From: Paenibacillus pabuli
GTDB lineage: Bacteria; Bacillota; Bacilli; Paenibacillales; Paenibacillaceae
DNA length: 64,000 nucleotides
Direction: 5' to 3'
Assembly: GCF_039831995.1 (NCBI RefSeq)
Contig: NZ_JBDOIO010000005.1
Location: 124,001 to 188,000 of the forward strand
Positions 1-64,000 of this stretch are shown one piece after another. Within the stretch, counting starts at the first letter, position 1; every line of letters starts with the position of its first letter. The position numbers and the translations under genes were made by a program. The notes beneath the pieces are model-generated. The model saw only the letters and a program-made list of their open reading frames with translations, searched no databases and was not told where the DNA came from.

Positions 1-2606
1 TCTGGCTTCAGATGTTGAAGTGGTACATTCGAAGGCCACAGCTCATACGCCGGCTTGGATTTGCGGAGCTTTTTCAAAAAGGAGAATCCTCGTTCCGCAG
101 CACGAGCTGCAATAGCGTCACGACGCACAACGTAATCCGGGTGGTCTGGCTGACTGTGAATAGCCTCTTCGGCATAGGCAAGAGCCTGATCCCATTCATG
201 TTTATCGTAATACACCATGCTTAGCACACTGCACACATCGCCCCGCAGACCTGCGCCGTAGGCTTTGCCCAATTCAAGAATGGCTTGATCCATATCCCCT
301 GCATGATAGGCTGCAATCCCGGAATACAACCAAATGTGAGGGTCGATATCCCCGGGCTCTTCTCCGTCCACATAGGCTTCTACATAAACACGGACACTTC
401 CCCAGTCTTGGACCTCTACCAGATATCGTGTAATGAACAGCAGCCCCCACGTTTCGACTGTCTCCATGTTGGACATCATCTCCGCAAGCTTGTTCAAGTA
501 TGAATCTTTGTCCTCCATATCAGACTCCATCACACAAACGACAGCCATTTTGGCAAGCTCATATACGTTGGGATGTTCGTTTAACCCATTGACGTATGTA
601 TGGTGTGCCGGCATAAGCTGCCCTTGTAAACGCAGGATGTCTCCTTCAATTAAAGGTCCGTCCTGGTCCTCCGGATTCTCGCTCCGGAATTGCCGAATAT
701 CCTGCAGTGCCTGTTCCATCTCCCCAAGCCTCGCTCGCGCAATGGCCAGGTAATAATAAATGACTGCTTCATGCTCATAAACCAAAGAAGTTTCAAGGGA
801 ATGCACAGCTTCGGTATACTGCCCCAGTTTCAGATGTGCGAACCCTTTCCGGTACCAGGCGTTTGCAAAGTCATGCTCTTTAACCACAACGATCTCATAA
901 TCGGCAAGCGCTTCTTCATAACGGCCCATTCTAAAATAACAAAGTGCCCGCAGCGAATAATACTCATACGGTTCGGAATTCAGCTCAATCGCCTGACCTG
1001 ACAGTTCAATGGCCGGCTCAAGCTGATCTTCCCTCTGGTAAGCACTCGCCAGCAAATGCTTGACCTCAGCGTGGGACGAATCCATTTCCGCCGCTCTGCC
1101 CAGATCCTGTATGGCAGCCGCATTATTGTCCATGCGCAGATGCAGTTGTCCCCGTTCAAGCAAAATCGGAAAGCCGCTGATCCCTTCCCTGCTCGCAGCA
1201 GCTTCAGCATACTGAAGGGCTTCGATTCCTTCCTCGCCTTTGCCGATTCGAACAAAGCCCTGTGCCCAGAGCAGATATAATGCCGCATCCAGCTCTTCGT
1301 TTACGTTAATTTCGCCCAAATACTCAACAAGCTGTTCATCGTTCCACAGTTCGGCATACCCCTCGGCAGCTTCACGCTGAAGCGTGCGCCGAACGACCGT
1401 ATCCGTTTCCTGCTCAGCTAGTTTGATCTTATGCTCAACCCGTTTCTGTTTCAGTTCCAGCAGTGTAATCTGCATCTCCACATCATGAGGATGCTGCGTG
1501 AGGATCTGCTCAACCATATGGAGTGCTGTTTCCACTTCCCCCTTCTCCTGATAAAACAAGACTAGTCCACACCATGCATCCAGTTGGTGAGGTTCGCGTT
1601 CCAGCACCTTGCGGTATAGCTGCTCGGCCTGCTCCTTCTGTCCGGCGCCATACAGCAACCTTGCACTATGCAGCAGTCCATCCACTGCATCCGGTTCGAG
1701 TGCAGCCAACCTTTCAAACAATACCAGAGCGGCGTCTTCCTCCTTGTTCCACAGGCGGAATTTGGCGGCCAGACGGATCAGATCCGGGTCAACAGGATAC
1801 AGTGCCATACCTGCATCAATGTGTGATCCGGCTTCCGCAATATCACCTTGAAGCATCAGTTGGAATGCAGTCTCACGCAGACGAATGAAGGTCTCATAGT
1901 CCACATCCCTCCCCGGATCGAACGTGTCATAACGAAGTTCCCACGGACGTCCCAATTCCAAGCCAGGGTACTCTGCGATCTCCTCTGGAAGCACCTCTTT
2001 CAGCTCTTCCCGCTGTTCAGTCCAGCTGAAGAAGTCATCCAACCGCCCCCAGACGGCTTTCGGTAAAAAAGGACGTTCATACAGCATGCGCAGCAATTCC
2101 GTTCCCGTATAAAATTTCACATCCAGCTGCCATAGTTCCTCGCTCTGCAGCCAGTCCTCCCATACGGCCGAATCTGCCCGTTTGAATACATTCTCTACAA
2201 TATAACGTGCTTGTTCCAGCAAATGGACCGTGTCATCCACTGCCGCTGGATCTTGAAGCGAAGTCGCTGCCGTCTCCACAGGAGCATCCCATTGGTCCAC
2301 GGTAAAGTACACGGGACCTTCTTCGGATTCGGACGCAGCTTCTTGCAGAGAGCCTTCCGTCGGAACAGAGCGGGATTCCATGTCAGGCTGCTTCAGTGCT
2401 TGCGATTCTGCTTGCACTGCAAGCAGCTCCTGATCCGGCATCGGTTCTTTCGCAGCCTTCAGAGCCTGCTCGTAAGCCAAGCGCAATTCTTGGAACCCTT
2501 CCGGATCGTCTTCCGGATGCGTGCTTCGAAGCTGCTTCGCATACGCACGTCTGATGGCTCCCGTATCCTGCGTAGGCTCAAGCCCCAATCTTGTCCAGAT
2601 GTCCAT
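1..2606 (-). CDS. J-domain/TPR protein, 3'-truncated by window edge
   Basis: Open frame from the ATG at 2606 to the window edge, so the C-terminus is missing; at least 868 codons are visible. The first 50 residues resemble a J-domain helix II/III ([17 protein letters not shown]), with HPE where the canonical motif is HPD. The rest is rich in TPR-like helical pairs, for example [20 protein letters not shown] near the visible C-terminus. It starts 7 bases after the stop of the HscC-type Hsp70 gene, so the two are very probably co-transcribed. By analogy with E. coli HscC and its J-domain partner, it is inferred to be the dedicated co-chaperone or client adaptor. The pairing is a strong guess; substrate and location are unknown. 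Confidence 0.75.
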
Positions 2607-2613
2607 TCACGTA

Positions 2614-4311
2614 TCACTCCCGCACTCTTTCAATTTGATCCAGCACTTCCTTCAACTTTTCTGCTTCTTTCCTGATCTCACGGTCATCCTGGCGTTTAAG
2701 GGTCTCTTCGAACTGCAGCATGACCTCGGCAATGATCGTACGGTACTCAGCGAGTGACTCTTCATACATCCGTTCTCCGCGAGCCAAAAGCAAACGGTTC
2801 TCCATCCGGTCCCGCGGATGGATCTTGATCGCTTCCAGTGCCTTGAACCGCTCGGCAATTTCCTCCTTGGACAGGTCACTTTCCTTGCCCTGAATAATCG
2901 CTACCTTTTTCTCGCCTGTCTCCACCGAAGACACTTCCACTTCCAGAATGCCGTTAATATCGTACGTGAATCGGATGTCCACGGCCTGTTGCCCTGCCGG
3001 TGCAGGCGGTACCGAGATCGTAAGTTCCCCCAGCTTGACATTGTTCTTCGCCAGTCGGCTCTCCCCTTGATAAATATCCGCTGTAATCGATGCCTGATTG
3101 TTGTGCATCGTATAATACCGCTCCACTTTACTAACGGGGATAACCGTATTCCGTTCAATGATCGGCGCAAACATGCCTGATTCGAATCGTCCATTACCCA
3201 GCGACATCGATACAGAGGTTCCCAGTGTATACGGGCATACATCTGTCAGAATCACTTCCTCTAGGTCGGCATGGCGTTCCTTCATTGCTGCCTGAATCCC
3301 CACACCAAGAGCAACAGCCTCATCCGGATGCAGATGGTTCGCAGGCAGTCGGCCAAACAATTTGCCTGTAAACGAATAAATAAGCGGCATGCGCGTAGCC
3401 CCGCCTACCAGGATTACGGCATCCAGCTCATTTAATTTGACTGAAGCATCGCGCAATGCACGCTCGACCGGTTTTTGCAATCGTGCCAGTAATGGTTTAG
3501 CCGCCTGATCGAATTTTGCACGGTCAACACGAAGCTCCTTTAGTCCCTCGTCCAGCGTTAAGGACATCATCCCTTCACGTCCATCAACAAGTGCACGTTT
3601 GCATGACTCCGCCTGCTTCCAAAGGGCTGACTGCGCCTTGCCTGACAACGTATCTTGCTGTATCTGATGCTGCTCGGCAAACATGTCCGCAAGCAGTCTT
3701 GTGAAATCCTCACCACCCAGGAAGTTATCTCCGGCAACCGACTTCACCTCCATAATCTGATCAAACAGTTCCAGCACGGATACATCAAATGTACCGCCGC
3801 CCAGATCAAATACCAGGAATTTCGTTTCCGGCTGCTGTTGATGCAGACCGTATGCTATCGCCGCTGCTGTAGGTTCGCTGAGCAAACGCTCTACCTTGAG
3901 ACCAGCCAGTTCCCCTGCTCGCTGTGTAGCCTTGCGCTGGGCATCGTTGAAATATGCAGGCACGCTAATAACCGCTTCGGTCACGGGCTCCCCCAGGTAG
4001 GCTTCAGCATCCGCCTTCAGCGATTTCAATATAAAGGCCGATAATTCTTCCGGCAAAAAATGATATGTACCCAAATGGAATGTTCGACCTGTTCCCATAT
4101 ACCTTTTGAAGACAGAAGCCGTACGCTCCGGGTGTGTAATCAGCCGTTCTTTAGCTACTTCACCCACGAGGATCTCACCGTTGTCGTCCACACTCACGAC
4201 GGAAGGTGTGAGGCGGTTGCCGAGTGCATTTGGAATAATAACGGGTTCTCCGCCAGCCCAGCAGGATACCAGGCTGTTCGTTGTTCCCAGATCAATACCG
4301 ATGATTGTCAT
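2614..4311 (-). CDS. hscC: HscC-type Hsp70 family chaperone
   Basis: ATP-dependent Hsp70 chaperone of 565 residues. The nucleotide-binding domain shows the phosphate-1 motif GIDLGTTNSL near residue 5, VISVPAYFNDAQRKAT, the phosphate-2 motif LVFDLGGGTFDVSVLE and an adenosine-type motif VILVGGATRMPL. A short substrate-binding domain follows (DVCPYTLGTSVS, IIERNTVIPVSK). It lacks the long C-terminal lid of DnaK, and length and motif wording match E. coli HscC rather than housekeeping DnaK. The ATG at 4311 is chosen because MTIIGIDLGTTNS is the normal family start and a GAGGG lies 10 bases upstream; an upstream in-frame start at 4365 would add 18 unlikely residues. The neighbour is a J-domain/TPR protein. 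Confidence 0.88.
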   Translation of the reverse strand: MTIIGIDLGTTNSLVSCWAGGEPVIIPNALGNRLTPSVVSVDDNGEILVGEVAKERLITHPERTASVFKRYMGTGRTFHLGTYHFLPEELSAFILKSLKADAEAYLGEPVTEAVISVPAYFNDAQRKATQRAGELAGLKVERLLSEPTAAAIAYGLHQQQPETKFLVFDLGGGTFDVSVLELFDQIMEVKSVAGDNFLGGEDFTRLLADMFAEQHQIQQDTLSGKAQSALWKQAESCKRALVDGREGMMSLTLDEGLKELRVDRAKFDQAAKPLLARLQKPVERALRDASVKLNELDAVILVGGATRMPLIYSFTGKLFGRLPANHLHPDEAVALGVGIQAAMKERHADLEEVILTDVCPYTLGTSVSMSLGNGRFESGMFAPIIERNTVIPVSKVERYYTMHNNQASITADIYQGESRLAKNNVKLGELTISVPPAPAGQQAVDIRFTYDINGILEVEVSSVETGEKKVAIIQGKESDLSKEEIAERFKALEAIKIHPRDRMENRLLLARGERMYEESLAEYRTIIAEVMLQFEETLKRQDDREIRKEAEKLKEVLDQIERVRE

Positions 4312-4660
4312 GAAGTATTTACCCTCTTTCTGTTCAACATCTATAAATGGCACAGGACAATCCAACAGGCCTTGTTATATGCTGGCATACACAAGTCTGG
4401 CATATCTGATGGACCCTGTCTAATTAACGCCTTACCAAACAATTTATCATAGATTAACAACCCGAGGACATAGGTATAACCTCACTGATTTACCCAAAAG
4501 CCGTCACCATGAATCAGACCCTAGGCACCTTCCTGACCTAATAACAGCCCAAAAACCGGATACACAAATGTGCACCCGGCCGTTCGGAATTTATGAAGTC
4601 TTTCTGTTGATGAAATGAACTAAGAACTTATCCTGAATTGCCGAATCACATGTCCATAGG
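4312..4660. other. Intergenic region between hscC and lnrN-like gene
   Basis: About 350 bases without a credible gene. It contains the terminator of the ABC transporter operon at 4551-4579. The remainder should hold the hscC promoter, but no convincing sigma-A pair was found. Confidence 0.6.
4551..4579 (-). terminator. Rho-independent terminator of the lnrLMN-like operon
   Basis: On the minus strand CCGG-G-TGCACA is followed by TTGTGTA-T-CCGG and then TTTTT, a hairpin with a U-run about 80 bases past the last transporter gene. Confidence 0.65.
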
Positions 4661-5845
4661 TTATGCGTCCACACCTGGCTGATTGGGACGAAGAATAACA
4701 GATCCAACCGTCAGCAATATCGCAGCCATGCCACACAGAATAAGTAGCGGCAGTTTGATGTCGGACAACGTGCCGCCTGCAGAGATCGTTTCAACCGCTT
4801 GAATCGTCCATTTTTGCGGGACAAAGTTCGCCAGCTTTTGCATATAGTCCGGCATAATCGACAGCGGCCAGAAGCACCCTCCAATCATGCAGGTTGGTGT
4901 GATGATAAGCGAGTTCAGGACGTTTGCATTTTTGGATTCGCGAATCAATCCGGCGACTGTACTCGCAATGCCCATGGAGACCAGCATAAATGCAGCCAGG
5001 ATGAGGAAATGTACACCAAATGGAATACCCGCATCATAATGCAGTACCCACCGGCTGATCCCCAGCACCAGTACAATTTGAATCATGCCGATGGCAAAGC
5101 TGCCCAGGAAATTACCGAGAGCAATTTCATACGCACGAACAGGAGCGGTGTACACTCTGGCCATCGTCCGCTGCCTGCGATCTTCCATAATGACAGCCAC
5201 TGCGCTGGTCAGCAGTCCCATCATGAACATGATCGTAAATCCGGTCACATTGTTCAGTCCTGGTTTGGGATACATTTGCAGGTCGGTAGCTTCGCCGGAG
5301 ATCTGATGTTCCGCCGTTTTCTGCAGCAGCTGTTCGAATGGCTCTTGAGCTGCTGCCGATTCTGCCATTTGTCCTTGACTTGAAGCTGCGCTCGCTGCTG
5401 CAAGCACGACCTGGGCCGACTGATGCAGTCCGGCGGCCATCCCTTCGACTGCAGCCCGCAACGTGTAGGAACTCTCACTGACACGAAGTTCAACCAGCTC
5501 AACCGATACCTGCTTCCCTTGCAGCAAGTCATCTGTATAATGAGCAGGTATAACGATCCCCGAATTCCCCTTTTGCCGGGTAATGGCTTCTCGCAGTTCT
5601 GCCTCCGTGTTCATAGGCTTGAGCAGATATTCTTCCTTCTTGGAAAGTTCATTCACAATCCATGCACCCGCTGCCCCTTGATCCTCGTTTACATAAGGAA
5701 TAACCGCCCGCGTGGCTTGCTCACTCCCAAATAACGCAACTGCGCCTGTGACAACAAGGCAGGGAAGCAGCAGAAACGCCATAAATCCTCGTTTGCGTCC
5801 TATGGTGCGTTTGATCATTAACCAGGCAATATTCAGACTATTCAT
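4661..5845 (-). CDS. lnrN: ABC-2 type permease, LnrN-like
   Basis: Membrane subunit of an ABC exporter, 394 residues. One N-terminal transmembrane helix (about residues 20-42) is followed by a large extracytoplasmic domain (to about 195), then five hydrophobic segments in the C-terminal half, the ABC2_membrane_3 architecture. It overlaps the preceding permease gene by 8 bases, so translation is probably coupled. An ATPase plus two permeases of 311, 394 and 394 residues beside a NarL-type two-component system is the arrangement of B. subtilis lnrLMN (yfiLMN), which exports linearmycin-type polyenes. The drug substrate here is inferred only; another amphipathic antibiotic is possible. Confidence 0.75.
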   Translation of the reverse strand: MNSLNIAWLMIKRTIGRKRGFMAFLLLPCLVVTGAVALFGSEQATRAVIPYVNEDQGAAGAWIVNELSKKEEYLLKPMNTEAELREAITRQKGNSGIVIPAHYTDDLLQGKQVSVELVELRVSESSYTLRAAVEGMAAGLHQSAQVVLAAASAASSQGQMAESAAAQEPFEQLLQKTAEHQISGEATDLQMYPKPGLNNVTGFTIMFMMGLLTSAVAVIMEDRRQRTMARVYTAPVRAYEIALGNFLGSFAIGMIQIVLVLGISRWVLHYDAGIPFGVHFLILAAFMLVSMGIASTVAGLIRESKNANVLNSLIITPTCMIGGCFWPLSIMPDYMQKLANFVPQKWTIQAVETISAGGTLSDIKLPLLILCGMAAILLTVGSVILRPNQPGVDA

Positions 5846-7022
5846 AGCGATATCCCACCTTCCCGTAGATCACAGCTGCAATGGTAAGCAAGACGGCACT
5901 CACAACACCGAGCATGAGGATATTATGCATAATCTCGCTCATCGAAGCATCCAGCATCATTCGCAGGAAACTCTGCAGGGCCCAGTGATTCACCGTAAAT
6001 TCACCAATCCGCTGTACAAAATCAATGGCAATCGGCGTGAACCCGCCGCTAATAAACGTCATGGCAATGATGATGCCCTGCATTAACGCACTTGCGGATG
6101 CCGCATTCTTGCTCACGAGTGCCACAATCACACCGATCATCATCGAAGATATGGTAATCAGTACGCAGATCAGAACAATCAGCCAAGGATGTGTCCCCCA
6201 ATTCACGCCGTATAGCCAGTAGGTCATCAGCACAATAATCAGCGCCTGCATGAAGGCCAGGAGGCTGTTGCCCGCAATTTTCCCTGCAAAAATGACACCA
6301 TTGCCTACGGGAGCGGCCTGCAGGCGGGTTAAGGTTTTTTTGTCCCGCTCACTAAAAAGGCTGTTGCTCGTCGTCATGCCTGCGTATAACATAAACATGG
6401 CCAGCATGGATGCAGCATAATATTGAGAGGCACTGTATGAGGTACCTGCTGTTCCAGGATTACTGACGTTAACATAGGAGATATTGCCCGAGCCCTCGTC
6501 AGTCATGAATGCCATGGCCATACTTGCTTCCGGTCCCAGCACTTCTACTGTTGCCATATGCCTGTTCAGTTCATCCGTGAAGCGAGTAAACAACGTCTCA
6601 CCTACGATGTTCAGCGTGCTGTCTTTTCCCAGAATCCATTGCAGTTTGGCGTCTTCCCCCTTCGCCATCCGTTCCTCCAGATCGGGTGGGATTAAGACTG
6701 CAAAATCGAGTTCACCTTGCCGGAGACCACGCACTGCATCCTCCTCAGTCGTAAAACGCTGTACTTTCATCATTTCGGCTACAGCCGGAGCCGCCACAAA
6801 TGCATTCAGGGCTTCCGTAACTGAACCTGAACTCGAACCTGTCTGAATCACTCCCACGCTTACCCGGCCAGGAACGTTGTCCTTCCCCGTATCCATCGTA
6901 CTTGATAACGCAGCCCCCAAGATAAAGATTAACAGCAGCGGTAGAACAAACAAGTTTAGGAGAACAGATCGGATTCTCAGAATCCGCCTTATTTCAAAGA
7001 TGCAAATATGCCAAATGTTCAT
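5838..7022 (-). CDS. lnrM: ABC-2 type permease, LnrM-like
   Basis: Second exporter membrane subunit, 394 residues: an N-terminal transmembrane segment (LLNLFVLPLLLIFILGAAL), a large extracytoplasmic domain and five C-terminal helices, paralogous to its neighbour. A GTG at 7031 lies directly on an AGGAGG and cannot use it, whereas the ATG at 7022 is 8 bases downstream of that AGGAGG, so 7022 is taken as the start. It follows the ATPase gene after 12 bases and overlaps the next permease gene. It is expected to form a heterodimeric channel with LnrN. Substrate as for the whole operon: probably a membrane-active antibiotic, not proven. Confidence 0.75.
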   Translation of the reverse strand: MNIWHICIFEIRRILRIRSVLLNLFVLPLLLIFILGAALSSTMDTGKDNVPGRVSVGVIQTGSSSGSVTEALNAFVAAPAVAEMMKVQRFTTEEDAVRGLRQGELDFAVLIPPDLEERMAKGEDAKLQWILGKDSTLNIVGETLFTRFTDELNRHMATVEVLGPEASMAMAFMTDEGSGNISYVNVSNPGTAGTSYSASQYYAASMLAMFMLYAGMTTSNSLFSERDKKTLTRLQAAPVGNGVIFAGKIAGNSLLAFMQALIIVLMTYWLYGVNWGTHPWLIVLICVLITISSMMIGVIVALVSKNAASASALMQGIIIAMTFISGGFTPIAIDFVQRIGEFTVNHWALQSFLRMMLDASMSEIMHNILMLGVVSAVLLTIAAVIYGKVGYRYE

Positions 7023-7034
7023 CAAAGCCACCTC

Positions 7035-7970
7035 CTAATCCCGCAGCGTGCGGCCGGTCAGATTGAGGAACAATGTCTCCAGATCAGGCTCCTCAACCTT
7101 AAGCGACTGAATGGCAATCTCGTGTTTGCTGCAGATGAAAAGGATATCCTGCAGATCCTGCTGAGCCGAAGGCAGCGTAATGGTCAGGGTGTCTCCTGCA
7201 GCTTCTACCGCACGCACACGCGGATGGAGCCTCAGTTCCTCAACGGCACCGGGTCCAATTCCCGATGCGGTTAGCAAGATCTTCTCCTCGGACGCTACCC
7301 GCTCTCTCAGCTCTGCTTCGGTGCCGCAGGCAATGATGTGTCCCTGATCCATAATCGCTACCCGGTTACTGATCGCCGCGACTTCTTCCATGTAATGGCT
7401 TGTGTAGATAATGGTTGAGCCCATTTTATTTAGCGTGCGCACGGATTCCAAAATATGATTCCGCGACTGGGGATCGATCCCCACCGTTGGCTCATCCATA
7501 ATAATCAGATCCGGCCGGTGCATAATCGCACACGCAATGTTCAGCCTGCGCTTCATTCCGCCAGAGAAAGTGGATGGGGCATCCTTCGCTTTATCCTGCA
7601 ACCCGACAAATTCGAGCGATTCCTGCACTCTCTCCTTCAACAGTTTCCCGCGCAGTCCGTATAGCCTGGCAAAAAAAGTGACATTCTCTGCAGCAGTCAT
7701 CGCTTCATACAGAGCCAGGTCCTGCGGCACGAGTCCAATCCTGCGTTTGACTTCAAGCGGCCGCTCCTTGACTGAGATGCCATCCAGCCGGATTTCGCCC
7801 TGTTCGATGCCGAGCAGACCGGCAATCATGCTGATGGTGGTGCTTTTGCCTGCACCGTTCGGTCCTAAGAGTCCAAAAATCTCCCCTTTATCCACACTCA
7901 GGTTCAAATGATCCACCGAGAGTTTACTGCCGTATCGTTTGACCACATGTTCCATTTCTAGAATAGCCAT
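7035..7970 (-). CDS. lnrL: ABC transporter ATPase, LnrL-like
   Basis: Cytoplasmic ATP-binding subunit, 311 residues, the same length as B. subtilis LnrL/YfiL. Walker A is GLLGPNGAGKSTTISM, the signature is FSGGMKRRLNIA, Walker B is LIIMDEPTVGIDP, and the switch histidine is in IIYTSHYMEE. The C-terminal 90 residues form the accessory domain usual in drug-resistance exporters of this class. The start is the ATG at 7970 with GAGGAG 10 bases upstream. It is first in a three-gene operon divergent from the sensor kinase gene, and the shared 200-base region carries a palindrome likely bound by the response regulator. Confidence 0.85.
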   Translation of the reverse strand: MAILEMEHVVKRYGSKLSVDHLNLSVDKGEIFGLLGPNGAGKSTTISMIAGLLGIEQGEIRLDGISVKERPLEVKRRIGLVPQDLALYEAMTAAENVTFFARLYGLRGKLLKERVQESLEFVGLQDKAKDAPSTFSGGMKRRLNIACAIMHRPDLIIMDEPTVGIDPQSRNHILESVRTLNKMGSTIIYTSHYMEEVAAISNRVAIMDQGHIIACGTEAELRERVASEEKILLTASGIGPGAVEELRLHPRVRAVEAAGDTLTITLPSAQQDLQDILFICSKHEIAIQSLKVEEPDLETLFLNLTGRTLRD

Positions 7971-8024
7971 TGCTTATACACTCCTCTTCCACTCCAGCAT
8001 CCCGCCGCCGGATTTCATATCTGT

Positions 8025-8030
8025 ATTGTA
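8025..8030 (-). promoter_or_regulatory. Possible -10 (TACAAT) for the lnrLMN-like operon
   Basis: TACAAT on the minus strand, about 55 bases upstream of the ATPase start. No good -35 is present, which would fit an activator-dependent promoter with the 8078-8089 palindrome about 65 bases upstream of the inferred start site. Confidence 0.35.
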
Positions 8031-8077
8031 CCGAATCCAACAGTCCCGCAAAGGTACAAAAGGTCATGAGATTAAGG

Positions 8078-8089
8078 TGACTTAAGTCA
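8078..8089. promoter_or_regulatory. Perfect 12-bp palindrome, candidate response-regulator operator
   Basis: TGACTTAAGTCA reads the same on both strands and lies midway between the divergent kinase and exporter genes. Its centre is about 44 bases upstream of the inferred kinase-operon start site, at the -35 position, where no -35 hexamer is visible. Binding by the adjacent NarL-family regulator is inferred from position. Confidence 0.5.
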
Positions 8090-8112
8090 TCTCCTGCAGA
8101 AGAAGCAGGCTG

Positions 8113-8121
8113 TGCTATAAT
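8113..8121 (+). promoter_or_regulatory. Extended -10 promoter for the lnrJK-like operon
   Basis: TGCTATAAT is a perfect extended -10 (TGnTATAAT), about 55 bases upstream of the kinase start. The region 17 bases upstream has no TTGACA-like hexamer but does have the palindrome. Confidence 0.55.
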
Positions 8122-8175
8122 CAGGGGTGCATTACCCGTAATTTCCCATTCTATTTTAAAAGGATGTTCTTGCCT

Positions 8176-9441
8176 ATGCCGATGCGTATACTGCAATACG
8201 GTTTAATTCTCGTTCCTGCTGTCCTGTACCTTTTGATGCAGCCCTTGGACCGGGAAGATTTATATACGCTGTATATCATCATCGCCCTCGGATTCGCTGT
8301 CTGCAAAGACTTCGCCCGTTCTCGTGCTCGACATTTGCTTCTCGTTCTGGCCGAAATACTCTGGTCCTGCTGGATGATTGCCTTATACGGACCCTTCATG
8401 TTGTTTTTGTCCTTATCTATACTCTATGTATTTATGTATCGCCTTGAAGGGACATCTCGCTGGTTGATGTTTGGAGTTCAGCTTGTCGCCAGCAATATTG
8501 CGCTGCATTGGCATAACGCTCCACCCCAGGAGCTGCTTCCTTGGTATACCTCAATACCAATCGACCCTGGATTTCCATTCATGGAAGAGACCACTGAAAG
8601 GATTGTGGGAAACCTGCTCCTTGTCCTTACCGCCGCACTCTCCTGGCAGGGTTCCAGAATGGCAAGCAGTCACGGACAGCTGGAACAGGTATACGACGAG
8701 CTTCGCAGCAAACATTTCGAGCTTCAGGATGCACGTGCACAACTGCTGCTGTTTACGAAGCAGCTCGAAGGCGTGGCCCAGGCGGAAGAGCGGACACGGA
8801 TTTCAAGGCAGCTTCACGACGATATAGGACACCGTCTTATTCGTACGAAAATGATGTCTGAGGCTGCCCTGTTAACCCTTCCTTTGGACACCAAACAGGG
8901 TACGGAAATGGTAAGACAAATACGTGATCAGTTGGCGGCAAGCATGGATGATATGCGCACCACACTTCACAAGATGCGGTCTGATTCGTATGTATCCGAT
9001 GCCTATTCACTAGATCATCTGTTGGAAGAAGTGGGCAGAGAGACCGGTGTGAAGACGAGTTATGAAGTCCGTGGCCCATCCCGAGAGCTGTATCCGAGCA
9101 TACAGATCGTATTATATAAAAATGCCAAAGAAGCGCTGACCAATGCTCTGCGACACGGAAACGCAAGTTCAATTACGGTGGAAATGGCATTTGGAGAACG
9201 CGAGGTTTGCATGACCGTCAGTAATGATGGGAAAATCAGAACCCGGCAACCCTCAAAGGCCCCACATAAGGGAATGCGGTCCGGCAGGGGCTCAACAGAA
9301 GAGTCAACCAAGCCAGGCATGGGACACGAAGGGATGCGATTGCGTACAGAATCCATTGGAGGCCAGCTCGAGATCCGATCGATTTTTCCCTACACCGTGA
9401 TTACACGCCTGCCCATGGCGAATAAAGCTGATTTGATCTGA
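8176..9441 (+). CDS. lnrJ: NarL-family sensor histidine kinase, LnrJ-like
   Basis: Membrane sensor kinase of about 421 residues. The first 150 residues carry four or five hydrophobic helices with almost no external loop, suggesting sensing within the membrane. The HisKA_3 phosphoacceptor is in RISRQLHDDIGHRL (about residue 215), the N-box is NAKEALTNALRHGN, and a G-box-like GMGHEGMRLRTESIGGQLEI is near the end. A low-complexity linker (residues 355-380) separates N and G boxes. Start choice is uncertain: ATG at 8164 is too close to AAAAGGA, 8176 is 11 bases from it, and 8182 is also possible. It precedes its response regulator by 18 bases and is divergent from the exporter it probably controls. 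Confidence 0.8.
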   Translation: MPMRILQYGLILVPAVLYLLMQPLDREDLYTLYIIIALGFAVCKDFARSRARHLLLVLAEILWSCWMIALYGPFMLFLSLSILYVFMYRLEGTSRWLMFGVQLVASNIALHWHNAPPQELLPWYTSIPIDPGFPFMEETTERIVGNLLLVLTAALSWQGSRMASSHGQLEQVYDELRSKHFELQDARAQLLLFTKQLEGVAQAEERTRISRQLHDDIGHRLIRTKMMSEAALLTLPLDTKQGTEMVRQIRDQLAASMDDMRTTLHKMRSDSYVSDAYSLDHLLEEVGRETGVKTSYEVRGPSRELYPSIQIVLYKNAKEALTNALRHGNASSITVEMAFGEREVCMTVSNDGKIRTRQPSKAPHKGMRSGRGSTEESTKPGMGHEGMRLRTESIGGQLEIRSIFPYTVITRLPMANKADLI

Positions 9442-9459
9442 AAGGAAGGGATGATGCTT

Positions 9460-10155
9460 ATGTCCGAACGAAATGAACCAATCCACAGAAAGGAAGCTGA
9501 CCCACTGCAGCCCATTCGGCTGATTCTCACCGATGATGACTCTTTTATTCGCGAAAGTCTTAAAGTATTGCTCGGACTTGATCCTGGAATTATCGTCACG
9601 GGTACAGCCTCAAATGGACGTGAAGCTCTTGAACTGCTGGAAGCCGGAACCGCCGCCGACGTTGTACTGATGGATATCCGGATGCCCGACTGTGATGGCG
9701 TAGAAGGCACCCGTATCATCAAATCCCGTTTCCCTGACATGCGTGTACTGATGCTGACGACATTTGACGATGACGAATACATTATCCAGGCTCTGCAGAA
9801 CGGTGCTAGCGGTTATTTGCTCAAAAATGTACCCCCCGACCGAATTATTCAAGGCATCAAAACAGTACATAACGGTGATATGCTGATTCACCCTGATATT
9901 GCCCGCAAACTCGCGGGGCTGCTTCGTCCGGCTGCGGCTCCTCAAACACATCCACATCAACCTCCTGATGCTTACGGTTTAACACGAATGGAACTGGCCG
10001 TTGCAGAAGCGATATCCGAAGGGCTGTCCAACAAGGAGATTGCGGCTAAACTATTCCTGAGTGAAGGTACGGTCAAAAACTATGTCACCGAAATTCTTGG
10101 CAAACTAAGCCTGCGTGATCGGACGCAGATCGCCATCTTTATGTTGAAGAAATAG
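9460..10155 (+). CDS. lnrK: NarL/LuxR-family response regulator, LnrK-like
   Basis: Two-domain regulator of 231 residues. The receiver domain has acidic DDD after LILT, the phosphoacceptor Asp in VVLMDIRMPD, the Thr of LMLTTFDD and the conserved Lys of GYLLKNV. The C-terminal LuxR-type helix-turn-helix is in LSNKEIAAKLFLSEGTVKNY (about residues 190-210). The kinase of the pair is immediately upstream. ATG at 9460 is preferred because GGAAGGG lies 9 bases upstream, while the in-frame ATG at 9451 abuts it. It is expected to activate the divergent exporter operon through the 8078-8089 palindrome; this target is inferred. Confidence 0.85.
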   Translation: MSERNEPIHRKEADPLQPIRLILTDDDSFIRESLKVLLGLDPGIIVTGTASNGREALELLEAGTAADVVLMDIRMPDCDGVEGTRIIKSRFPDMRVLMLTTFDDDEYIIQALQNGASGYLLKNVPPDRIIQGIKTVHNGDMLIHPDIARKLAGLLRPAAAPQTHPHQPPDAYGLTRMELAVAEAISEGLSNKEIAAKLFLSEGTVKNYVTEILGKLSLRDRTQIAIFMLKK

Positions 10156-10168
10156 TTGAAAGTAACAG

Positions 10169-10216
10169 AAAGGGTACTCCCTCGCTGTCCTAGCGGTGAA
10201 GTACCCTTTATTTATT
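10169..10216. terminator. Bidirectional terminator between lnrK-like gene and minJ
   Basis: AAAGGGTAC at 10169 pairs with GTACCCTTT at 10201 and is followed by TTTATT on the plus strand. It overlaps the stop of minJ and could end both convergent transcripts. Confidence 0.75.
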
Positions 10217-11540
10217 ACATTTCTATCGATCCTTGTTCATTCACAGCCGGAGCTGGCAGAGCCAGCGGAGCCTCATCATTGCGATTATTTTTGCGGCGGG
10301 CAAATAATTTGAGTGTGATGATATGGAACAGGGTCAGCGGACGCAGCTGCACTGCCCAGGCTTCATGATTATCAGGGGCCATAAGCACCCCGAGCTGATG
10401 ATGTTCACCTTCGTAGATGGCCCGCTGCATAAATTTACTCTCACCCTGATGGTTGCGAACTTCCAGTTTGCAAAAGGCCGGATTCATCCGCAGCGCGCGA
10501 TGCAGATCCTCGGGTGAATGTACCATCACACCATTCACCTTATACAGCGTTTCTCCTGCTTCGATTCCCAGCTCTGCCGCAGGGCTATCCGGAATGACGC
10601 CAAGTACTTTCAGGCCATGTACCGGATGGACAAACACCGGACTCCGGTGCTGTTCTTCAAACCCGCTGTACCACACCAGGAACTCATGTCCGATAAATGC
10701 AGCCAGAGCAGCAACCACCATAAGCGGTGACCACCATGCCGCCAAGAGACTGAGCACAAGCAGGCCTGTCCCGTAGAACAGTAACCGCTTGGCGGAAATC
10801 TGTACTTTTTGCCCTGGAAGCATACTCTGTGTAACTTCACCGAATCCAAGCAGGATAGGAAGTGCCATCAGCATGTAGCCGCCTCCTGCGTTCAGGAGCG
10901 GATTCCAAGCGAGCTCTGCTCCGCTCCCCGTTATCGGTACCAGAATCAGCAGTGGGACCGGCCAGAAATGCTGCAGCTGGTATCCTCCGACCAGCTTGCC
11001 ACGCTTGCCTTCGAAGAGCAATGGCGAAGCCATGGATACCCCTTGCAAGCGAACCAGCATCGCCTCACCAAGATGCAGTAAAGCAGCCAGTACCAGTAAG
11101 GCAGGCATGTCCAGTGCACGCAATGCCTCTGTGACGCTGCCAAGCCAGCCCTCTGGCTGCCAGCCTGAAGCCACGTTCAGTCCAAACTGCACTACGCCAA
11201 GCAGTCCTGCAGCATAGGCGAAACACAGATAACGAATACGGAACAAGGCCAGAACTAACGTTGCGACCCATATACAAATTACACTGGCGAGTGTAAGGTG
11301 TGTCCCCAGGAATATGGATACCACCGAGACGCTGGCGCCAATGACGATACCTCCAAGTAAGGCACGGATCGTCTGGGTTATGGAGCTTTGCAGACGAACA
11401 TGAAACAATCTGCGTTCCTGTAATAATTGACGATGATAGATCAGTGCAATCAGAATTACCGCGATATAATAAAACGGCTGAGTAAACAACTGCAGCAATG
11501 CTTCCCCTAATGTCGTTAACCATGGCCAAGCCCATTCCAT
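10215..11540 (-). CDS. minJ: MinJ-like polytopic membrane protein with PDZ domain
   Basis: Cell-division topology protein of 441 residues. It has about eight hydrophobic helices over residues 15-290 and a C-terminal PDZ domain (LKVLGVIPDSPAAELGIEAG, residues about 310-400). The N-terminus (QPFYYIAVILIALIYHRQLL) resembles B. subtilis MinJ, which links DivIVA to MinD at poles and septa. Location directly after ctpB and ftsEX matches the B. subtilis yvjD locus. A terminator separates it from ctpB, so it needs its own promoter or read-through. An S41-associated PDZ membrane protein of other function is the alternative, but synteny favours MinJ. Confidence 0.75.
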   Translation of the reverse strand: MEWAWPWLTTLGEALLQLFTQPFYYIAVILIALIYHRQLLQERRLFHVRLQSSITQTIRALLGGIVIGASVSVVSIFLGTHLTLASVICIWVATLVLALFRIRYLCFAYAAGLLGVVQFGLNVASGWQPEGWLGSVTEALRALDMPALLVLAALLHLGEAMLVRLQGVSMASPLLFEGKRGKLVGGYQLQHFWPVPLLILVPITGSGAELAWNPLLNAGGGYMLMALPILLGFGEVTQSMLPGQKVQISAKRLLFYGTGLLVLSLLAAWWSPLMVVAALAAFIGHEFLVWYSGFEEQHRSPVFVHPVHGLKVLGVIPDSPAAELGIEAGETLYKVNGVMVHSPEDLHRALRMNPAFCKLEVRNHQGESKFMQRAIYEGEHHQLGVLMAPDNHEAWAVQLRPLTLFHIITLKLFARRKNNRNDEAPLALPAPAVNEQGSIEM

Positions 11541-11572
11541 GATGGCCCGTCACCCCTCTCATTCAGCCGGTT

Positions 11573-11604
11573 CAGAAAAAAGAAGGCTGATAATCAGCCT
11601 TCTT
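11573..11604 (-). terminator. Rho-independent terminator after ctpB
   Basis: On the minus strand AAGAAGGCTGA-tta-TCAGCCTTCTT is followed by TTTTT: an 11-bp perfect stem with a 3-base loop and U-tract. Confidence 0.9.
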
Positions 11605-11624
11605 AATGGCTTCGACACGACGGT

Positions 11625-13076
11625 CTAAATATCCTTCGAGACATTTTCGATCGCGCGCTTCAGCTGTGCATCATATTGAGGATTGGCAATGCGTTCAATC
11701 AGAGCCGCTTCCAGTGATTCAGCGGTTTTCTCGTCGATCTCGCCTGTGGCCTCAATGCCTTTCTGCTTCTGGAATGCTTTGACCGCTTCTTCCGTCTTCT
11801 GGTCATAGTATCCATCTACACGATCCGGCTTGAAGTCAAGTCCTCTCAGCATCGTCTGCGCACTTTTCACATCCGTGCTATTGCTGTCATATTTCAAAGG
11901 TAATTTCTCTTTGTTGATCGGTGCCACCGAGAAGTAATCCGGCTGGTTCACCGCAATATCCGGTTTAATGCCTTTTTCATGAATCCAGTCTCCATTCGGA
12001 GTCAGCCATTTCGCAATGGTGATTTTCAGCAGGCTGCCGTCACCCATTTGCTTATCATAACTCGTCTGTACCGTACCTTTACCAAAGGAGTTTTCGCCAA
12101 CCAGCGTTGCGCCTGCAGACTGTTGCAATGCACCGGCCAAAATCTCCGACGCACTCGCGCTTCCTTTGTTCATCAATACCGTGATCGGATACGACTTGCT
12201 GGAACCATTCGACTTGCTTTGCTCACGTTTGCCGTTTTTGTCCTCGACCTGCACAATTACTTTGCCTTTTGGAACAAACTGCTCGGCAATATCGATAACC
12301 ACTTGCAGTACACCGCCTGGATCATTACGAACGTCAATGACCAGACCCTTCATGTTCTGTTTCTCCAGATTCGCCAGCTCTTCCTTGAAGCGTTCTCCGG
12401 TGTTCAGCGAGAATTGGGTGATGGTAATGACACCTACACCGTTATCCTCCATGTGGGCGTATACGGTCTCCAGATCAATATCATCACGCACAATGGTAAA
12501 TTCAATCAATTCCGTAGAACCGGCACGTTTGACCTGTACCTTGGCTTCACTACCCTTTGGACCTCTGATTTTGTTAACAGCCTTGTTTAATTCAAGGCCT
12601 TGCAGGGATTCTCCATTCACAGACATGATCATGTCTTTGGCCCGAATACCCGCTTTCTCGGCAGGTGATCCTTTGATCGGAGAAACAACAACGACGTTTC
12701 CATCCTGCGAGGACACCTCGGCCCCGATTCCGGTAAAGGATCCTTCAATGGATTCCTCGAACTGGGCAGCCGTTTCTTGACCCATGTAGTTGGAATATGG
12801 ATCTCCAAGGGATTCCATCATACCGTTTATCGCACCATCGATCAGTTTGGTCTGGTCCACATCTTTATAGTAGTTGCTTGAGATCAAATCCATTGCGGTT
12901 TCAATCTTCTTCAAATCGTTCTTCTGCTGCGTATTGCCGGTTACACTGGCCAGCAGGCCTTCACCCGAAGTGGTCTGATTGGCCATGCCGGGATAACTCA
13001 TCAGTACCAGCGTAAGCAGGCTCCCTCCAAGAAGGGCTACAATGGCAAGCAGCAGCGCCGATCTTTTCTTCATCAT
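11625..13076 (-). CDS. ctpB: Carboxy-terminal processing protease (S41), CtpB-like
   Basis: Secreted, membrane-anchored serine protease of 483 residues with one N-terminal signal-anchor helix. A PDZ domain (about residues 90-175, VVVVSPIKGSPAEKAGIRAK) precedes the S41 catalytic domain, with nucleophile Ser in MNKGSASASEIL and general-base Lys in NSFGKGTVQTSY. A C-terminal peptidoglycan-binding repeat follows (LRGLDFKPDRVDGYYDQKTE, about residues 395-455). In B. subtilis CtpB cleaves SpoIVFA in sigma-K activation. The track-style GTG start at 13088 abuts AAAGGCG; ATG at 13076 has GGTGAG seven bases upstream and is preferred. Downstream is its terminator, upstream the M23 protein. Confidence 0.88.
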   Translation of the reverse strand: MMKKRSALLLAIVALLGGSLLTLVLMSYPGMANQTTSGEGLLASVTGNTQQKNDLKKIETAMDLISSNYYKDVDQTKLIDGAINGMMESLGDPYSNYMGQETAAQFEESIEGSFTGIGAEVSSQDGNVVVVSPIKGSPAEKAGIRAKDMIMSVNGESLQGLELNKAVNKIRGPKGSEAKVQVKRAGSTELIEFTIVRDDIDLETVYAHMEDNGVGVITITQFSLNTGERFKEELANLEKQNMKGLVIDVRNDPGGVLQVVIDIAEQFVPKGKVIVQVEDKNGKREQSKSNGSSKSYPITVLMNKGSASASEILAGALQQSAGATLVGENSFGKGTVQTSYDKQMGDGSLLKITIAKWLTPNGDWIHEKGIKPDIAVNQPDYFSVAPINKEKLPLKYDSNSTDVKSAQTMLRGLDFKPDRVDGYYDQKTEEAVKAFQKQKGIEATGEIDEKTAESLEAALIERIANPQYDAQLKRAIENVSKDI

Positions 13077-13212
13077 CCGTTTGCTCACCGCCTTTAGTTT
13101 TGAAGCGTGTCAGATTCCATTGCTTTCCTGAATCCATTCCCTGAACATGCCAGCTTAGTATATGTCTAGCTTGTACGGAATATGTTTATTCCATTCCCTT
13201 GCGGTCTATCCA

Positions 13213-14490
13213 TTATAGATAATTCATCGGGTTCACTGCCGTACCATTTTCCCGAACTTCAAAGTGCAAGTGAGGTCCTGTTGAATTTCCTGTATTGCCG
13301 GATTCGGCAATAATATCGCCTTTGCTGACCGTATCTCCCTTGCTCACCTTAAACCCGCCTTCACGCAGGTGACCATACAATGTCCACAGACCGCCACCAT
13401 GGTCTACGATAACGGTATAGCCGTAACCACTGTACCACTCCGCCATGATGACGATACCGCCCGATGCCGCGTGAACCGATGTACCCGTTGGAACAGCGAA
13501 ATCAACACCATTATGCATTTTTCCCACTTCCCCCGTAATAGGGTGTGTACGGCGTCCAAATGGAGAAGAAATACGTCCACCGGATACAGGTTTGGAGAAA
13601 ATGCCATTCCCCGCTGAATACGTAGTCTCATTGCTGCTTGTGCTGACTTTGGTCGGTGCCTTCGCTGCCGCTGCCGCACGAGCGGCTGCAGCTGCTTTGG
13701 CTTTGGCAGCAGCTGCTGCCTGCTGCTCACGCAGTTTGTTTTTCTCTTGCAGCAGGGTTGAACGCTTGGTGGCGATCTGAATCAACACATCTTCCTGCTC
13801 CTGAGTCAGCTCTTCCGATTCTTCAATTTTAGCATCATAGGAAGCCAGAAGCACTTGCTTCTCCTGTTCCTTCTCATTCAACTGGGCTTTGCGTTGTTTC
13901 TTTTGTGCATAAAGGCTCTTGGCTTCCGCATACTGCTTGTCCAATTCGGCCTTTTTGTCCACAACGAGCTGCTTGTCCTTTTTGTGCTCATCCAGCAAAT
14001 GTTGGTCCTGATCCACAATGGTTTTCAGCGAGTCTGCACGGGTCAAGAAATCGGAAAAACTTGTTGAAGACAACAACACATCCAGATAGGATACTGCTCC
14101 ATCCGTATACATCAGACGTACACGGGATTCAAGCAGTTTCTCCCTTGCAACGATACGCTCCTCTGCAGCCTGCAAATCCTTTTTCGTCGTACGAAGATTT
14201 TCTTCTGTATTCTCAATCTCCAGAGATACGTTCGCCAGTTCATCACTGACAACATTGATCTGCTCCATGACAACCTTCAGATAAGCATTGGTTTTGTTCT
14301 TGTAGTGCTGAGCTTCCTTCTTATTGGCAGCTGCCTTTTTCTGTTCCTGTTTGGCCGCAGCCGCCTTGCCCTCCAGCTGCTTAATCTGTTGATCTATGTC
14401 GCTAATGCTACTCTTGGCATATCCGTCCGAAGGTTGAAGCGTCAAACCGGCCAATAACGTAAAGGCCAGCAGCGAAGCTGTTTTTTTCAA
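13213..14490 (-). CDS. Secreted coiled-coil M23 peptidoglycan endopeptidase, probable FtsEX effector
   Basis: Exported murein hydrolase or activator of about 425 residues. A signal peptide (KKTASLLAFTLLAGLTLQPS) is followed by a long coiled coil (residues 30-270), an Ala/Lys-rich linker and a C-terminal M23 domain with zinc ligands in HNGVDFAVPTG and TGPHLHFEVRENG. The coiled-coil-plus-M23 layout is that of EnvC/PcsB-like partners of FtsEX, and the gene lies directly downstream of ftsX, so FtsEX-gated activity outside the membrane is the likely role. Start taken as TTG at 14490 because GGGGG lies nine bases upstream; another TTG at 14529 lacks a ribosome site. Confidence 0.8.
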   Translation of the reverse strand: MKKTASLLAFTLLAGLTLQPSDGYAKSSISDIDQQIKQLEGKAAAAKQEQKKAAANKKEAQHYKNKTNAYLKVVMEQINVVSDELANVSLEIENTEENLRTTKKDLQAAEERIVAREKLLESRVRLMYTDGAVSYLDVLLSSTSFSDFLTRADSLKTIVDQDQHLLDEHKKDKQLVVDKKAELDKQYAEAKSLYAQKKQRKAQLNEKEQEKQVLLASYDAKIEESEELTQEQEDVLIQIATKRSTLLQEKNKLREQQAAAAAKAKAAAAARAAAAAKAPTKVSTSSNETTYSAGNGIFSKPVSGGRISSPFGRRTHPITGEVGKMHNGVDFAVPTGTSVHAASGGIVIMAEWYSGYGYTVIVDHGGGLWTLYGHLREGGFKVSKGDTVSKGDIIAESGNTGNSTGPHLHFEVRENGTAVNPMNYL

Positions 14491-14677
14491 AATGGTGATC
14501 CCCCATCCTATGAATTCACAAGAAAGCAACCTGCACAGGTGGTGAACATCATGTTCTATGCTTTCTTCAATCGTATAAAGAGTGCGTCTTCCCTACATAT
14601 CGTCAAACAGAGTCCAATTGTGAACCTGCTTTGCCATTCTATTTCGACAATTTCTGCAATTCCATTAATGAAAGTGT

Positions 14678-15595
14678 TTAAACATTAAGCGATTTGCGAA
14701 TGGACAGTGTACTTCCCAGAATACCAACCAGCACACCGAGCCCGATCAAAAGGGTTCCAAACAGCAACCAAATGTCGCTGAGCGGAATCAGATTAAGCAT
14801 TTGCATGAATACATCCTGACCAATGGTAGCCAGCAGGCGGCTGTAACCGAAGAACAGTACTGCTACCGTAATCACTGAACCGATAAATCCAATAAGTGCT
14901 CCTTCAATAAAGAAAGGCCAGCGAATGAACGTATTCGTTGCACCCACGAGCTTCATGATGCCGATCTCCCGGCGACGGGCCAGAATCGTTACGCGAATCG
15001 TATTCGAGATCAGGAACATGGACATCAGTGCCAGTCCCCCGACAAATATAAATCCGATATTCCGGACAAGTCGTGTGAATTTAAACAGCACATCCACCGT
15101 TTCCTTGCCGTAGTTCACTTTCATGATCGGCTTCTCCGGGTGCTTTTCGTTCAATGCTTCAATTTTTTGCGCCACAAAAGTGACGGTTTCCGGTTCAATG
15201 ACCTCAACTTCAATCGTCTCCGGCAGCGGATTATTATCCACATCGAAACCGTCCAGCACGTTATTCGCACTATCACCAAGACGTTCACGGAACTCCTTGA
15301 GTCCCTCTTCCTTGGAAACAAAGCGAATCTCACTCACTTCCGGCATTGCACTGATCTCCTGCTGCAGCGTATTGCGCAGGCCCTCATCCACATTCAGCTC
15401 CAGAAACGTACTGATCTCTACCTGACTGTCCACCTGGTTTGCCATGGAGTTCACATTCAGTACCAGCAGCATGAATACGCCAAGGATCAGCAGCGACACG
15501 ATGATCGACATGATGGATGCCACGGACATCCAGCCATTGCGGAATACGTTTTTGAATCCCTCCCGCATATGGCGCAAGAGAGTACTAAAATTCAT
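14678..15595 (-). CDS. ftsX: Cell-division ABC transporter permease FtsX
   Basis: Integral membrane protein of 305 residues with the FtsX layout: cytoplasmic N-terminus, one helix (residues 22-45), an extracytoplasmic domain (about 50-170) and three C-terminal helices with the LARRREIGIMKLVGAT loop typical of the family. With FtsE it transmits ATP hydrolysis to a periplasmic-side peptidoglycan hydrolase. It overlaps ftsE by 11 bases and is followed by the M23 coiled-coil protein, its probable effector. Confidence 0.95.
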   Translation of the reverse strand: MNFSTLLRHMREGFKNVFRNGWMSVASIMSIIVSLLILGVFMLLVLNVNSMANQVDSQVEISTFLELNVDEGLRNTLQQEISAMPEVSEIRFVSKEEGLKEFRERLGDSANNVLDGFDVDNNPLPETIEVEVIEPETVTFVAQKIEALNEKHPEKPIMKVNYGKETVDVLFKFTRLVRNIGFIFVGGLALMSMFLISNTIRVTILARRREIGIMKLVGATNTFIRWPFFIEGALIGFIGSVITVAVLFFGYSRLLATIGQDVFMQMLNLIPLSDIWLLFGTLLIGLGVLVGILGSTLSIRKSLNV

Positions 15596-16271
15596 AACCG
15601 TATTCCCCTCTCATCTGATCCCGTACAATCTGGCCGCGTTCAATGGCGATAACCCGTTTACGCATCGTATTGACGATATCCTTGTTATGGGTTGCCATGA
15701 CAATCGTCGTTCCCCTGAAATTAATCTCATCCAGCAGCTGCATAATGCCCCATGACGTCTCCGGATCAAGGTTACCCGTAGGCTCGTCCGCGATAATCAC
15801 CGACGGATTGTTTACGATCGCCCGTGCGATGGCAATACGCTGCTGTTCCCCCCCTGACAACTGCGAAGGTTCACGGTTCGCCTTGCTGCGAAGTCCCACC
15901 AGATCGAGCACTTCCATCACCCGTTTCTTGATGTGACGCTTCGGTGCCTCGATAACCTCCATGGCAAAAGCCACGTTCTCGAATGCCGTCATCTTGGGCA
16001 AAAGGCGGAAATCCTGAAACACTACGCCGATGTTACGGCGCACATAAGGAATCTTGCGTGGTTTCAACTTTCCGATATTAAATCCATTGATGGATATTTG
16101 TCCTTTGGTCGGAACTTCTTCCCTGTACATCAGTTTCATAAATGTTGATTTACCTGCGCCGGACGGACCGACGATATACACAAATTCATTGCGGTCGATC
16201 TTCACCGACACCCCTTGTAATGCGTGGGTCCCATTGGCGTAGGTCTTCCACACGTCCTGCATTTCTATCAC
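15585..16271 (-). CDS. ftsE: Cell-division ATP-binding protein FtsE
   Basis: ABC ATPase of 228 residues. Walker A is VGPSGAGKSTFMKL, the Q-loop VFQDFRLLPK, the signature LSGGEQQRIAIARA, Walker B VIIADEPTGNLDP and the H-loop MATHNKDIV. Start is GTG at 16271 with AGGAAG upstream. It is translationally coupled to ftsX and faces the VanW-family gene across a 250-base region that carries a WalR-type box. Confidence 0.95.
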   Translation of the reverse strand: MIEMQDVWKTYANGTHALQGVSVKIDRNEFVYIVGPSGAGKSTFMKLMYREEVPTKGQISINGFNIGKLKPRKIPYVRRNIGVVFQDFRLLPKMTAFENVAFAMEVIEAPKRHIKKRVMEVLDLVGLRSKANREPSQLSGGEQQRIAIARAIVNNPSVIIADEPTGNLDPETSWGIMQLLDEINFRGTTIVMATHNKDIVNTMRKRVIAIERGQIVRDQMRGEYGYEF

Positions 16272-16413
16272 ATCATCACTTCCTGCTCACATAGTTAGCC
16301 ATTATCATTTCGACACAATCCCGGCAATTCCTTTAAAAAGACCTGAATTTCATCAGGAGCAATCCATTTTACCCTTATTTCGATCCTCTGGGATGGAAGC
16401 ATAACAAATATAT

Positions 16414-16430
16414 TGTAACAAATTTGTTAC
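16414..16430 (+). promoter_or_regulatory. WalR-box-like direct repeat
   Basis: TGTAAC-AAATT-TGTTAC fits the published WalR (YycF) consensus TGTWAH-N5-TGTWAH exactly. The core GTAACAAATTTGTTAC is also a perfect 16-bp palindrome. It lies between divergent ftsE and the VanW-family gene, both cell-envelope genes. WalR control is inferred from the motif. Confidence 0.55.
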
Positions 16431-16524
16431 CTATTGAGTACCCGAAAGTTTTCCTGCATTGGATCATATATATAGAAAGTGTTACGAAATGCGGAACATC
16501 AGAAGTACAAAGGAGCGTACGGAT

Positions 16525-17955
16525 ATGAAAAAAATACATTTGGCCGTCATTGTCGTGTTTTCCATTCTCTTTATCGGTTCCGCTTCCTACGGATTGCTGT
16601 ATATGTATGTGAATCAACCCGCTTTGCCGAATAAGGTACAGGTTGGCGGCTGGCAGGTCGGAGGCGTGAATCGGAGCGAGGTGCTTCTGGGACTGGACGA
16701 ACGTTTGAAAAAGCTGGGGGACTGGCCTGTTACGCTGGAGGTGGATGAGCCTTCCCTGACACTGAACATGACGGCTAGCGAAGCCGGTGCAGCTTACAGT
16801 GCAGACGCATTTCGGACGGCGATACATGAGCTGGAGGAAGGGAACGTGTGGGAACGTGCGTATGCCCGTTATCATTTTGAAGAGGAATGGTCTCTGGAAC
16901 AACGGTATAATGCCGAGTCCCTTAGAACACGTTTGAGCCCTGACTGGGAAAAGAAAACCTTCGGCACACCCGCGGACGCCGTCCGGCGGATCACCGCAAA
17001 CGACCAGATCCAGTACATCCCGGAGAAAGGCGTCCGGCGGATCGCCTGGGATGAGCTGGAGGCTAGACTGCTGGCGAAGCTTCCCCATGACTTCACCGTG
17101 CTGGAATATGACGACAAACCCGCTCCATTACTGATTCAGCTGCCGCTGTACACCGAACAACCTGAAGTCACGGTAGAGTCATTGCGCAAGGAAGGCATTG
17201 AGCGGAAGATCATCCAATTTTCTACAGGGCTCGGCAGCAGCACGGAGGGACGCATACATAATGTCAGCGCAGCAGCAAAGTCCGTGAACGGCATGATTCT
17301 GGAGCCTGGAGGTATGTTCGATTATGAAAAAATCATTCGCCATGCCGAGAAGGAATACGGCTTCCGCGAAGCTCCGGTCATTGTAAGCGGGCGGCTTACC
17401 CCGGGTGTTGGCGGAGGCATATGCCAGGTGTCCAGTACACTATATAATGCAGCCTTGTTAACCGGACTCGATATTGTTGAGCGACGCAACCATTCAATAC
17501 CCGTCAAATATTTGCCGAAAGGGCTGGACGCCACTTTTGCCTCCGGGGCCATCAATTTCCGATTTAAAAATAATACGGGCAAATCCTTGCTGATCCACGC
17601 TGAGGTAAAGAACAAGCAGTTGACCGTCAAATTTTTTGGCACATTTCCCGAGAACGTCAGTTACGCACTTGAATCCCACACCATTGAAACGTTAAGCGCC
17701 CCTGTAAAATATGTGTCCAGCAATGTTCTGCCGGACGGCGCCCAGCAGGTTTTGCAGAACGGTCAGCCTGGCTACATTGTGGAAACGGTACGCATCAAGA
17801 AGGTGGATGGCAAAGTGGTGGAGTCCAAAACTATTACGCGGGATACCTACAAAGCTCAAAATCGTCTTATCGCCCGTTCAGGTCATAGCAGCCTGCCAGA
17901 TCCGCAGGAGCCTTCTGTTGTAGAGGACGGCGTAAGTGATACCAAACAGCCATAA
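16525..17955 (+). CDS. VanW-family cell-wall protein
   Basis: Envelope protein of about 476 residues with one N-terminal signal-anchor helix (HLAVIVVFSILFIGSASYGL). A first domain (residues 30-200) resembles the PG_binding_4 module; a central VanW domain (about 230-370) shows SAAAKSVNGMILEPGGMFDY, GVGGGICQVSSTLYNAALLT and the RRNHS region; the C-terminus is G5-like. Relatives include B. subtilis YoaR. VanW function is unknown beyond association with vancomycin-resistance and peptidoglycan loci. ATG at 16525 has AAAGGAG nine bases upstream; an in-frame ATG at 16459 has none. A WalR-type box lies about 95 bases upstream. Confidence 0.82.
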   Translation: MKKIHLAVIVVFSILFIGSASYGLLYMYVNQPALPNKVQVGGWQVGGVNRSEVLLGLDERLKKLGDWPVTLEVDEPSLTLNMTASEAGAAYSADAFRTAIHELEEGNVWERAYARYHFEEEWSLEQRYNAESLRTRLSPDWEKKTFGTPADAVRRITANDQIQYIPEKGVRRIAWDELEARLLAKLPHDFTVLEYDDKPAPLLIQLPLYTEQPEVTVESLRKEGIERKIIQFSTGLGSSTEGRIHNVSAAAKSVNGMILEPGGMFDYEKIIRHAEKEYGFREAPVIVSGRLTPGVGGGICQVSSTLYNAALLTGLDIVERRNHSIPVKYLPKGLDATFASGAINFRFKNNTGKSLLIHAEVKNKQLTVKFFGTFPENVSYALESHTIETLSAPVKYVSSNVLPDGAQQVLQNGQPGYIVETVRIKKVDGKVVESKTITRDTYKAQNRLIARSGHSSLPDPQEPSVVEDGVSDTKQP

Positions 17956-17971
17956 GAAGGTCTCCAAACAA

Positions 17972-18027
17972 AAAGACACACCATTCTGTTCTTCCATAGA
18001 GGAAGCAGAACCGTGTGTCTTTGTTAT
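17972..18027. terminator. Bidirectional terminator between VanW-family gene and MFS gene
   Basis: AAAGACACAC at 17972 pairs with GTGTGTCTTT at 18013, with T-rich flanks on both strands, between two convergent genes. Confidence 0.8.
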
Positions 18028-18037
18028 TCAATGCTTA

Positions 18038-19621
18038 TTAATGCCCGGCTGTGTATTCTCCCTGTTCCTCGCCGATAACCATCTTCTCTTTTCCCATAAA
18101 GAAGGAAGCAATCAAGGCCAGTGCCGCCGGAATGGCAGCCCAGGCAAACAATTGCACGATGGAGGAGGATAACGCTTGAGTTATGGCCTCCAGCACCTGA
18201 GGTGGAATTGCCTGTCTAAGCTCTGGTGAGAGCAAGGCATGCGGATCGCTCAGATTCAGGCCTTCAGGCATGGCACCCGCCGGTACTCCAGCTCCAGACC
18301 CGCCTGCTTCCGCAGCGGAGCCGGCGAGGGCATCGTTCATTTTGCGCGTAAATACCTGGCTCTGTACAATCCCAAAGATCGTAATCCCCATCGTCATTCC
18401 AAGTGAACGCAAAAAGTTAAGTGTCGAACTTGCGGCGCCGCGTCTCTGCGGTTCGAACGCATTCATCGCCGCATTGCTGAGCACCGAGAACGAAGCTCCT
18501 ACACCCAGGCCGACGAGCACCATAAATACGCGGATCGTCCAGAGGGATGAGTTTTCGTCCAGTGTCGTCAGTAACCCCAGACCGAGAACAAGCAGTGCCA
18601 GCGTCGGGATCATAATGTTCCGATATTTGATCTTAGTCATGAGTACCCCACCCATCGAGGCGGTTACGACAGACCCCAGCATCATAGGCAGCAGCACGAG
18701 ACCGGAATTGGTCGCTTTACCCCCGAGCACACCCTGAATAAAGATTGGAATGTATACGGACGCCGTGATAAATGCCGCGCCACTGAACATGGCAATGACA
18801 TTACTGGACCAGTACACGCGGTTGCGGAACATGCCAAAAGAGATAATCGGTTCCTTCGCTCTTAATTCGGCAACGATGAATAGCAGCGCTAGCACCGCAA
18901 ATCCGGCAAACAAACCGAGAATTTGCCACGAGTTCCAGGCATACGTTTTGCCACCCAATTCGAGGCCGAAGATCAGACAGACCACTGCACCAATCAGTGT
19001 CACTGCACCCAGCCAGTCAATCTGCTGGGATTGATGCTGATGAGATTCCTTGTAGAAAAACGCAATAAATACAAACGCAATCAGTCCGAGCGGCAGGTTA
19101 ATATAAAATACCCATTCCCACGTGGCATACTGCGTGATGTACGCACCCAGCAGCGGTCCGAACACGCTGGACAATCCAAAGACAGCTCCAAACAATCCGC
19201 CCAACTTGCCCCGCGCTTCCGGTGCTACCACGTCAAACATGATGGTAAACGCAATCGGTACCAATGCACCTGCACCAATCCCTTGAATGGCTCTGTACAT
19301 GGTAAGCTCCACAATGGATGTAGCTGTTCCACATAACGCCGATCCAAGCATAAACACGATAATGCCGAATACAAAAAACTTCTTCCGTCCGTACATGTCG
19401 GACAATTTACCGAAGATCGGCATTCCTGCCATCTCGGCTACCATGTACGCTGAGGTAACCCAAACGAATTTGTCGAGGCCACCCAGCTTGCCGACGATAT
19501 CCCCCATCGCCGTGGCCACGATGGTATTATCCATCGAAGCCATCAGTATGCTGAGCAGCAGCCCTGCCAGCACCAATCCAATCCTGTTTTTACGTGCAAC
19601 CATTGTACTTAATCTCTCCAT
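18038..19621 (-). CDS. EmrB/QacA-type MFS multidrug exporter (DHA2, 14 helices)
   Basis: Proton-coupled drug exporter of 527 residues with about 14 hydrophobic segments. Diagnostic motifs are MASMDNTIVATAMGDI (motif D1), GKLSDMYGRKKFFVFG (motif A) and IGAGALVPIAF with the motif-C-like GAVFGLSSVFGPLLG. The C-terminal 90 residues include a polar extracellular loop before the last helix. A GGAGAG is 12 bases before the in-frame ATG at 19603, so 19603 is an alternative start. Only 54 bases separate it from the upstream bactofilin gene, with no terminator seen, so read-through is possible. Substrate cannot be inferred. Confidence 0.85.
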   Translation of the reverse strand: MERLSTMVARKNRIGLVLAGLLLSILMASMDNTIVATAMGDIVGKLGGLDKFVWVTSAYMVAEMAGMPIFGKLSDMYGRKKFFVFGIIVFMLGSALCGTATSIVELTMYRAIQGIGAGALVPIAFTIMFDVVAPEARGKLGGLFGAVFGLSSVFGPLLGAYITQYATWEWVFYINLPLGLIAFVFIAFFYKESHQHQSQQIDWLGAVTLIGAVVCLIFGLELGGKTYAWNSWQILGLFAGFAVLALLFIVAELRAKEPIISFGMFRNRVYWSSNVIAMFSGAAFITASVYIPIFIQGVLGGKATNSGLVLLPMMLGSVVTASMGGVLMTKIKYRNIMIPTLALLVLGLGLLTTLDENSSLWTIRVFMVLVGLGVGASFSVLSNAAMNAFEPQRRGAASSTLNFLRSLGMTMGITIFGIVQSQVFTRKMNDALAGSAAEAGGSGAGVPAGAMPEGLNLSDPHALLSPELRQAIPPQVLEAITQALSSSIVQLFAWAAIPAALALIASFFMGKEKMVIGEEQGEYTAGH

Positions 19622-19675
19622 TCACGCTCTATTCATATGACTGAAATAGTATATCCGAAAAGTTGTCCCCAATAA

Positions 19676-20386
19676 TCAGTCCACGGACCGATTGCGCTGT
19701 ACCAAAACTTCGGATTGCGAATGGATCTGCAGAGAAGAACGGTATTCAACCGTACCAATCCGGCAGCCCGGGCCAATTTTTATTTGATCTCCTCGAACAA
19801 CCTCGGCTACCGTGTTCTCTAACTCTATGTTATCTCCTTCAATCATGTTTGCCTTAAGGATCGATGGGTTACTCGCATTACTCGTGAACAAACCTTCGAG
19901 CAGCTTCCCTCGACCATTCTTCACCGAAATAATGGAACCGCCGATCTCCCTGGCTTCAGACGGACCCATGATTCTAAGCGTCATGTGTTCTGCGGTAAGC
20001 ATGCCTCCGACCGTGCAACGACCATTTAGCTTAAAAATCTCCGCCTGACAATCACCCGATAGATGAAGCTCCCCTACGACTTTCATCTTCTCAGCTTTGG
20101 CATGCAGGCCAGTCCCCTGGGTTAAATCCCCACCCTCATGGTCGACAATTCGTTCAGTTAGGGTAAGGGTTCCCGTAATTTTGATATCTGTCGATTCAAG
20201 AGACCCGTTTACAACCGACGTACCCGTACATTTGAACTGATCACATACCAAGCTATCGTTGAAGGAGGAATCCCCCACGACCTTGACCTTGCCGTATACA
20301 CCGCCAGCGGAGCTGCCTTCACCGATAATACTAATGTCGTTTCTCTTGTCTGATGGACTAACGATATGGTTATCCAATTCGATCAC
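19676..20386 (-). CDS. bacF: Bactofilin-family protein, BacF/YhbF-like
   Basis: Cytoskeletal beta-helix protein of 236 residues. It is built from short valine/glycine-rich repeats of the kind VYGKVKVVGDSSFNDSLVCD and LTLTERIVDHEGGDLTQGTG, typical of polymer-forming bactofilins, with no membrane segment. It is third in an operon with a paralog (23-base gap) and a MerR-like protein, the order of B. subtilis yhbD-yhbE-yhbF, whose products BacE and BacF are reported to be needed for flagellar assembly and motility. That role is transferred from B. subtilis by context. Confidence 0.72.
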   Translation of the reverse strand: MIELDNHIVSPSDKRNDISIIGEGSSAGGVYGKVKVVGDSSFNDSLVCDQFKCTGTSVVNGSLESTDIKITGTLTLTERIVDHEGGDLTQGTGLHAKAEKMKVVGELHLSGDCQAEIFKLNGRCTVGGMLTAEHMTLRIMGPSEAREIGGSIISVKNGRGKLLEGLFTSNASNPSILKANMIEGDNIELENTVAEVVRGDQIKIGPGCRIGTVEYRSSLQIHSQSEVLVQRNRSVD

Positions 20387-20409
20387 ATCCCTTTTCTTTC
20401 AAATAGAGC

Positions 20410-21135
20410 TTAAATCCGCTGGCTGCTGCCCACCTTGGCATCCGGATCAACCTCAAGTTCGGCTGAGTATTCGACAAGCCTGATGCTGCAGCCACGGCCA
20501 ATATAAACGTTGCTGCCACGAACAATATCAGCCTCTGTATCTTCCAATACGATCTCATCCCCTTCAATTAAGGATGTCTTGAAGGATGGCGTGCCGCCCA
20601 GACCGATACTTTTCCAAAAACCACTTTGTTCCTTGCGACGAATATCAATACGCTCTCCACCTATCTCTTTGGCCGACGAAGACGTATGGAGCTTGATCTC
20701 AACAATTCCTGCATTCAGAAAGCCACTAATTTTAATATTGCCCTGTACGTTCAGGGACTCACACTGTACGTCGCCTTCAATAGTGATCATGCCGCCAATA
20801 TCGATGCGTTCTCCATCCACCCGTCCACGTACGGTACATTTGCCGTTTACTTCAAGCTCGGGGCTATGGAGGTCTCCATGAATGGTTGTCAGGCCATCCA
20901 CACGAACACGGGAACTGTTCAAGGGGCCATTCAGCGTGCACATGCCGTTAATGGTTGCAGTTTCTGCACTCAAGGCTCCCTGCATCTTCAATGTTCCATT
21001 CACACTCAAGGAAGTACAATCCAGATTGCCGTTTACCTTAGCCATCCCATCAATGGAAACCCGGTGAAAAGCCCCACCTGCCGTTTGGCTCAAGCCTGAT
21101 ACATTCAGATCATTTCTCAAATGACGTTCTTCCAT
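20410..21135 (-). CDS. bacE: Bactofilin-family protein, BacE/YhbE-like
   Basis: Paralogous bactofilin of 241 residues made of tandem beta-helix rungs; successive segments such as VNGNLDCTSLSVNGTLKMQG and VNGKCTVRGRVDGERIDIGG repeat an x-V-x-G-x pattern every 10-20 residues between about 25 and 160. No signal or membrane helix. It starts 14 bases after the DUF4004-type gene and is followed 23 bases later by its partner, so the three genes form an operon. Flagellar or morphogenetic scaffolding is inferred from the B. subtilis locus. Confidence 0.72.
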   Translation of the reverse strand: MEERHLRNDLNVSGLSQTAGGAFHRVSIDGMAKVNGNLDCTSLSVNGTLKMQGALSAETATINGMCTLNGPLNSSRVRVDGLTTIHGDLHSPELEVNGKCTVRGRVDGERIDIGGMITIEGDVQCESLNVQGNIKISGFLNAGIVEIKLHTSSSAKEIGGERIDIRRKEQSGFWKSIGLGGTPSFKTSLIEGDEIVLEDTEADIVRGSNVYIGRGCSIRLVEYSAELEVDPDAKVGSSQRI

Positions 21136-21149
21136 GTCGATTCTCCCCT

Positions 21150-21773
21150 TTATCCCAATTTGAGTTTCAGCTCTTCCATAAACGTGCCCAGCGGAACTCT
21201 CAGCACCACTTTGACGCCGTGATCAAAATATAGCTCTGCTCCTGCACCAATAAGCATGAATGTCGGTACACCCATCTTGCGAATAAGCAGCAGTTCACTT
21301 GCTCTGTTTGCGAATCGATAATAATGCTCCGACATGACCTCAATCAGCAATGAGCCCTCCTGACGGGTAATATCCCCGCTTAATAGCAGCTTCTCAAGCA
21401 CATAAAGCATCATGATCTGCTCCAGTGCGTACATTTGCTGTTCCCGTCCTGCCTCTCTTACCAGTTCAAGCGAAGCCAATGAAACAATGTTTCGATCCAT
21501 TAATTGCTCGGCTGACATTTCCACCTCACCCAATGTGGGCGAAAACACGTCTGCCAGCTCATCCAGAGACAATCCATCCTTCATATGGAGGATCTTATCG
21601 ATACGCGTCAGGATCTGCTGCTTAGGAAAAAAGGTTTCCTGCCCCGTGTATGAAGACTTCCGAATAAACCATTCTTCCGGAATAAGGTTTTTCCGCTTCC
21701 AGCGGTATAACTGACCGTAGGATATCCCCGTAAGGTCCAGCAATTCTTTTTTGGAGATCAGATCATCCGTCAT
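21150..21773 (-). CDS. yhbD: MerR-like HTH protein, YhbD/DUF4004 type
   Basis: Cytoplasmic protein of 207 residues. The N-terminus has a MerR-type helix-turn-helix (LLDLTGISYGQLYRWKRKNL, residues 10-30) followed by a conserved IPEEWF segment; the C-terminal half is a predicted alpha/beta region of unknown role (DUF4004). ATG at 21773 sits seven bases after GGGGG and is preferred over 21809. It heads the bactofilin operon. Its own upstream region carries the inverted repeat at 21802-21820, so autoregulation is plausible. DNA-binding is inferred from the HTH only. Confidence 0.7.
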   Translation of the reverse strand: MTDDLISKKELLDLTGISYGQLYRWKRKNLIPEEWFIRKSSYTGQETFFPKQQILTRIDKILHMKDGLSLDELADVFSPTLGEVEMSAEQLMDRNIVSLASLELVREAGREQQMYALEQIMMLYVLEKLLLSGDITRQEGSLLIEVMSEHYYRFANRASELLLIRKMGVPTFMLIGAGAELYFDHGVKVVLRVPLGTFMEELKLKLG

Positions 21774-21801
21774 ATATGGTCCCCCTTTGTGTTGGAAAGA
21801 G

Positions 21802-21820
21802 TGTAACATAACATTGTTAC
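21802..21820. promoter_or_regulatory. Inverted repeat upstream of the bactofilin operon
   Basis: TGTAAC and TGTTAC separated by seven bases; the GTAAC/GTTAC arms are inverted. It resembles the 16414-16430 site but its spacing differs by two from the WalR consensus. Confidence 0.35.
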
Positions 21821-22071
21821 GTTGTGAAGTGTGGAAATCATTTTGCTCACAATTAATCTCAATTAACCGTCACCTTCTCAACTTTCTTACTGAATGCTGT
21901 CTGATTTCCAGTTGATCGTTCACTTTCCTCGCTATGAATGTTGTTGTTGCAATGGAAGGGGAATGGGTATAACCTGTGTGATAGATACGAAGGAGTCATT
22001 AACTGAGACCGCATTCCTATCAGGTCGGGACGTCTGTTGATGAATTCATGAAAGGGGTTACTTTTGTAGAG

Positions 22072-22866
22072 ATGGCACTCATTAAATGTGATTTTTACTC
22101 TGACACGCTAGGTCTCAGCACGAGCATGCATGTTATTCTGCCACAGCAGACCCATAATCAGATTGGGATGGAGAACGTTGCTGGGAAGGGACTGCATCCA
22201 ACGCTGTATTTGCTGCATGGTCTATCCGATGATGATTCCATCTGGCTGCGCCGGACATCCATTGAACGTTACGTGGCGAATCTCGGAATCGCCGTAGTGA
22301 TGCCGCAGGTACACCGCAGCTTCTATACGGATATGGCCGAAGGTGGGCGTTACTGGACATTCATTAGCGAAGAGCTGCCTGCGCTGGCACGTTCCTTCTT
22401 CCCGCTGTCTTCCAAACGGGAAGACAACTATGTTGCCGGCTTGTCCATGGGTGGTTACGGAGCGTTCAAATTGGCTCTGCGCAAACCGGATCAATATGCC
22501 GCGGCAGCTAGCTTGTCGGGCGCTCTGGATATGGCTGCACATATGGATAACAAAATCCTTTCCGCATTACAGCAGGCTGAAATGGAGCGGATCTTCGGAC
22601 CCGAGATCAAGGGCTCGGAGAATGACCTGCTGCATCTGCTGAAAGAGAGCCAGGCTAGTCAGGCACCACGTCCACTCCTCTATCAATGCTGCGGTACGGA
22701 AGATTTCCTGTATGAAGAGAATCAGTCCTTCCGCAACGCTTGTGCACAGACCGATTTTCAACTGACCTATGAAGAAGAACCCGGCGGACATGACTGGGCT
22801 TACTGGGATGAGAAGATTCAAAATGTGCTGCGATGGCTGCCTTTACAATCATCTAAAGAAAGTTAG
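22072..22866 (+). CDS. Alpha/beta hydrolase, tributyrin/esterase-D-type esterase
   Basis: Serine esterase of about 264 residues, soluble, no signal peptide. The catalytic triad is visible: Ser in [19 protein letters not shown] (GxSxGG elbow), Asp in [12 protein letters not shown] and His in [11 protein letters not shown]. The oxyanion region is [19 protein letters not shown]. The family includes EstA tributyrin esterases and S-formylglutathione hydrolases; which substrate applies cannot be told. ATG at 22072 has AAAGGGG 14 bases upstream, a long spacing; 22048 is in frame but has no ribosome site. Single-gene unit with a terminator at 22956. Confidence 0.82.
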
Positions 22867-23286
22867 AGGATTTACAGGTTACATGCACTCCATATTCCCT
22901 TAATTTTCGCTGTACAAAAACGTTTATTAAAGATTTTATATTTCTGGATTCGCTTTACCCGCTTTTCTACTTAAGAAGAGCGGGTATTTGTCGTGGGATA
23001 TATGAGACACAAGAACTACACCATACTTCACATTCCTCCTAATGTCTCATATACTTACTGCTAGTAAGTCATTAGTATCAATTGATTCTCGGTGTTAAAT
23101 GTATCCAAAGCACCATAACATAAAAATGTTATTATGACGAAGATATAAGATGAGCCATATTAACTAATAAAATTAAACCGAATACATTTAATACACACTC
23201 TATATTTAAGTTATCTAGCATCTCTTTCTTTTCTAAAAATGAGAGAAGCCCATACATATATTACATAAAAATCGGGGGAAGTCTGA
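22867..23286. other. Intergenic region between esterase and HD-GYP genes
   Basis: 420 bases, AT-rich and without a gene. It holds the esterase terminator at 22956-22990; the rest should contain the HD-GYP gene promoter but no clear -35/-10 pair stands out. Confidence 0.6.
22956..22990 (+). terminator. Rho-independent terminator after the esterase gene
   Basis: TACCCGCTtTT at 22956 pairs with AAgAGCGGGTA at 22976, followed by TTTGT. Confidence 0.7.
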
Positions 23287-24384
23287 ATGGAGTTTAAGGA
23301 TTACGATGACTTAGTCGGGAATCATTTAAAACAAAATATTACAGATGTTAGAGGTGTACTTCTAATAGCCAAAGGCACTCTTCTCCTTCCAGAACATATC
23401 GACAAACTAAAAAAATTCAACATTCATATTCTGGATGTAGAGTCGGCATTGGAAGTTAACGAAGAGGATGGGGAAACGGATGATAAGATCAACTTGCAAA
23501 ACCAAGACAATATCGATCAGCCTCGTATACATTTTCCATCGATCCCAACTAAAGAGCTTATTCAGCGAACGGAGTCCTATCTTAAGGGGATGAAAGACAG
23601 CCTCGAACTAAGCGGAACAGTGGATATTGAGGAAGTTGAAGATAAATTAACTTCGGTTATCATGGACACATCGAATTCAGCAAGTTTGTTCCGACTCCTT
23701 GCAGAGCTAAAGGGAACACGGGATTTTCGCTATACGCACAATATGGGAGTTGCATTCATCGCGACCAAGCTGGGAAAACAACTTCGCTTGGATGAACAGG
23801 AATTAAAGACATTGACTACAGCAGCAACTCTATATGATATCGGTTCAACCAAACTTCCTTCGGATTTAGTGAACAAAACGTCCAGATTCAACGCAAACGA
23901 GTATGAGATCATGAAACAGCACACGATCTGGGGACATGATATGCTGAAGAACTCTATGGCGAACCCTCGCGTAGCTTTGGTTGCACTTGAGCATCACGAG
24001 AGAGAAGATGGCAGTGGTTATCCGTATCGTTTAAAAGGTGACCAGATCGACCCTCTGAGCAAAATAGTCGCTCTTGCCGACGTTTACATGGCCATGATAT
24101 CCCCTCGTCCATACAGGGAAGCCCACCCCTTCTTCAATGTAGTACATATGATTCACGAAGAAATTATGGATAATCGTCTGGAATCCCAGATTGGTCTAAC
24201 CTTTTTGGAATCATTAATGGCATCCCAACTTGGTTGTGAGGTTTTGTTATCCGATGGAAGACAAGGTAAAATCGTTCTCGTCGATAGAAATTATCCTACT
24301 CGTCCTTTGATCGCGCTAGATCATCAAGATTTCCTTGATCTCACTAAAACAAATGCCGTAACTGTAAAGGAAATCATCGGGTGA
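23287..24384 (+). CDS. HD-GYP domain protein with substituted HD motif
   Basis: 365 residues, soluble. The N-terminal 120 residues form an acidic module; an HD-GYP domain spans about 140-320. The GYP signature is intact (HHEREDGSGYPYRLKG), as are KQH-TIWGHD, HHE and the ADVYMAM aspartate. The canonical LHDIGK is LYDIGS here, so the metal-ligand His and the Lys are both replaced. HD-GYP proteins hydrolyse cyclic-di-GMP; with these changes the protein may be catalytically weak or a binding sensor. Start ATG at 23287 has GGGGGAAG upstream. The next gene overlaps its stop by four bases. Confidence 0.82.
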   Translation: MEFKDYDDLVGNHLKQNITDVRGVLLIAKGTLLLPEHIDKLKKFNIHILDVESALEVNEEDGETDDKINLQNQDNIDQPRIHFPSIPTKELIQRTESYLKGMKDSLELSGTVDIEEVEDKLTSVIMDTSNSASLFRLLAELKGTRDFRYTHNMGVAFIATKLGKQLRLDEQELKTLTTAATLYDIGSTKLPSDLVNKTSRFNANEYEIMKQHTIWGHDMLKNSMANPRVALVALEHHEREDGSGYPYRLKGDQIDPLSKIVALADVYMAMISPRPYREAHPFFNVVHMIHEEIMDNRLESQIGLTFLESLMASQLGCEVLLSDGRQGKIVLVDRNYPTRPLIALDHQDFLDLTKTNAVTVKEIIG

Positions 24385-24752
24385 AGAAAATGGTGACATT
24401 AGGAGATCGGTTATCGTTTGATGACAAAACCCTTTCCAGGGATATTTCATGTCTACTGGAAGTTGCTGATGCTGAATTTTATCCTGAAAACACAATAAAA
24501 AAGTTAATCAACATTCTGCGAAGAAACGGTTACGATTGCATTGAAGACATCGTTAACGCCAGCGAGAAGGAAATACGGCTATTGAAGTATATTGGACTAC
24601 AAACGTTTAATACGCTGAAAATTTTGTTAATGGAGCTATCTGAGTCTGAAAGATCCAAGAATTCGGAAAGGAATATAACACACAGCTCAAAAGTCACTAA
24701 AGGATTTAGCACAAATTCTAAATATTCATTACCCTGGAATGACAGATACTAG
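24381..24752 (+). CDS. Small protein with RNA polymerase alpha-CTD-like HhH domain
   Basis: 123-residue protein of unknown function. Residues about 35-82 (NILRRNGYDCIEDIVNASEK and the LKYIGLQTFNTLKILL that follows) match the helix-hairpin-helix pattern of the RNA polymerase alpha C-terminal domain. The last 35 residues are polar and probably disordered. The start is GTG at 24381 overlapping the HD-GYP stop (GTGA), nine bases after AAGGA, so translation is coupled; an ATG at 24390 is an alternative. It may recruit or mimic alpha-CTD contacts, but this is inference from one domain. Confidence 0.7.
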   Translation: MKKMVTLGDRLSFDDKTLSRDISCLLEVADAEFYPENTIKKLINILRRNGYDCIEDIVNASEKEIRLLKYIGLQTFNTLKILLMELSESERSKNSERNITHSSKVTKGFSTNSKYSLPWNDRY

Positions 24753-24850
24753 CCCATTCTTCCCTTATTAGCCGCACATAGGTAAGCGCTCTTTTCTTCG
24801 TTTTTGGAATTTTAATTCAAATTTGAATTTTTTACATTTTGAAATGAATA

Positions 24851-24922
24851 AAAACCCCCTCCGGTCGTCTGTAAGAGTTCATGTAACAGAATCTCTTACT
24901 TACTTTAACCTGAGGGGGTTTT
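24851..24922. terminator. Large bidirectional terminator before argH end
   Basis: AAAACCCCCTC at 24851 pairs with GAGGGGGTTTT at 24912; a nested stem GTAAGAG/CTCTTAC (24871, 24893) stacks inside. It serves the convergent small gene and the arg operon. Confidence 0.85.
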
Positions 24923-24968
24923 AAGAAGGTGTTCCTTCCTTAAAAAACAATGTGTTGCAACCGTAGCG

Positions 24969-26372
24969 TTAGCCGCGACTTGTAATCCATTGCTCCGTAA
25001 TTTCAAGCACCTTTTCACTGCGTCCGATGGCTTCAGCTACCTGACCGGAAGCTGTACCGCCATATACGTTACGTGCGTTCACGACCGCTTCCGGTTGAAG
25101 CACATCATAGATACGGTCATCGAACAGCGGGGAGAACTGACGGAACTCGTCCATGCTCAGATCCAGCAAATACTTGCCGTTCTGGATGCAGTACAGCACC
25201 GTTTTACCGATGACTTCATGCGCCTGGCGGAAAGGCAAGCCTTCGCCCACGAGGAAGTCGGCAATATCCGTTGCGTTGGAGAAGTCCTGGTTCACCGCTT
25301 GACGCATCCGGTCCTTGTTCACTTTCATCGTCGCAATCATTGGTGCGAACAATTGCAGTGCTCCTTCCAGCGTAGCGACCGTATCAAACATGCCTTCCTT
25401 GTCTTCCTGCATGTCTTTGTTGTAGGCCAGAGGAAGTGATTTCAGAACGGTCAGCAAACCAATCAGGTTACCGTATACACGTCCGGTTTTACCGCGAACC
25501 AGTTCCGGGACGTCCGGGTTCTTCTTCTGCGGCATAATGCTGCTACCTGTGCAGAACGCATCGTCCAGTTCAACAAAACCAAACTCGGTACTGCTCCACA
25601 GCACCAGTTCTTCACTCAGACGAGACAGGTGAGTCATGATCAGGGAAGCGGCTGCCAGGAACTCCACGATAAAGTCACGATCGCTAACCGCATCCAGACT
25701 GTTTTCGTAAACACCGTCGAAGCCCAGCTGCTCGGCCACGAAATGACGATCAATCGGGAACGTTGTACCCGCGAGCGCACCTGCACCGAGCGGAAGAACG
25801 TTAATACGTTTATAGCTGTCCATCAGACGCTCTGCATCCCGCTGGAACATGGAGACATACGCCATCAGGTGATGGGCGAACAGAATCGGTTGTGCACGCT
25901 GAAGGTGCGTGTAGCCAGGCACAATCGTATCGAGGTTGTCCTTGGCCTGTCCAATCAACGCTTCCTGCAGCGCATGCAACATGCCGACAAAACCAACCAC
26001 GCGTTCACGCAGGTACAAGTGCATGTCTGTTGCCACTTGGTCATTCCGGCTGCGACCTGTGTGCAATTTGCCGCCGACAGGGCCAATGGTTTCGATCAGG
26101 TTTTTCTCAATGTTCATGTGGATGTCTTCGTCCGAAACGGAGAATTCCACTTCGCCTGCGCGAATTTTGTGGAGTACCGTAATCAAGCCTTCCTTGATGG
26201 TTTCCACATCTTCCGCAGGTAGAATGCCGCACTTGCCCAGCATAGTTACATGGGCAAGACTGCCCTGAATATCTTCCTCAGCCAAAGCTTTGTCAAAGTT
26301 GATTGATGCCGTGTATTCCTCAACCAGATGATTGGTTTGTTTGGTAAAACGTCCTCCCCACAGCTTGCTCAC
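24969..26372 (-). CDS. argH: Argininosuccinate lyase
   Basis: Last step of arginine synthesis: argininosuccinate to arginine and fumarate. 467 residues, normal length. The fumarase/aspartase superfamily signature [20 protein letters not shown] is present near residue 275, with [13 protein letters not shown] near 105 and the catalytic HLQRAQP. GTG at 26372 is chosen because [10 protein letters not shown] is the family N-terminus and GGGGAG lies eight bases upstream; the ATG at 26402 would add ten foreign residues. Distal gene of the argCJBDFGH operon, followed by the large terminator. Confidence 0.97.
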
Positions 26373-26480
26373 GGTGAGTTCTCCCCTTTCGTTCATGGAC
26401 AAAGCCGCCCCTGCCCGATGTGCAAGAACGGCCTGCCCTGTAAAGTGATATTGGTCATGATATGACGCTATTTTATAACA

Positions 26481-27716
26481 TTATTTTTTGTTTTGTTCTA
26501 CGCCGGAATTGACTTTCAGACGCAGGGCGTTCAGACGGATAAAGCCGGTTGCATCTCCTTGATCATACGCTTGTGTCGGGTCAGCTTCCATTGTAGCGAT
26601 GTCCGGGTTGTACAGACTGACAGGGCTTTTCACGCCTGCGCCAATGATGTTGCCTTTGTACAGTTTTACACGCACGGTACCTGTTACGTTCTTCTGGCTT
26701 TCGCTCACCAGCGCTTGCAGCGCCAGACGTTCCGGTGCGAACCAGAAGCCGTTGTACACGAGTGTGCTGTAACGGGTGATCAGGCTATCACGCAGGTTCA
26801 TAACTTCACGGTCCATGGTGATGGATTCCATTTTGCGGTGTGCTGTAAACAGAATCGTTCCACCTGGTGTCTCGTAAACGCCACGGCTCTTCATGCCGAC
26901 AAAACGGTTCTCAACCATGTCGACACGGCCAATTCCGTGTTTACCGCCCAGTTCGTTCAGCTGCTCCATCACTTGAAGCGGGCTGAGACGCTCACCATTC
27001 AGCGCTACGCAGTTGCCTTGTTCGAATTCCAGTTCAACATATTCCGCTTGATCCGGTGCATCTTCCGGTGCGTTGCTCAGCAGGAACATGTCTTTGTTCT
27101 CGTCCGCACTTGGATCGAACCAAGGATCCTCAAGCACACCGCTCTCATAGCTGATATGCAGCAGGTTACGGTCTGTAGAGTAAGGCTTAGCTGCTGATGC
27201 CGTTACCGGAATGCCATGTTTCTCTGCGTATGCAATCATCTCGGCACGTCCCGGGAACTGGTTGCGGAATTCTTCCAGACGCCAAGGTGCGATGACCTGA
27301 ACATCTGGTGTCAGCGCAGCTGCATTCAACTCGAACCGAACTTGGTCATTCCCTTTGCCCGTAGCGCCGTGAGCAATCGCTGTAGCGCCTTCTGCACGAG
27401 CGATATCGACCATGCGTTTCGCGATCAGCGGACGAGCGATACTTGTGCCGAGCAGGTATTGTCCTTCATACAGAGCACCCGCTTGGAACATTGGGTAGAT
27501 GAAGTCTTTGGCGAACTCGTCGCGCAGATCGTCGATATATACTTTGGAAGCGCCGGTAGCGAGTGCTTTTTCTTCCAGGCCGTCCAGCTCATCCTTTTGT
27601 CCGATATCTGCTGTAAATGCGATGATCTCTGCATCATAGGTTTCTTTCAGCCATTTCAAAATTACAGATGTGTCCAACCCGCCGGAATAGGCGAGTACGA
27701 TTTTTTCCTTAGCCAT
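26481..27716 (-). CDS. argG: Argininosuccinate synthase
   Basis: Condenses citrulline and aspartate with ATP to argininosuccinate. 411 residues. The N-type ATP pyrophosphatase P-loop is [16 protein letters not shown] at residue 7; further signatures are [20 protein letters not shown] and the [20 protein letters not shown] region. GGAGG ten bases before the ATG supports the start. It lies between argF (93-base gap) and argH (108-base gap) on the same strand. Confidence 0.98.
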
Positions 27717-27809
27717 GTTCGTTGTTCCTCCCCAGTTTCAGTTACTATAAACTGTTATCTATCATCGCTAACCCTGCGCCTAAAATCAACTCATTTAAGC
27801 AAACAGCGG

Positions 27810-28775
27810 CTATTCGCTCATTAACGCGGCCATCAAGGCCTTTTGTGCATGCAGTCGGTTCTCTGCCTGATCAAAGATCAGAGAGTTTGGTCCATCAATC
27901 ACGCCCGCGCTTACTTCTTCTCCGCGGTGTGCCGGCAGACAATGCAGGAACATGTAATCTGGCTTCGCGCCTTTCATCAGCTCCTCATCGACCTGATACG
28001 CAGCAAAAGCCTGCTCACGAATCTTCTGTTCCTCTTCAAAGCCCATGCTTGCCCATACATCGGTATAAACGATATCGGCATCCTTCACGGCTTCCTGAGC
28101 ACTGTACGTCACAGTCACCTCAGAACCGCTTTCCTTCGCAATGCTTCGCGCCTGCTCTACCACTGCGCTATCCGGCTCATAACCTTTTGGTGTCGCTACA
28201 GCAACATGCATTCCCATCTTCGCTGCACCCAGCATGAGAGAGTGTGCCATGTTGTTACCGTCTCCGACATAAGCCATTTTCAGGCCAGCCAGTTTCCCTT
28301 TTTGCTCCAGCACGGTTTGGAAGTCAGCCAGTACTTGGCACGGATGAGCAGCATCGCTCAGGCCATTGATTACCGGAATATCGGCATGCTCCGCCAATTC
28401 AGTCACATTATGGTGCCCAAAGGTACGAATCATGATGCCATCCAGGTAGCGGGACAATACTTTAGCCGTATCGTGAGTTGTCTCCCCGCGACCGAGCTGG
28501 ATATCGTTTTTGCTCAGGAAGAGCGCGTGTCCACCCAGCTGGAACATGCCTACTTCAAAGGATACACGTGTGCGTGTGGATGATTTTTCAAAAATAAGTC
28601 CGATCGTTTTGCCTTTCAGCGGCTGATAGGCTACGCCGTTCTTTTGCTTTCCTTTGATCTCAATAGCCAAGTCCAGCAAGTAGCGGATCTCTTCGGCTGT
28701 ATAGTCTGTAAACTCAATAAAGTCACGACCTCTAAGATCAATCTTCTGGATTTTCTCCGTTTGTTGTGCTGTCAT
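27810..28775 (-). CDS. argF: Ornithine carbamoyltransferase
   Basis: Makes citrulline from ornithine and carbamoyl phosphate. 321 residues. The carbamoyl-phosphate loop is FEKSSTRTRVSFEVG, HPCQVLADFQT and the ornithine loop HCLPAHRGEEVS are intact. ATG at 28775 follows AAGGAGG by 11 bases and begins MTAQQTEKIQK; the in-frame ATG at 28811 precedes the ribosome site. A 200-base leader after argD contains a GGGGCC/GGCCCC hairpin and a 40-codon Arg-containing frame. Confidence 0.97.
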   Translation of the reverse strand: MTAQQTEKIQKIDLRGRDFIEFTDYTAEEIRYLLDLAIEIKGKQKNGVAYQPLKGKTIGLIFEKSSTRTRVSFEVGMFQLGGHALFLSKNDIQLGRGETTHDTAKVLSRYLDGIMIRTFGHHNVTELAEHADIPVINGLSDAAHPCQVLADFQTVLEQKGKLAGLKMAYVGDGNNMAHSLMLGAAKMGMHVAVATPKGYEPDSAVVEQARSIAKESGSEVTVTYSAQEAVKDADIVYTDVWASMGFEEEQKIREQAFAAYQVDEELMKGAKPDYMFLHCLPAHRGEEVSAGVIDGPNSLIFDQAENRLHAQKALMAALMSE

Positions 28776-28838
28776 GTGAATGTTGTCCTCCTTATATCCG
28801 GTTCCCTGCACCCGCTCGGGCAGAAGAGAGCAGCCGTG

Positions 28839-28961
28839 TCAGTGCACGCTCATGAGGCTATGGCTTACGACCTTCCGTAGGTTCTCCGCGCGGCTACAGG
28901 GATTCATCCTTTTTGTTCTGCGCCGGGGCCATGCGAGGCCCCAGTACAGCATGTTTTTCAT
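28839..28961 (-). other. Possible 40-codon leader peptide with clustered Arg codons
   Basis: Between argD and argF an ATG at 28961 opens a frame ending TGA at 28839. It has an Arg-Arg-Arg-Thr-Lys-Arg cluster (WPRRRTKRM) and two further Arg, and a GGGGCC/GGCCCC stem (28925, 28937) lies inside it. No ribosome site is visible, so translation is doubtful. Confidence 0.25.
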
Positions 28962-28976
28962 TTTGTCAGAAATCGT

Positions 28977-30233
28977 TTAGGCCTTCTTCGCTGCTACGTG
29001 CTCTTCAATCAACGTTGCTACCAGGGATACCGCTTCATCGATCTCTTCCTTGCTCACATACAGATTCGGAAGCAGACGAATGACATTCGGTCCTGCGTTG
29101 ACGAACAAGATGCCACGTTTCTGTCCGGCCAAAACGATATCGCCTACTGGCTCTGCACATTCGATTCCGACCAGAAGTCCCAATCCGCGAACTTCCTTCA
29201 CAAATGAATTGCCTGCCAAACGGTTCCGCAGGGAGCTCATCAGATAATCACCCATCTCAGCAGCGCGCTCAGGCAAGCGGTCTTCCAGCATCGTTTCAAT
29301 TGTGGCAATCACCACGGAAGAAGCTAGCGGTGTACCTCCGAATGTCGTTGCATGGCTGCCTGGAGTAAATGCATCCCGTAAGAAACCTTTACCGAGCATT
29401 GCCCCTACCGGGAAGCCGCTTCCGATCCCTTTGGCTACCGTGAACACATCTGGCTCGATACCGTAGTGTTCATGCGCAAACAGCTTGCCTGTACGTCCCA
29501 TTCCGGTCTGTACTTCGTCTACGATCAACAAAAGGCCATGCTCGTCACACAATTTCCGTACATGCTTGACGAATTCCAGTTCGACCGGATATACACCACC
29601 TTCGGCTTGAACCATTTCCAGCATAATCGCTGCTGTTTTAGGGCCAATCGCCGCTTCCAGTGCTGCCGTATCATGCAAAGGAACCGTCACGAATCCAGCT
29701 GGCAATGGCAAAAATCCTTCCTTCACCTTATCCTGCCCTGTTGCTGTCAGTGTTGCAAGTGTCCGTCCGTGGAAGGACTGGGCAAACGTAATCACTTCAT
29801 AACGGTCGTTTCCCTTCACCTTCTGGTGATAACGACGGGCCACCTTAATGGCTGCCTCATTGGCTTCCGCACCACTGTTGCAGAAGAACACCGCATCCGC
29901 ACATGTATTGGCTGTCAGCAAAGCCGCTGCTTTCTCCTGGCCCGGAATTTGGAACAGGTTGGAGACATGCCACAGCTCATCGATCTGAGCTTTCAACTTG
30001 GCTCCGACTTTCTCTGGTGCATGGCCAAGGCTCGTTACAGCGAGTCCGCACATGAAGTCGAGATAACGGTTGCCCTGATCATCCCATAACCAGCTGCCTT
30101 TACCCTTGACCAGACTGATTGGATAACGCGCATACGTTTGGAAAAGAGAGCTTTCCGTCTGTGCCGCTGCACCTGTTGCTGCTGCTCCCGCTACTGCTGT
30201 GCCAGAACCTGGCTGTTCATTGCCTTTTGCCAT
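28977..30233 (-). CDS. argD: Acetylornithine aminotransferase
   Basis: PLP enzyme converting N-acetylglutamate semialdehyde to N-acetylornithine. 418 residues, about 20 longer than usual because of an Ala/Gly/Thr-rich N-terminal tail (residues 10-25). The class-III signature LLIVDEVQTGMGRTGKLFAH and the PLP lysine in FTVAKGIGSGFPVGAM are present, with HGRTLATLTATGQ. ATG at 30233 follows GGAG by 11 bases; the GTG at 30236 is less likely. Preceded by a 200-base gap holding a hairpin repeat, followed by argF. Confidence 0.95.
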   Translation of the reverse strand: MAKGNEQPGSGTAVAGAAATGAAAQTESSLFQTYARYPISLVKGKGSWLWDDQGNRYLDFMCGLAVTSLGHAPEKVGAKLKAQIDELWHVSNLFQIPGQEKAAALLTANTCADAVFFCNSGAEANEAAIKVARRYHQKVKGNDRYEVITFAQSFHGRTLATLTATGQDKVKEGFLPLPAGFVTVPLHDTAALEAAIGPKTAAIMLEMVQAEGGVYPVELEFVKHVRKLCDEHGLLLIVDEVQTGMGRTGKLFAHEHYGIEPDVFTVAKGIGSGFPVGAMLGKGFLRDAFTPGSHATTFGGTPLASSVVIATIETMLEDRLPERAAEMGDYLMSSLRNRLAGNSFVKEVRGLGLLVGIECAEPVGDIVLAGQKRGILFVNAGPNVIRLLPNLYVSKEEIDEAVSLVATLIEEHVAAKKA

Positions 30234-30270
30234 CACCTTTCACACTCCTATTCCTTTTTTTGAGTGCACC

Positions 30271-30376
30271 TACCACTCCGGTGACAGAACGGCCTTCCGA
30301 TCGCTGTTATCCCCGGATTTTTTGATTCCCTTTTTTAAAGGTTAAAATCCGGGGATAAACGCGAGCGCTCCGCTTC
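30271..30376. repeat. Intergenic hairpin repeat, copy 1 (argB-argD gap)
   Basis: About 106 bases matching the element at 31328-31434 along its whole length. Shared cores include GATCGCTGTTATC and GGATAAA. Arms TTATCCCCGGATTTT and AAAATCCGGGGATAA are perfectly complementary, giving a 15-bp stem around a 20-base loop. Confidence 0.8.
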
Positions 30377-30436
30377 TTTAGGCCTTTTCTGTCCCCTTCG
30401 TTTTGTGCACTTTTTTACTTATCTAAAATAAACCCC

Positions 30437-31276
30437 TTATTGCATGCGGATAATTCGGGTTCCGATCGTTTCGCCCTTCAGCACGCGGCTCAGAATCTGT
30501 GGCTCGCTTCCGTCCACGATAATAACCTCGCGTACTTTGCCATGAATGCAAGCAATCGCTGCTCGCACCTTAGGGATCATGCCGCCGTAGATTTCTCCGG
30601 TTTGGATCATGTCTTCGATCTCTTGTACGGAGACCGATGGCAGTACTTTTTTCTCCCCGTTAACAGTCTTCATAATTCCAGGTACATCCGTCACAACGAT
30701 CATCCGGCTTACACCCAGATGGGAAGCTACCGCACCTGCTGCGGTGTCTGCATTGATATTATATCGTTGTCCAGCTGCATCCACGCCCACCGGAGCAATT
30801 ACAGGCATATACCCCATGTTCACAATGCCCTGAATAATTTCCGCTTTAACGCCCGTCACATCTCCTACCCAGCCGATCTCTGCATGATTCGCCACAGGTT
30901 TGGCTTGGATTAAGCCACCATCTACGCCGGACAAGCCCAGCGCATGTCCTCCGACGCGCTCTATCAGGCGTACGATCTGTTTGTTGATACTCCCGGCCAG
31001 CACCATCTCCACGACATCCAGCACAGGTTCCGTCGTTTTGCGGAGTCCATTCACGAACTCGGTTTCAATGCCCAGCTTTGCCAGATTCTCCGATATTGCC
31101 GGGCCTCCACCATGCACGATGACGGGCTGAGTTCCCTGGGACTGCAGGTCGCGCAAATCCGCAAAAAAGGACTCAGGCAAAGCCGCAAGCGTGCTGCCTC
31201 CGCATTTCATGACAAACGTCTGCTTCTCTGCACCCTTTTCCACTCCGGCACTCTCATTCTGCAATGTTGAATTCAT
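30437..31276 (-). CDS. argB: Acetylglutamate kinase
   Basis: Phosphorylates N-acetylglutamate, the second step. 279 residues. The amino-acid-kinase glycine loops KCGGSTLA (residue 24) and VIVHGGGPAISENLAKLGIE, plus VVTDVPGIM and the Lys of GGMIPKV, are present. ATG at 31276 has GGAG eight bases upstream; the GTG at 31285 overlaps that ribosome site. An N-terminal extension of about 20 residues precedes the first strand. Hairpin repeats flank the gene on both sides. Confidence 0.96.
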   Translation of the reverse strand: MNSTLQNESAGVEKGAEKQTFVMKCGGSTLAALPESFFADLRDLQSQGTQPVIVHGGGPAISENLAKLGIETEFVNGLRKTTEPVLDVVEMVLAGSINKQIVRLIERVGGHALGLSGVDGGLIQAKPVANHAEIGWVGDVTGVKAEIIQGIVNMGYMPVIAPVGVDAAGQRYNINADTAAGAVASHLGVSRMIVVTDVPGIMKTVNGEKKVLPSVSVQEIEDMIQTGEIYGGMIPKVRAAIACIHGKVREVIIVDGSEPQILSRVLKGETIGTRIIRMQ

Positions 31277-31327
31277 GAGGGACACTCCTTTCGATTCTCT
31301 TAAATGACTGTAGACCGTTACACTTGA

Positions 31328-31434
31328 CCACTCCGATTACCGAACCATCTTTCGATCGCTGTTATCACTGGATTCTTTTTGATTTCTATTTAAAGGGTAT
31401 AATCCAGGGATAAAGGCGAACGCTACCGCTTCTA
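31328..31434. repeat. Intergenic hairpin repeat, copy 2 (argJ-argB gap)
   Basis: Second copy of the element at 30271-30376 in the same orientation. The stem is less perfect (TTATCACTGGATT against AATCCAGGGATAA), but both arms keep pairing, suggesting co-variation with copy 1. Confidence 0.8.
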
Positions 31435-31502
31435 CAGATTGGTTCCGCACTCTCCGTTATCGTGTAAATGTAGTTATATTTTATATAAAATGAAAGACGT
31501 AT

Positions 31503-32741
31503 TTAAGTGCGGTATGCCGCGTTGATTCGTACATAATCGTATGTCAGGTCACAGCCCCATGCTGTTGCCGTTCCTTCGCCGTGGTGCAGATCCACCACAA
31601 TGCGAACCGTATCCGTTTGCAAATAAGCCAGCGCTGCTTCTTCGTCGAATACAACTGGGCGGGACTGCTCAAGTACCGAGATGTCTCCCAGACGGATATC
31701 CACGGTGTCCGGGTTAACCGGCTGTCCTGCACGCCCTACGGCTGCAATAATCCGTCCCCAGTTCGCGTCCGCACCGAACATCGCTGATTTCACCAGGCTG
31801 GAGCCAATGACCGTTTTGGCAATGGCCTGTGCCGATTCATCACTCACCGCACCCGTAACCTGCACCTCGACCAGCTTCGTTGCCCCTTCACCATCACGTG
31901 CAATTGCTTTGGCCAGCACTTCGCACACATAAGTGAATCCTGCAGCAAAAGCGTCCCAGTCCGGATGTTCCGTAGTCAATTCTTCGTTCCCCGCCATCCC
32001 ACTGGACATCGCTACGAGCATATCGTTGGTGCTGGTATCTCCGTCTACGGTGATCATGTTAAACGTATGGTTGGTCGCCTGTCGCAGCAAGCGCTGCAGC
32101 GCCTCAGCGCCAATGACGGCATCACTTGTCATAAATGCGAGCATCGTCGCCATGTTGGGATGAATCATGCCTGAGCCCTTGGCTGCACCGGCAATCGTAA
32201 CGTTCTTGCCGTTTACAACGACAGATACACAGGCTTCCTTTTTCACCAAATCGGTCGTGAGGATCGCTTGAGAGAATTGCTCCGCTTCATGTACATCCTG
32301 CCCCAAACTTGCCGGCAATGCGCTGATGCCCGAGTGCACGGCATCCATTTTCAACAACTCACCGATTACCCCGGTCGATGCCACAGCAACGTCTTCTTCG
32401 GCTACGCCAAGTTCACGTGCTGCTGCCGAACGCATGGCATATGCATCCTTTTCGCCCTGTTGTCCGGTACAAGCATTGGCATTACCACTGTTGACTACAA
32501 CGGCTTGAAGGCGTCCGTTGCTCAAGCTCTCGCGGGTAACCTTCAATGGTGCAGCCTGGAATACATTTGTCGTATATACGGCTGCTGCCGTGGCTGGCAC
32601 TTCACAACGGATTGCTCCGATGTCGTTGCGTGATGTTTTTTTCAATCCGCAATGAAGTCCGCCAGCAGTGAACCCGCGCGGGGTTACAATCGTCCCGTTT
32701 TCTACTACGGTGAAAGCCTGTTGCTTCACATTTGTTCCCAT
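31503..32741 (-). CDS. argJ: Bifunctional ornithine acetyltransferase / N-acetylglutamate synthase
   Basis: Transfers acetyl from acetylornithine to glutamate, recycling the acetyl group, and can start the pathway from acetyl-CoA. 412 residues. The autocleavage site lies in KGSGMIHPNMATMLAFMTSD, with cleavage before the Thr of ATML as in the family, giving alpha and beta chains. Start ATG at 32741 follows GGGGGA by six bases. With argJ and no argE in the operon, the cyclic pathway is used. Confidence 0.97.
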   Translation of the reverse strand: MGTNVKQQAFTVVENGTIVTPRGFTAGGLHCGLKKTSRNDIGAIRCEVPATAAAVYTTNVFQAAPLKVTRESLSNGRLQAVVVNSGNANACTGQQGEKDAYAMRSAAARELGVAEEDVAVASTGVIGELLKMDAVHSGISALPASLGQDVHEAEQFSQAILTTDLVKKEACVSVVVNGKNVTIAGAAKGSGMIHPNMATMLAFMTSDAVIGAEALQRLLRQATNHTFNMITVDGDTSTNDMLVAMSSGMAGNEELTTEHPDWDAFAAGFTYVCEVLAKAIARDGEGATKLVEVQVTGAVSDESAQAIAKTVIGSSLVKSAMFGADANWGRIIAAVGRAGQPVNPDTVDIRLGDISVLEQSRPVVFDEEAALAYLQTDTVRIVVDLHHGEGTATAWGCDLTYDYVRINAAYRT

Positions 32742-32857
32742 ATGTTATCCCCCGTGTGCGTTCGGCTGCATGCCGATTGACCGCCTGCTAATCGTGAATC
32801 CGATGATCCTAGAATGGTCCGGAATTCGCGTCTGTACGCTCTCCCGATCACCACTCC

Positions 32858-33907
32858 TTATGGATATACCGGCGTCATGTTCAGCCCGAGGTTCTCCTCC
32901 CATCCCATCATCAGGTTCATATTTTGAATTGCTTGCCCGGAAGCACCCTTCACCAGGTTGTCGATGACCGATATGATTGTTAAACGTCCGGTTCTCGGAT
33001 CTACTGCAAAGCCGATATCACAATAGTTGGATCCTTGCACTTCTTTGGTCGAAGGCCAGATTCCTGGTTCACGTACCCTTACAAACGGTCGATTCTCATA
33101 ATACTTACGGTACAGATCTACCAGATCCCGATCACTATGATCTCCCACCAGGCTGGCGTATATCGTACTCATGATCCCACGTGTCATTGGAACCAGGTGC
33201 GTCGTAAACGTCACCGTTACCGGACTTCCAGTAATATTGCCGAGCACTTGCTCAATTTCAGGGATATGTTGATGTTTGTTGAGTTTATAGGCTTTAAAAT
33301 TCTCGTTCATCTCTGCATAATGGTAGGCCAGAGCCGTTCCCCGTCCAGCACCGGATACGCCGGATTTGGCATCAATAATAATCGTGGCTGGATCGATCCA
33401 TCCTGCTTCCACTGCAGGAATAAGTCCCAGAAGGGTAGCTGTAGGATAACAGCCCGGGTTGGAAATAAAGTTTTTGCCTTTTACTTCATCCCCGTACACT
33501 TCGGCCATTCCGTACACAGCCTGTTCCAGCAGCTCACTCGGTGGAGCCGGGTGTTTATACCACTGTTCATACACTGCTCCATCCTTCAACCTGAAGTCAC
33601 CAGACAGGTCGATCACCTTCAGCCCTGCTTCGAGCAGGCTTGGAACGAGCTTTGCGCTTACTCCGGATGGGGTAGCCGTGAATACCAGATCTGCACGTTC
33701 TGCTATCTCAGCTGGAACTACGCCATCCAGTGGCCTGCGAATCACATCCGTCAAATGCGGAAATCCGTCTGCAATAGACTCACCGCTGCTGGATGAAGAG
33801 ATCACCGACGTGATTTCAACCTGTGGATGGTTCTGAAAAAAACGAATCAGCTCCACCCCGCCGTAGCCGGTGGAACCGACAATTGCCACTTTTAATTTAT
33901 TACTCAC
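32858..33907 (-). CDS. argC: N-acetyl-gamma-glutamyl-phosphate reductase
   Basis: NADPH-dependent third step of arginine synthesis. 349 residues. The Rossmann motif IVGSTGYGGVELIR is at residue 9 and the catalytic Cys in FISNPGCYPTATLLGL near 150, with HLVPMTRGI later. Start is GTG at 33907, five bases after GGGGAG. First gene of the arg operon, with an ArgR-type box over its promoter. Confidence 0.97.
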   Translation of the reverse strand: MSNKLKVAIVGSTGYGGVELIRFFQNHPQVEITSVISSSSSGESIADGFPHLTDVIRRPLDGVVPAEIAERADLVFTATPSGVSAKLVPSLLEAGLKVIDLSGDFRLKDGAVYEQWYKHPAPPSELLEQAVYGMAEVYGDEVKGKNFISNPGCYPTATLLGLIPAVEAGWIDPATIIIDAKSGVSGAGRGTALAYHYAEMNENFKAYKLNKHQHIPEIEQVLGNITGSPVTVTFTTHLVPMTRGIMSTIYASLVGDHSDRDLVDLYRKYYENRPFVRVREPGIWPSTKEVQGSNYCDIGFAVDPRTGRLTIISVIDNLVKGASGQAIQNMNLMMGWEENLGLNMTPVYP

Positions 33908-34004
33908 TCTCGCTCCCCCAATCCTGTTGTATGCGATACTTATACGATGCTCACGCCCTCAAACGGCCCTCACACGGCAATTCCGTCGCTTCTATGCATA
34001 TTTG

Positions 34005-34018
34005 TGTATTATTATACG
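34005..34018. promoter_or_regulatory. ArgR/AhrC-like operator overlapping the argC -10
   Basis: TGTATTATTATACG resembles the ARG-box core TGAATAATTATTCA at 10 of 14 positions and is a near-palindrome (GTATTATTATAC). It covers the -10 hexamer, the expected place for arginine-dependent repression. Confidence 0.5.
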
Positions 34019-34039
34019 ACTCTAGTTATATAAATACAA
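34011..34039 (-). promoter_or_regulatory. Sigma-A promoter of the arg operon
   Basis: On the minus strand TTGTAT (34039-34034), a 17-base spacer and TATAAT (34016-34011), giving a leader of roughly 100 bases before argC. Confidence 0.65.
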
Positions 34040-34194
34040 CACTCTACCATCAATTTCACATGGATTCTTATCAAATCCGAACATATCTTTCCAATATCTG
34101 CGGACGAACACGAATACTTCTGCTAAAATACGTTTTATAGGAAACATTACATACCAAGGTCTTATTCATAACAATTCTACACGAGGAAGGGTTT

Positions 34195-34281
34195 ATGAAC
34201 GGATTCACATTGGTCATTATGAGACATGGGGGACTACAGTGCATATTGAATCCATTTTACTTATGGTACTCCTGGGCCTGA
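34195..34281 (+). CDS. Possible 28-residue upstream ORF overlapping cls start
   Basis: ATG at 34195 follows GAGGAAGG with near-ideal spacing, better than the site of cls itself, and the frame ends at a TGA at 34279, 43 bases inside cls in another frame. It could couple or limit cls translation. Coding is unproven. Confidence 0.3.
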   Translation: MNGFTLVIMRHGGLQCILNPFYLWYSWA

Positions 34282-35687
34282 ATATTATCTTCGCTGCGGC
34301 AGTCGTGTTCTTCGAACGCAAGGATGCCAGTGCATCCTGGGCTTGGCTGCTCGTCCTGAACTTTATTCCTGTGCTCGGGTTCGTACTTTATCTGCTAACA
34401 GGTCAGAATCTGACCCGCTACCGGCTGTTCCAATGGAAAGAGAGAAAGAAGCTTGGGCTCGAGGAACGCATCGCTGCCCAGCTCGAACAGCTGCATGACA
34501 ATCGGACGCCGTTCCGCAACAAAGCGACGGAGAGCAGTCAGGACATGATCTACATGAACCTGAAGCAGAACGACGCTCTTCTGACGGAAGACAATGCTGT
34601 GGAGATCATTACGGATGGAACGGACAAATTCCAGCGTTTACTCGATGATATTGAAGCAGCGCAGGATCATGTTCACGTGCAGTATTACATTTACCGGGGA
34701 GACCGGCTGGGTAAACGAATTCGGGATGCCCTGATCCGCAAAGCGCGGGAAGGTATCAAGGTTCGTCTCCTATACGATGCGCTTGGATCGCGGCGGGTGT
34801 CCAATCGCTTTTTCAAAGAATTGCGCGAAGCAGGCGGTTTGGTGGAAGTCTTTTTTCCATCGAAATTCAGTCTGATTAACCTTCGTATGAACTACCGCAA
34901 CCACCGCAAGATCGTCATTATTGATGGTAACCTCGGTTATACCGGCGGATTTAATGTGGGCGATGAGTATCTCGGGTTGAACTCCAAGTTCGGTTATTGG
35001 CGCGATACCCATCTGCGGATTCAGGGAAATGCCGTTCATGCCCTTCAGACGCGATTCCTTCTCGATTGGAATGAGGCATCCAAGCAGCACGACACTCCAT
35101 ACGTTCCTGAACATTTCCCGCATATTGAGGGTACGGGAACGACGGCGATGCAGATTGTGTCCAGCGGACCGGATGCAGAGACGGAACACATCAAGAACAG
35201 TTACCTGAAGATGATTAACGGAGCCAAACACTCCATCATGATCCAGACGCCTTATTTTATCCCGGATGCCAGTGTATTCGAAGCCATACGTCTCGCGTGC
35301 CTGTCAGGTATTGATGTGCGCATTATGATTCCCAACAAACCGGATCATGCCTTCGTATACTGGGCTACGCTGTCTTACATTGGTGAACTGTTAAAAGTCG
35401 GAGCAAAAGTATTTATATACGATAACGGCTTCATTCATGCCAAAACGCTCATTATCGACAGCATGGTTGCATCGGTGGGCACCGCCAATATTGATTACCG
35501 CAGTTTCCGCCTGAATTTTGAGGTAAATGCCTTTATGTATGATGAGAAAATTGCCACGGCATTGGTCAATACTTTCGAGCATGACCTTAAGGTATCTCGC
35601 GAGATGACGCAGGAGGAGTACAACAAGCGCAGCCTGAAGATTCGTTTCAAAGAAGCGATCTCCCGCTTACTGTCTCCGATTCTGTAA
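34239..35687 (+). CDS. cls: Cardiolipin synthase (PLD family)
   Basis: Membrane enzyme joining two phosphatidylglycerols to cardiolipin. 482 residues: two N-terminal helices (residues 3-23 and 33-55), then two phospholipase-D catalytic motifs, NHRKIVIIDGNLGYTGGFNV (about residue 222) and IHAKTLIIDSMVASVGTANI (about 400). Start is GTG at 34239 with GGGGGA five bases upstream; a later ATG at 34263 is possible. Monocistronic, with a terminator at 35706 shared with the converging gene. Confidence 0.95.
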   Translation: MHIESILLMVLLGLNIIFAAAVVFFERKDASASWAWLLVLNFIPVLGFVLYLLTGQNLTRYRLFQWKERKKLGLEERIAAQLEQLHDNRTPFRNKATESSQDMIYMNLKQNDALLTEDNAVEIITDGTDKFQRLLDDIEAAQDHVHVQYYIYRGDRLGKRIRDALIRKAREGIKVRLLYDALGSRRVSNRFFKELREAGGLVEVFFPSKFSLINLRMNYRNHRKIVIIDGNLGYTGGFNVGDEYLGLNSKFGYWRDTHLRIQGNAVHALQTRFLLDWNEASKQHDTPYVPEHFPHIEGTGTTAMQIVSSGPDAETEHIKNSYLKMINGAKHSIMIQTPYFIPDASVFEAIRLACLSGIDVRIMIPNKPDHAFVYWATLSYIGELLKVGAKVFIYDNGFIHAKTLIIDSMVASVGTANIDYRSFRLNFEVNAFMYDEKIATALVNTFEHDLKVSREMTQEEYNKRSLKIRFKEAISRLLSPIL

Positions 35688-35705
35688 TAGGGTAATTAGA
35701 ATATT

Positions 35706-35764
35706 AAAAAGCAGGGACATCCTCCGCCATGTTTGGCTGGAATGGACATCCCTGCTTTTTATTT
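35706..35764. terminator. Bidirectional terminator between cls and yvjA
   Basis: AAAAAGCAGGGA at 35706 pairs with TCCCTGCTTTTT at 35749, with an inner GACATCC/GGACATC region; both strands end in T-runs. Confidence 0.88.
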
Positions 35765-35792
35765 TATAGCGAAACCTTAATAGGCACTGAGA

Positions 35793-36698
35793 TTATGCCT
35801 CATCCCGCTTAAAGCCTTCGCCGAGCACTTCATGCGCATTACTGATGATGACAAAAGCCCCCGGGTCCACGGACCGGATTAGTGCTTTCAGCCTCGGCAC
35901 CTCATTTTGCCCAACCACAACCATCAATACGGTACGCTGGTCGTCCGTGTAACCACCCTTCGCCTCCAGCTTCGTTAATCCACGATCCAGATCGGCAAGA
36001 ATGACTTTGGTGATTGGTTCCGTCTTATTGGAGATAATGTAGGCAACCTTCGAGTAGCCAAGTCCCATCTCCACGGCATCAATGACTTTTCCGGTAACGT
36101 ATAGTCCAATCAGTGCATAAAGCGACTGTTCCAATGACAATACAAACGCAGCCATAATAATAACGGTAGCATCCATGATCACGACGCAAAGAGAGTAACT
36201 AAGTCCACTGTACTTCTGTACGATTCTGGCAAGGATACTCATCCCACCTGTTGAACCTCTTCCCCGGTATACAATGCCTATGCCGAGCCCCACACCAATA
36301 CCTCCATATAGAGATCCGAGCAAAGGATTCGTCGTAGGAATGGCCCAGTCTTTCGTCAGATAAACAAACAGGGGCAGCACAATACTCCCGAGCACCGAAC
36401 GGATCCCATACTGTTTCCCAATGAGCAGAAAGCCTGCGATGAGAAGCGGAATGTTGATGGCCCACTGCGTATATGCGGGTTCAAGCCCCAGCCATTCCTT
36501 TCCGAGAATAGACAGCCCGGATACCCCACCTGAAGCGATCTGATTAGGTAATAAAAATAAGTTAAAGGCTACTGCAATCAAAAACGAACCAAAAATAATG
36601 GATGCTGTATCCACTACGTTTCTCCAGGGTCCGTTTAAGGGGATGAGGGTGGTTAACCTCTTTTTGCGGTTTGGAACGAAGTGCTGATGCTGTTGCAT
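35793..36698 (-). CDS. yvjA: YitT-family membrane protein (DUF161/DUF2179), YvjA-like
   Basis: Integral membrane protein of 301 residues. Five or six hydrophobic segments between residues 30 and 200 include glycine-rich LGSLYGGIGVGLGIGIVYRG; the C-terminal 85 residues form a cytoplasmic DUF2179 domain (RTVLMVVVGQNEVPRLKALI). B. subtilis yvjA lies next to prfB, so position supports orthology. The molecular function of the family is not established. Ribosome site AAAGGAGAG precedes the ATG by about 11 bases. Confidence 0.82.
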   Translation of the reverse strand: MQQHQHFVPNRKKRLTTLIPLNGPWRNVVDTASIIFGSFLIAVAFNLFLLPNQIASGGVSGLSILGKEWLGLEPAYTQWAINIPLLIAGFLLIGKQYGIRSVLGSIVLPLFVYLTKDWAIPTTNPLLGSLYGGIGVGLGIGIVYRGRGSTGGMSILARIVQKYSGLSYSLCVVIMDATVIIMAAFVLSLEQSLYALIGLYVTGKVIDAVEMGLGYSKVAYIISNKTEPITKVILADLDRGLTKLEAKGGYTDDQRTVLMVVVGQNEVPRLKALIRSVDPGAFVIISNAHEVLGEGFKRDEA

Positions 36699-36761
36699 AG
36701 TTGTCGTGCTCTCCTTTTATATGACTGATAAGTTGCTGATTTCTTTTCCCTATTTGGGCTC

Positions 36762-36817
36762 AAAAAAAAGCCCCTGTATACACCAGCATACGCCTACACG
36801 TATCTGGTCCATACAGG
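36762..36817 (-). terminator. Rho-independent terminator after prfB
   Basis: On the minus strand CCTGTATGGACCAGATACG folds with CGTATGCTGGTGTATACAGG and is followed by GGCTTTTTTTT. Confidence 0.8.
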
Positions 36818-36825
36818 AACTTTGA

Positions 36826-37939
36826 TTACTCGGTTTCCACTTTAATCTGGCTGCGCAAATAACCGTCGATGAATGCATCGAGGTCGCCGTCCATGACTGC
36901 ACCTGTATTTCCTGTCTCTACGCTCGTACGGTGATCCTTTACCATACTATAGGGATGGAATACATAGGAGCGAATCTGGCTTCCCCATGAAATATCCGAC
37001 TGATCGCCTCGGATTTCATCCAGCTGTTGTTTCTGTTCTTCAATTTTACGCTCATACAATTTGGAACGCAGCATCGTCATTGCACGCTCACGGTTTTTGA
37101 TCTGTGAACGTTCGTTCTGACATGTTACCACGACCCCTGTAGGAATGTGTGTAATCCGTACGGCAGAGTCGGTGGTATTGATATGCTGTCCACCCGCACC
37201 ACTCGCACGATACGTATCAATCTTCAAGTCCTCTGTCCGGATGTCCACTTCCACCGTATCATCGATCTCTGGAACAACGTCACAGGATACGAAGGATGTG
37301 TGTCTACGGCCCGAAGAGTCAAAAGGAGAGATCCGCACCAAGCGATGAACACCCTTCTCTGCTTTCAGATAACCATAAGCATTGTGTCCCTTGATGGATA
37401 GCGTGACACTCTTAATCCCTGCTTCATCACCAGGCAGATAATCCAGCACCTCTACCTTGAAGCCGCGTTTCTCAGCCCAGCGAGTGTACATCCGGAGCAG
37501 CATCTGTCCCCAGTCCTGTGACTCGGTACCGCCTGCACCCGGGTGAAGCTCAAGAATGGCATTCATTTTATCGTACGGTTGATTCAGCAGAAGCTGAAGT
37601 TCAAACTCTTCCAACTTGCCTACGATGGCCGTAACGCTGCTGCCAACTTCGGCGGCCAGATCTTCGTCGCCTTCTTCATCGGCCAGTTCAATCATCATTA
37701 GGGCATCGTCATAGTCCTGCTGCAGCTTCGCATATTGATCAACCGATCCTTTAACTGCATTCATCTCGGCGATCACCGATTGCGCCTTCTCATTATCATC
37801 CCAGAAATCGGGAGCAGACATCTTCTCTTCAAAGTTCTCAATCATTTCCTGCTTGAGATCTAAGTCAAAGAGACCCCCTAAGGTTTGTTAGTTTCTTGCC
37901 TATTTCACGCAGGTCCTGCTTCACGCTTGGATCAATCAT
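36826..37939 (-). CDS. prfB: Peptide chain release factor 2, with programmed +1 frameshift
   Basis: Terminates translation at UGA and UAA. The product of 370 residues needs a join: 37939-37868 encodes 24 residues (M-I-D-P-S-V ... R-G-S-L), then an in-frame UGA at 37867-37865 is bypassed by a +1 shift, and 37866-36826 encodes the remaining 346. The specificity motif SPF is in [13 protein letters not shown] and the GGQ motif in [16 protein letters not shown]. Start ATG follows GAGGAA by seven bases. The contiguous frame beginning at 37845 is only the downstream part. Gene order secA-prfB matches B. subtilis. Confidence 0.96.
37864..37878 (-). promoter_or_regulatory. RF2 autoregulatory frameshift site
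   Basis: Minus strand AGGGGG-TCT-CTT-TGA-C: an internal Shine-Dalgarno-like run three bases before the CTT-TGA-C slip codon, the canonical arrangement for RF2 autocontrol. Confidence 0.93.
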
Positions 37940-38089
37940 GTGCAATTCCTCTTTTCATTAAGATAAGCTCCCCGCAAACCGGGCACTTCTCCAGATCGGG
38001 TGTCAGATGCTTCACCTTGGTGTCCAGATTACCATTATAGCGGCAATTCTCTCCACCTGGATCATGGCTGCATAGTTATAACTATGCAC
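37932..38089 (-). pseudogene. Frame-disrupted small zinc-ribbon ORF between secA and prfB
   Basis: A frame ending in TGA at 37932, overlapping the prfB start, encodes CSHDPGGENCRYNG and, farther on, DLEKCPVCGELILMKRG: four cysteines as in a zinc ribbon. It has an in-frame stop just before the first Cys and no start codon there. A GTG at 38089 opens the other frame (VHSYNYAAM) up to the same point, so the gene appears to need a frame change near 38080. It may be a decayed gene, a sequencing error or a recoded one. Confidence 0.4.
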
Positions 38090-38187
38090 CAATCACCGGT
38101 TATGCATCCTTCATTTGATCATTTGAAATGCCCAGCTGCAAGGAGCCGTTCATGTATTCTATAGGGTGTAAAAGAAAAGTCGTTTAA

Positions 38188-40692
38188 CTATTCTTGGCCG
38201 TGGCAGTGTTTATACTTTTTGCCGCTGCCGCATGGACAAGGATCGTTGCGGCCGATTTGGTCGGAGACTTTTACCGGACGCTTCTCAGCAGGTTCTCCGC
38301 TCGTCGAGATCTGGCTCTCTTCCACTACCGCTTGACGTTCCTGATTGCTCTCGATTTGAGCTCTCATCACATAAGTTGCCACTTCTTCCTGGATCGAAGC
38401 AATCATCTGATGGAACATTTCGAAGCCTTCAAATTGGTACTCACGCAGTGGATCTGTACCGCCGTATGCACGAAGGTGGATACCTTGACGCAGTTGATCC
38501 ATCGCATCAATGTGGTCCATCCATTTACTGTCCACTGCACGAAGCACAACCACTTTCTCAAACTCACGAACCATCTCTTCACCGATACGCTCTTCCCGTG
38601 CATTGTACTTTTTCTGTACTTTATCAAACAGGTACTCGATGATCTCTTCGGCTTCCTTGCCCCACAGATCGTCTTTGGTAATCGAACCATCATCCAGCAA
38701 CTTGCTGTTCATGTAGTCCGCCACTTCCTGCAGTTCCCAGTTCTCTGGAATATCGTCACTACAGTGTGCTTCAACAATGCGTTCAATGGAAGGTTTGATC
38801 ATATCCATAACGATCTGTTTGATATTTTCGGATTCAAGGACCTCGCGGCGCTGTTTATAAATAATTTCACGCTGCTGGTTCATGACATCATCATATTGAA
38901 GAACGACTTTACGTACGTCAAAGTTATTTCCTTCAACACGTTTCTGTGCAGACTCAACTGCACGGGTAATCATGCGGCTCTCTATCGGTTGGTCCTCTTC
39001 AAAGCCAAGACGCTCCATCATGTTCAGTACATTGTCTGCACCGAAACGTCTCATCAGCTCATCGCCAAGGGACAGATAGAACTGTGTAGAACCGGGGTCA
39101 CCCTGACGTCCTGCACGTCCGCGCAGCTGGTTATCAATCCGGCGTGATTCATGACGCTCTGTACCGATGATATGAAGACCGCCCACTTCAGCTACACCTT
39201 CACCCAGGATAATATCCGTACCCCGTCCAGCCATGTTGGTTGCAATGGTAACCGCACCTGCTTGACCAGCACCCGAGATAATTTCTGCTTCTTCCGCATG
39301 GTACTTGGCATTCAGTACCTGGTGTTTGACACCACGGCGTTTCAGCATGTCGGAAAGGCGCTCGGAGTTCTCAATGGATACTGTACCCACAAGAACCGGC
39401 TGGTTCTTGCTGTGACGTTCCACGATCTCTTCAACTACAGCTTTAAACTTGCCGTCAATGCTCTTATATACGACATCTGCCATGTCATTCCGTTTGTTCG
39501 GACGGTTGGTTGGAATCTGCAATACTTCGAGGCCGTAGATTTTCTTAAACTCTTCTTCCTCGGTTTTCGCGGTACCTGTCATTCCCGCAAGCTTGCGGTA
39601 CATCCGGAAGTAGTTCTGGAATGTGATTGTAGCGAGCGTCATGCTCTCGTTCTGTACCTCGATGCCTTCTTTCGCTTCAATTGCCTGGTGCAATCCGTCA
39701 CTGTAACGACGACCAGCCATCAGACGGCCTGTGAACTCATCGACAATCATGACTTCTTCTTCACTGACTACGTAGTCCACGTCACGACGCATAATTACGT
39801 TTGCTTTCAGCGCCTGTACGATGTGATGGTTAAGCGTAACATTGGCGTGATCATACAGGTTCTCAATGCCAAATGCTTTCTCCGCCTTAGCCACACCGCC
39901 TTCAGTCAAGGCAACAGATTTCACTTTGATATCTACTGTAAAGTCTTCTTCCGGTGTCAGACGTTTCACGAAACGGTCTGCTGCATAGTACATATCCGTC
40001 GACTTTTGTGCTTGTCCCGAAATGATCAAAGGCGTACGCGCCTCATCGACCAAGATGGAATCCACTTCGTCAATGATACAGAAGAACAATGGACGTTGTA
40101 CCATTTGCTCTTTGTAGAGCACCATGTTGTCACGCAGATAGTCAAAACCGAACTCATTATTCGTTCCGTACGTAATATCGCAAGCATATGCATGCTGTTT
40201 CAGCGCATGGTCCATACCGCTCAGGTTAACCCCAACCGTCATGCCCAGGAATTCGTAAATCTGTCCCATCTCCTGGCTGTCACGCTGTGCCAAATAGTCA
40301 TTGACCGTAACGACGTGTACCCCTTTGGACATCAACGCATTCAGGTAAACCGGGAGGGTTCCTACGAGGGTTTTACCTTCACCCGTTTTCATCTCGGAGA
40401 TGCGGCCCTCATGCAAAGCAATACCACCAAGCATCTGTACGTCGTAGTGACGTTTGCCCAGAACACGGCGGGATGCTTCACGTACCGTTGCGAATGCTTC
40501 CGGAAGAAGCTCGTCTGTTGTTTCCCCTTTTTCGATACGGGCGCGGAATTCCTCGGTTTTGGCTTTCAGTTGCTCATCAGACAACGCCTGAAATTGTGGT
40601 TCCAGTTTATTGATCACATCGACCGTCTTCATCAGACGTTTAACATCACGTTCGTTCATGTCGCCGAAGATCTTTTTGACAAGTCCTAGCAT
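38188..40692 (-). CDS. secA: Preprotein translocase ATPase SecA
   Basis: Motor of the general secretion pathway, at the SecYEG channel. 834 residues. Walker [19 protein letters not shown] (about residue 100), [20 protein letters not shown] and [16 protein letters not shown] belong to the DEAD motor; the C-terminus carries the zinc-binding [22 protein letters not shown] at 40692 ([16 protein letters not shown]) follows AAAGGGG by six bases; the longer frame from 40788 has no such site. A frame-disrupted small ORF and prfB follow. Confidence 0.98.
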
Positions 40693-41498
40693 GGTATACC
40701 CCTTTCGTGCAAAACAGAATAGACCCCCTGCTGCCGCCATGCGACACCATCGGATGGATATTTGCATCCATTTGCCCGGGGGTGACAAACGATATAAAAC
40801 ATTAATATGGATGAATCAACTCCAGGCTTGGCCAGGGTTACTCATGAAGCTGATTCGATATTCACGGATTCGCTCCTTGCATAATAAGGGCAGATCCAAA
40901 CCTTACGAATCATGTTCATGGTGCTGTGCCTGTCATTGATTATGATTACGATCATTCGTTGACAATTCCTCATCAGGACAATGATTCTCTTGCATAAATT
41001 GTAACAGTTTGTAAGGGTCGCCGCAACACGCCGAGGCACACTTCTTTGAACTTCCCGAGCCCCTCCTTACACGTTTAAGTGCAAAAAATCATAGCCGTTA
41101 GCGGAAGCCTTTCTTTTCGCTGCTATATTTTCAGATCATACAATTAAACCAAGAAAATATTCGTGGTAAATTTGGAACCTATTCTCAGTTAACTGAGTCT
41201 ATCATAAAGCTTCGTTAATTACGCATTAGGCGCGTAAATGTTCATCTTCTTGGGCAAAGTTATCCTCTTTCCTACTCTCTATTAGACGCAGCTGTATGGG
41301 AAATAGTTTCATAAACTTGCTCGCACAAATTTTCCCCAGTCGCATCCATGCAGAAAAGAGCCCCATCCCGTATGGGACAGAGGCTCTTGTTAGTTTTGAT
41401 CATTTAATCATACAGGATACTAAAGTGTCCTGACATTCATTTTCGTAAGTACTCATTTTAACCTGTAATGGTTCATTCAAAGTCATCGTACAAGGAGA
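40693..41498. other. 806-base intergenic region between secA and hpf
   Basis: No credible gene on either strand. It contains the hpf terminator at 41352-41390, a 14-bp perfect palindrome CTCAGTTAACTGAG at 41184-41197 and a short ATGGAT/ATCCAT stem near 40754. The secA promoter should lie here but no strong hexamer pair was found. Confidence 0.6.
41352..41390 (-). terminator. Rho-independent terminator after hpf
   Basis: On the minus strand AAGAGCC-TCTGTCCC ... GGGATGGGGCTCTT is followed by TTC; the stem is interrupted by one bulge. Confidence 0.75.
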
Positions 41499-42062
41499 TT
41501 AACCTTGCTCGATTAGACCATATTTCCCATCGTTCCGTTTGTACACGACGCTGACTTCTTCATTCTCAATGTTGGAAAATACGAAGAAATTGTGGCCGAC
41601 CATGTTCATTTGGAGGATTGCCTCTTCCACGTCCATCGGTTTCAACATAAACCGCTTGGTCCGTACCACTTCAAAATCATCGTCATCAGTATCCACATCC
41701 AGTTCAGCCGTAGCTACTGTACCTGTTGGATCTTCAACGAAGAGTGTTTTCAGGCTGCCTTCCTGGCGGAACTTGCGGTTAACTTTCGTTTTGTGTTTAC
41801 GGATCTGACGTTCCAACTTGTCCACCACGGCATCAATGGAAGCGTACATATCATCGCTCTCATCTTCAGCGCGGAGCACAATGCCTTTCAAAGGGATCGT
41901 CACCTCAACCGTATGCAAGCCTCTCGTCGTGCTCAATGTAACAGCACCGTCAGAGTTAAGGGGTGCATCGAAATACTTCTCGAGTCTACTCAACTTTTTG
42001 TCGACATAATCTTTCAAAGCATCGGTAACCTCGATTTGTTGACCTCGAATACTTAAATTCAT
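41499..42062 (-). CDS. hpf: Long-form ribosome hibernation promoting factor
   Basis: Dimerises 70S ribosomes into inactive 100S particles in stationary phase. 187 residues: N-terminal ribosome-binding domain (MNLSIRGQQIEVTDALKDYV and RQIRKHKTKVNRK) and C-terminal dimerisation domain (RTKRFMLKPMDVEEAILQMN, VVYKRNDGKYGLIE). ATG at 42062 follows AGGAGG by eight bases; the frame from 42143 is longer only by chance. It precedes secA as yvyD does in B. subtilis. Confidence 0.96.
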   Translation of the reverse strand: MNLSIRGQQIEVTDALKDYVDKKLSRLEKYFDAPLNSDGAVTLSTTRGLHTVEVTIPLKGIVLRAEDESDDMYASIDAVVDKLERQIRKHKTKVNRKFRQEGSLKTLFVEDPTGTVATAELDVDTDDDDFEVVRTKRFMLKPMDVEEAILQMNMVGHNFFVFSNIENEEVSVVYKRNDGKYGLIEQG

Positions 42063-42092
42063 AGGGCACTCCTCCTTTTCCTTTGCCACTTC

Positions 42093-42122
42093 ATTATAAC
42101 ACGAATGTAAGCGCCATGTAAA
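42093..42122 (-). promoter_or_regulatory. Sigma-A promoter of hpf
   Basis: Minus strand TTTACA (42122-42117), 18-base spacer and TATAAT (42098-42093) preceded by TGT, an extended -10. The leader is about 25 bases. Confidence 0.7.
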
Positions 42123-42321
42123 AACTCCCGGTGACCGAATCATGACATCTATTCAAGCCACATCTGCTCACCTACGCGTAACGCCATATTTCGAGATATT
42201 TCACGATATTCAGGCGAAATCTCGTATTTACAAGATTCTAATATTAGGCGCTTGATGATGTAATTAACCGTTTTCCTCATCCCTCAATCTATTATGTAAT
42301 ATGTTAAAGTGAATCTATTAG

Positions 42322-42354
42322 AAAAACAAAAAAAGACCCCGGAAAACCGGAGTC
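42322..42354 (-). terminator. Rho-independent terminator after the cold-shock gene
   Basis: Minus strand GACTCCGG-tttt-CCGGGGTC followed by TTTTTTTTG. Confidence 0.9.
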
Positions 42355-42419
42355 TATTGCTAGCGATAATTCAATTGGTAACCATCTAACCATATATGTA
42401 GGTCGGATTGTCCGGATGA

Positions 42420-42617
42420 TTATAATTTGATTACGTTAGCGGCTTGAGGTCCACGCGCGCCTTCGACGATGTCGAATTCTACGGATTGACCTTCTTCCAA
42501 AGTTTTGAAGCCTTCGGATTGAATTGCGGAGAAGTGTACGAATACGTCGCCGCCATCTTCAGTCTCAATGAAACCGTAACCTTTTTCTGCGTTGAACCAT
42601 TTTACTTTACCTTGCAT
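42420..42617 (-). CDS. Cold-shock protein (CspA/CspB family)
   Basis: Single-strand nucleic-acid-binding chaperone, 65 residues, one OB fold. RNP1 is KGYGFIE (residue 12) and RNP2 is VFVHFSAI. Start [13 protein letters not shown] follows AAGGGA by ten bases. It has its own strong promoter with a 60-base leader and its own terminator. It sits at the edge of the sugar island, so it marks the boundary with core genes. Which Csp paralog it is cannot be told from one sequence. Confidence 0.95.
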
Positions 42618-42683
42618 GCACTAACATTCCCTTCGTCATCAAATGAAGTGAAGCTCTGGCCAAGGCCTTAGCCCACAATTCAG

Positions 42684-42713
42684 ACTATACCATCCAGACT
42701 TATCCATTGTCAA
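42684..42713 (-). promoter_or_regulatory. Sigma-A promoter of the cold-shock gene
   Basis: Minus strand TTGACA (42713-42708), 18-base spacer ending TGG, and TATAGT (42689-42684): a consensus -35 with extended -10. Confidence 0.8.
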
Positions 42714-42841
42714 TTGGTAAAGAAAATGTTTTATTGGTATTTTTTGTAGATTAAATGCGGATATTGTTGAAATTTATTTTTCAGGCAAAGGATAGAAACC
42801 TATTGCACTTCTCAACTCATAAAACCTTTATGACGTTCGGT

Positions 42842-44836
42842 TTAATTTGTTGTTTTCTTCGCGATAATTTGTAACTGCCCAAGGTACTCAGGTCCTGATG
42901 ATATTTTAAGTATTTCGAAACCATGCATCTTCATGAGAATCCTAAGTGAGATATGATCATATAAAATAACATGAAGCGGTGGATCTAAATGTCTCCACTT
43001 GCTCCCTGAATGAAAACTTGCACTGGAATTGACATTTGGTGTGTTCGCAACAAACAGCCCGTCTTTTTTCAGAACACGTTTTATATTCTTCATAAAAGAA
43101 TGTGGAGTGGGAATATGCTCTAATACATCCCACGCTGTAACCACATCAAAACTTTCATTCTCAAATATATCATCATTTATTTCACCAGTAACAACATTTA
43201 ATCCAAACTTCTTTCTTCCTTCATTTGCTGCACTTTCAGAAATTTCAATTCCTTGAACGGACCAATAACGAAATTGAGCTTCTGCCAAGAAGTGTCCTGT
43301 AGAACATCCAATATCGAGCAATGTTCCCCTAGGAAAACGAGTCTGGTCGGCAAAAGATTCTACAAGATCCATGCGCATCTCATAACTACGTAACATTCCT
43401 GAAGTTACATTTGAGATTTCGGTATCCCATCCCATTTTTTTTCGATGGTCTTCTGAATAATAAATATTTTGATAGAACCAATTTAAGTACTCTTCAGTGG
43501 GTTGTGGGTCCATAAACACTCCGCCACAAGCTGTGCAACGATGTAAATTGGTCTCAAATTGTCTATGCCCTAGAATTTTATATAATTGGGTATAATCATT
43601 ACCATCACAGATTGGACAACTTTCCATTGGTTCCTTATACTGTTCTTTTTGATCATGATCACTTGATTTTTTTTGTGCGATGTCCCTTGGAGAATCATAC
43701 GAACTTATGACATTGAGAATCTCAGCAGCTCTATCTTTATACGTGTGTTCCTCGAGTATATGATTATTTAGTTCTGCGACTAACTCATCTCTTTCTTTTT
43801 TATGCGTCAAGTAGTAGTCCGCTTTTATGAGTAAATCATTTAGGTCTTGAAAAGTTATCGCTTCCCACACCGCTGGAAAAACACGCTCCATATCCTTTTT
43901 ATAATCACTTAATACAAAACCTCTAGAAGCAAACACATCAAACACCCGATTGTTCACCGAGGTTTCTAATTGAAGCGAAGAAATATTCAAGTTAACAGCA
44001 TGCTTTTGGTAAGTCATTGAAAGTTCGTTGTAGGGAACTGCCGTATGGACAATAGTACTCTCGTTTAGTTTTTCTTGAGTACCATAAACATGCATATCCA
44101 CCCCGCTGAGACTCCCTAATACATGTTTTCTGAAAATAGAACTTCCTCGGGAATGAATGGGATAATAGATGTTTTTCCAGAAAACTTCAGTGTGGTCTTT
44201 ATAAAGAATATGAATAGCCTGAAATTTCGGATTAGAAAGTGCATCCATACATACATCAAAAAGAGGAACGCGAAAGTTATTAATCTTTTGTTTTACAACA
44301 TAATCAATAAACTGTTGTTCAAGGTGCTGCAAATTTGTTGAAAGTTGTACAGACTTTATACTACCAACAAAAGCAAGTTCATTCTCTTGGGTAACAATGT
44401 TTGTATCCACATAAAACTTATTTGGGTTAGTAGCTAGCATAATTGGATAAATATTGGAGACGCCTGCTTCACGCATAAATTTTTCACAGTAATTATCCCA
44501 TACAAAATGATAATAAAATGATGGGAATTCTTTGAACTCATTCAAAAACTGATCGTTCAGGCTGAATAGAGGGTTGTCATAATGCAGGCAAATTACAGGA
44601 ATTCCTTCCTCTCTCCATAGAAAACGTCCATTTCTATCCCTAGTAATTCCTACGTAACCGTAAGCTAATATAAATTGTGGCTTAAAGTCAAGAATAGCTT
44701 GATAGTCTCCAATTCCAAAATCCTGATCTATGTTCACAAGCAAAACATCGTGTCCTAGTTCTTTGAAAGCTTGAAAGTAATCATCTGTGACATGAGGAGC
44801 AATGATCCCTTTCCCTTTTAAAATTGCTATTTTCAA
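42842..44836 (-). CDS. CgeB-like glycosyltransferase fused to SAM methyltransferase
   Basis: 664 residues with two enzymes in one chain. Residues 1-380 resemble CgeB/DUF3880 glycosyltransferases (MKIAILKGKGIIAPHVTDDY, LCLHYDNPLFSLND-type region, and C-terminal NRVFDVFASRGFVLSDY). Residues about 400-440 carry a zinc ribbon (CPICDGNDY, HRCTACGGVFMDPQP) and 500-664 a class I methyltransferase with SAM motif LLDIGCSTGHFLAEA and VVTAWDVLEHIPTP. It probably transfers and methylates a sugar on flagellin, inferred from location. TTG start at 44836 has GGGGAG eight bases upstream. Last gene of the island. Confidence 0.75.
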   Translation of the reverse strand: MKIAILKGKGIIAPHVTDDYFQAFKELGHDVLLVNIDQDFGIGDYQAILDFKPQFILAYGYVGITRDRNGRFLWREEGIPVICLHYDNPLFSLNDQFLNEFKEFPSFYYHFVWDNYCEKFMREAGVSNIYPIMLATNPNKFYVDTNIVTQENELAFVGSIKSVQLSTNLQHLEQQFIDYVVKQKINNFRVPLFDVCMDALSNPKFQAIHILYKDHTEVFWKNIYYPIHSRGSSIFRKHVLGSLSGVDMHVYGTQEKLNESTIVHTAVPYNELSMTYQKHAVNLNISSLQLETSVNNRVFDVFASRGFVLSDYKKDMERVFPAVWEAITFQDLNDLLIKADYYLTHKKERDELVAELNNHILEEHTYKDRAAEILNVISSYDSPRDIAQKKSSDHDQKEQYKEPMESCPICDGNDYTQLYKILGHRQFETNLHRCTACGGVFMDPQPTEEYLNWFYQNIYYSEDHRKKMGWDTEISNVTSGMLRSYEMRMDLVESFADQTRFPRGTLLDIGCSTGHFLAEAQFRYWSVQGIEISESAANEGRKKFGLNVVTGEINDDIFENESFDVVTAWDVLEHIPTPHSFMKNIKRVLKKDGLFVANTPNVNSSASFHSGSKWRHLDPPLHVILYDHISLRILMKMHGFEILKISSGPEYLGQLQIIAKKTTN

Positions 44837-44855
44837 TTAAATCTCTCCCCACTCA

Positions 44856-45803
44856 TTATCGAAGACCACCTTGTGCAATCCAATGCCTTGTACGAGCAAT
44901 TCCTTCTTCAAGAGACACCTCCGGTTGCCAATCCAGCAATTGTTTAGCTTTTGCTGAATTGCATAGAAGCTTTTCAATTTCACTTTGAGGATGAATATGC
45001 TCCACATGTTTAATTCGTTCAGAATCTTTCACAATAAGTTTGGCTAGGTCGTTAACGGAAATATCACTGCCAAGTCCTGCATTTACAATCTCCCCGTTCA
45101 CTGCATCATTGAATCCTGCCTCTGCAACAAACCGGGCACAATCCTCAACATAAAGTAAATCCCGTGTCTGCGTACCCGAGCCATAAATATTCAATGTCTT
45201 ACCATCCAGTTCATTTTTTATGAAAATTGCGACTACGCCGCCCTCTCCACCGGTTTTTTGAAAAGGACCATATGTATTAAATGGTCTGATCACTACCGTT
45301 GGTAAATCATAAGCATGGTAATAGGAGAGCACCATATTTTCGGCTCCTATCTTAGCTCCCGCATAAGGTGAGGCTGGCTTAGTCGGATGATGCTCGTCAA
45401 TTCCCTTCTCATTCACGCAACGATCATACACCATACATGTGCTCATAAAAACTACCTTTGTGTTAAACCTTTTACATTGTTCCAAAATAAAAAATGTACC
45501 AACGGTATCATTATTAAAAGTAGTCCGAGGATCATCTATAGAATCCTGTACATTAATGGAAGCACCTAGATGATAGCATATAGAAAATTTATGATTAGCA
45601 AACAACTCAGAAAGTAAATTCTCGTCAAGGATTGTTCCTTTAACGAAAGCTTTTAAACCAGGGTGATCTCGAAATTCCGCAATGTTTGATTCGCGTCCAT
45701 TTGATAAATCATCCAAGATCCAAAGATTATGACCTTCATCTAGCAAACGCTTGGCAACCCAACGCCCAATAAATCCAGCTCCACCTGTTAGTAAAATATT
45801 CAC
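44856..45803 (-). CDS. NAD-dependent sugar epimerase/dehydratase
   Basis: Extended SDR enzyme of 315 residues acting on a nucleotide-sugar. Rossmann motif TGGAGFIGRWVAKRL is at residue 6; the catalytic set is Ser in VFMSTCMVY and the YxxxK of SPYAGAKIGAE; IRPFNTYGP is a typical UDP-glucose-4-epimerase-like segment. GTG at 45803 follows AGGAGG by seven bases. Placed between the GNAT gene (100-base gap) and the fusion gene. Substrate unknown. Confidence 0.8.
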   Translation of the reverse strand: MNILLTGGAGFIGRWVAKRLLDEGHNLWILDDLSNGRESNIAEFRDHPGLKAFVKGTILDENLLSELFANHKFSICYHLGASINVQDSIDDPRTTFNNDTVGTFFILEQCKRFNTKVVFMSTCMVYDRCVNEKGIDEHHPTKPASPYAGAKIGAENMVLSYYHAYDLPTVVIRPFNTYGPFQKTGGEGGVVAIFIKNELDGKTLNIYGSGTQTRDLLYVEDCARFVAEAGFNDAVNGEIVNAGLGSDISVNDLAKLIVKDSERIKHVEHIHPQSEIEKLLCNSAKAKQLLDWQPEVSLEEGIARTRHWIAQGGLR

Positions 45804-45903
45804 TTAACTTCCTCCTACTTATTGGAAATCACTCTACCCGTCAGGAAATTAGTCCTTTAGGACTCAAGTAGCCAAAATACAAAAAAATAATATATCTCCA
45901 AAT

Positions 45904-46431
45904 TTAATGTGAATCACTTGTTAACAAACTATAAAATAAAGAGTCATTCCACTTTCCTTTTGACCAGTGCGTTTGCCTATGACGTCCATCCAATTGGAAA
46001 CCGATATTCTCTAACATCTCTTTTTTCATCACATCAAACTCATAGATTTCACACCATAGACGATGTAAGTTCAATTCTGAAAATGCATAATTAATAAGAA
46101 TCTCGGCAGCATCTCGTGCAAAATGTTGATCAATGTAAGTATTATTAGAACCAATATAAATGGAGTAATCAGCACTCCGATTAATCCAATCGATATAACA
46201 GATCCCACAGGCTCCTAATAATAGTTGTGTTTCAAGTTCCTCAATGGCGAACATAATCGTATTCGGATCACGAATTACCTTACTTTCAAACCACTGATCT
46301 TGATTGTAATGATTCAATTCCCGATACTCTCGAAAATATTGCCTTAAATCGGGATTATTTCTCCATTCCAAAAGTTGAGCAAGATCTTCTTTCTCTATGG
46401 CACGTAAACCAACACTTTTCCCTCTAAGCAT
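45904..46431 (-). CDS. GNAT N-acetyltransferase, PseH/LegH-like
   Basis: 175 residues of the RimJ/RimL-type GNAT fold. Visible are LEWRNNPDLRQYFREYR near the N-terminus, a strand-rich middle (ADYSIYIGSNNTYIDQHFAR) and INYAFSELNLHRLWCEIYEF, typical of sugar N-acetyltransferases. The ATG at 46431 lies one base after the synthase stop, with GGTGG seven bases upstream; the longer frame starting at 46464 overlaps that gene. It may acetylate an amino-sugar precursor, but no aminotransferase accompanies it. Confidence 0.75.
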   Translation of the reverse strand: MLRGKSVGLRAIEKEDLAQLLEWRNNPDLRQYFREYRELNHYNQDQWFESKVIRDPNTIMFAIEELETQLLLGACGICYIDWINRSADYSIYIGSNNTYIDQHFARDAAEILINYAFSELNLHRLWCEIYEFDVMKKEMLENIGFQLDGRHRQTHWSKGKWNDSLFYSLLTSDSH

Positions 46432-46432
46432 C

Positions 46433-47512
46433 TTATTCCACCAAATCTTGCATATATAATGCATCGCCTTTTACTTTTTGAACAGTTAGGCGTCTGCCTA
46501 AAATCCCATTTTTATAATGAGGCTCAATTGAGTCTTCTGGAGCAGGACGCAGTGCTTCTACATCGTCCTCCCGAATAACATCTCCAATTTCCAAGTCTCT
46601 TGTTAACCGTAAGCATCTTCTCTGAATAATAACTGTATTCTTCTCATTGTCTTCTACCTTCTTGACACCATCACCTAGTGATGCTTCAAGCTCTCTTGCT
46701 CTATCAACCATTTCTCTCCAAGTCGTGGGGTTCATTGAAAACTTATGATCTGGTCCAACCCTGTAGTTGTCATCCGTAAAATGCTTTTCTATAACCTTGG
46801 CCCCTAAAGCAATAGCACCAAGAACAGTGGCATGACCAGCAGTGTGATCTGATAATCCTAATATCATTTGCGGGTACTTTAGCGCGTAGGATTGAAGAAC
46901 CTTTAGGTTTATATACTTGAAATTTTCAAGTTCCCCTGTATAATTCGTATTGCACTGAAGAAGTACAAGTTGACGTGTATATTTCAAGGCCGCTTCTACA
47001 GCCCTCTCTACATCTTCCAACGATGAAGCACCAGTAGCCAGTATCACTGGTTTATCTTGCTTGGAAATCTCCTCAATAAATTCAGTCCACGTAATATCAC
47101 CTGATCCAATCTTATATGCGGGAATGTATCGATCCAACATCATGATGGCTTCATAGTCATAAGGTGTTGTCATAAAGTCAATCTCGGCTTCCTTCGCAGT
47201 CAGTGCAAGCTCTTCATTCCAGTCACGATTGCATTCATATTGCTTATAAGTGTCAAATACACTCTTTTGCCATTCTGATTGATGACTCAAAGCACTTTTC
47301 AACTCACGGAATCCATAGTCACTGACTATATTTTCTGCCTTAAAGTGTTGGAACTTAGCGGCATCCGCACCAGCTTCTTTTGCCAACCATATTAGTTCCT
47401 TTGCTTTCATGAGATCCCCGTCATGATTAGCTGCAATATCTGCAATGAAATATGCTGGTGATCCCGCATCAATCGTTCTACCATTAATTATAATTGAAGT
47501 ATCATATCTCAA
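46433..47512 (-). CDS. NeuB-family nonulosonate synthase
   Basis: Condenses phosphoenolpyruvate with a hexose derivative to a nine-carbon sialic-acid-like sugar. 359 residues: a TIM-barrel NeuB domain (AYFIADIAANHDGDLMKAKE, GADAAKFQHFKAENI, KIGSGDITW, GLSDHTAGHATVLGAIALGA and VIEKHFT) and a C-terminal SAF/antifreeze-like domain (about 290-355). Its start overlaps the RmlD-like gene stop by four bases. Whether the product is legionaminic, pseudaminic or another acid cannot be told from this gene. Confidence 0.87.
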   Translation of the reverse strand: MRYDTSIIINGRTIDAGSPAYFIADIAANHDGDLMKAKELIWLAKEAGADAAKFQHFKAENIVSDYGFRELKSALSHQSEWQKSVFDTYKQYECNRDWNEELALTAKEAEIDFMTTPYDYEAIMMLDRYIPAYKIGSGDITWTEFIEEISKQDKPVILATGASSLEDVERAVEAALKYTRQLVLLQCNTNYTGELENFKYINLKVLQSYALKYPQMILGLSDHTAGHATVLGAIALGAKVIEKHFTDDNYRVGPDHKFSMNPTTWREMVDRARELEASLGDGVKKVEDNEKNTVIIQRRCLRLTRDLEIGDVIREDDVEALRPAPEDSIEPHYKNGILGRRLTVQKVKGDALYMQDLVE

Positions 47513-48384
47513 GAATGTTCAACCTCCAAGTAATCCGAATAGAGCTGATCAATAACCTGCTCCATATCCGGCATTAAATAGCCTAAAAAATGTTCCGCCT
47601 TCATTACATTAAGTCCCATACTAGTTGATCTTTGAAGCTGATCTTCGGAAAAATAACTAATCACACTGGTATTCTGGGAACTGAATTCAAACTTGCGTGC
47701 CAAACTTAATATAAAATCTTTCTTACTTACCGACTCACGTGAAGCAATATTAAAAATCCCCTTTGCATTCCTTGTTATTAGGTCATACAAAATTTCGGAT
47801 AATTGCGATACGGTAATACTTGAACAATAAACATTATCAAAAAGCTGCATATTTTCCTTATTCTTCAGCGAATTTAAGGCCCATTCTATAAAAGTAGGCC
47901 TTGTCTCTATCCCGCGGAACCCAACTATATTGGTTCTAATCACCAAACTATTCTCAGCAGTAAGGGCGAAGCATTCCCCCGCAAATTTTGTCTTGGCATA
48001 CTCATTCAGTAGTGATACTTGTGACGATTCATCGTGAAGAATATTTTCTCGGTCTGGATAGTAATGGTCTGTAGAAATCTGTACAAGATATTTATTATTC
48101 AATCTGACATAATTAGCAAAAACAGCCACAGGTCTTGCATTTAACATGTAAGCATCTGCAGGGTTTTTCTCGCAAAACTGCAGGTTCACTATTGCTGCTG
48201 CATTAATAATTAAATCTGGTTCCAGCTTATATAAAACATCATTTAAACCTTCTTCGTCTAAAAGATCCATATTTATGTCAGCATTTTTTCTGGCTAGTGT
48301 AAATAATTTAATATCACATTTGCTGAATTTTTTAACTATAGCTTGACCAAGCATCCCCGTTGAACCGCATAGAAGTACTCTCAA
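47509..48384 (-). CDS. RmlD-like NAD(P)-dependent sugar reductase
   Basis: SDR-extended protein of 291 residues resembling dTDP-4-dehydrorhamnose reductase. The dinucleotide site is LLCGSTGMLGQAIVKKF, with INAAAIVNLQFCEKNP, VQISTDHYYPDRE and the YxxxK of NEYAKTKFAGE. A TTG at 48384 lies eight bases after GGAGG and is taken as the start; the ATG at 48423 precedes the ribosome site. Coupled to the synthase. It would supply a reduction step not found in standard legionaminic or pseudaminic pathways. Confidence 0.78.
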   Translation of the reverse strand: MRVLLCGSTGMLGQAIVKKFSKCDIKLFTLARKNADINMDLLDEEGLNDVLYKLEPDLIINAAAIVNLQFCEKNPADAYMLNARPVAVFANYVRLNNKYLVQISTDHYYPDRENILHDESSQVSLLNEYAKTKFAGECFALTAENSLVIRTNIVGFRGIETRPTFIEWALNSLKNKENMQLFDNVYCSSITVSQLSEILYDLITRNAKGIFNIASRESVSKKDFILSLARKFEFSSQNTSVISYFSEDQLQRSTSMGLNVMKAEHFLGYLMPDMEQVIDQLYSDYLEVEHS

Positions 48385-48433
48385 ATTGAGAACCTCCAAT
48401 TTATTTAATATCAAAATTAGCAACCTTTGCCCA

Positions 48434-49114
48434 TTATTTATTTTCCGTACTTAAATATTCAATCGCTCTCTCCAATGTCACATTTTCTGGACCAATCTTA
48501 TTAAATAAATGATACATTTGAACATATTGCTCTAAAGTGTCCACTGTAACACTAATATCCGGTCTTTGAAATAGTCGATCATTCGGTTTAATCTTTTTCA
48601 TCTTGAAAGATGAGTTCTGAATAATGTATGGTGTGACATGCTCTTGATCATATGGTAATATTGCCTCTTTATACGCTATGCTTAAAGCCCTTTTTGTAAT
48701 AACTTCTGAACCCGACCCAACTGGAATGGATTCAAACCGCACATAGTCCAAATCTGATTTTGTGAGCAGTTTTACGCCTTGGTCAATAAAACGCGGCTCT
48801 GTCAATGGATTATCTGCAGTTACTCGCACCACAATATCTGCTTCTGCTTTCTCAGCCGTCTGATGATACCTTTCTAATACATTGTCGAGACTCCCACGAA
48901 AACAATAAACCCCCATACTTCGGGCTTGATACTCTAATAAGTCATCTTCCGCTCGATCAGATGTAGCAATCCAAATTTCATCAAGTTCAACGGATAATTG
49001 AATTCGTTCTATAACTCGTTGAATTAAAGTTTTACCGCATAAGTCCTTCATTACTTTACCAGGTAATCTAGTGGAAGAAAGCCTCGCTTGAACAATACCT
49101 ACTGTCTTTACCAT
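48434..49114 (-). CDS. SpsF-type cytidylyltransferase
   Basis: Nucleotidyltransferase of 226 residues activating a sugar with CTP. The signature VQARLSSTRLPGKVMKDL is at residue 8, with IATSDRAEDDLLEYQARSMG and VVRVTADNPLTEP, as in SpsF and acylneuraminate cytidylyltransferases. In this setting it most likely forms the CMP-activated nonulosonate. The ATG at 49114 overlaps the upstream SDR gene by seven bases, with GGATGG just before it; 49123 is an alternative. A 49-base gap precedes the next gene. Confidence 0.8.
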   Translation of the reverse strand: MVKTVGIVQARLSSTRLPGKVMKDLCGKTLIQRVIERIQLSVELDEIWIATSDRAEDDLLEYQARSMGVYCFRGSLDNVLERYHQTAEKAEADIVVRVTADNPLTEPRFIDQGVKLLTKSDLDYVRFESIPVGSGSEVITKRALSIAYKEAILPYDQEHVTPYIIQNSSFKMKKIKPNDRLFQRPDISVTVDTLEQYVQMYHLFNKIGPENVTLERAIEYLSTENK

Positions 49115-49896
49115 GCTGTCCATCCGCCATCTACTGCTATATTTTGGCCAGTTATGAAACTAGAAGCTTCCGAAGCTAATAATAGTAGCACACCTTTTAA
49201 TTCTTCTGGTTTCCCGATTCTCCCAAGAGCTGTTTTCTCACTGAGTTTCTTTATAAACTCTTGATTTTGCTGTACTACTTCCTTTGGAAATGGTCCTGGA
49301 GAAATAGAATTACAGCGAATGCCCTTACTTCCATAATGACATGCAATATACCTGCTTAGTTGAATAATGGCTGCCTTTGATGCTCCGTAATTAGCAGGGT
49401 TATTTTGACCTGAGTCACCATAAATCTCTGGATTTGGAGACACCATCCCATACATTGAAGCAATGTTTATAATATTCCCCGTTTGAGCATCTAGCATATG
49501 GGGGAGAGCAGCTCGAATGCAACGATAATAAGCATTTATGTTACCATCTATACCTTTGAGCCAATCTTCTTCCGTATAGTTTTCAAGTTGTGAAGCCACA
49601 CCTGTACTTGCATTATTTATTAGAATATCAATTTTTTTGAATCTCTCAATTACACTTGAAAAAAAATAATTAACCGAATTTGAATCTAATATGTCGAGGA
49701 TCCCCCACCAGTGATTTCCTCCGTATTCAACATTCAATTTATTGGCGAGGTTTTTGCATTTGGCTCCATCTCTGCTAGCGATGACAACAGTTGCCCCATA
49801 AGCAGCTAAGATCTCACTCAAAGCACTACCTAGATGTCCAGCTCCGCCCGTTACTACAGCCACTTTTCCAGTAAGATCAAATAGATTATCCTTCAT
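49108..49896 (-). CDS. Classical SDR oxidoreductase
   Basis: 262-residue NAD(P)-dependent reductase. The TGxxxGxG motif is VTGGAGHLGSALSE, the structural NNAS is present (ILINNASTGVA), the catalytic Ser is in NIASMYGMVSPNP and the YxxxK is NYGASKAAI; the C-terminus FITGQNIAVDGGWTAW is typical. It lies four bases downstream of the aldo/keto reductase gene. The substrate is presumably a keto-sugar of this pathway, from context only. Confidence 0.82.
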   Translation of the reverse strand: MKDNLFDLTGKVAVVTGGAGHLGSALSEILAAYGATVVIASRDGAKCKNLANKLNVEYGGNHWWGILDILDSNSVNYFFSSVIERFKKIDILINNASTGVASQLENYTEEDWLKGIDGNINAYYRCIRAALPHMLDAQTGNIINIASMYGMVSPNPEIYGDSGQNNPANYGASKAAIIQLSRYIACHYGSKGIRCNSISPGPFPKEVVQQNQEFIKKLSEKTALGRIGKPEELKGVLLLLASEASSFITGQNIAVDGGWTAW

Positions 49897-49900
49897 AATA

Positions 49901-50800
49901 TCATGCTCTCCATTTGCTTGGATTTAAAATACACTCTGGTACCCTTGAAAATAATTGCATAGCTTCCTCTGATACCACGGAAGAAAGAGGTGGAAGTTCC
50001 AACATACGTACATTATCCTCCAGTTGTTCCAATGTCTCACAACCAATGACCATATAATCAATGTGTCTAAGATCACGAATATATATGAATGCCAACTCAG
50101 TAATAGAGTAATGATTTCTTTCAGCGAGTAGCCTCAAATTACTTAAATGAATTTTTGCTGCTGACATATATTCAGGGAGCTGGTCTGGAGACAAAAGTAA
50201 TAGCCCTTGAAGGTAAATACTTCTTGCATGAATACTAATCTTACGCGTCTTTAACCGTTCAAGCTGCCCGGATGTAATTAATCTCTGATCAAGAATATTG
50301 ATTGGAATTTGAATGACATCCATATCCTCCAATTCTAGAAATGTTTCGACATCCTCTGGAGTATATATAGATACACCTATTTTTTCCACATGACCCTGTG
50401 CCTTGAGTTCACAGAGAACTTGTACCACTTTGCGATCATGAGAAAGCATATTGTCAGGTGAATGTAGCAAGCAGCAATCTAATCTCAATACACCCAAGCG
50501 AAGCTTCGATTCCTCGATATACTGCATCATACTTTTTCGTATGTCTTGCAATTCTACTTCATTTCTTTCTGGAATAAGCGGTATCTTGGTTATGATTACA
50601 GGAGTATTTGTAATCCCATACCTTGCTTTCCCCAGAATGTACTCACTGTCTCCATAACCAGGGGCAGTATCAATTACATGTATACCTTTAGTCATTGCCG
50701 TTCTGACTAACCTAATTGCTTCAGCATAATCTGGCTGTCCGCTTATATTAGCAATCCCATATGGCATTCCAAGCTGTGCCGTCCCTAATGCCAATTTCAT
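49901..50800 (-). CDS. Aldo/keto reductase
   Basis: NADPH-dependent reductase of 299 residues with the AKR barrel. Catalytic residues are visible: Asp and Tyr of HVIDTAPGYGDSEYILGKA, Lys of PVIITKIP and His of CCLLHSPDN. ATG at 50800 follows GGAG by nine bases; 50818 is an alternative three bases after the dehydratase stop. In this cluster it may reduce the 4-keto group made by the dehydratase. Confidence 0.82.
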   Translation of the reverse strand: MKLALGTAQLGMPYGIANISGQPDYAEAIRLVRTAMTKGIHVIDTAPGYGDSEYILGKARYGITNTPVIITKIPLIPERNEVELQDIRKSMMQYIEESKLRLGVLRLDCCLLHSPDNMLSHDRKVVQVLCELKAQGHVEKIGVSIYTPEDVETFLELEDMDVIQIPINILDQRLITSGQLERLKTRKISIHARSIYLQGLLLLSPDQLPEYMSAAKIHLSNLRLLAERNHYSITELAFIYIRDLRHIDYMVIGCETLEQLEDNVRMLELPPLSSVVSEEAMQLFSRVPECILNPSKWRA

Positions 50801-50821
50801 CACATTCAACTCCAGCATTGA

Positions 50822-51814
50822 TTAATCCAGCAGTTTTTCCTTTTGTATCCATTCTGCAACAAGAGACTTAGAAATAGGTTTCATATCAGGAAGAGCTGTA
50901 TGAGTATAATCATTTTTTTTATTATACAGCGAAGGGATGACATACATATCCTCATGTTCTTCAGCGATATACTGTTCATCTGTCGTCATGAGTTCTTCAT
51001 ATCTTTTCTCTCCAGGACGAAGACCAATTATTGACAATTCAATTTTTTGTCGTATGTGATACCGTTCCGAAATCTGGTCTATTAATACTTCTGCAAGATC
51101 CCCTATACGTATTACAGGCATTTTAAGTACAAAAACTTCCCCTCCACTAGCTCTTTCATTCGCTTTAAGAATTAAATCTATCGCTTGCAAAGGCGTCATC
51201 ATGTATCTCAACATATCTAAGTCTGTGACTGTAATTTTCCCTTGCTCAAGAATTTGTTTCTTAAATAGAGGAATTACAGACCCTCGGGATCCCATAACAT
51301 TCCCAAACCTCACCGAAGAGAATACTGTGGTTTTTGATCCCTTTTGATACTCTGCAGCTGAAATTAATCTCTCTGCTGTAAGCTTTGTCGCTCCATACGT
51401 GTTGGTTGGTGATATAGCCTTATCTGTACTAGTGAATAAAACTTTAGTAACGTTATTCTCCAAAGCTGCCTGTATTACGTTTTGTGTGCCTATTACATTG
51501 GTCTGTACTGCTTCAAAAGGATTATACTCACATGAAGGAACATGCTTCATCGCTGCAAGATGAAAAACATAATCGATACCTTCCATGGCTCTGGAAAGAC
51601 GCTTTTGATCTCTTACATCTCCAATCAAAAATCGTAATTTCCGAGAGTAAGCTTGAAACTCTATTGCCATCTCATATTGTTTGTGTTCATCTCGGCTGAA
51701 AATTCTGATGACATCCGGTTCATCCTCAATTAAACGACGCACCAAATGATTACCAATTGTCCCTGTTCCACCTATGATTAGGATCTTTTTCCCTTGATAA
51801 TTATAGTCTGGCAT
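50822..51814 (-). CDS. PseB/LegB/CapD-like nucleotide-sugar 4,6-dehydratase
   Basis: Inverting or retaining UDP-HexNAc dehydratase of 330 residues. The cofactor site is ILIIGGTGTIGNHLVRRL; the catalytic triad equivalent is LFTSTDKAISPTNTYGATK (Asp-Lys replacing Tyr as in the PseB/FlaA1 group); MKHVPSCEYNP and SVRFGNVMGSRGSVIP are conserved in that group. It makes a 4-keto-6-deoxy sugar, the first committed step in nonulosonate synthesis. It overlaps the Maf-like gene by 14 bases. Confidence 0.87.
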   Translation of the reverse strand: MPDYNYQGKKILIIGGTGTIGNHLVRRLIEDEPDVIRIFSRDEHKQYEMAIEFQAYSRKLRFLIGDVRDQKRLSRAMEGIDYVFHLAAMKHVPSCEYNPFEAVQTNVIGTQNVIQAALENNVTKVLFTSTDKAISPTNTYGATKLTAERLISAAEYQKGSKTTVFSSVRFGNVMGSRGSVIPLFKKQILEQGKITVTDLDMLRYMMTPLQAIDLILKANERASGGEVFVLKMPVIRIGDLAEVLIDQISERYHIRQKIELSIIGLRPGEKRYEELMTTDEQYIAEEHEDMYVIPSLYNKKNDYTHTALPDMKPISKSLVAEWIQKEKLLD

Positions 51815-53609
51815 TGAAGCTCCTCTCTGGTTGTAAACCTTCCATTCTCTCTATCGACTCACTTAACACCTCTGTTAAAAAAGAAGTCTGTCCAAGAATC
51901 TGATGTAGCAGTTCTCCCAAATGCTCTGCGATTAAATCAGATTTACGAATAATACTTTTCTCAGTAATAATACTTGGAAGTTCCCGGTCAAATCGGCTGA
52001 TCTCAGCTGGGAGCAAGGTTTCATAAAGCGGATTAAACCAATCCTTATTTACGACTCCCCCCCATTTCTGCTCGATCATCTCTAAGCTATTTTGGCATTT
52101 TTTAGGCTTAGTACGGCTTAACTCCCTGATTTTTTTAATCAATTTTAAAATTTGGTCTATTTCAATCAATAGTTCGGATATTTCTTCTTTTGTCCGAATC
52201 ATTTTTGCTTTTACCCTTTCCATCTGGACGGGATTTACGATTGAGGTTTTCACTTGATCCAATAGATTTACAATTACACTATTATCCACCTGTTCTTTTT
52301 TTACGATCTCAAATACATCCTCTACCGGTTTCCATGCAGAACCTTCTATATGGGCACCATTGTGAGTCAAGTTAATAAATTCAATTTTAGGAAGAACAGT
52401 AATTAGATTTTCAATCCTATCTTTCATTTGCAGGAAGCCTGCAGTTGTTCGGTTATGCTCTCCATTAACATTGACAACAGTGTGCTCAGCTTGTCTGATC
52501 ACCTTATCAATATAGCTTCTATCCCCATGATTAATCCCCTCAGCGTAAAACTGTTCTCCAGGGAAAGACAAATCCTGTCCCATCATAATAATACGCGTAC
52601 ATCCCAGCCAAGCGGCCGCTTGGATTGCTGTTCCGGCAACAGTGGGATTTGGACGTAAAATCATATCATCTTTCTTTATATCCATAAAGTAACTCGTCAC
52701 TTCATCGTTATTCATTACTCCATAGCAAAGCCCTTCCTCTTTGAAATCTGAGACGCCGTAATAAGCAGAAGAAGTGAACAAAGTTGGAGTTTGTTTCGCT
52801 AGTTCACTAGAGAAAATTTTTGAATTTACCTCTCCTCCATCCATTATAACTGCAAGATGAGGTTGGATTCCTTTCTTTACCAATGCTTGTATGCTTGAGC
52901 CTGCTGAAATAATAATCGCATGCTCCCTCAACTTCTCTAGCCACTGAATGTCCTTTTCCAAGGAAGGTCCTGATGATACAATAATTGCTGTAGTTCCTTT
53001 AAGTTTCCCAATTAATTGATTGAGAGAAGGTATTTTCAACATCGTTGGTATTTGAAATAAACTATTTCGTATCCAGTCGTGACGAAAAAGATTTCGTACA
53101 TTTTGGTTGGACTCAAAAATTTTTTTATACTCCAAATAATTTGTCTTTGTAGAATGCAGGACATCAATTTGGTTCTCGAGGTAATAGCGAGAAGCTACAA
53201 ACGCCATTTCATCATGAATATGAGTAGACATAATCGAAAATAACTTATTTAACTGTTTATTCCCAATTGAAATAGCATAAATATTGGGATGTTCAAGCAC
53301 AAATGTGATATCCATATGATGCGTAGCATTTATAAACGATTCTTCGTCAGGCTCATACACAAAGAAAATACGGTCCGGATATAATTCAAGCAAATCACTT
53401 AATCCTAATCCTTGGCCAAACCCGTAAACAAAAACGGACTTTAAAGTACCAACTGCTCCCTTAACCGCAGCCAGCCACTCATGATCCTTTTCTAATGATT
53501 CTGTTAGTCTAAATTCTCCTTTTACAGATCCTTTTTGGACAAAATCGCCTTCTAAAACGTGTGGGAAACGCTTTTTAATTACAGCTAAATTCCGTTCGTA
53601 GTCCTGCAT
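51801..53609 (-). CDS. Maf/DUF115 flagellin-modification protein
   Basis: 602-residue motility-accessory-factor protein, proposed to transfer nonulosonate sugars onto flagellin. The DUF115 (6-hydroxymethylpterin pyrophosphokinase MptE-like) domain is centred at about 210-400, with TTAIIVSSGPSLEKDIQWLE, VIMDGGEVNSKIF, PNPTVAGTAIQAAAWLGC and IIMMGQDLSFPGEQFYAEG. ATG at 53609 has GGTGG eight bases upstream. First gene of the island, after the flagellar terminator at 53684; a sigma-D-like -10 lies upstream. Transferase activity is inferred from the family. Confidence 0.8.
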   Translation of the reverse strand: MQDYERNLAVIKKRFPHVLEGDFVQKGSVKGEFRLTESLEKDHEWLAAVKGAVGTLKSVFVYGFGQGLGLSDLLELYPDRIFFVYEPDEESFINATHHMDITFVLEHPNIYAISIGNKQLNKLFSIMSTHIHDEMAFVASRYYLENQIDVLHSTKTNYLEYKKIFESNQNVRNLFRHDWIRNSLFQIPTMLKIPSLNQLIGKLKGTTAIIVSSGPSLEKDIQWLEKLREHAIIISAGSSIQALVKKGIQPHLAVIMDGGEVNSKIFSSELAKQTPTLFTSSAYYGVSDFKEEGLCYGVMNNDEVTSYFMDIKKDDMILRPNPTVAGTAIQAAAWLGCTRIIMMGQDLSFPGEQFYAEGINHGDRSYIDKVIRQAEHTVVNVNGEHNRTTAGFLQMKDRIENLITVLPKIEFINLTHNGAHIEGSAWKPVEDVFEIVKKEQVDNSVIVNLLDQVKTSIVNPVQMERVKAKMIRTKEEISELLIEIDQILKLIKKIRELSRTKPKKCQNSLEMIEQKWGGVVNKDWFNPLYETLLPAEISRFDRELPSIITEKSIIRKSDLIAEHLGELLHQILGQTSFLTEVLSESIERMEGLQPERSFNARL

Positions 53610-53647
53610 GATAACAACCACCATTCATATTATGACTTCTATTTACA

Positions 53648-53654
53648 TTATCGG
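53648..53654 (-). promoter_or_regulatory. Sigma-D-like -10 upstream of the glycosylation island
   Basis: Minus strand CCGATAA, part of the sigma-D -10 GCCGATAA, about 40 bases upstream of the Maf-like gene. The expected TAAA -35 is not at the right distance. Confidence 0.35.
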
Positions 53655-53683
53655 TTACTGCTTTCTAGAAATGAAGTTAGCAA

Positions 53684-53717
53684 AAGCAAAAAAACCCCTT
53701 TTACCAAAGGGATTTTA
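53684..53717 (-). terminator. Rho-independent terminator after fliT
   Basis: Minus strand ATCCCTTT-ggta-AAAGGGGTTTTTTT. Confidence 0.85.
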
Positions 53718-53738
53718 TACCATATTATAAGCCGATAT

Positions 53739-54095
53739 TTAATTTCTTTTATCTATGAAAAGACCATCCATTGTGTACTGATTCTGGTAACCACGTTGTT
53801 GAACTCGTGCTCCACCAAATTGTCTAAGCTGTTCTGCCGCCTCTTCCTTAAGAAAGTGCATTCTAGCCTTTATAAGCATATCACTTTCCATAATTTCAGA
53901 AATATTCTTTTTATCAGATTCGTTAAGTTGAGTGCGGTAAAATTCCATCTCATATACACATTTCTCACGTCGATCTATGAACTCTACGAAATCTTCTTCA
54001 GTCCAATCATACAGATGGTTTAGTGCTTCACCCGTCTCATATCTTAACCTCTCAAGTAACTCAGACAACCCTGTTGACCCACTTTGCTCATTCAT
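53739..54095 (-). CDS. fliT: FliT-like flagellar chaperone
   Basis: 118-residue mostly helical acidic protein directly downstream of fliS, overlapping it by four bases (ATGA). Length, helical heptad pattern (LSELLERLRYETGEALNHLY, VYEMEFYRTQLNESDKKNIS) and position match FliT, the FliD export chaperone. No catalytic motif exists. The family is poorly conserved, so position is the main evidence. Confidence 0.72.
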   Translation of the reverse strand: MNEQSGSTGLSELLERLRYETGEALNHLYDWTEEDFVEFIDRREKCVYEMEFYRTQLNESDKKNISEIMESDMLIKARMHFLKEEAAEQLRQFGGARVQQRGYQNQYTMDGLFIDKRN

Positions 54096-54472
54096 ACGAC
54101 AGCTCCACCAACACTCTTACTCGCTTCAACCCAGGTCTCCCTAAGATCCACTAAATACTCAAGGACTTCTTCAGCTTTAGCGATATTCTTATGAACATTA
54201 GATTCTATAAGCAAATGAAGCATGTATTCATAGACTCGGATAAGATCATTGGAGATGGTATAGGAGAAATCCAACGATGAGATAAGCTCATTGACAATAC
54301 CCTGCGCCTTACACAAGTTATTATTGGCTTTTTCATAGTTTTTTTGTTCAATCCCTTCAATACCAGACTTCACAAAACGAATGGCACCATCATACAGCAT
54401 TATCAACAACTTGGGCTTTGAAGCAGTCTGTGCCTGAGCCTGCTGATATTTCTGATAAGGTGAATTAATCAA
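54092..54472 (-). CDS. fliS: Flagellin export chaperone FliS
   Basis: 126 residues. Family landmarks: YQKYQQAQAQTASKPKLLIM near the start, LYDGAIRFVKSG, KANNNLCKAQGIVNELISSL and a helical C-terminus. FliS binds the flagellin C-terminus and keeps it unfolded for export. It lies 16 bases after fliD. Confidence 0.94.
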   Translation of the reverse strand: MINSPYQKYQQAQAQTASKPKLLIMLYDGAIRFVKSGIEGIEQKNYEKANNNLCKAQGIVNELISSLDFSYTISNDLIRVYEYMLHLLIESNVHKNIAKAEEVLEYLVDLRETWVEASKSVGGAVV

Positions 54473-54488
54473 TGTTTATCCTCCTTCA

Positions 54489-55976
54489 CTACAAATAACT
54501 TGCCAAACTTGATGAAATACTATTGTATTTATTGATCGCAGTTTCCATAGCTGTGAATTTCTTATAGTAATTCGTTTCTTTCATACTAATCTTGGAAGTT
54601 AGTTCGCTTATTCTTCTATCCATTCCTAACAACTGAGTCCCCATGGTACTGTTCGACAAGAAAGCAGCAGTCAGATCAGAGCTGTACTTGGAAGTACCTG
54701 CAGTCTCTGCCAGCTTGATTACAGCCGTATTGGAAATCTTCCGCATGCGTGCAAAAATACCATCGTTCTCCGTGTATGTGTTGTTCACAGTAGAATTGGA
54801 GTAATTTTGTCCAAAGAAATTATTCACAATATCAGGGTTTTTCTCAAGTGAGGCTTTTAATTTGTCGGTGTCCAGAAGAAGTTTACCCTTTGTTTCATAA
54901 GTCCCTGTAGACATTCCCAGATCGGCAAAACTAATTTTAGAACCATCTGACAAAGTGACTCCTTGAATCATGGCCGCTCTCATATCTGAAATGGCAGAAG
55001 TTAATATGCTATCATTTTTTAACATCCCGCTCTTGGCTTTAGAGGTCCATAATTCGATCTCGTCATCCGTCATTGCACTCTTCTCTTCCGTAGAAAGAGG
55101 AGCATATTTGGAATATCTCTCTTCACCAACTTTACCATTCATAAAAGTTAAAAGTTCGTTATATGAATCGACGAAACTTTGAACCGTCGCAACTATGGAG
55201 TCTACATCCTTTGAGACTGCAATCGTTGTAACCTGGTCATTACTAACATTGTTTAAGGTAAGTTCCACACCATTTACTGTTAGGTTATTACTAGCACTAG
55301 TCATAGTAACACCATTAACTCTTAATGAAGCATCTTCTCCTCCTGTTAGGCTTGAGTTAAGCTTAAGCGCAGTAAAAATGCTTCCTGTCAAAGCAACATC
55401 CTTATTCCCCGTTGTTTTGCTAGTTAATGATACCTGACCAGTTGAGCTATCAAGCACTGCTGTAACTCCTGCTGAGCTGCTATTGATTTTGGAGATAAGT
55501 GAACCTAGAGTTGTATCTTCGGTAACATCTGTAATGGTAGTATCACCGATCTTAATCGTGTCACTACTATATCCAGTTATATCAGATAATTTAACATTGC
55601 TCCAATCGGTTATTGATGCATCTGTTTTTGTGGGATTCTCAGTGGATACCGTTTTTGCAGCCTTAGCCAGTTTTGTAACACTGACCTCCAATACCCCACT
55701 TGCAGAGGAAGTAGCTTTTGCGGTAACCGCTGTTGCATTTCCGGTTACCGTCGCCTTTTGTGCGTTCAGCGAGGCACTCTTGCTTAAACTAGATAGTTTA
55801 TCCTGAATAAAAGAAACTAATTTCACACTGGTCTCTCTATAATTATCTCGTTTCCATTCGAGGAGTTGCTTTTGTTGATTCAACTTGGTGAGAGGCTGAC
55901 TATCCGCTTTCACCAAATTCTTAACTAGTGTGTCTATATCCATACCCGATGCCAAACCAGAAATACGTGTAACCAT
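54489..55976 (-). CDS. fliD: Flagellar hook-associated protein 2 (filament cap) FliD
   Basis: 495 residues. Family N-terminus (VTRISGLASGMDIDTLVKNL) and C-terminal coiled coil (LGMDRRISELTSKISMKETN) flank a Ser/Thr-rich central region. It caps the growing filament. It is 12 bases after flaG in a flaG-fliD-fliS-fliT operon driven by the promoter at 56423-56449. Confidence 0.95.
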   Translation of the reverse strand: MVTRISGLASGMDIDTLVKNLVKADSQPLTKLNQQKQLLEWKRDNYRETSVKLVSFIQDKLSSLSKSASLNAQKATVTGNATAVTAKATSSASGVLEVSVTKLAKAAKTVSTENPTKTDASITDWSNVKLSDITGYSSDTIKIGDTTITDVTEDTTLGSLISKINSSSAGVTAVLDSSTGQVSLTSKTTGNKDVALTGSIFTALKLNSSLTGGEDASLRVNGVTMTSASNNLTVNGVELTLNNVSNDQVTTIAVSKDVDSIVATVQSFVDSYNELLTFMNGKVGEERYSKYAPLSTEEKSAMTDDEIELWTSKAKSGMLKNDSILTSAISDMRAAMIQGVTLSDGSKISFADLGMSTGTYETKGKLLLDTDKLKASLEKNPDIVNNFFGQNYSNSTVNNTYTENDGIFARMRKISNTAVIKLAETAGTSKYSSDLTAAFLSNSTMGTQLLGMDRRISELTSKISMKETNYYKKFTAMETAINKYNSISSSLASYL

Positions 55977-55988
55977 TCAGATACCCTC

Positions 55989-56360
55989 CTACACCTTTTT
56001 ATCAATAATTATCCCTGTAATCTCCATCATATGAGCCGCAAGATCCAAAATCTTCTCTGGTGGAACTTCTCTGATTATATCCCCTGTCTCCTTATTCAAC
56101 ACCTTAATCATGATGGCTTGAGTCTCTTCATGAACAGAGATTTCGAACGATTTTTGCGGCCCTTGAATAGCTTCAATCGCTTTATTTAATTCGTTTATGG
56201 TCTCTTTCTGACTTTCATTCATCTCGGCAATGCTTGTGAATTGGTTAACTATTGCTTGAGGCATCTGCCCCTGTTCCATAGGAGTAGTTTCTTTCTTAGC
56301 TGAGGCTGGGAACTGATTTTCTCCCTTGCTTACAGAACTGGACGAGTTAATACTACTCAT
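55989..56360 (-). CDS. flaG: FlaG-family flagellar protein
   Basis: 123 residues. After a Ser/Gln-rich N-terminus, the conserved FlaG domain (residues about 60-123) shows SFEISVHEETQAIMIKVLN and DIIREVPPEKILDLAAHMME. FlaG influences filament length in other bacteria. ATG at 56360 lies six bases after AGGAGG; the longer frame to 56633 crosses the hag terminator and is not real. First gene of its operon. Confidence 0.9.
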   Translation of the reverse strand: MSSINSSSSVSKGENQFPASAKKETTPMEQGQMPQAIVNQFTSIAEMNESQKETINELNKAIEAIQGPQKSFEISVHEETQAIMIKVLNKETGDIIREVPPEKILDLAAHMMEITGIIIDKKV

Positions 56361-56422
56361 AACCATCCTCCTAATATTCCAAAGATAAATTATACAATTT
56401 AGTAACTGAGCTGTTATTCTAT

Positions 56423-56449
56423 ATATCGGCAAATTCACAAAAAAATTAA
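56423..56449 (-). promoter_or_regulatory. Sigma-D promoter of the flaG-fliD-fliS-fliT operon
   Basis: Minus strand TTAA (56449-56446), 15-base spacer and a perfect GCCGATAT (56430-56423). Confidence 0.75.
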
Positions 56450-56456
56450 TAAGAAC

Positions 56457-56493
56457 CAAAAAAAAGAGCTCTGCATGAAAGTGCAGAGCTCTA
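56457..56493 (-). terminator. Rho-independent terminator after hag
   Basis: Minus strand AGAGCTCTGCA ... TGCAGAGCTCT followed by TTTTTTT. Confidence 0.93.
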
Positions 56494-56508
56494 AGTTTAA
56501 AGATATAA

Positions 56509-57276
56509 TTAACGAAGCAAGGACAATACGCCTTGTGGTGCAGAATTTGCTTGAGCAAGCATGGATTGGGAAGCTTGCAGCAAGATGTTGTTTTTGGACA
56601 GAGCAACCATCTCTTTAGCCATGTCTGTATCACGAATACGGGATTCGGACGCAGTCAAGTTTTCAACAGTTGTACCCAAGTTGTTGGAAGTGTACTCCAA
56701 ACGGTTTTGAACCGCACCCAGGTTAGAACGTTGTTTAGCAACTGCAGTAATTGCATCACTAACGCTAGAAAGGTTAGTCGCGGAAGACAATCCACTGAAA
56801 CCAGTTGTGGAGACACCAGTGATTGTGATTTGGAAGTTGCTATCATCAGCTTGGACAACAACATCATCTGTGATGTTGATTCCGTTGAAAGTAGTATTAG
56901 TCATGATTGCATCAATTTGCGATCCCAGCTGATTCAACTCGGCATTGATGTTGGATTTGTCGCTATCACTGTAAGTGCCGTTCTCTTTTTGTACATTCAG
57001 TTCTTTCATACGAGTCAGCATGGAGGATACTTCGTTCATTGCGCCCTCAGCTGTTTGTGCGAATGAGATACCGTCTTGAACGTTACGTTGAGCTTGCTCC
57101 AAACCACGGATTTGACCGCGCATTTTTTCGGAGATGGAGAGACCTGCAGCATCGTCAGCTGCACGGTTGATACGCAGACCGGAAGACAATTTCTCCATGT
57201 TTTTGCTTGCTGCTGTGTTGTTCAGACCCATATTACGGTGTGTGTTAACCGCTGGTAAGTTGTGATTGATAATCAT
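56509..57276 (-). CDS. hag: Flagellin
   Basis: Main filament subunit, 255 residues, at the short end of the family: D0/D1 domains with little of D2/D3. N-terminal landmarks are NTHRNMGLNNTAASKNMEKL and SSGLRINRAADDAAGLSISE; C-terminal ones are ESRIRDTDMAKEMV and QASQSMLAQANSAPQGVLSL. A Ser/Thr-rich stretch at about 155-185 (GVSTTGFSGLSSATNLSSV) is a plausible glycosylation target for the island. SD AGGGAGG overlaps a CsrA-type site. Single gene with sigma-D promoter and terminator. Confidence 0.97.
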   Translation of the reverse strand: MIINHNLPAVNTHRNMGLNNTAASKNMEKLSSGLRINRAADDAAGLSISEKMRGQIRGLEQAQRNVQDGISFAQTAEGAMNEVSSMLTRMKELNVQKENGTYSDSDKSNINAELNQLGSQIDAIMTNTTFNGINITDDVVVQADDSNFQITITGVSTTGFSGLSSATNLSSVSDAITAVAKQRSNLGAVQNRLEYTSNNLGTTVENLTASESRIRDTDMAKEMVALSKNNILLQASQSMLAQANSAPQGVLSLLR

Positions 57277-57285
57277 TGTTTATTT

Positions 57286-57292
57286 CCTCCCT
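57286..57292 (-). promoter_or_regulatory. hag Shine-Dalgarno and CsrA-type site 2
   Basis: AGGGAGG contains the GGA of CsrA targets; binding would block initiation. By analogy with B. subtilis BS2. Confidence 0.55.
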
Positions 57293-57308
57293 GAAATGGT
57301 TATATGCC

Positions 57309-57320
57309 CACATCCATGTG
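57309..57320 (-). promoter_or_regulatory. hag leader CsrA-type site 1
   Basis: Minus strand CACATGGATGTG places GGA in the loop of a short stem and matches CsrA consensus ACARGGAUGU closely, as in the B. subtilis hag leader. Confidence 0.65.
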
Positions 57321-57373
57321 GTATTAGCGTCTTCACAGGTCGGCCGCCCTGAAGAATTACCGCCTTAATATAT

Positions 57374-57401
57374 ATATCGACGCCATGCCATAATTTGTTT
57401 A
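57374..57401 (-). promoter_or_regulatory. Sigma-D promoter of hag
   Basis: Minus strand TAAA (57401-57398), 16-base spacer and GTCGATAT (57381-57374), seven of eight to GCCGATAT. Confidence 0.8.
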
Positions 57402-57465
57402 TAGCCATTTCAACTTTTTTTCTATTTTATATCATCATTTTTAGGAGTGAATTATCTTCTAAACA

Positions 57466-57699
57466 CTATTCAGTTATTCTCCCAAGTCCTTTCATCGTTT
57501 TTTGCAATGTCTCCAGATTCATCGCCGCATTTTGATTGTTTTGCTCGATCGCGTCGAGAACTTCTTTGCGATAGATATCAATTTCCCTTGGAGCTGCTAT
57601 ACCAAGCTTCACATTCTCTCCATCTACAGATAGCACGGTCAGTACGATATCCTCTGAAATGACAATGGATTCACCTTTTTTGCGTGTAAGTACCAGCAT
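57466..57699 (-). CDS. csrA: Carbon storage regulator CsrA
   Basis: 77-residue RNA-binding translational repressor. The N-terminus MLVLTRKKGESIVI and the IAAPREIDIYRKEV segment, which includes the RNA-contacting Arg, are conserved. It is longer than E. coli CsrA, as usual in Gram-positives. It overlaps the fliW stop by one base, and the hag leader downstream carries two matching sites. Confidence 0.97.
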   Translation of the reverse strand: MLVLTRKKGESIVISEDIVLTVLSVDGENVKLGIAAPREIDIYRKEVLDAIEQNNQNAAMNLETLQKTMKGLGRITE

Positions 57700-58148
57700 T
57701 AGATGTCACCATCCTTATTAGAAGAATCTTCTTCTCTCCATAGTGCATGTTTCGTTTTGTATTCTGTATTTTGAAGTACAATTTGTTTGCCCCATTTTTT
57801 TTGTTTATTGAACACAATTGGAGCCAGCAGGTTTGCTGTGGCATTTCGAATGTCATCATGTAAAGTGACAATACAACGGACCTCCACATCACCTGGATCT
57901 GTTACGCCAAGATCTTCTACGTTTTCAGGAGAAAGTTCAAACTCATAATCCGGATGAAAATCGAATGGATTTACGGTTACAAAGGCCACAGCCGGTTCTT
58001 CAACGGAACTAAAGAGACTGAACACTTCATCATGCTGCTGCAAATCAAAGGATTTCAGTTCTTCAAAACCAGGGATTCCTTTATGAAAGGCATATGTTTC
58101 TTTTACCATCTGTTCTTCAGTAGTATTCATATCATTGTGTTGAGTCAT
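57699..58148 (-). CDS. fliW: Flagellar assembly factor FliW
   Basis: 149-residue antagonist of CsrA that is released when flagellin accumulates. Landmarks are FHKGIPGFEELKSFDLQQHD and VTVNPFDFHPDYEFEL, then CIVTLHDDIRNATANLLAPI. ATG at 58148 lies nine bases after GGGAGG; the ATG at 58157 abuts it. It is separated from flgL by a terminator-like hairpin, so it may depend on read-through. Confidence 0.93.
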   Translation of the reverse strand: MTQHNDMNTTEEQMVKETYAFHKGIPGFEELKSFDLQQHDEVFSLFSSVEEPAVAFVTVNPFDFHPDYEFELSPENVEDLGVTDPGDVEVRCIVTLHDDIRNATANLLAPIVFNKQKKWGKQIVLQNTEYKTKHALWREEDSSNKDGDI

Positions 58149-58170
58149 TTTGTTCATCCTCCCAATTAGT

Positions 58171-58206
58171 AAAAAAAGCTACGGACTGTTCTCTGTCCAT
58201 AGCTTA
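58171..58206 (-). terminator. Terminator after flgL
   Basis: Minus strand AGCTATGGAC-agagaaca-GTCCGTAGCT followed by TTTTTTT; one G-U pair in the stem. Confidence 0.85.
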
Positions 58207-58233
58207 CTGTGTATCCTGGATTAAAATCAATTA

Positions 58234-59142
58234 TTACCTCATAAAGTCCATAAGAGATGGCTGCATGATCTGAGCAGAAGATTTAAGCGCTGCTTCATAG
58301 ATCGTCTGTGCAGAAGTAGCCTGTATCATAAGACTAGCCACATCTGCATCCTCTGTTTTCGATTGAAGAGTAGTAAAGTTTAGGTCCTGATCTTGCAAAC
58401 GATTTTGAACCAATTCAATCCGGTTGGTACGTGCGCCAACCTCTGAAAGTGAAGCTTGCATTTTGGTTGAACGGGATTCAATGTTTTGCAGTTGCTGTTG
58501 AACTCCAGCTTGATCTCCACTGTTTAATGCAGCAGAAAGATTATCGATGATTCTAAATATATTATCCGTATCACCTTTATTACCGAAGAAATCTGCCCCC
58601 GAGGTGTTAATTTGGAAAGTGACCTGTTCACTAATAGAGTAAAGAACTCCTTTGGTATCTGTCTCCACGTCCGCATAGTCGGTTACTGTTCCCGATAATT
58701 CATATGGTTGTTTATCGTAGGTTTGACCGTTAAAAATATACTTCCCGCGGATTTGAGTATTCCCAATATCCACAAGATGTTTCTTCAATTCCTCTACTTC
58801 CAGATTAACAGCTTCAAGATCAGAGTCCGACAAGGTTCCGTTGGAACCTTGCACTGCCAGTTCTTTCAACCTTTTCGCTACATCCAATGCTTGCTGCATA
58901 TTCGAATCGGTCGCATCCAACCAGCTTACTGCTGCATCCGTGTTGGATTGATACTGCTCATTGGCCGCCAGCTCTGCACGGTAACGGAGCGCGTAAGTTA
59001 CACCAACAGGATCATCTGATGGTTTATTGATTTTACGACCGGTAGAAATCTGATTGGACATCGTGTCCATTCGATTCAGGTTGCGGTTCAGGTTGCTAAG
59101 CATCTGAGTGCTCATCATGCCTGAGGTTACGCGAATAGCCAT
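58234..59142 (-). CDS. flgL: Hook-filament junction protein FlgL
   Basis: 302 residues (HAP3). The N-terminus AIRVTSGMMSTQMLSNLNRN and SNQISTGRKINKPSDDPVGV and C-terminus SLMIQATSAQTIYEAALKSS match flagellin-like FlgL. It is 23 bases after flgK. The yviE gene found downstream in B. subtilis is absent here. Confidence 0.95.
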   Translation of the reverse strand: MAIRVTSGMMSTQMLSNLNRNLNRMDTMSNQISTGRKINKPSDDPVGVTYALRYRAELAANEQYQSNTDAAVSWLDATDSNMQQALDVAKRLKELAVQGSNGTLSDSDLEAVNLEVEELKKHLVDIGNTQIRGKYIFNGQTYDKQPYELSGTVTDYADVETDTKGVLYSISEQVTFQINTSGADFFGNKGDTDNIFRIIDNLSAALNSGDQAGVQQQLQNIESRSTKMQASLSEVGARTNRIELVQNRLQDQDLNFTTLQSKTEDADVASLMIQATSAQTIYEAALKSSAQIMQPSLMDFMR

Positions 59143-59165
59143 TATTAGTTACTCCTCTCTATGTC

Positions 59166-60728
59166 TTAGCGACCGACTACACCAGTGCTGTTAATGAGTT
59201 TGTTTAGTAGCTCATCGTAGGCAGTCATGAAACGTGCTGCTGCACTATACGCGTGCTGGAATTTGATCAAGTTACTCATCTCTTCATCGAGAGATACGCC
59301 GCTTACAGATTGACGATTCAAGTCAACCTGCTCCGTGAGGAGTTGAGCATTTTGCGCCTGACGGTTAGCTTCTTGGGTCTGGACACCAAGTTGTCCTACA
59401 ATTGCTCCAAAAAAGTCGTCCACCGTGGTTGGTTTGGACAGTCCAGTACCAAAATCAAATTTTACATCTTTTAACCCAGCCAAAGCCAGCGCCAAGCTGT
59501 TATTTCCCAGTACTACACTTTCACCTGTACCTGTTCCGGTCGTACGCATCGAAGTTGCGATGTTATTCGGATCATTTTGGATATCTGTACTTAATGTAAT
59601 ATTCCCAGCCGTAATCGTTCCTGAACCGTCTTTGGTTGTAAAGAAGTCTCCACCTGCTGTTGGCGTATTTCCACTAAGCGTATAACCCAGTTTGTGCAGT
59701 CCATTAATCCCTTGAACTGTGACTTTCAAATCTGATGTTAACGTTCTATTGTTATTGGCATCGGAATAGGTGATATTGTTGAACACCGTGCCGCTAGGCA
59801 ATACGGATCCAGCAGGAATGGTAATTTCAATATCTCCGGTTGCGAGTGTGTTTGCCAGTTGATTAATCTGGTTGCGATAGTCTGCTACATATTGATCACG
59901 GGAATGGATCATTCCGTAGACTTCGCCACCCGTTAGCGTACCCGCTTGATAGGCGTTCTCCAGAATATCAGCCGTGACAGGAACAACTGCTGCTCCGGTA
60001 ACTGCTACTTGGCCTGCAATCGTTACCTGGTAGCCACTATCCAGTTCTGTTATCTGAACGCCAGCAATCTTGGAGAGCTGGTCTACTGCATAATCGCGTT
60101 GGTCACGCAAATCATTGGCATTATCTCCAAGCTGCTCCACTTTTACAATGTTGTTATTCAGATCCGCGATGGACTGCAGATATGAATTAATTTCGGTTGT
60201 TTTTAATGAAACGTTGTTGGTCAGATCGTTAGTCAGTGCATCCAATTGGAGACTGATCTGATTCAAACCATCTGTTAGCGCTAACGTTGTTTCCTTCACG
60301 ATCTTGCGGTTGGTAACATCCTGTGGATCTTGGCTCAGATCGGACCATGAGTTCCAAAAGTTGTTCAGAACGGTTCGAATCCCCGTATCCGAGGGCTCAT
60401 TCATAATCGTCTCGAGCTTTTCCAGTGTACTGTTCCGGACGGTCCATCCTCCGAGTGACGTATTTTCATTACGGAACTGACCATCAAGAAAAGATTCACG
60501 CACACGCATAATGGAGTTAAACTCAACCCCTGTTCCAAGCTGGCCTGGAGATGTCGTGCGATAAAATGCCACAGCATCAATCGGATCTGCCGCAGTCATA
60601 TTGACGACTTGACGTGAATAACCCGGTGTATTTGCATTGGCAACGTTATGTCCTGTGGTGTTCAAAGCGGCGGTTTGCGTAATTAAACTGCGTTTGGCCG
60701 TTTCAATTGAATGGAATGTTGAAGCCAT
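59166..60728 (-). CDS. flgK: Hook-filament junction protein FlgK
   Basis: 520 residues (HAP1). Landmarks are TAALNTTGHNVANANTPGYS at the N-terminus and VSGVSLDEEMSNLIKFQHAY at the C-terminus, with a variable Ser/Thr-rich middle. It lies 18 bases after flgN, its probable chaperone gene. Confidence 0.96.
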   Translation of the reverse strand: MASTFHSIETAKRSLITQTAALNTTGHNVANANTPGYSRQVVNMTAADPIDAVAFYRTTSPGQLGTGVEFNSIMRVRESFLDGQFRNENTSLGGWTVRNSTLEKLETIMNEPSDTGIRTVLNNFWNSWSDLSQDPQDVTNRKIVKETTLALTDGLNQISLQLDALTNDLTNNVSLKTTEINSYLQSIADLNNNIVKVEQLGDNANDLRDQRDYAVDQLSKIAGVQITELDSGYQVTIAGQVAVTGAAVVPVTADILENAYQAGTLTGGEVYGMIHSRDQYVADYRNQINQLANTLATGDIEITIPAGSVLPSGTVFNNITYSDANNNRTLTSDLKVTVQGINGLHKLGYTLSGNTPTAGGDFFTTKDGSGTITAGNITLSTDIQNDPNNIATSMRTTGTGTGESVVLGNNSLALALAGLKDVKFDFGTGLSKPTTVDDFFGAIVGQLGVQTQEANRQAQNAQLLTEQVDLNRQSVSGVSLDEEMSNLIKFQHAYSAAARFMTAYDELLNKLINSTGVVGR

Positions 60729-60746
60729 GTTGTTTATCCCCCATTA

Positions 60747-61247
60747 TTAAGCCCGAGTATCAAAGAGTCCGGAGCGAGCCATACCGTAAGGCTTCTCTGA
60801 AGGATTCTGATATGTGGCCTCTGATTCAGAATGAAATGACATTGTCTCAATAAAAAAGTCGATGTACGACAGTGACTGCTGGATCAGCTGTTGGTTGGCT
60901 TCGTTAAGAAACTTCACCTTTTGCAGCACATCCGTTAATGAGGTTTGAGCTTGTAGAAGCCTCTTCTTCTCGGAAGCATCAAAAACAAGTCTCATTAACT
61001 CACTGATCGTTAGATTCAGTTTCGACTTGATGCCACGTTCCTCCAGGAACTGATGGACCTCCTGAAGTCTCTGCTGCTCGATCAATTCAATTCTTTTAGC
61101 CAATTTGGATTCTTGATTGATCAGAGCAATCAGTGTCTCGACTTTGTTGGCAACAACAGCTTCCTTCTTTTGTTCTCCCAATACCAGCATATCCTCATGT
61201 GCGACCTGCAGCTGTTCAAGTACATCGATTATTGATTCAATCGCCAT
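60747..61247 (-). CDS. flgN: FlgN-family export chaperone
   Basis: 166 residues, largely helical (IDVLEQLQVAHEDMLVLGEQ; LLQAQTSLTDVLQKVKFLNE), which fits FlgN, chaperone of FlgK and FlgL. AGGAGG precedes the ATG. It follows flgM after eight bases. Confidence 0.88.
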   Translation of the reverse strand: MAIESIIDVLEQLQVAHEDMLVLGEQKKEAVVANKVETLIALINQESKLAKRIELIEQQRLQEVHQFLEERGIKSKLNLTISELMRLVFDASEKKRLLQAQTSLTDVLQKVKFLNEANQQLIQQSLSYIDFFIETMSFHSESEATYQNPSEKPYGMARSGLFDTRA

Positions 61248-61255
61248 GTGTCCTC

Positions 61256-61540
61256 CTATTGATTAGGGAAGTTCTTAAAGTATGGAGCGAGCTTCTCAGC
61301 GAGCTTCTGGCTGTCTACTTGATACGTTCCCGAATTTACCTGTTCCTTCAATTCCTGAATGCGCTGCGTACGTGCTGCATCCTGTGTACGACTTTGATCT
61401 TCAAGCATCTTCATCGCCTCCGGAGAAATGGATACTTCGTCCTTACGGCGGCTTTTCTTAGCGTCAGCCTGCTGATTGGATTCAATGTTCCTTTGGTAGG
61501 AATTAATAGCACCAATTCTATTCGGTTCATTGATTTTCAT
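61256..61540 (-). CDS. flgM: Anti-sigma-D factor FlgM
   Basis: 94 residues. The C-terminal sigma-binding helices EVSISPEAMKMLEDQ and IQELKEQVNSGTYQVDSQKL are recognisable; the N-terminus (MKINEPNRIGAIN) is typical. It holds sigma-D until the hook is complete and is then exported. First gene of the flgM-N-K-L operon. No clear promoter other than the overlapping candidate near the yvyF terminator. Confidence 0.94.
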   Translation of the reverse strand: MKINEPNRIGAINSYQRNIESNQQADAKKSRRKDEVSISPEAMKMLEDQSRTQDAARTQRIQELKEQVNSGTYQVDSQKLAEKLAPYFKNFPNQ

Positions 61541-61602
61541 ACGAACTACACTTCCTTCGCCTTTGGATTTTTACATTATCTTGATCATAGCGAACAATTC
61601 GG

Positions 61603-61642
61603 ATAATAAAAAAAACCGATAATCTTTAATAAGTTTATCGGT
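61603..61642 (-). terminator. Rho-independent terminator after yvyF
   Basis: Minus strand ACCGATAA ... TTATCGGT followed by TTTTTTTATT. The left arm also resembles a sigma-D -10. Confidence 0.85.
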
Positions 61643-61691
61643 ACGTTCTAAAACATTTGTTATAGCAGGAACTGCATTTAAGCCCTCGTTC

Positions 61692-62099
61692 CTATGAATC
61701 CCGCAGTTTGTCGACAGCATTGTAGGCTCGTCCGCCTATATTGCCGTTATCCTTCTGACCTACCTCACGTGCGGCTCCAGCCAAGTCCTTCGTTAAGCGA
61801 TTACGGCACGAGTCACACATATGTCCTTCACGGATTAACGTTCCGCATACTTCACAAGGATACATCATATTCGGGGCGTTTTCGATGGAAATCCGTCCCT
61901 CCCGGATGAACTTGGTGATCTGCTTAATGGAGATCTCCGTTGCATCAGATAGTTCCTGTATGTTAGTGCCTTTATTTTCCCGCAAATAATCTACGCAAGT
62001 CTGGTATTCCTGTTCAATTTCCTTGATGCAATTCGAGCATACATCTCGAAAATTCAATGCATATAACCTACCACAGCGAGGACAATTACCCAAATTCAT
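61692..62099 (-). CDS. yvyF: YvyF/TIGR03826 flagellar operon zinc protein
   Basis: 135 residues. Zinc-ribbon N-terminus (CPRCGRLYALNFRDVCSNCI), an HTH-like middle (DATEISIKQITKFIREGRIS) and a second Cys cluster (CEVCGTLIREGHMCDSC). The family is found beside flgM and has been proposed as a flagellar regulator; function is not established. ATG at 62099 follows GAGAGGGG. Confidence 0.9.
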   Translation of the reverse strand: MNLGNCPRCGRLYALNFRDVCSNCIKEIEQEYQTCVDYLRENKGTNIQELSDATEISIKQITKFIREGRISIENAPNMMYPCEVCGTLIREGHMCDSCRNRLTKDLAGAAREVGQKDNGNIGGRAYNAVDKLRDS

Positions 62100-62358
62100 C
62101 GCTCAAACGCCCCTCTCAAACTTCCTCAATCCGATGGATAATACCTATACATTACCTTATTTTCTCACATCAAGTCCATAGTCTATTTGCGCACCAAGAG
62201 GACAAATAATGCGTACATACGCAAAATTTTGGATGTTGTTTTATGGTTATCATTAAAGAATTCTTATCCTTTCCTCATTGTGAAAAGATTTAATTCTTTG
62301 ATCTCATCATAATCTATCACATCATATCCATTCAAATTACCATATTATTAAAACTTTT

Positions 62359-63393
62359 CTATGATCGAGCTAGAGTTAGAGTATAGATCTCTATTGGAAT
62401 ATCACTTGAAACAGCTGCATATAAAATAACCCTTCCGCAGGCGTCCAGCGTGCTGCCCGTTGTATAAATATCATCGATTAATAGCAATTGAAGTGGACAA
62501 GCGTGCCCTCTAGCAGTTTTAAGTCCTGCTTCGCCTATGTAGAAGTCTCTCAAAATGTCCATCGCGTCTGAGCCTATTAAAAAAGCTTCCTTCATCGTCT
62601 CAATCCGTTCGCCACGTGTCTTGAAGCTCTGCTTCCTGGTGTTGATCCGGCGCTGCAGCAGATCAACTACAGGTAGACGGCAGGCTGCGGCGAGTCCGGT
62701 AGCGAGCCGCTCGGCCTGGTTGAAGCCGCGCTCGGCAAGGCGCTCGTTGCTGACGGGGACGTAAGTTACCGCATCAGGCCGCCATCGCGGCTTTGGGGTT
62801 TGGAGCAGCGACTGCGGATTGCGAGTCACTGCTTGAGGGTTGGCGCGCACGGCTGCTGATGCGAGCGCACTTGGTGGCTGAACGCGCGCGTAAGTTGATG
62901 CGCGCGGACTCGGTGGATGGAATCCGGCATCCACCGGAGGTAAAGCAAAGGTGGCGGGATGAGCCACGGAAGCTTGGGTTTCTTTTGCCGCTATCAAACT
63001 CAGTTCTTCACTCATGGCTTGAAAGCCTTGAATGAGAAGCGACGTTAACAGCGGTGCGTAGCGTTCGTGACCCCTGAATTTGTACATGCTGATCCATTCT
63101 TTCATGAGAGCATTGTATTGGACGGCACTGCGGTTACAGATGAACGAACGGTTTGCCATATGTGGGCGGCTGCAGTCCGGACAACCGATGGCCCGGCCAC
63201 AGCGCTGACAGCGGATGGAGCGAATCCAAGGAATCTGCTGAGCGCAGCGTGTACAAATCCCTGGGTAGGTTGGAGATAGTACGGCACGGGTGCCACAGGT
63301 CAGGCAGGTTGCCCCAGGCGGGGCAAACAGGTTATGTAGGCGATGGGTCAATTGGTGAACAAAGTCAGTTATGTCGGTAAGCCGATTAAACAT
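62359..63393 (-). CDS. comFC: ComF-family phosphoribosyltransferase-like competence protein with insert
   Basis: 344 residues, about 100 longer than usual. N-terminal zinc ribbons (CLTCGTRAV, CTRC, CQRCGRAIGCPDC) precede the PRTase region, with PRPP loop LLLIDDIYTTGSTLDACG near residue 305 and RLAERGFNQAERLATGLAAA. Residues about 138-206 form a Pro/Ala/Arg-rich insert with no match to the family core. ComFC is needed for natural transformation in B. subtilis. GGAGG lies ten bases before ATG. It lies 30 bases after comFA; comFB is absent. Confidence 0.88.
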   Translation of the reverse strand: MFNRLTDITDFVHQLTHRLHNLFAPPGATCLTCGTRAVLSPTYPGICTRCAQQIPWIRSIRCQRCGRAIGCPDCSRPHMANRSFICNRSAVQYNALMKEWISMYKFRGHERYAPLLTSLLIQGFQAMSEELSLIAAKETQASVAHPATFALPPVDAGFHPPSPRASTYARVQPPSALASAAVRANPQAVTRNPQSLLQTPKPRWRPDAVTYVPVSNERLAERGFNQAERLATGLAAACRLPVVDLLQRRINTRKQSFKTRGERIETMKEAFLIGSDAMDILRDFYIGEAGLKTARGHACPLQLLLIDDIYTTGSTLDACGRVILYAAVSSDIPIEIYTLTLARS

Positions 63394-63423
63394 GATGCCA
63401 GCACCTCCTTGAATGGAGTGAAT

Positions 63424-64000
63424 TTAAGATTGGTTCTGCGGGTGCAGGTAGCCTTTGCGATGGGCAATGGTATTCATTTTCCGGATCTGTGCCACTGCCT
63501 TGGCCTGAGAACGGGTGCGCCGGGAGGATGCAAAGACGACTCTGCCTGCCGGATCATCCATGGAACGCCCTGCTCTGCCCGCCATCTGTACCAGTGAAGC
63601 CTCATCGAAGAGTCCATTATCTGCATCCAAAATAAATACATCGCTGCGTGGAATGGTCACCCCCCGCTCCAGAATGGTGGTAGTCACCAACAGACGGATT
63701 TCTCGCTCGCGGAATGCCATGACTTTACTCGCCCGGTCCGTATCTTGGGATGATGTCCCTTGGATATGGATCTGGGGGAAGATGCGCCGCATCAGGTTAA
63801 CAAATGCCTCAATCTGAGCAATACGCGTTACGAATACAAACACCTGAGCATCACGCTGCAAGGAGGTTTGGATGCTGTTCTTCAGGGCAGCGGGCAGGCT
63901 CCGCTTTTTGATACATTCTGCAACGATCGGCATCTTGATCAACTGCGGCACAGGTAAGGGATAACGGTGAAAGCGTACAGGCACCCTCGCATGAGCGAGT
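63424..64000 (-). CDS. comFA: ComFA competence helicase, 5'-truncated by window edge
   Basis: Only the last 192 residues are present; the frame stays open to 64000 and the GTG at 63984 is internal. Helicase C-terminal motifs are visible: FVFVTRIAQIEAFVNLMRRI, VTTTILERGVTIPRSDVFIL and QMAGRAGRSMDDPAGRVVF. ComFA is the DEAD-box ATPase that helps pull single-stranded DNA into the cytoplasm. It overlies comFC in the usual operon order. Confidence 0.9.
   Translation of the reverse strand, partial: LAHARVPVRFHRYPLPVPQLIKMPIVAECIKKRSLPAALKNSIQTSLQRDAQVFVFVTRIAQIEAFVNLMRRIFPQIHIQGTSSQDTDRASKVMAFREREIRLLVTTTILERGVTIPRSDVFILDADNGLFDEASLVQMAGRAGRSMDDPAGRVVFASSRRTRSQAKAVAQIRKMNTIAHRKGYLHPQNQS

Follow-up and report, generated by a model that had tools for sequence, protein, structure and literature searches.

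A flagellar gene island of Paenibacillus pabuli that may encode a variant CMP-nonulosonate pathway with an RmlD-type reductase in place of PseC

The usual basis for predicting sialic-acid-like sugars on flagella is that PseC or LegC occurs together with PseG or LegG. In the CMP-pseudaminic acid pathway of B. thuringiensis, Pen and Pal act first, making UDP-4-keto-6-deoxy-L-AltNAc, and are followed by an aminotransferase, an acetyltransferase, a hydrolase, a synthase and a CMP transferase. An island of ten genes in the window analyzed here (64,000 nucleotides of P. pabuli DNA) resembles that pathway in having Pen- and Pal-type first steps, a NeuB-family synthase and a CTP transferase. Unlike that pathway, the island contains neither an aminotransferase nor PseG, and it has an RmlD-type reductase, a GNAT-fold protein devoid of the P-loop and a NeuB of a separate clade. 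The legionaminic acid pathway of the B. subtilis sps genes shares UDP-linked precursors, SpsF and a NeuB-family protein (SpsE) with the island, but it serves the spore crust rather than flagella and, in the portion of the report available, SpsC, SpsD and SpsG were each required or strongly needed (PMC7439481). The sfmABCDE genes of Shewanella oneidensis are likewise a non-standard NeuB-based flagellin modification system, in which a short-chain reductase and a methyltransferase take part; however, they include a TPP enzyme and an ATP-grasp protein, the sugar carries two nitrogens (oxonium ion C11H19N2O6+) and the available part of that paper mentions no RmlD (PMC3765264). According to the accessible text of a third report, the O-antigen of F. 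nucleatum ATCC 25586 contains fusaminic acid, a mono-amino 3,5,9-trideoxy nonulosonate, together with L-6dAltNAc (PMC13014188). These match the product class (nitrogen at C5 only, 9-deoxy) and the intermediate predicted below, although the glycan is an O-antigen rather than flagellin and the configuration was assigned tentatively. Biosynthetic genes for fusaminic acid were not met in the accessible portions of the literature. No paper describing a nonulosonate pathway in which RmlD replaces PseC was found among titles and abstract openings, which is weak evidence of novelty as most subscription journals lay outside that coverage.

The island (42842-53624) comprises ten ORFs, all in open frames on the minus strand, and a preliminary description had given their number and order correctly. 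It had also called the genes nearly all overlapping or within 50 bases, and the intergenic gaps indeed range from -32 to +100 nt, exceed 50 nt only at the GNAT-Pal junction and include a 16-nt overlap of the SpsF and SDR genes. The gene at 51801..53624 encodes a putative Maf-type flagellin nonulosonate transferase (MptE-like PF01973, 131 bits; PseD/Maf model NF050051, 112 bits, below the cut-off of 670), whereas that at 42842..44836 encodes an accessory glycosyltransferase-methyltransferase fusion (PF13524, 84 bits; PF13489, 87 bits). The fusion gene, whose product might methylate the sugar, is not part of the core: no relative is listed in clusters L020, L100, L101 and L102 and a weak one (71 bits) is found in L103. 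The island is more AT-rich than three flanking stretches, as had been claimed (G+C 37.7% versus 43.8-49.5%), but fliT, fliS and fliD are equally AT-rich (37.8-39.6%), and thus low G+C does not separate the island from its upstream neighbors. Direct repeats bracketing the island, a sign of mobile elements, were not found. A cold-shock-like ORF (named by eye) lies on the minus strand at 42420-42617, between the island and hpf.

The gene at 50822..51814, named CapD in the program listing, has as its closest PDB entry 6bwc (E 1.3e-110), which we take to be B. thuringiensis Pen, and would catalyze the first step. It had been called a PseB/LegB-like dehydratase; a dehydratase it appears to be, but as a relative of Pen that scores below the PseB (329 bits, cut-off 407.75) and LegB (96 bits, cut-off 475) models. 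The putative second enzyme, encoded at 44856..45803, had been labeled an epimerase, but its nearest relative is Pal (6bwl, E 7.1e-139; runner-up E 1.9e-45), and it too falls short of LegB (165 bits). Judged by these top PDB matches, the step that forms UDP-4-keto-6-deoxy-L-AltNAc, catalyzed by PseB or by Pen plus Pal, is present. The starting configuration is not certain because Pen with Pal is reported to yield both the AltNAc and the GlcNAc keto sugars (PMC7439481).

Two SDR reductases had been described, of which the one at 49108..49896 stands while the one at 47509..48384 is better called RmlD-type (PF04321, 113 bits). Its likely start, given the sequence and homologue lengths, is a TTG at 48384 behind GGAGG, which yields a protein of 291 residues. 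The S/T-Y-K residues T118, Y142 and K146 are invariant in 14 of 14 sequences, and the structural model (pLDDT 92) has dTDP-4-dehydrorhamnose reductases as its best Foldseek matches. By profile score the protein is RmlD-like and is not a dTDP-rhamnose RmlD (TIGR01214, 120.7 bits versus the rmlD equivalog cut-off of 224.05). On our best reading, this enzyme would carry out a reduction at the 4-keto group, the site of amination by PseC.

Neither LegC/PseC nor LegG/NeuC/PseG had been recognized in the island, and intact copies elsewhere, along with a standard acid on flagellin, had been named as what would refute a non-standard sugar. Homologs were sought across the host genome (completeness 100%), and none was found. 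A PF01041 profile search for PseC/LegC-type aminotransferases returned seven matches, all above the Pfam low cut-off of 19.8 bits (best 49 bits) and spanning only about 90-125 of 360 columns. Scanned singly, these were a homocysteine synthase, three cysteine desulfurase-family proteins, a class I-type aminotransferase (593 bits, slightly below its model's cut-off of 620) and two proteins (L006 and L010) without a match at E 1e-60, which look like Orn/Lys/Arg decarboxylases by eye; neither PseC nor LegC was among the seven. The best PseG score was 24 bits versus a cut-off of 153.55, and PseG was also below cut-off in all four sister genomes, while it exceeded it in two of 14 control genomes. 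The two PF02350 proteins of the genome scored 511 and 265 bits with the non-hydrolysing WecB model (cut-off 210) and only 73 and 69 bits with NeuC (cut-off 236), leaving no NeuC/LegG above cut-off. As both copies are of the WecB type, UDP release by a NeuC/LegG-type enzyme was dropped from consideration. On these scores the genome holds neither the legionaminic route (LegB, LegC and a hydrolysing LegG/NeuC), for which LegC and a NeuC over cut-off are missing, nor the N-acetylneuraminate route with its NeuC and NeuB equivalogs. With no recognizable LegC/PseC, LegG/NeuC or PseG in either island or genome, a standard 5,7-diamino acid is unlikely to be the product, in line with the preliminary description.

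The NeuB-family synthase (46433..47512; PF03102, 239 bits) scored below both NeuB_NnaB (267.6 bits, cut-off 399.65) and PseI (228.1 bits, cut-off 340.25). In a NeuB tree whose bootstrap had not settled, it fell in a supported clade (100/100) that spans bacteria, archaea and phages and is separate from the NeuBs of PseC/PseG loci, and it is therefore not grouped with PseI. Databases name the synthases of this clade N-acetylneuraminate or legionaminate synthase. Of at least 545 confirmed relatives 80 were kept, and 30 of these carried a NeuB by profile. Excluding the island itself, RmlD was found in 26 of 31 loci with the island-type NeuB (within 250 nt in 25), PseG in none and a DegT-type gene in three, whereas 28 loci with another NeuB held RmlD once, PseG 22 times and PseC 27 times. 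Since L020 and L102 have the same cluster with identical NeuBs and several viral contigs nearly duplicate one another, the counts were also made non-redundant at 90%, giving RmlD 21/25, PseG 0/25 and DegT-type 3/25 for the island type versus RmlD 1/24, PseG 18/24 and PseC 23/24 for the other loci. The control loci were seeded by the aldo/keto reductase (AKR) and the island-type loci mostly by NeuB, which biases the AKR frequency, but RmlD and PseG were not seeds. RmlD was absent from a Maritalea plasmid (L104) and four viral contigs (L124, L135, L136 and L142). The DegT-type genes were in L045 (beside RmlD), L124 and L141, the last at a distance of 5.5 kb, close to another NeuB that is itself counted among the 28. 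GC-rich L163 stood outside these counts because crude ORF calling failed there; read by frames, it contains AKR, SpsF and dehydratase genes and, immediately upstream of NeuB, RmlD (163 bits), while PseG scores 14.7 bits.

The set of Maf, Pen, Pal, RmlD, NeuB, GNAT and SpsF returns in the sister clusters L100-L103, which lack PseC and PseG, and among 22 viral contigs with the island-type NeuB a dehydratase occurred in 19, RmlD in 18, a GNAT-like gene in 18 and PseG in none. For phages we rely on IMG/VR contigs, as NeuB matches in named phage records were limited to three, all below 33% identity. At E<=1e-100 the island-type NeuB is rare: 4/394 genomes of the family and 2/398 of the phylum (own genome included in both), 2/395 in another phylum and 1/63 in the class of genome G698, that one being G698 itself. 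The pathway had been called incomplete or novel. Its incompleteness is not supported, since other genera, another family of the phylum and phage contigs all contain this core, so that, judged from gene content, the gap looks like conserved design rather than a lost gene. Decay or partial deletion of a pseudaminic acid island would account for the two missing textbook genes and the AT-richness; with all ten frames open and the core kept in four sister clusters and phage contigs, we regard it as extremely improbable.

The near one-for-one swap of RmlD and PseC between the two NeuB groups also bears on whether the island makes standard pseudaminic acid or its 8-epimer, with amination and UDP release supplied by unrecognized, unrelated enzymes elsewhere (an aminotransferase of class I or III, for instance) and with some other task for RmlD. 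We consider this unlikely, as PseC is already present in 11 of 11 loci with a class III gene (only L021 of the 28 loci lacks PseC), the island NeuB is below the PseI cut-off and the GNAT protein has no P-loop. A split into two sugars seems still more doubtful. Pen, Pal and RmlD would then make a UDP-6-deoxy-HexNAc used directly by the glycosyltransferase, and NeuB and SpsF an N-acetylneuraminate-like acid from ManNAc. L-6dAltNAc is a known glycan component in the accessible text of the F. nucleatum report (PMC13014188), and the NeuB is nearer the Neu5Ac synthase model than PseI, but no NeuC over cut-off exists genome-wide, and in 25 of 31 loci, phage contigs included, no more than 250 nt separate RmlD from the island-type NeuB.

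The gene after NeuB (45904..46431) probably starts at 46431 rather than 46464, given the sequence and homologue lengths. Its product had been called a GNAT acetyltransferase, and the GNAT fold, like that of PseH, stands (PseH model, 64.3 bits versus a cut-off of 93.1). The acetyl-CoA P-loop, (Q/R)xxGx(G/A), has however been lost, being replaced by [YW]ID in the island copy and in 23 of 23 adjacent copies. This statement rests on the alignment (in which the L020 row ends early) and on [YW]ID, since a loose GxG/A pattern also matches 11 of the 23 outside the P-loop place. The protein may thus not be an acetyltransferase. A GNAT-fold gene was found in 23 of 31 island-type clusters and, at a loose threshold, in 15 of 28 other loci, which means that the gene by itself does not tell the two groups apart. 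The eight clusters missing it are L045, L055 (cut by a contig end), L104, L124, L132, L134, L142 and L164; a known hydrolase in its place would have favored a hydrolase role for the GNAT-like protein. In L164 a PF02350 protein, of the hydrolysing or the non-hydrolysing type, is encoded upstream of the dehydratase, and L104 has a protein annotated as HAD-IIIC phosphatase in which Pfam finds PF02522; in L124, L132, L134, L142 and L045 no known hydrolase was seen near NeuB among ORFs read by their first residues, mostly unscanned. No UDP-releasing hydrolase was recognized in the clusters with the island-type NeuB, and the proposed route is therefore not closed. A speculative solution, which we hold to be decidedly unlikely, is that the P-loop-less protein is the missing enzyme, its CoA site lost and its fold now serving as a UDP-sugar hydrolase. 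If so, the phage quartet of dehydratase, RmlD, NeuB and GNAT-like protein would supply dehydration, reduction, UDP release and PEP condensation, a compact mono-amino nonulosonate pathway in bacteria and phages and perhaps also in those archaea whose NeuB and RmlD proteins are in the same families. Alternatively, with the core acting as proposed, the GNAT-like protein could O-acylate the C4 hydroxyl (the future C7) from acyl-CoA to give an oxygen analogue of Pse5Ac7Ac. The stepwise parallel with PseB-PseC-PseH-PseI-PseF and the intact fold make this a possible though rather unlikely role; the [YW]ID in 23 of 23 copies at the site that binds the CoA pyrophosphate argues against CoA binding but does not strictly exclude it.

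The remaining genes encode the AKR (49901..50818; PF00248), the SDR (49108..49896; adh_short_C2, PF13561), which adjoins AKR in L101 and L102, and an SpsF-type CTP_transf_3 cytidylyltransferase (48434..49123; PF02348, 134 bits). AKR residues D50, Y55, K78 and H119 are invariant in 24 sequences. Replacement of the aminotransferase by AKR plus SDR was rejected: among the matches listed, 27 AKR-seeded loci have another NeuB, and in 13 of them the SDR is present as well; 12 of these 13 have PseC and 10 both PseC and PseG. Moreover, two genomes with the full core (G384 and G698), searched genome-wide for AKR alone, gave no match at E<=1e-10. Of the extra reductases noted earlier, RmlD is a core member, whereas AKR and SDR look like an optional tailoring pair. 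In Acinetobacter baumannii EpaA and EpaB convert Pse to 8-epi-Pse (PMC12053666). Compared by description, AKR, SDR and SpsF resemble that pair in encoding CTP_transf_3, AKR and adh_short_C2 domains together, but the island has three separate genes where the Epa pair consists of an SDR and a fusion of CTP transferase with AKR. No clear Epa pair emerged when AKR and SDR were used as tblastn queries on phage records.

What was observed is the gene content, a conserved core, the distinct NeuB clade and the lack of the usual genes anywhere in the genome. We think it probable, though well short of certain, that the island encodes a functional, not decayed, variant CMP-nonulosonate pathway for flagellin in which RmlD stands in for PseC. 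Pen and Pal would convert UDP-GlcNAc to UDP-4-keto-6-deoxy-L-AltNAc, and reduction by the RmlD-type enzyme would leave a hydroxyl in place of the 4-keto group, so that UDP-6-deoxy-L-AltNAc or its C4 epimer results. Following UDP release, NeuB would condense the free sugar with PEP to a 5-acetamido-3,5,9-trideoxy-nonulosonate with a hydroxyl at C7, the class of compound to which fusaminic acid belongs. SpsF would make the CMP sugar, AKR and SDR would epimerize C8 in the manner of EpaA/EpaB acting on Pse (the oxidation-reduction being suggested by the enzyme classes) and Maf would transfer the sugar to flagellin. We infer the reactions of RmlD, NeuB, GNAT, AKR and SDR and all stereochemistry. 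The earlier suggestion of a de-aminated product agrees with this best reading at one position. A point against our reading is that 23 of the 31 island-type clusters include a GNAT-fold protein, whereas the predicted sugar has no amine at C7.

If this reading is right, the RmlD-NeuB pair would mark those genomes and phages that make a further class of nonulosonate, having one nitrogen. The island would then offer a testable gene set for fusaminic acid, a candidate enzyme family in the P-loop-less GNAT proteins and a clear mass prediction.

The preliminary description had proposed a ten-gene island, and this was confirmed as ten minus-strand ORFs at 42842-53624 of the window. These are transcribed in the order Maf, Pen (dehydratase), aldo/keto reductase (AKR), short-chain dehydrogenase (SDR), SpsF, RmlD, NeuB, GNAT-like, Pal, and glycosyltransferase-methyltransferase, with intergenic distances of -32 to +100 nt. 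The island is flanked by fliT on one side and by a cold-shock-like ORF adjoining hpf on the other. The claim that it is AT-rich stood (37.7% G+C) but does not set it apart from fliT, fliS, and fliD, which are about as low in G+C. No bracketing repeats were found around the island. The flagellin encoded at 56509-57276 has merely 255 residues, and three flagellin genes of this short kind lie in tandem at 10078-12864 of L100, one of four sister clusters with the same core (L100-L103).

The closest solved structure to the dehydratase was 6bwc (E 1.3e-110), which is listed as CapD and which we take to be Pen of B. thuringiensis. The "epimerase" was closest to 6bwl, which is Pal (E 7.1e-139; runner-up 1.9e-45). 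In B. thuringiensis, according to PMC7439481, the PseB step is performed by Pen and Pal jointly. Because the two island proteins match this pair, which replaces PseB, the predicted opening chemistry of the island is of the pseudaminic acid type and not of the LegB type.

The genes for an aminotransferase (LegC/PseC) and a hydrolase (LegG/NeuC/PseG) that the island lacks might lie elsewhere, so the host genome (6.95 Mb, five contigs, 100% complete) was searched. PF01041 gave seven matches that were above the low Pfam cut-off but partial (best 49 bits, columns 23-145 of 360), whereas long matches of 291-433 bits were found in the four sister genomes. One-by-one scans placed three of the seven host proteins in the cysteine desulfurase family and identified one as a homocysteine synthase and one as a class I-type aminotransferase; the other two had no match at E 1e-60 and by eye resemble Orn/Lys/Arg decarboxylases. 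PseG was below the cut-off in all five genomes (host plus sisters) and above it in 2 of 14 control genomes, and both PF02350 proteins of the host were of the WecB type. Thus, the missing genes were not found elsewhere in the host genome, and the genome half of the refutation test set by the preliminary description, a search for intact copies, was therefore negative. Another locus of this genome (L014, 1417-3487) has a WecB-type epimerase adjoining a dehydratase that is CapE/FnlA-like by eye, and is perhaps a UDP-L-FucNAc-type cluster.

Within the family, 394 genomes including the host's were searched with the window NeuB, and 4 gave a match at E<=1e-100; a search of 398 genomes across the phylum added one more (G698). 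All four sister clusters share Maf, Pen, Pal, RmlD, NeuB, GNAT, and SpsF, and neither PseC nor PseG was detected by profile in any of them. AKR and SDR were present only in L101 and L102; in L100 the contig end was reached beyond GNAT. Genomes G384, G698, and G969 gave no AKR match at E<=1e-10, and hence the core can do without the AKR. The reading of the pathway as incomplete is not supported by these data. At the gene level there is good support for a non-standard pathway, whose predicted product would have one amino group fewer. L103 also encodes a Pse-associated methylase between SpsF and RmlD (7702-8328; TIGR03587, 276 bits versus 112) and, downstream, a B12-binding radical SAM protein (11944-13341).

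The comparison was extended to 80 AKR-seeded loci (of at least 545 confirmed relatives), 29 viral contig pieces seeded from a NeuB alignment, one plasmid stretch, and two loci from another phylum. Profiles were built from 29 PseC and 18 PseG sequences, and standard-cluster examples were confirmed (PseC 505 and 460 bits versus 423.5; PseG 317 versus 153.55). Loci were divided at 300 bits against a profile of the window NeuB. The 31 loci above this value contained dehydratase in 27, Pal in 5, RmlD in 26 (25 at <=250 nt), GNAT in 23, a DegT-type gene in 3, and PseG in none. Among the matches listed for the 28 loci below it, mostly AKR-seeded, the counts were dehydratase 22, Pal 14, PseC 27, PseG 22, RmlD 1, and GNAT 15. 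After clustering at 90%, RmlD, DegT-type, and PseG proteins accompanied 21, 3, and 0 of 25 window-type NeuBs versus 1, 23, and 18 of 24 other NeuBs (among the matches listed). In a maximum-likelihood tree, in which the bootstrap had not fully settled, the window-type NeuBs formed one branch (46 rows, length 1.09) with 100/100 support and the lone Lokiarchaeial row (L055) joined outside it at 96/89. The clade includes relatives named from Methanolobus, Methanomethylovorans, Methanoperedens, Desulfosporosinus, and Neisseriaceae. Records of several RmlD relatives equal in length those of a NeuB relative, which suggests NeuB-RmlD linkage there. On a Maritalea plasmid (L104, 11065-13876) a window-type NeuB, for which no RmlD partner was detected by profile, lies beside a DUF4910/DUF2172 protein and a MaoC-SDR fusion.

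RmlD-type enzymes reduce the 4-keto group of 6-deoxy nucleotide sugars, as established for dTDP-4-dehydrorhamnose. The island protein falls below the rmlD equivalog cut-off (121 versus 224 bits); its model (pLDDT 92) best matches dTDP-4-dehydrorhamnose reductases, and T118, Y142, and K146 are kept in 14 of 14 sequences. Acting downstream of Pen and Pal, it would form UDP-6-deoxy-AltNAc or the C4 epimer, after which condensation with PEP by NeuB would yield a 5-acetamido-3,5,9-trideoxy nonulosonate. The mass computed for the predicted glycan residue, C11H17NO7, is 275.1005 Da (289.1162 when O-methylated, 317.1111 when O-acetylated), compared with 316.1271 for Pse5Ac7Ac or an isomer, 274.1165 for a diamino acid bearing one N-acetyl, and 291.0954 for Neu5Ac. 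PMC13014188 describes an O-antigen of F. nucleatum ATCC 25586 that contains L-6dAltNAc and fusaminic acid, a 5-acetimidoylamino-3,5,9-trideoxy acid. Compared by sugar structure alone, fusaminic acid is of the same chemical class as the predicted island sugar.

Among the 22 viral contigs with a window-type NeuB, dehydratase was present in 19, RmlD in 18, a GNAT-like ORF in 18 (<=193 nt after NeuB), DegT-type in 2, and PseG in none. RmlD directly precedes NeuB, the ORFs overlapping in 17 of 18 cases (185 nt apart in L143). Downstream of the GNAT-like gene, viral contig L129 encodes a PIG-L deacetylase and a formyltransferase (both in 11597-12960) and then a CTP_transf_3, and it also has a weak MptE-like protein; this suggests an N-formylated nonulosonate, perhaps with the C5 N-acetyl exchanged for formyl. 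Several other viral contigs have ORFs of like length after GNAT.

The island AKR keeps D50, Y55, K78, and H119, presumably the AKR tetrad, as do all 24 sequences compared. SDR was found in 13 of 27 AKR-seeded loci with other NeuB (among the matches listed), 10 of the 13 having both PseC and PseG. In A. baumannii, as PMC12053666 reports, 8-epi-Pse is made from Pse by EpaA (CTP_transf_3 plus AKR) together with EpaB (adh_short_C2), and the same three domains lie side by side in the window. Given these Epa-like domains, the kept AKR residues, and SDR in PseC/PseG loci, tailoring by AKR and SDR is by analogy likely to be C8 epimerisation. A CTP transferase-AKR fusion adjoining a dehydrogenase also appears in a Vibrionaceae and Moritella cluster survey (PMC7371886). 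Among the matches listed, 11 of the 27 AKR-seeded nonulosonate loci contain a class III aminotransferase cluster, whose one scanned member was glutamate-1-semialdehyde aminomutase-like; it occurs mostly without SDR (L025, L053, L064, L084, L087, L093, L029, L034, and L036) and with it only in L018 and L023. There, AKR oxidation followed by class III amination would perhaps add an extra amino group.

In Paenibacillus timonensis (L015) a cluster of PseC, Pal, AKR, SDR, and SpsF lies a few ORFs from hpf; PseG was not detected by profile in L015 or L019. At 7364-9978, L015 also has, with its nonulosonate genes, an epimerase-ATP-grasp fusion (scanned) and a HAD hydrolase, with relatives in L019 and L025. 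As the L015 cluster lies near hpf like the island of the window, this chromosomal slot seems to be one in which nonulosonate pathways are swapped.
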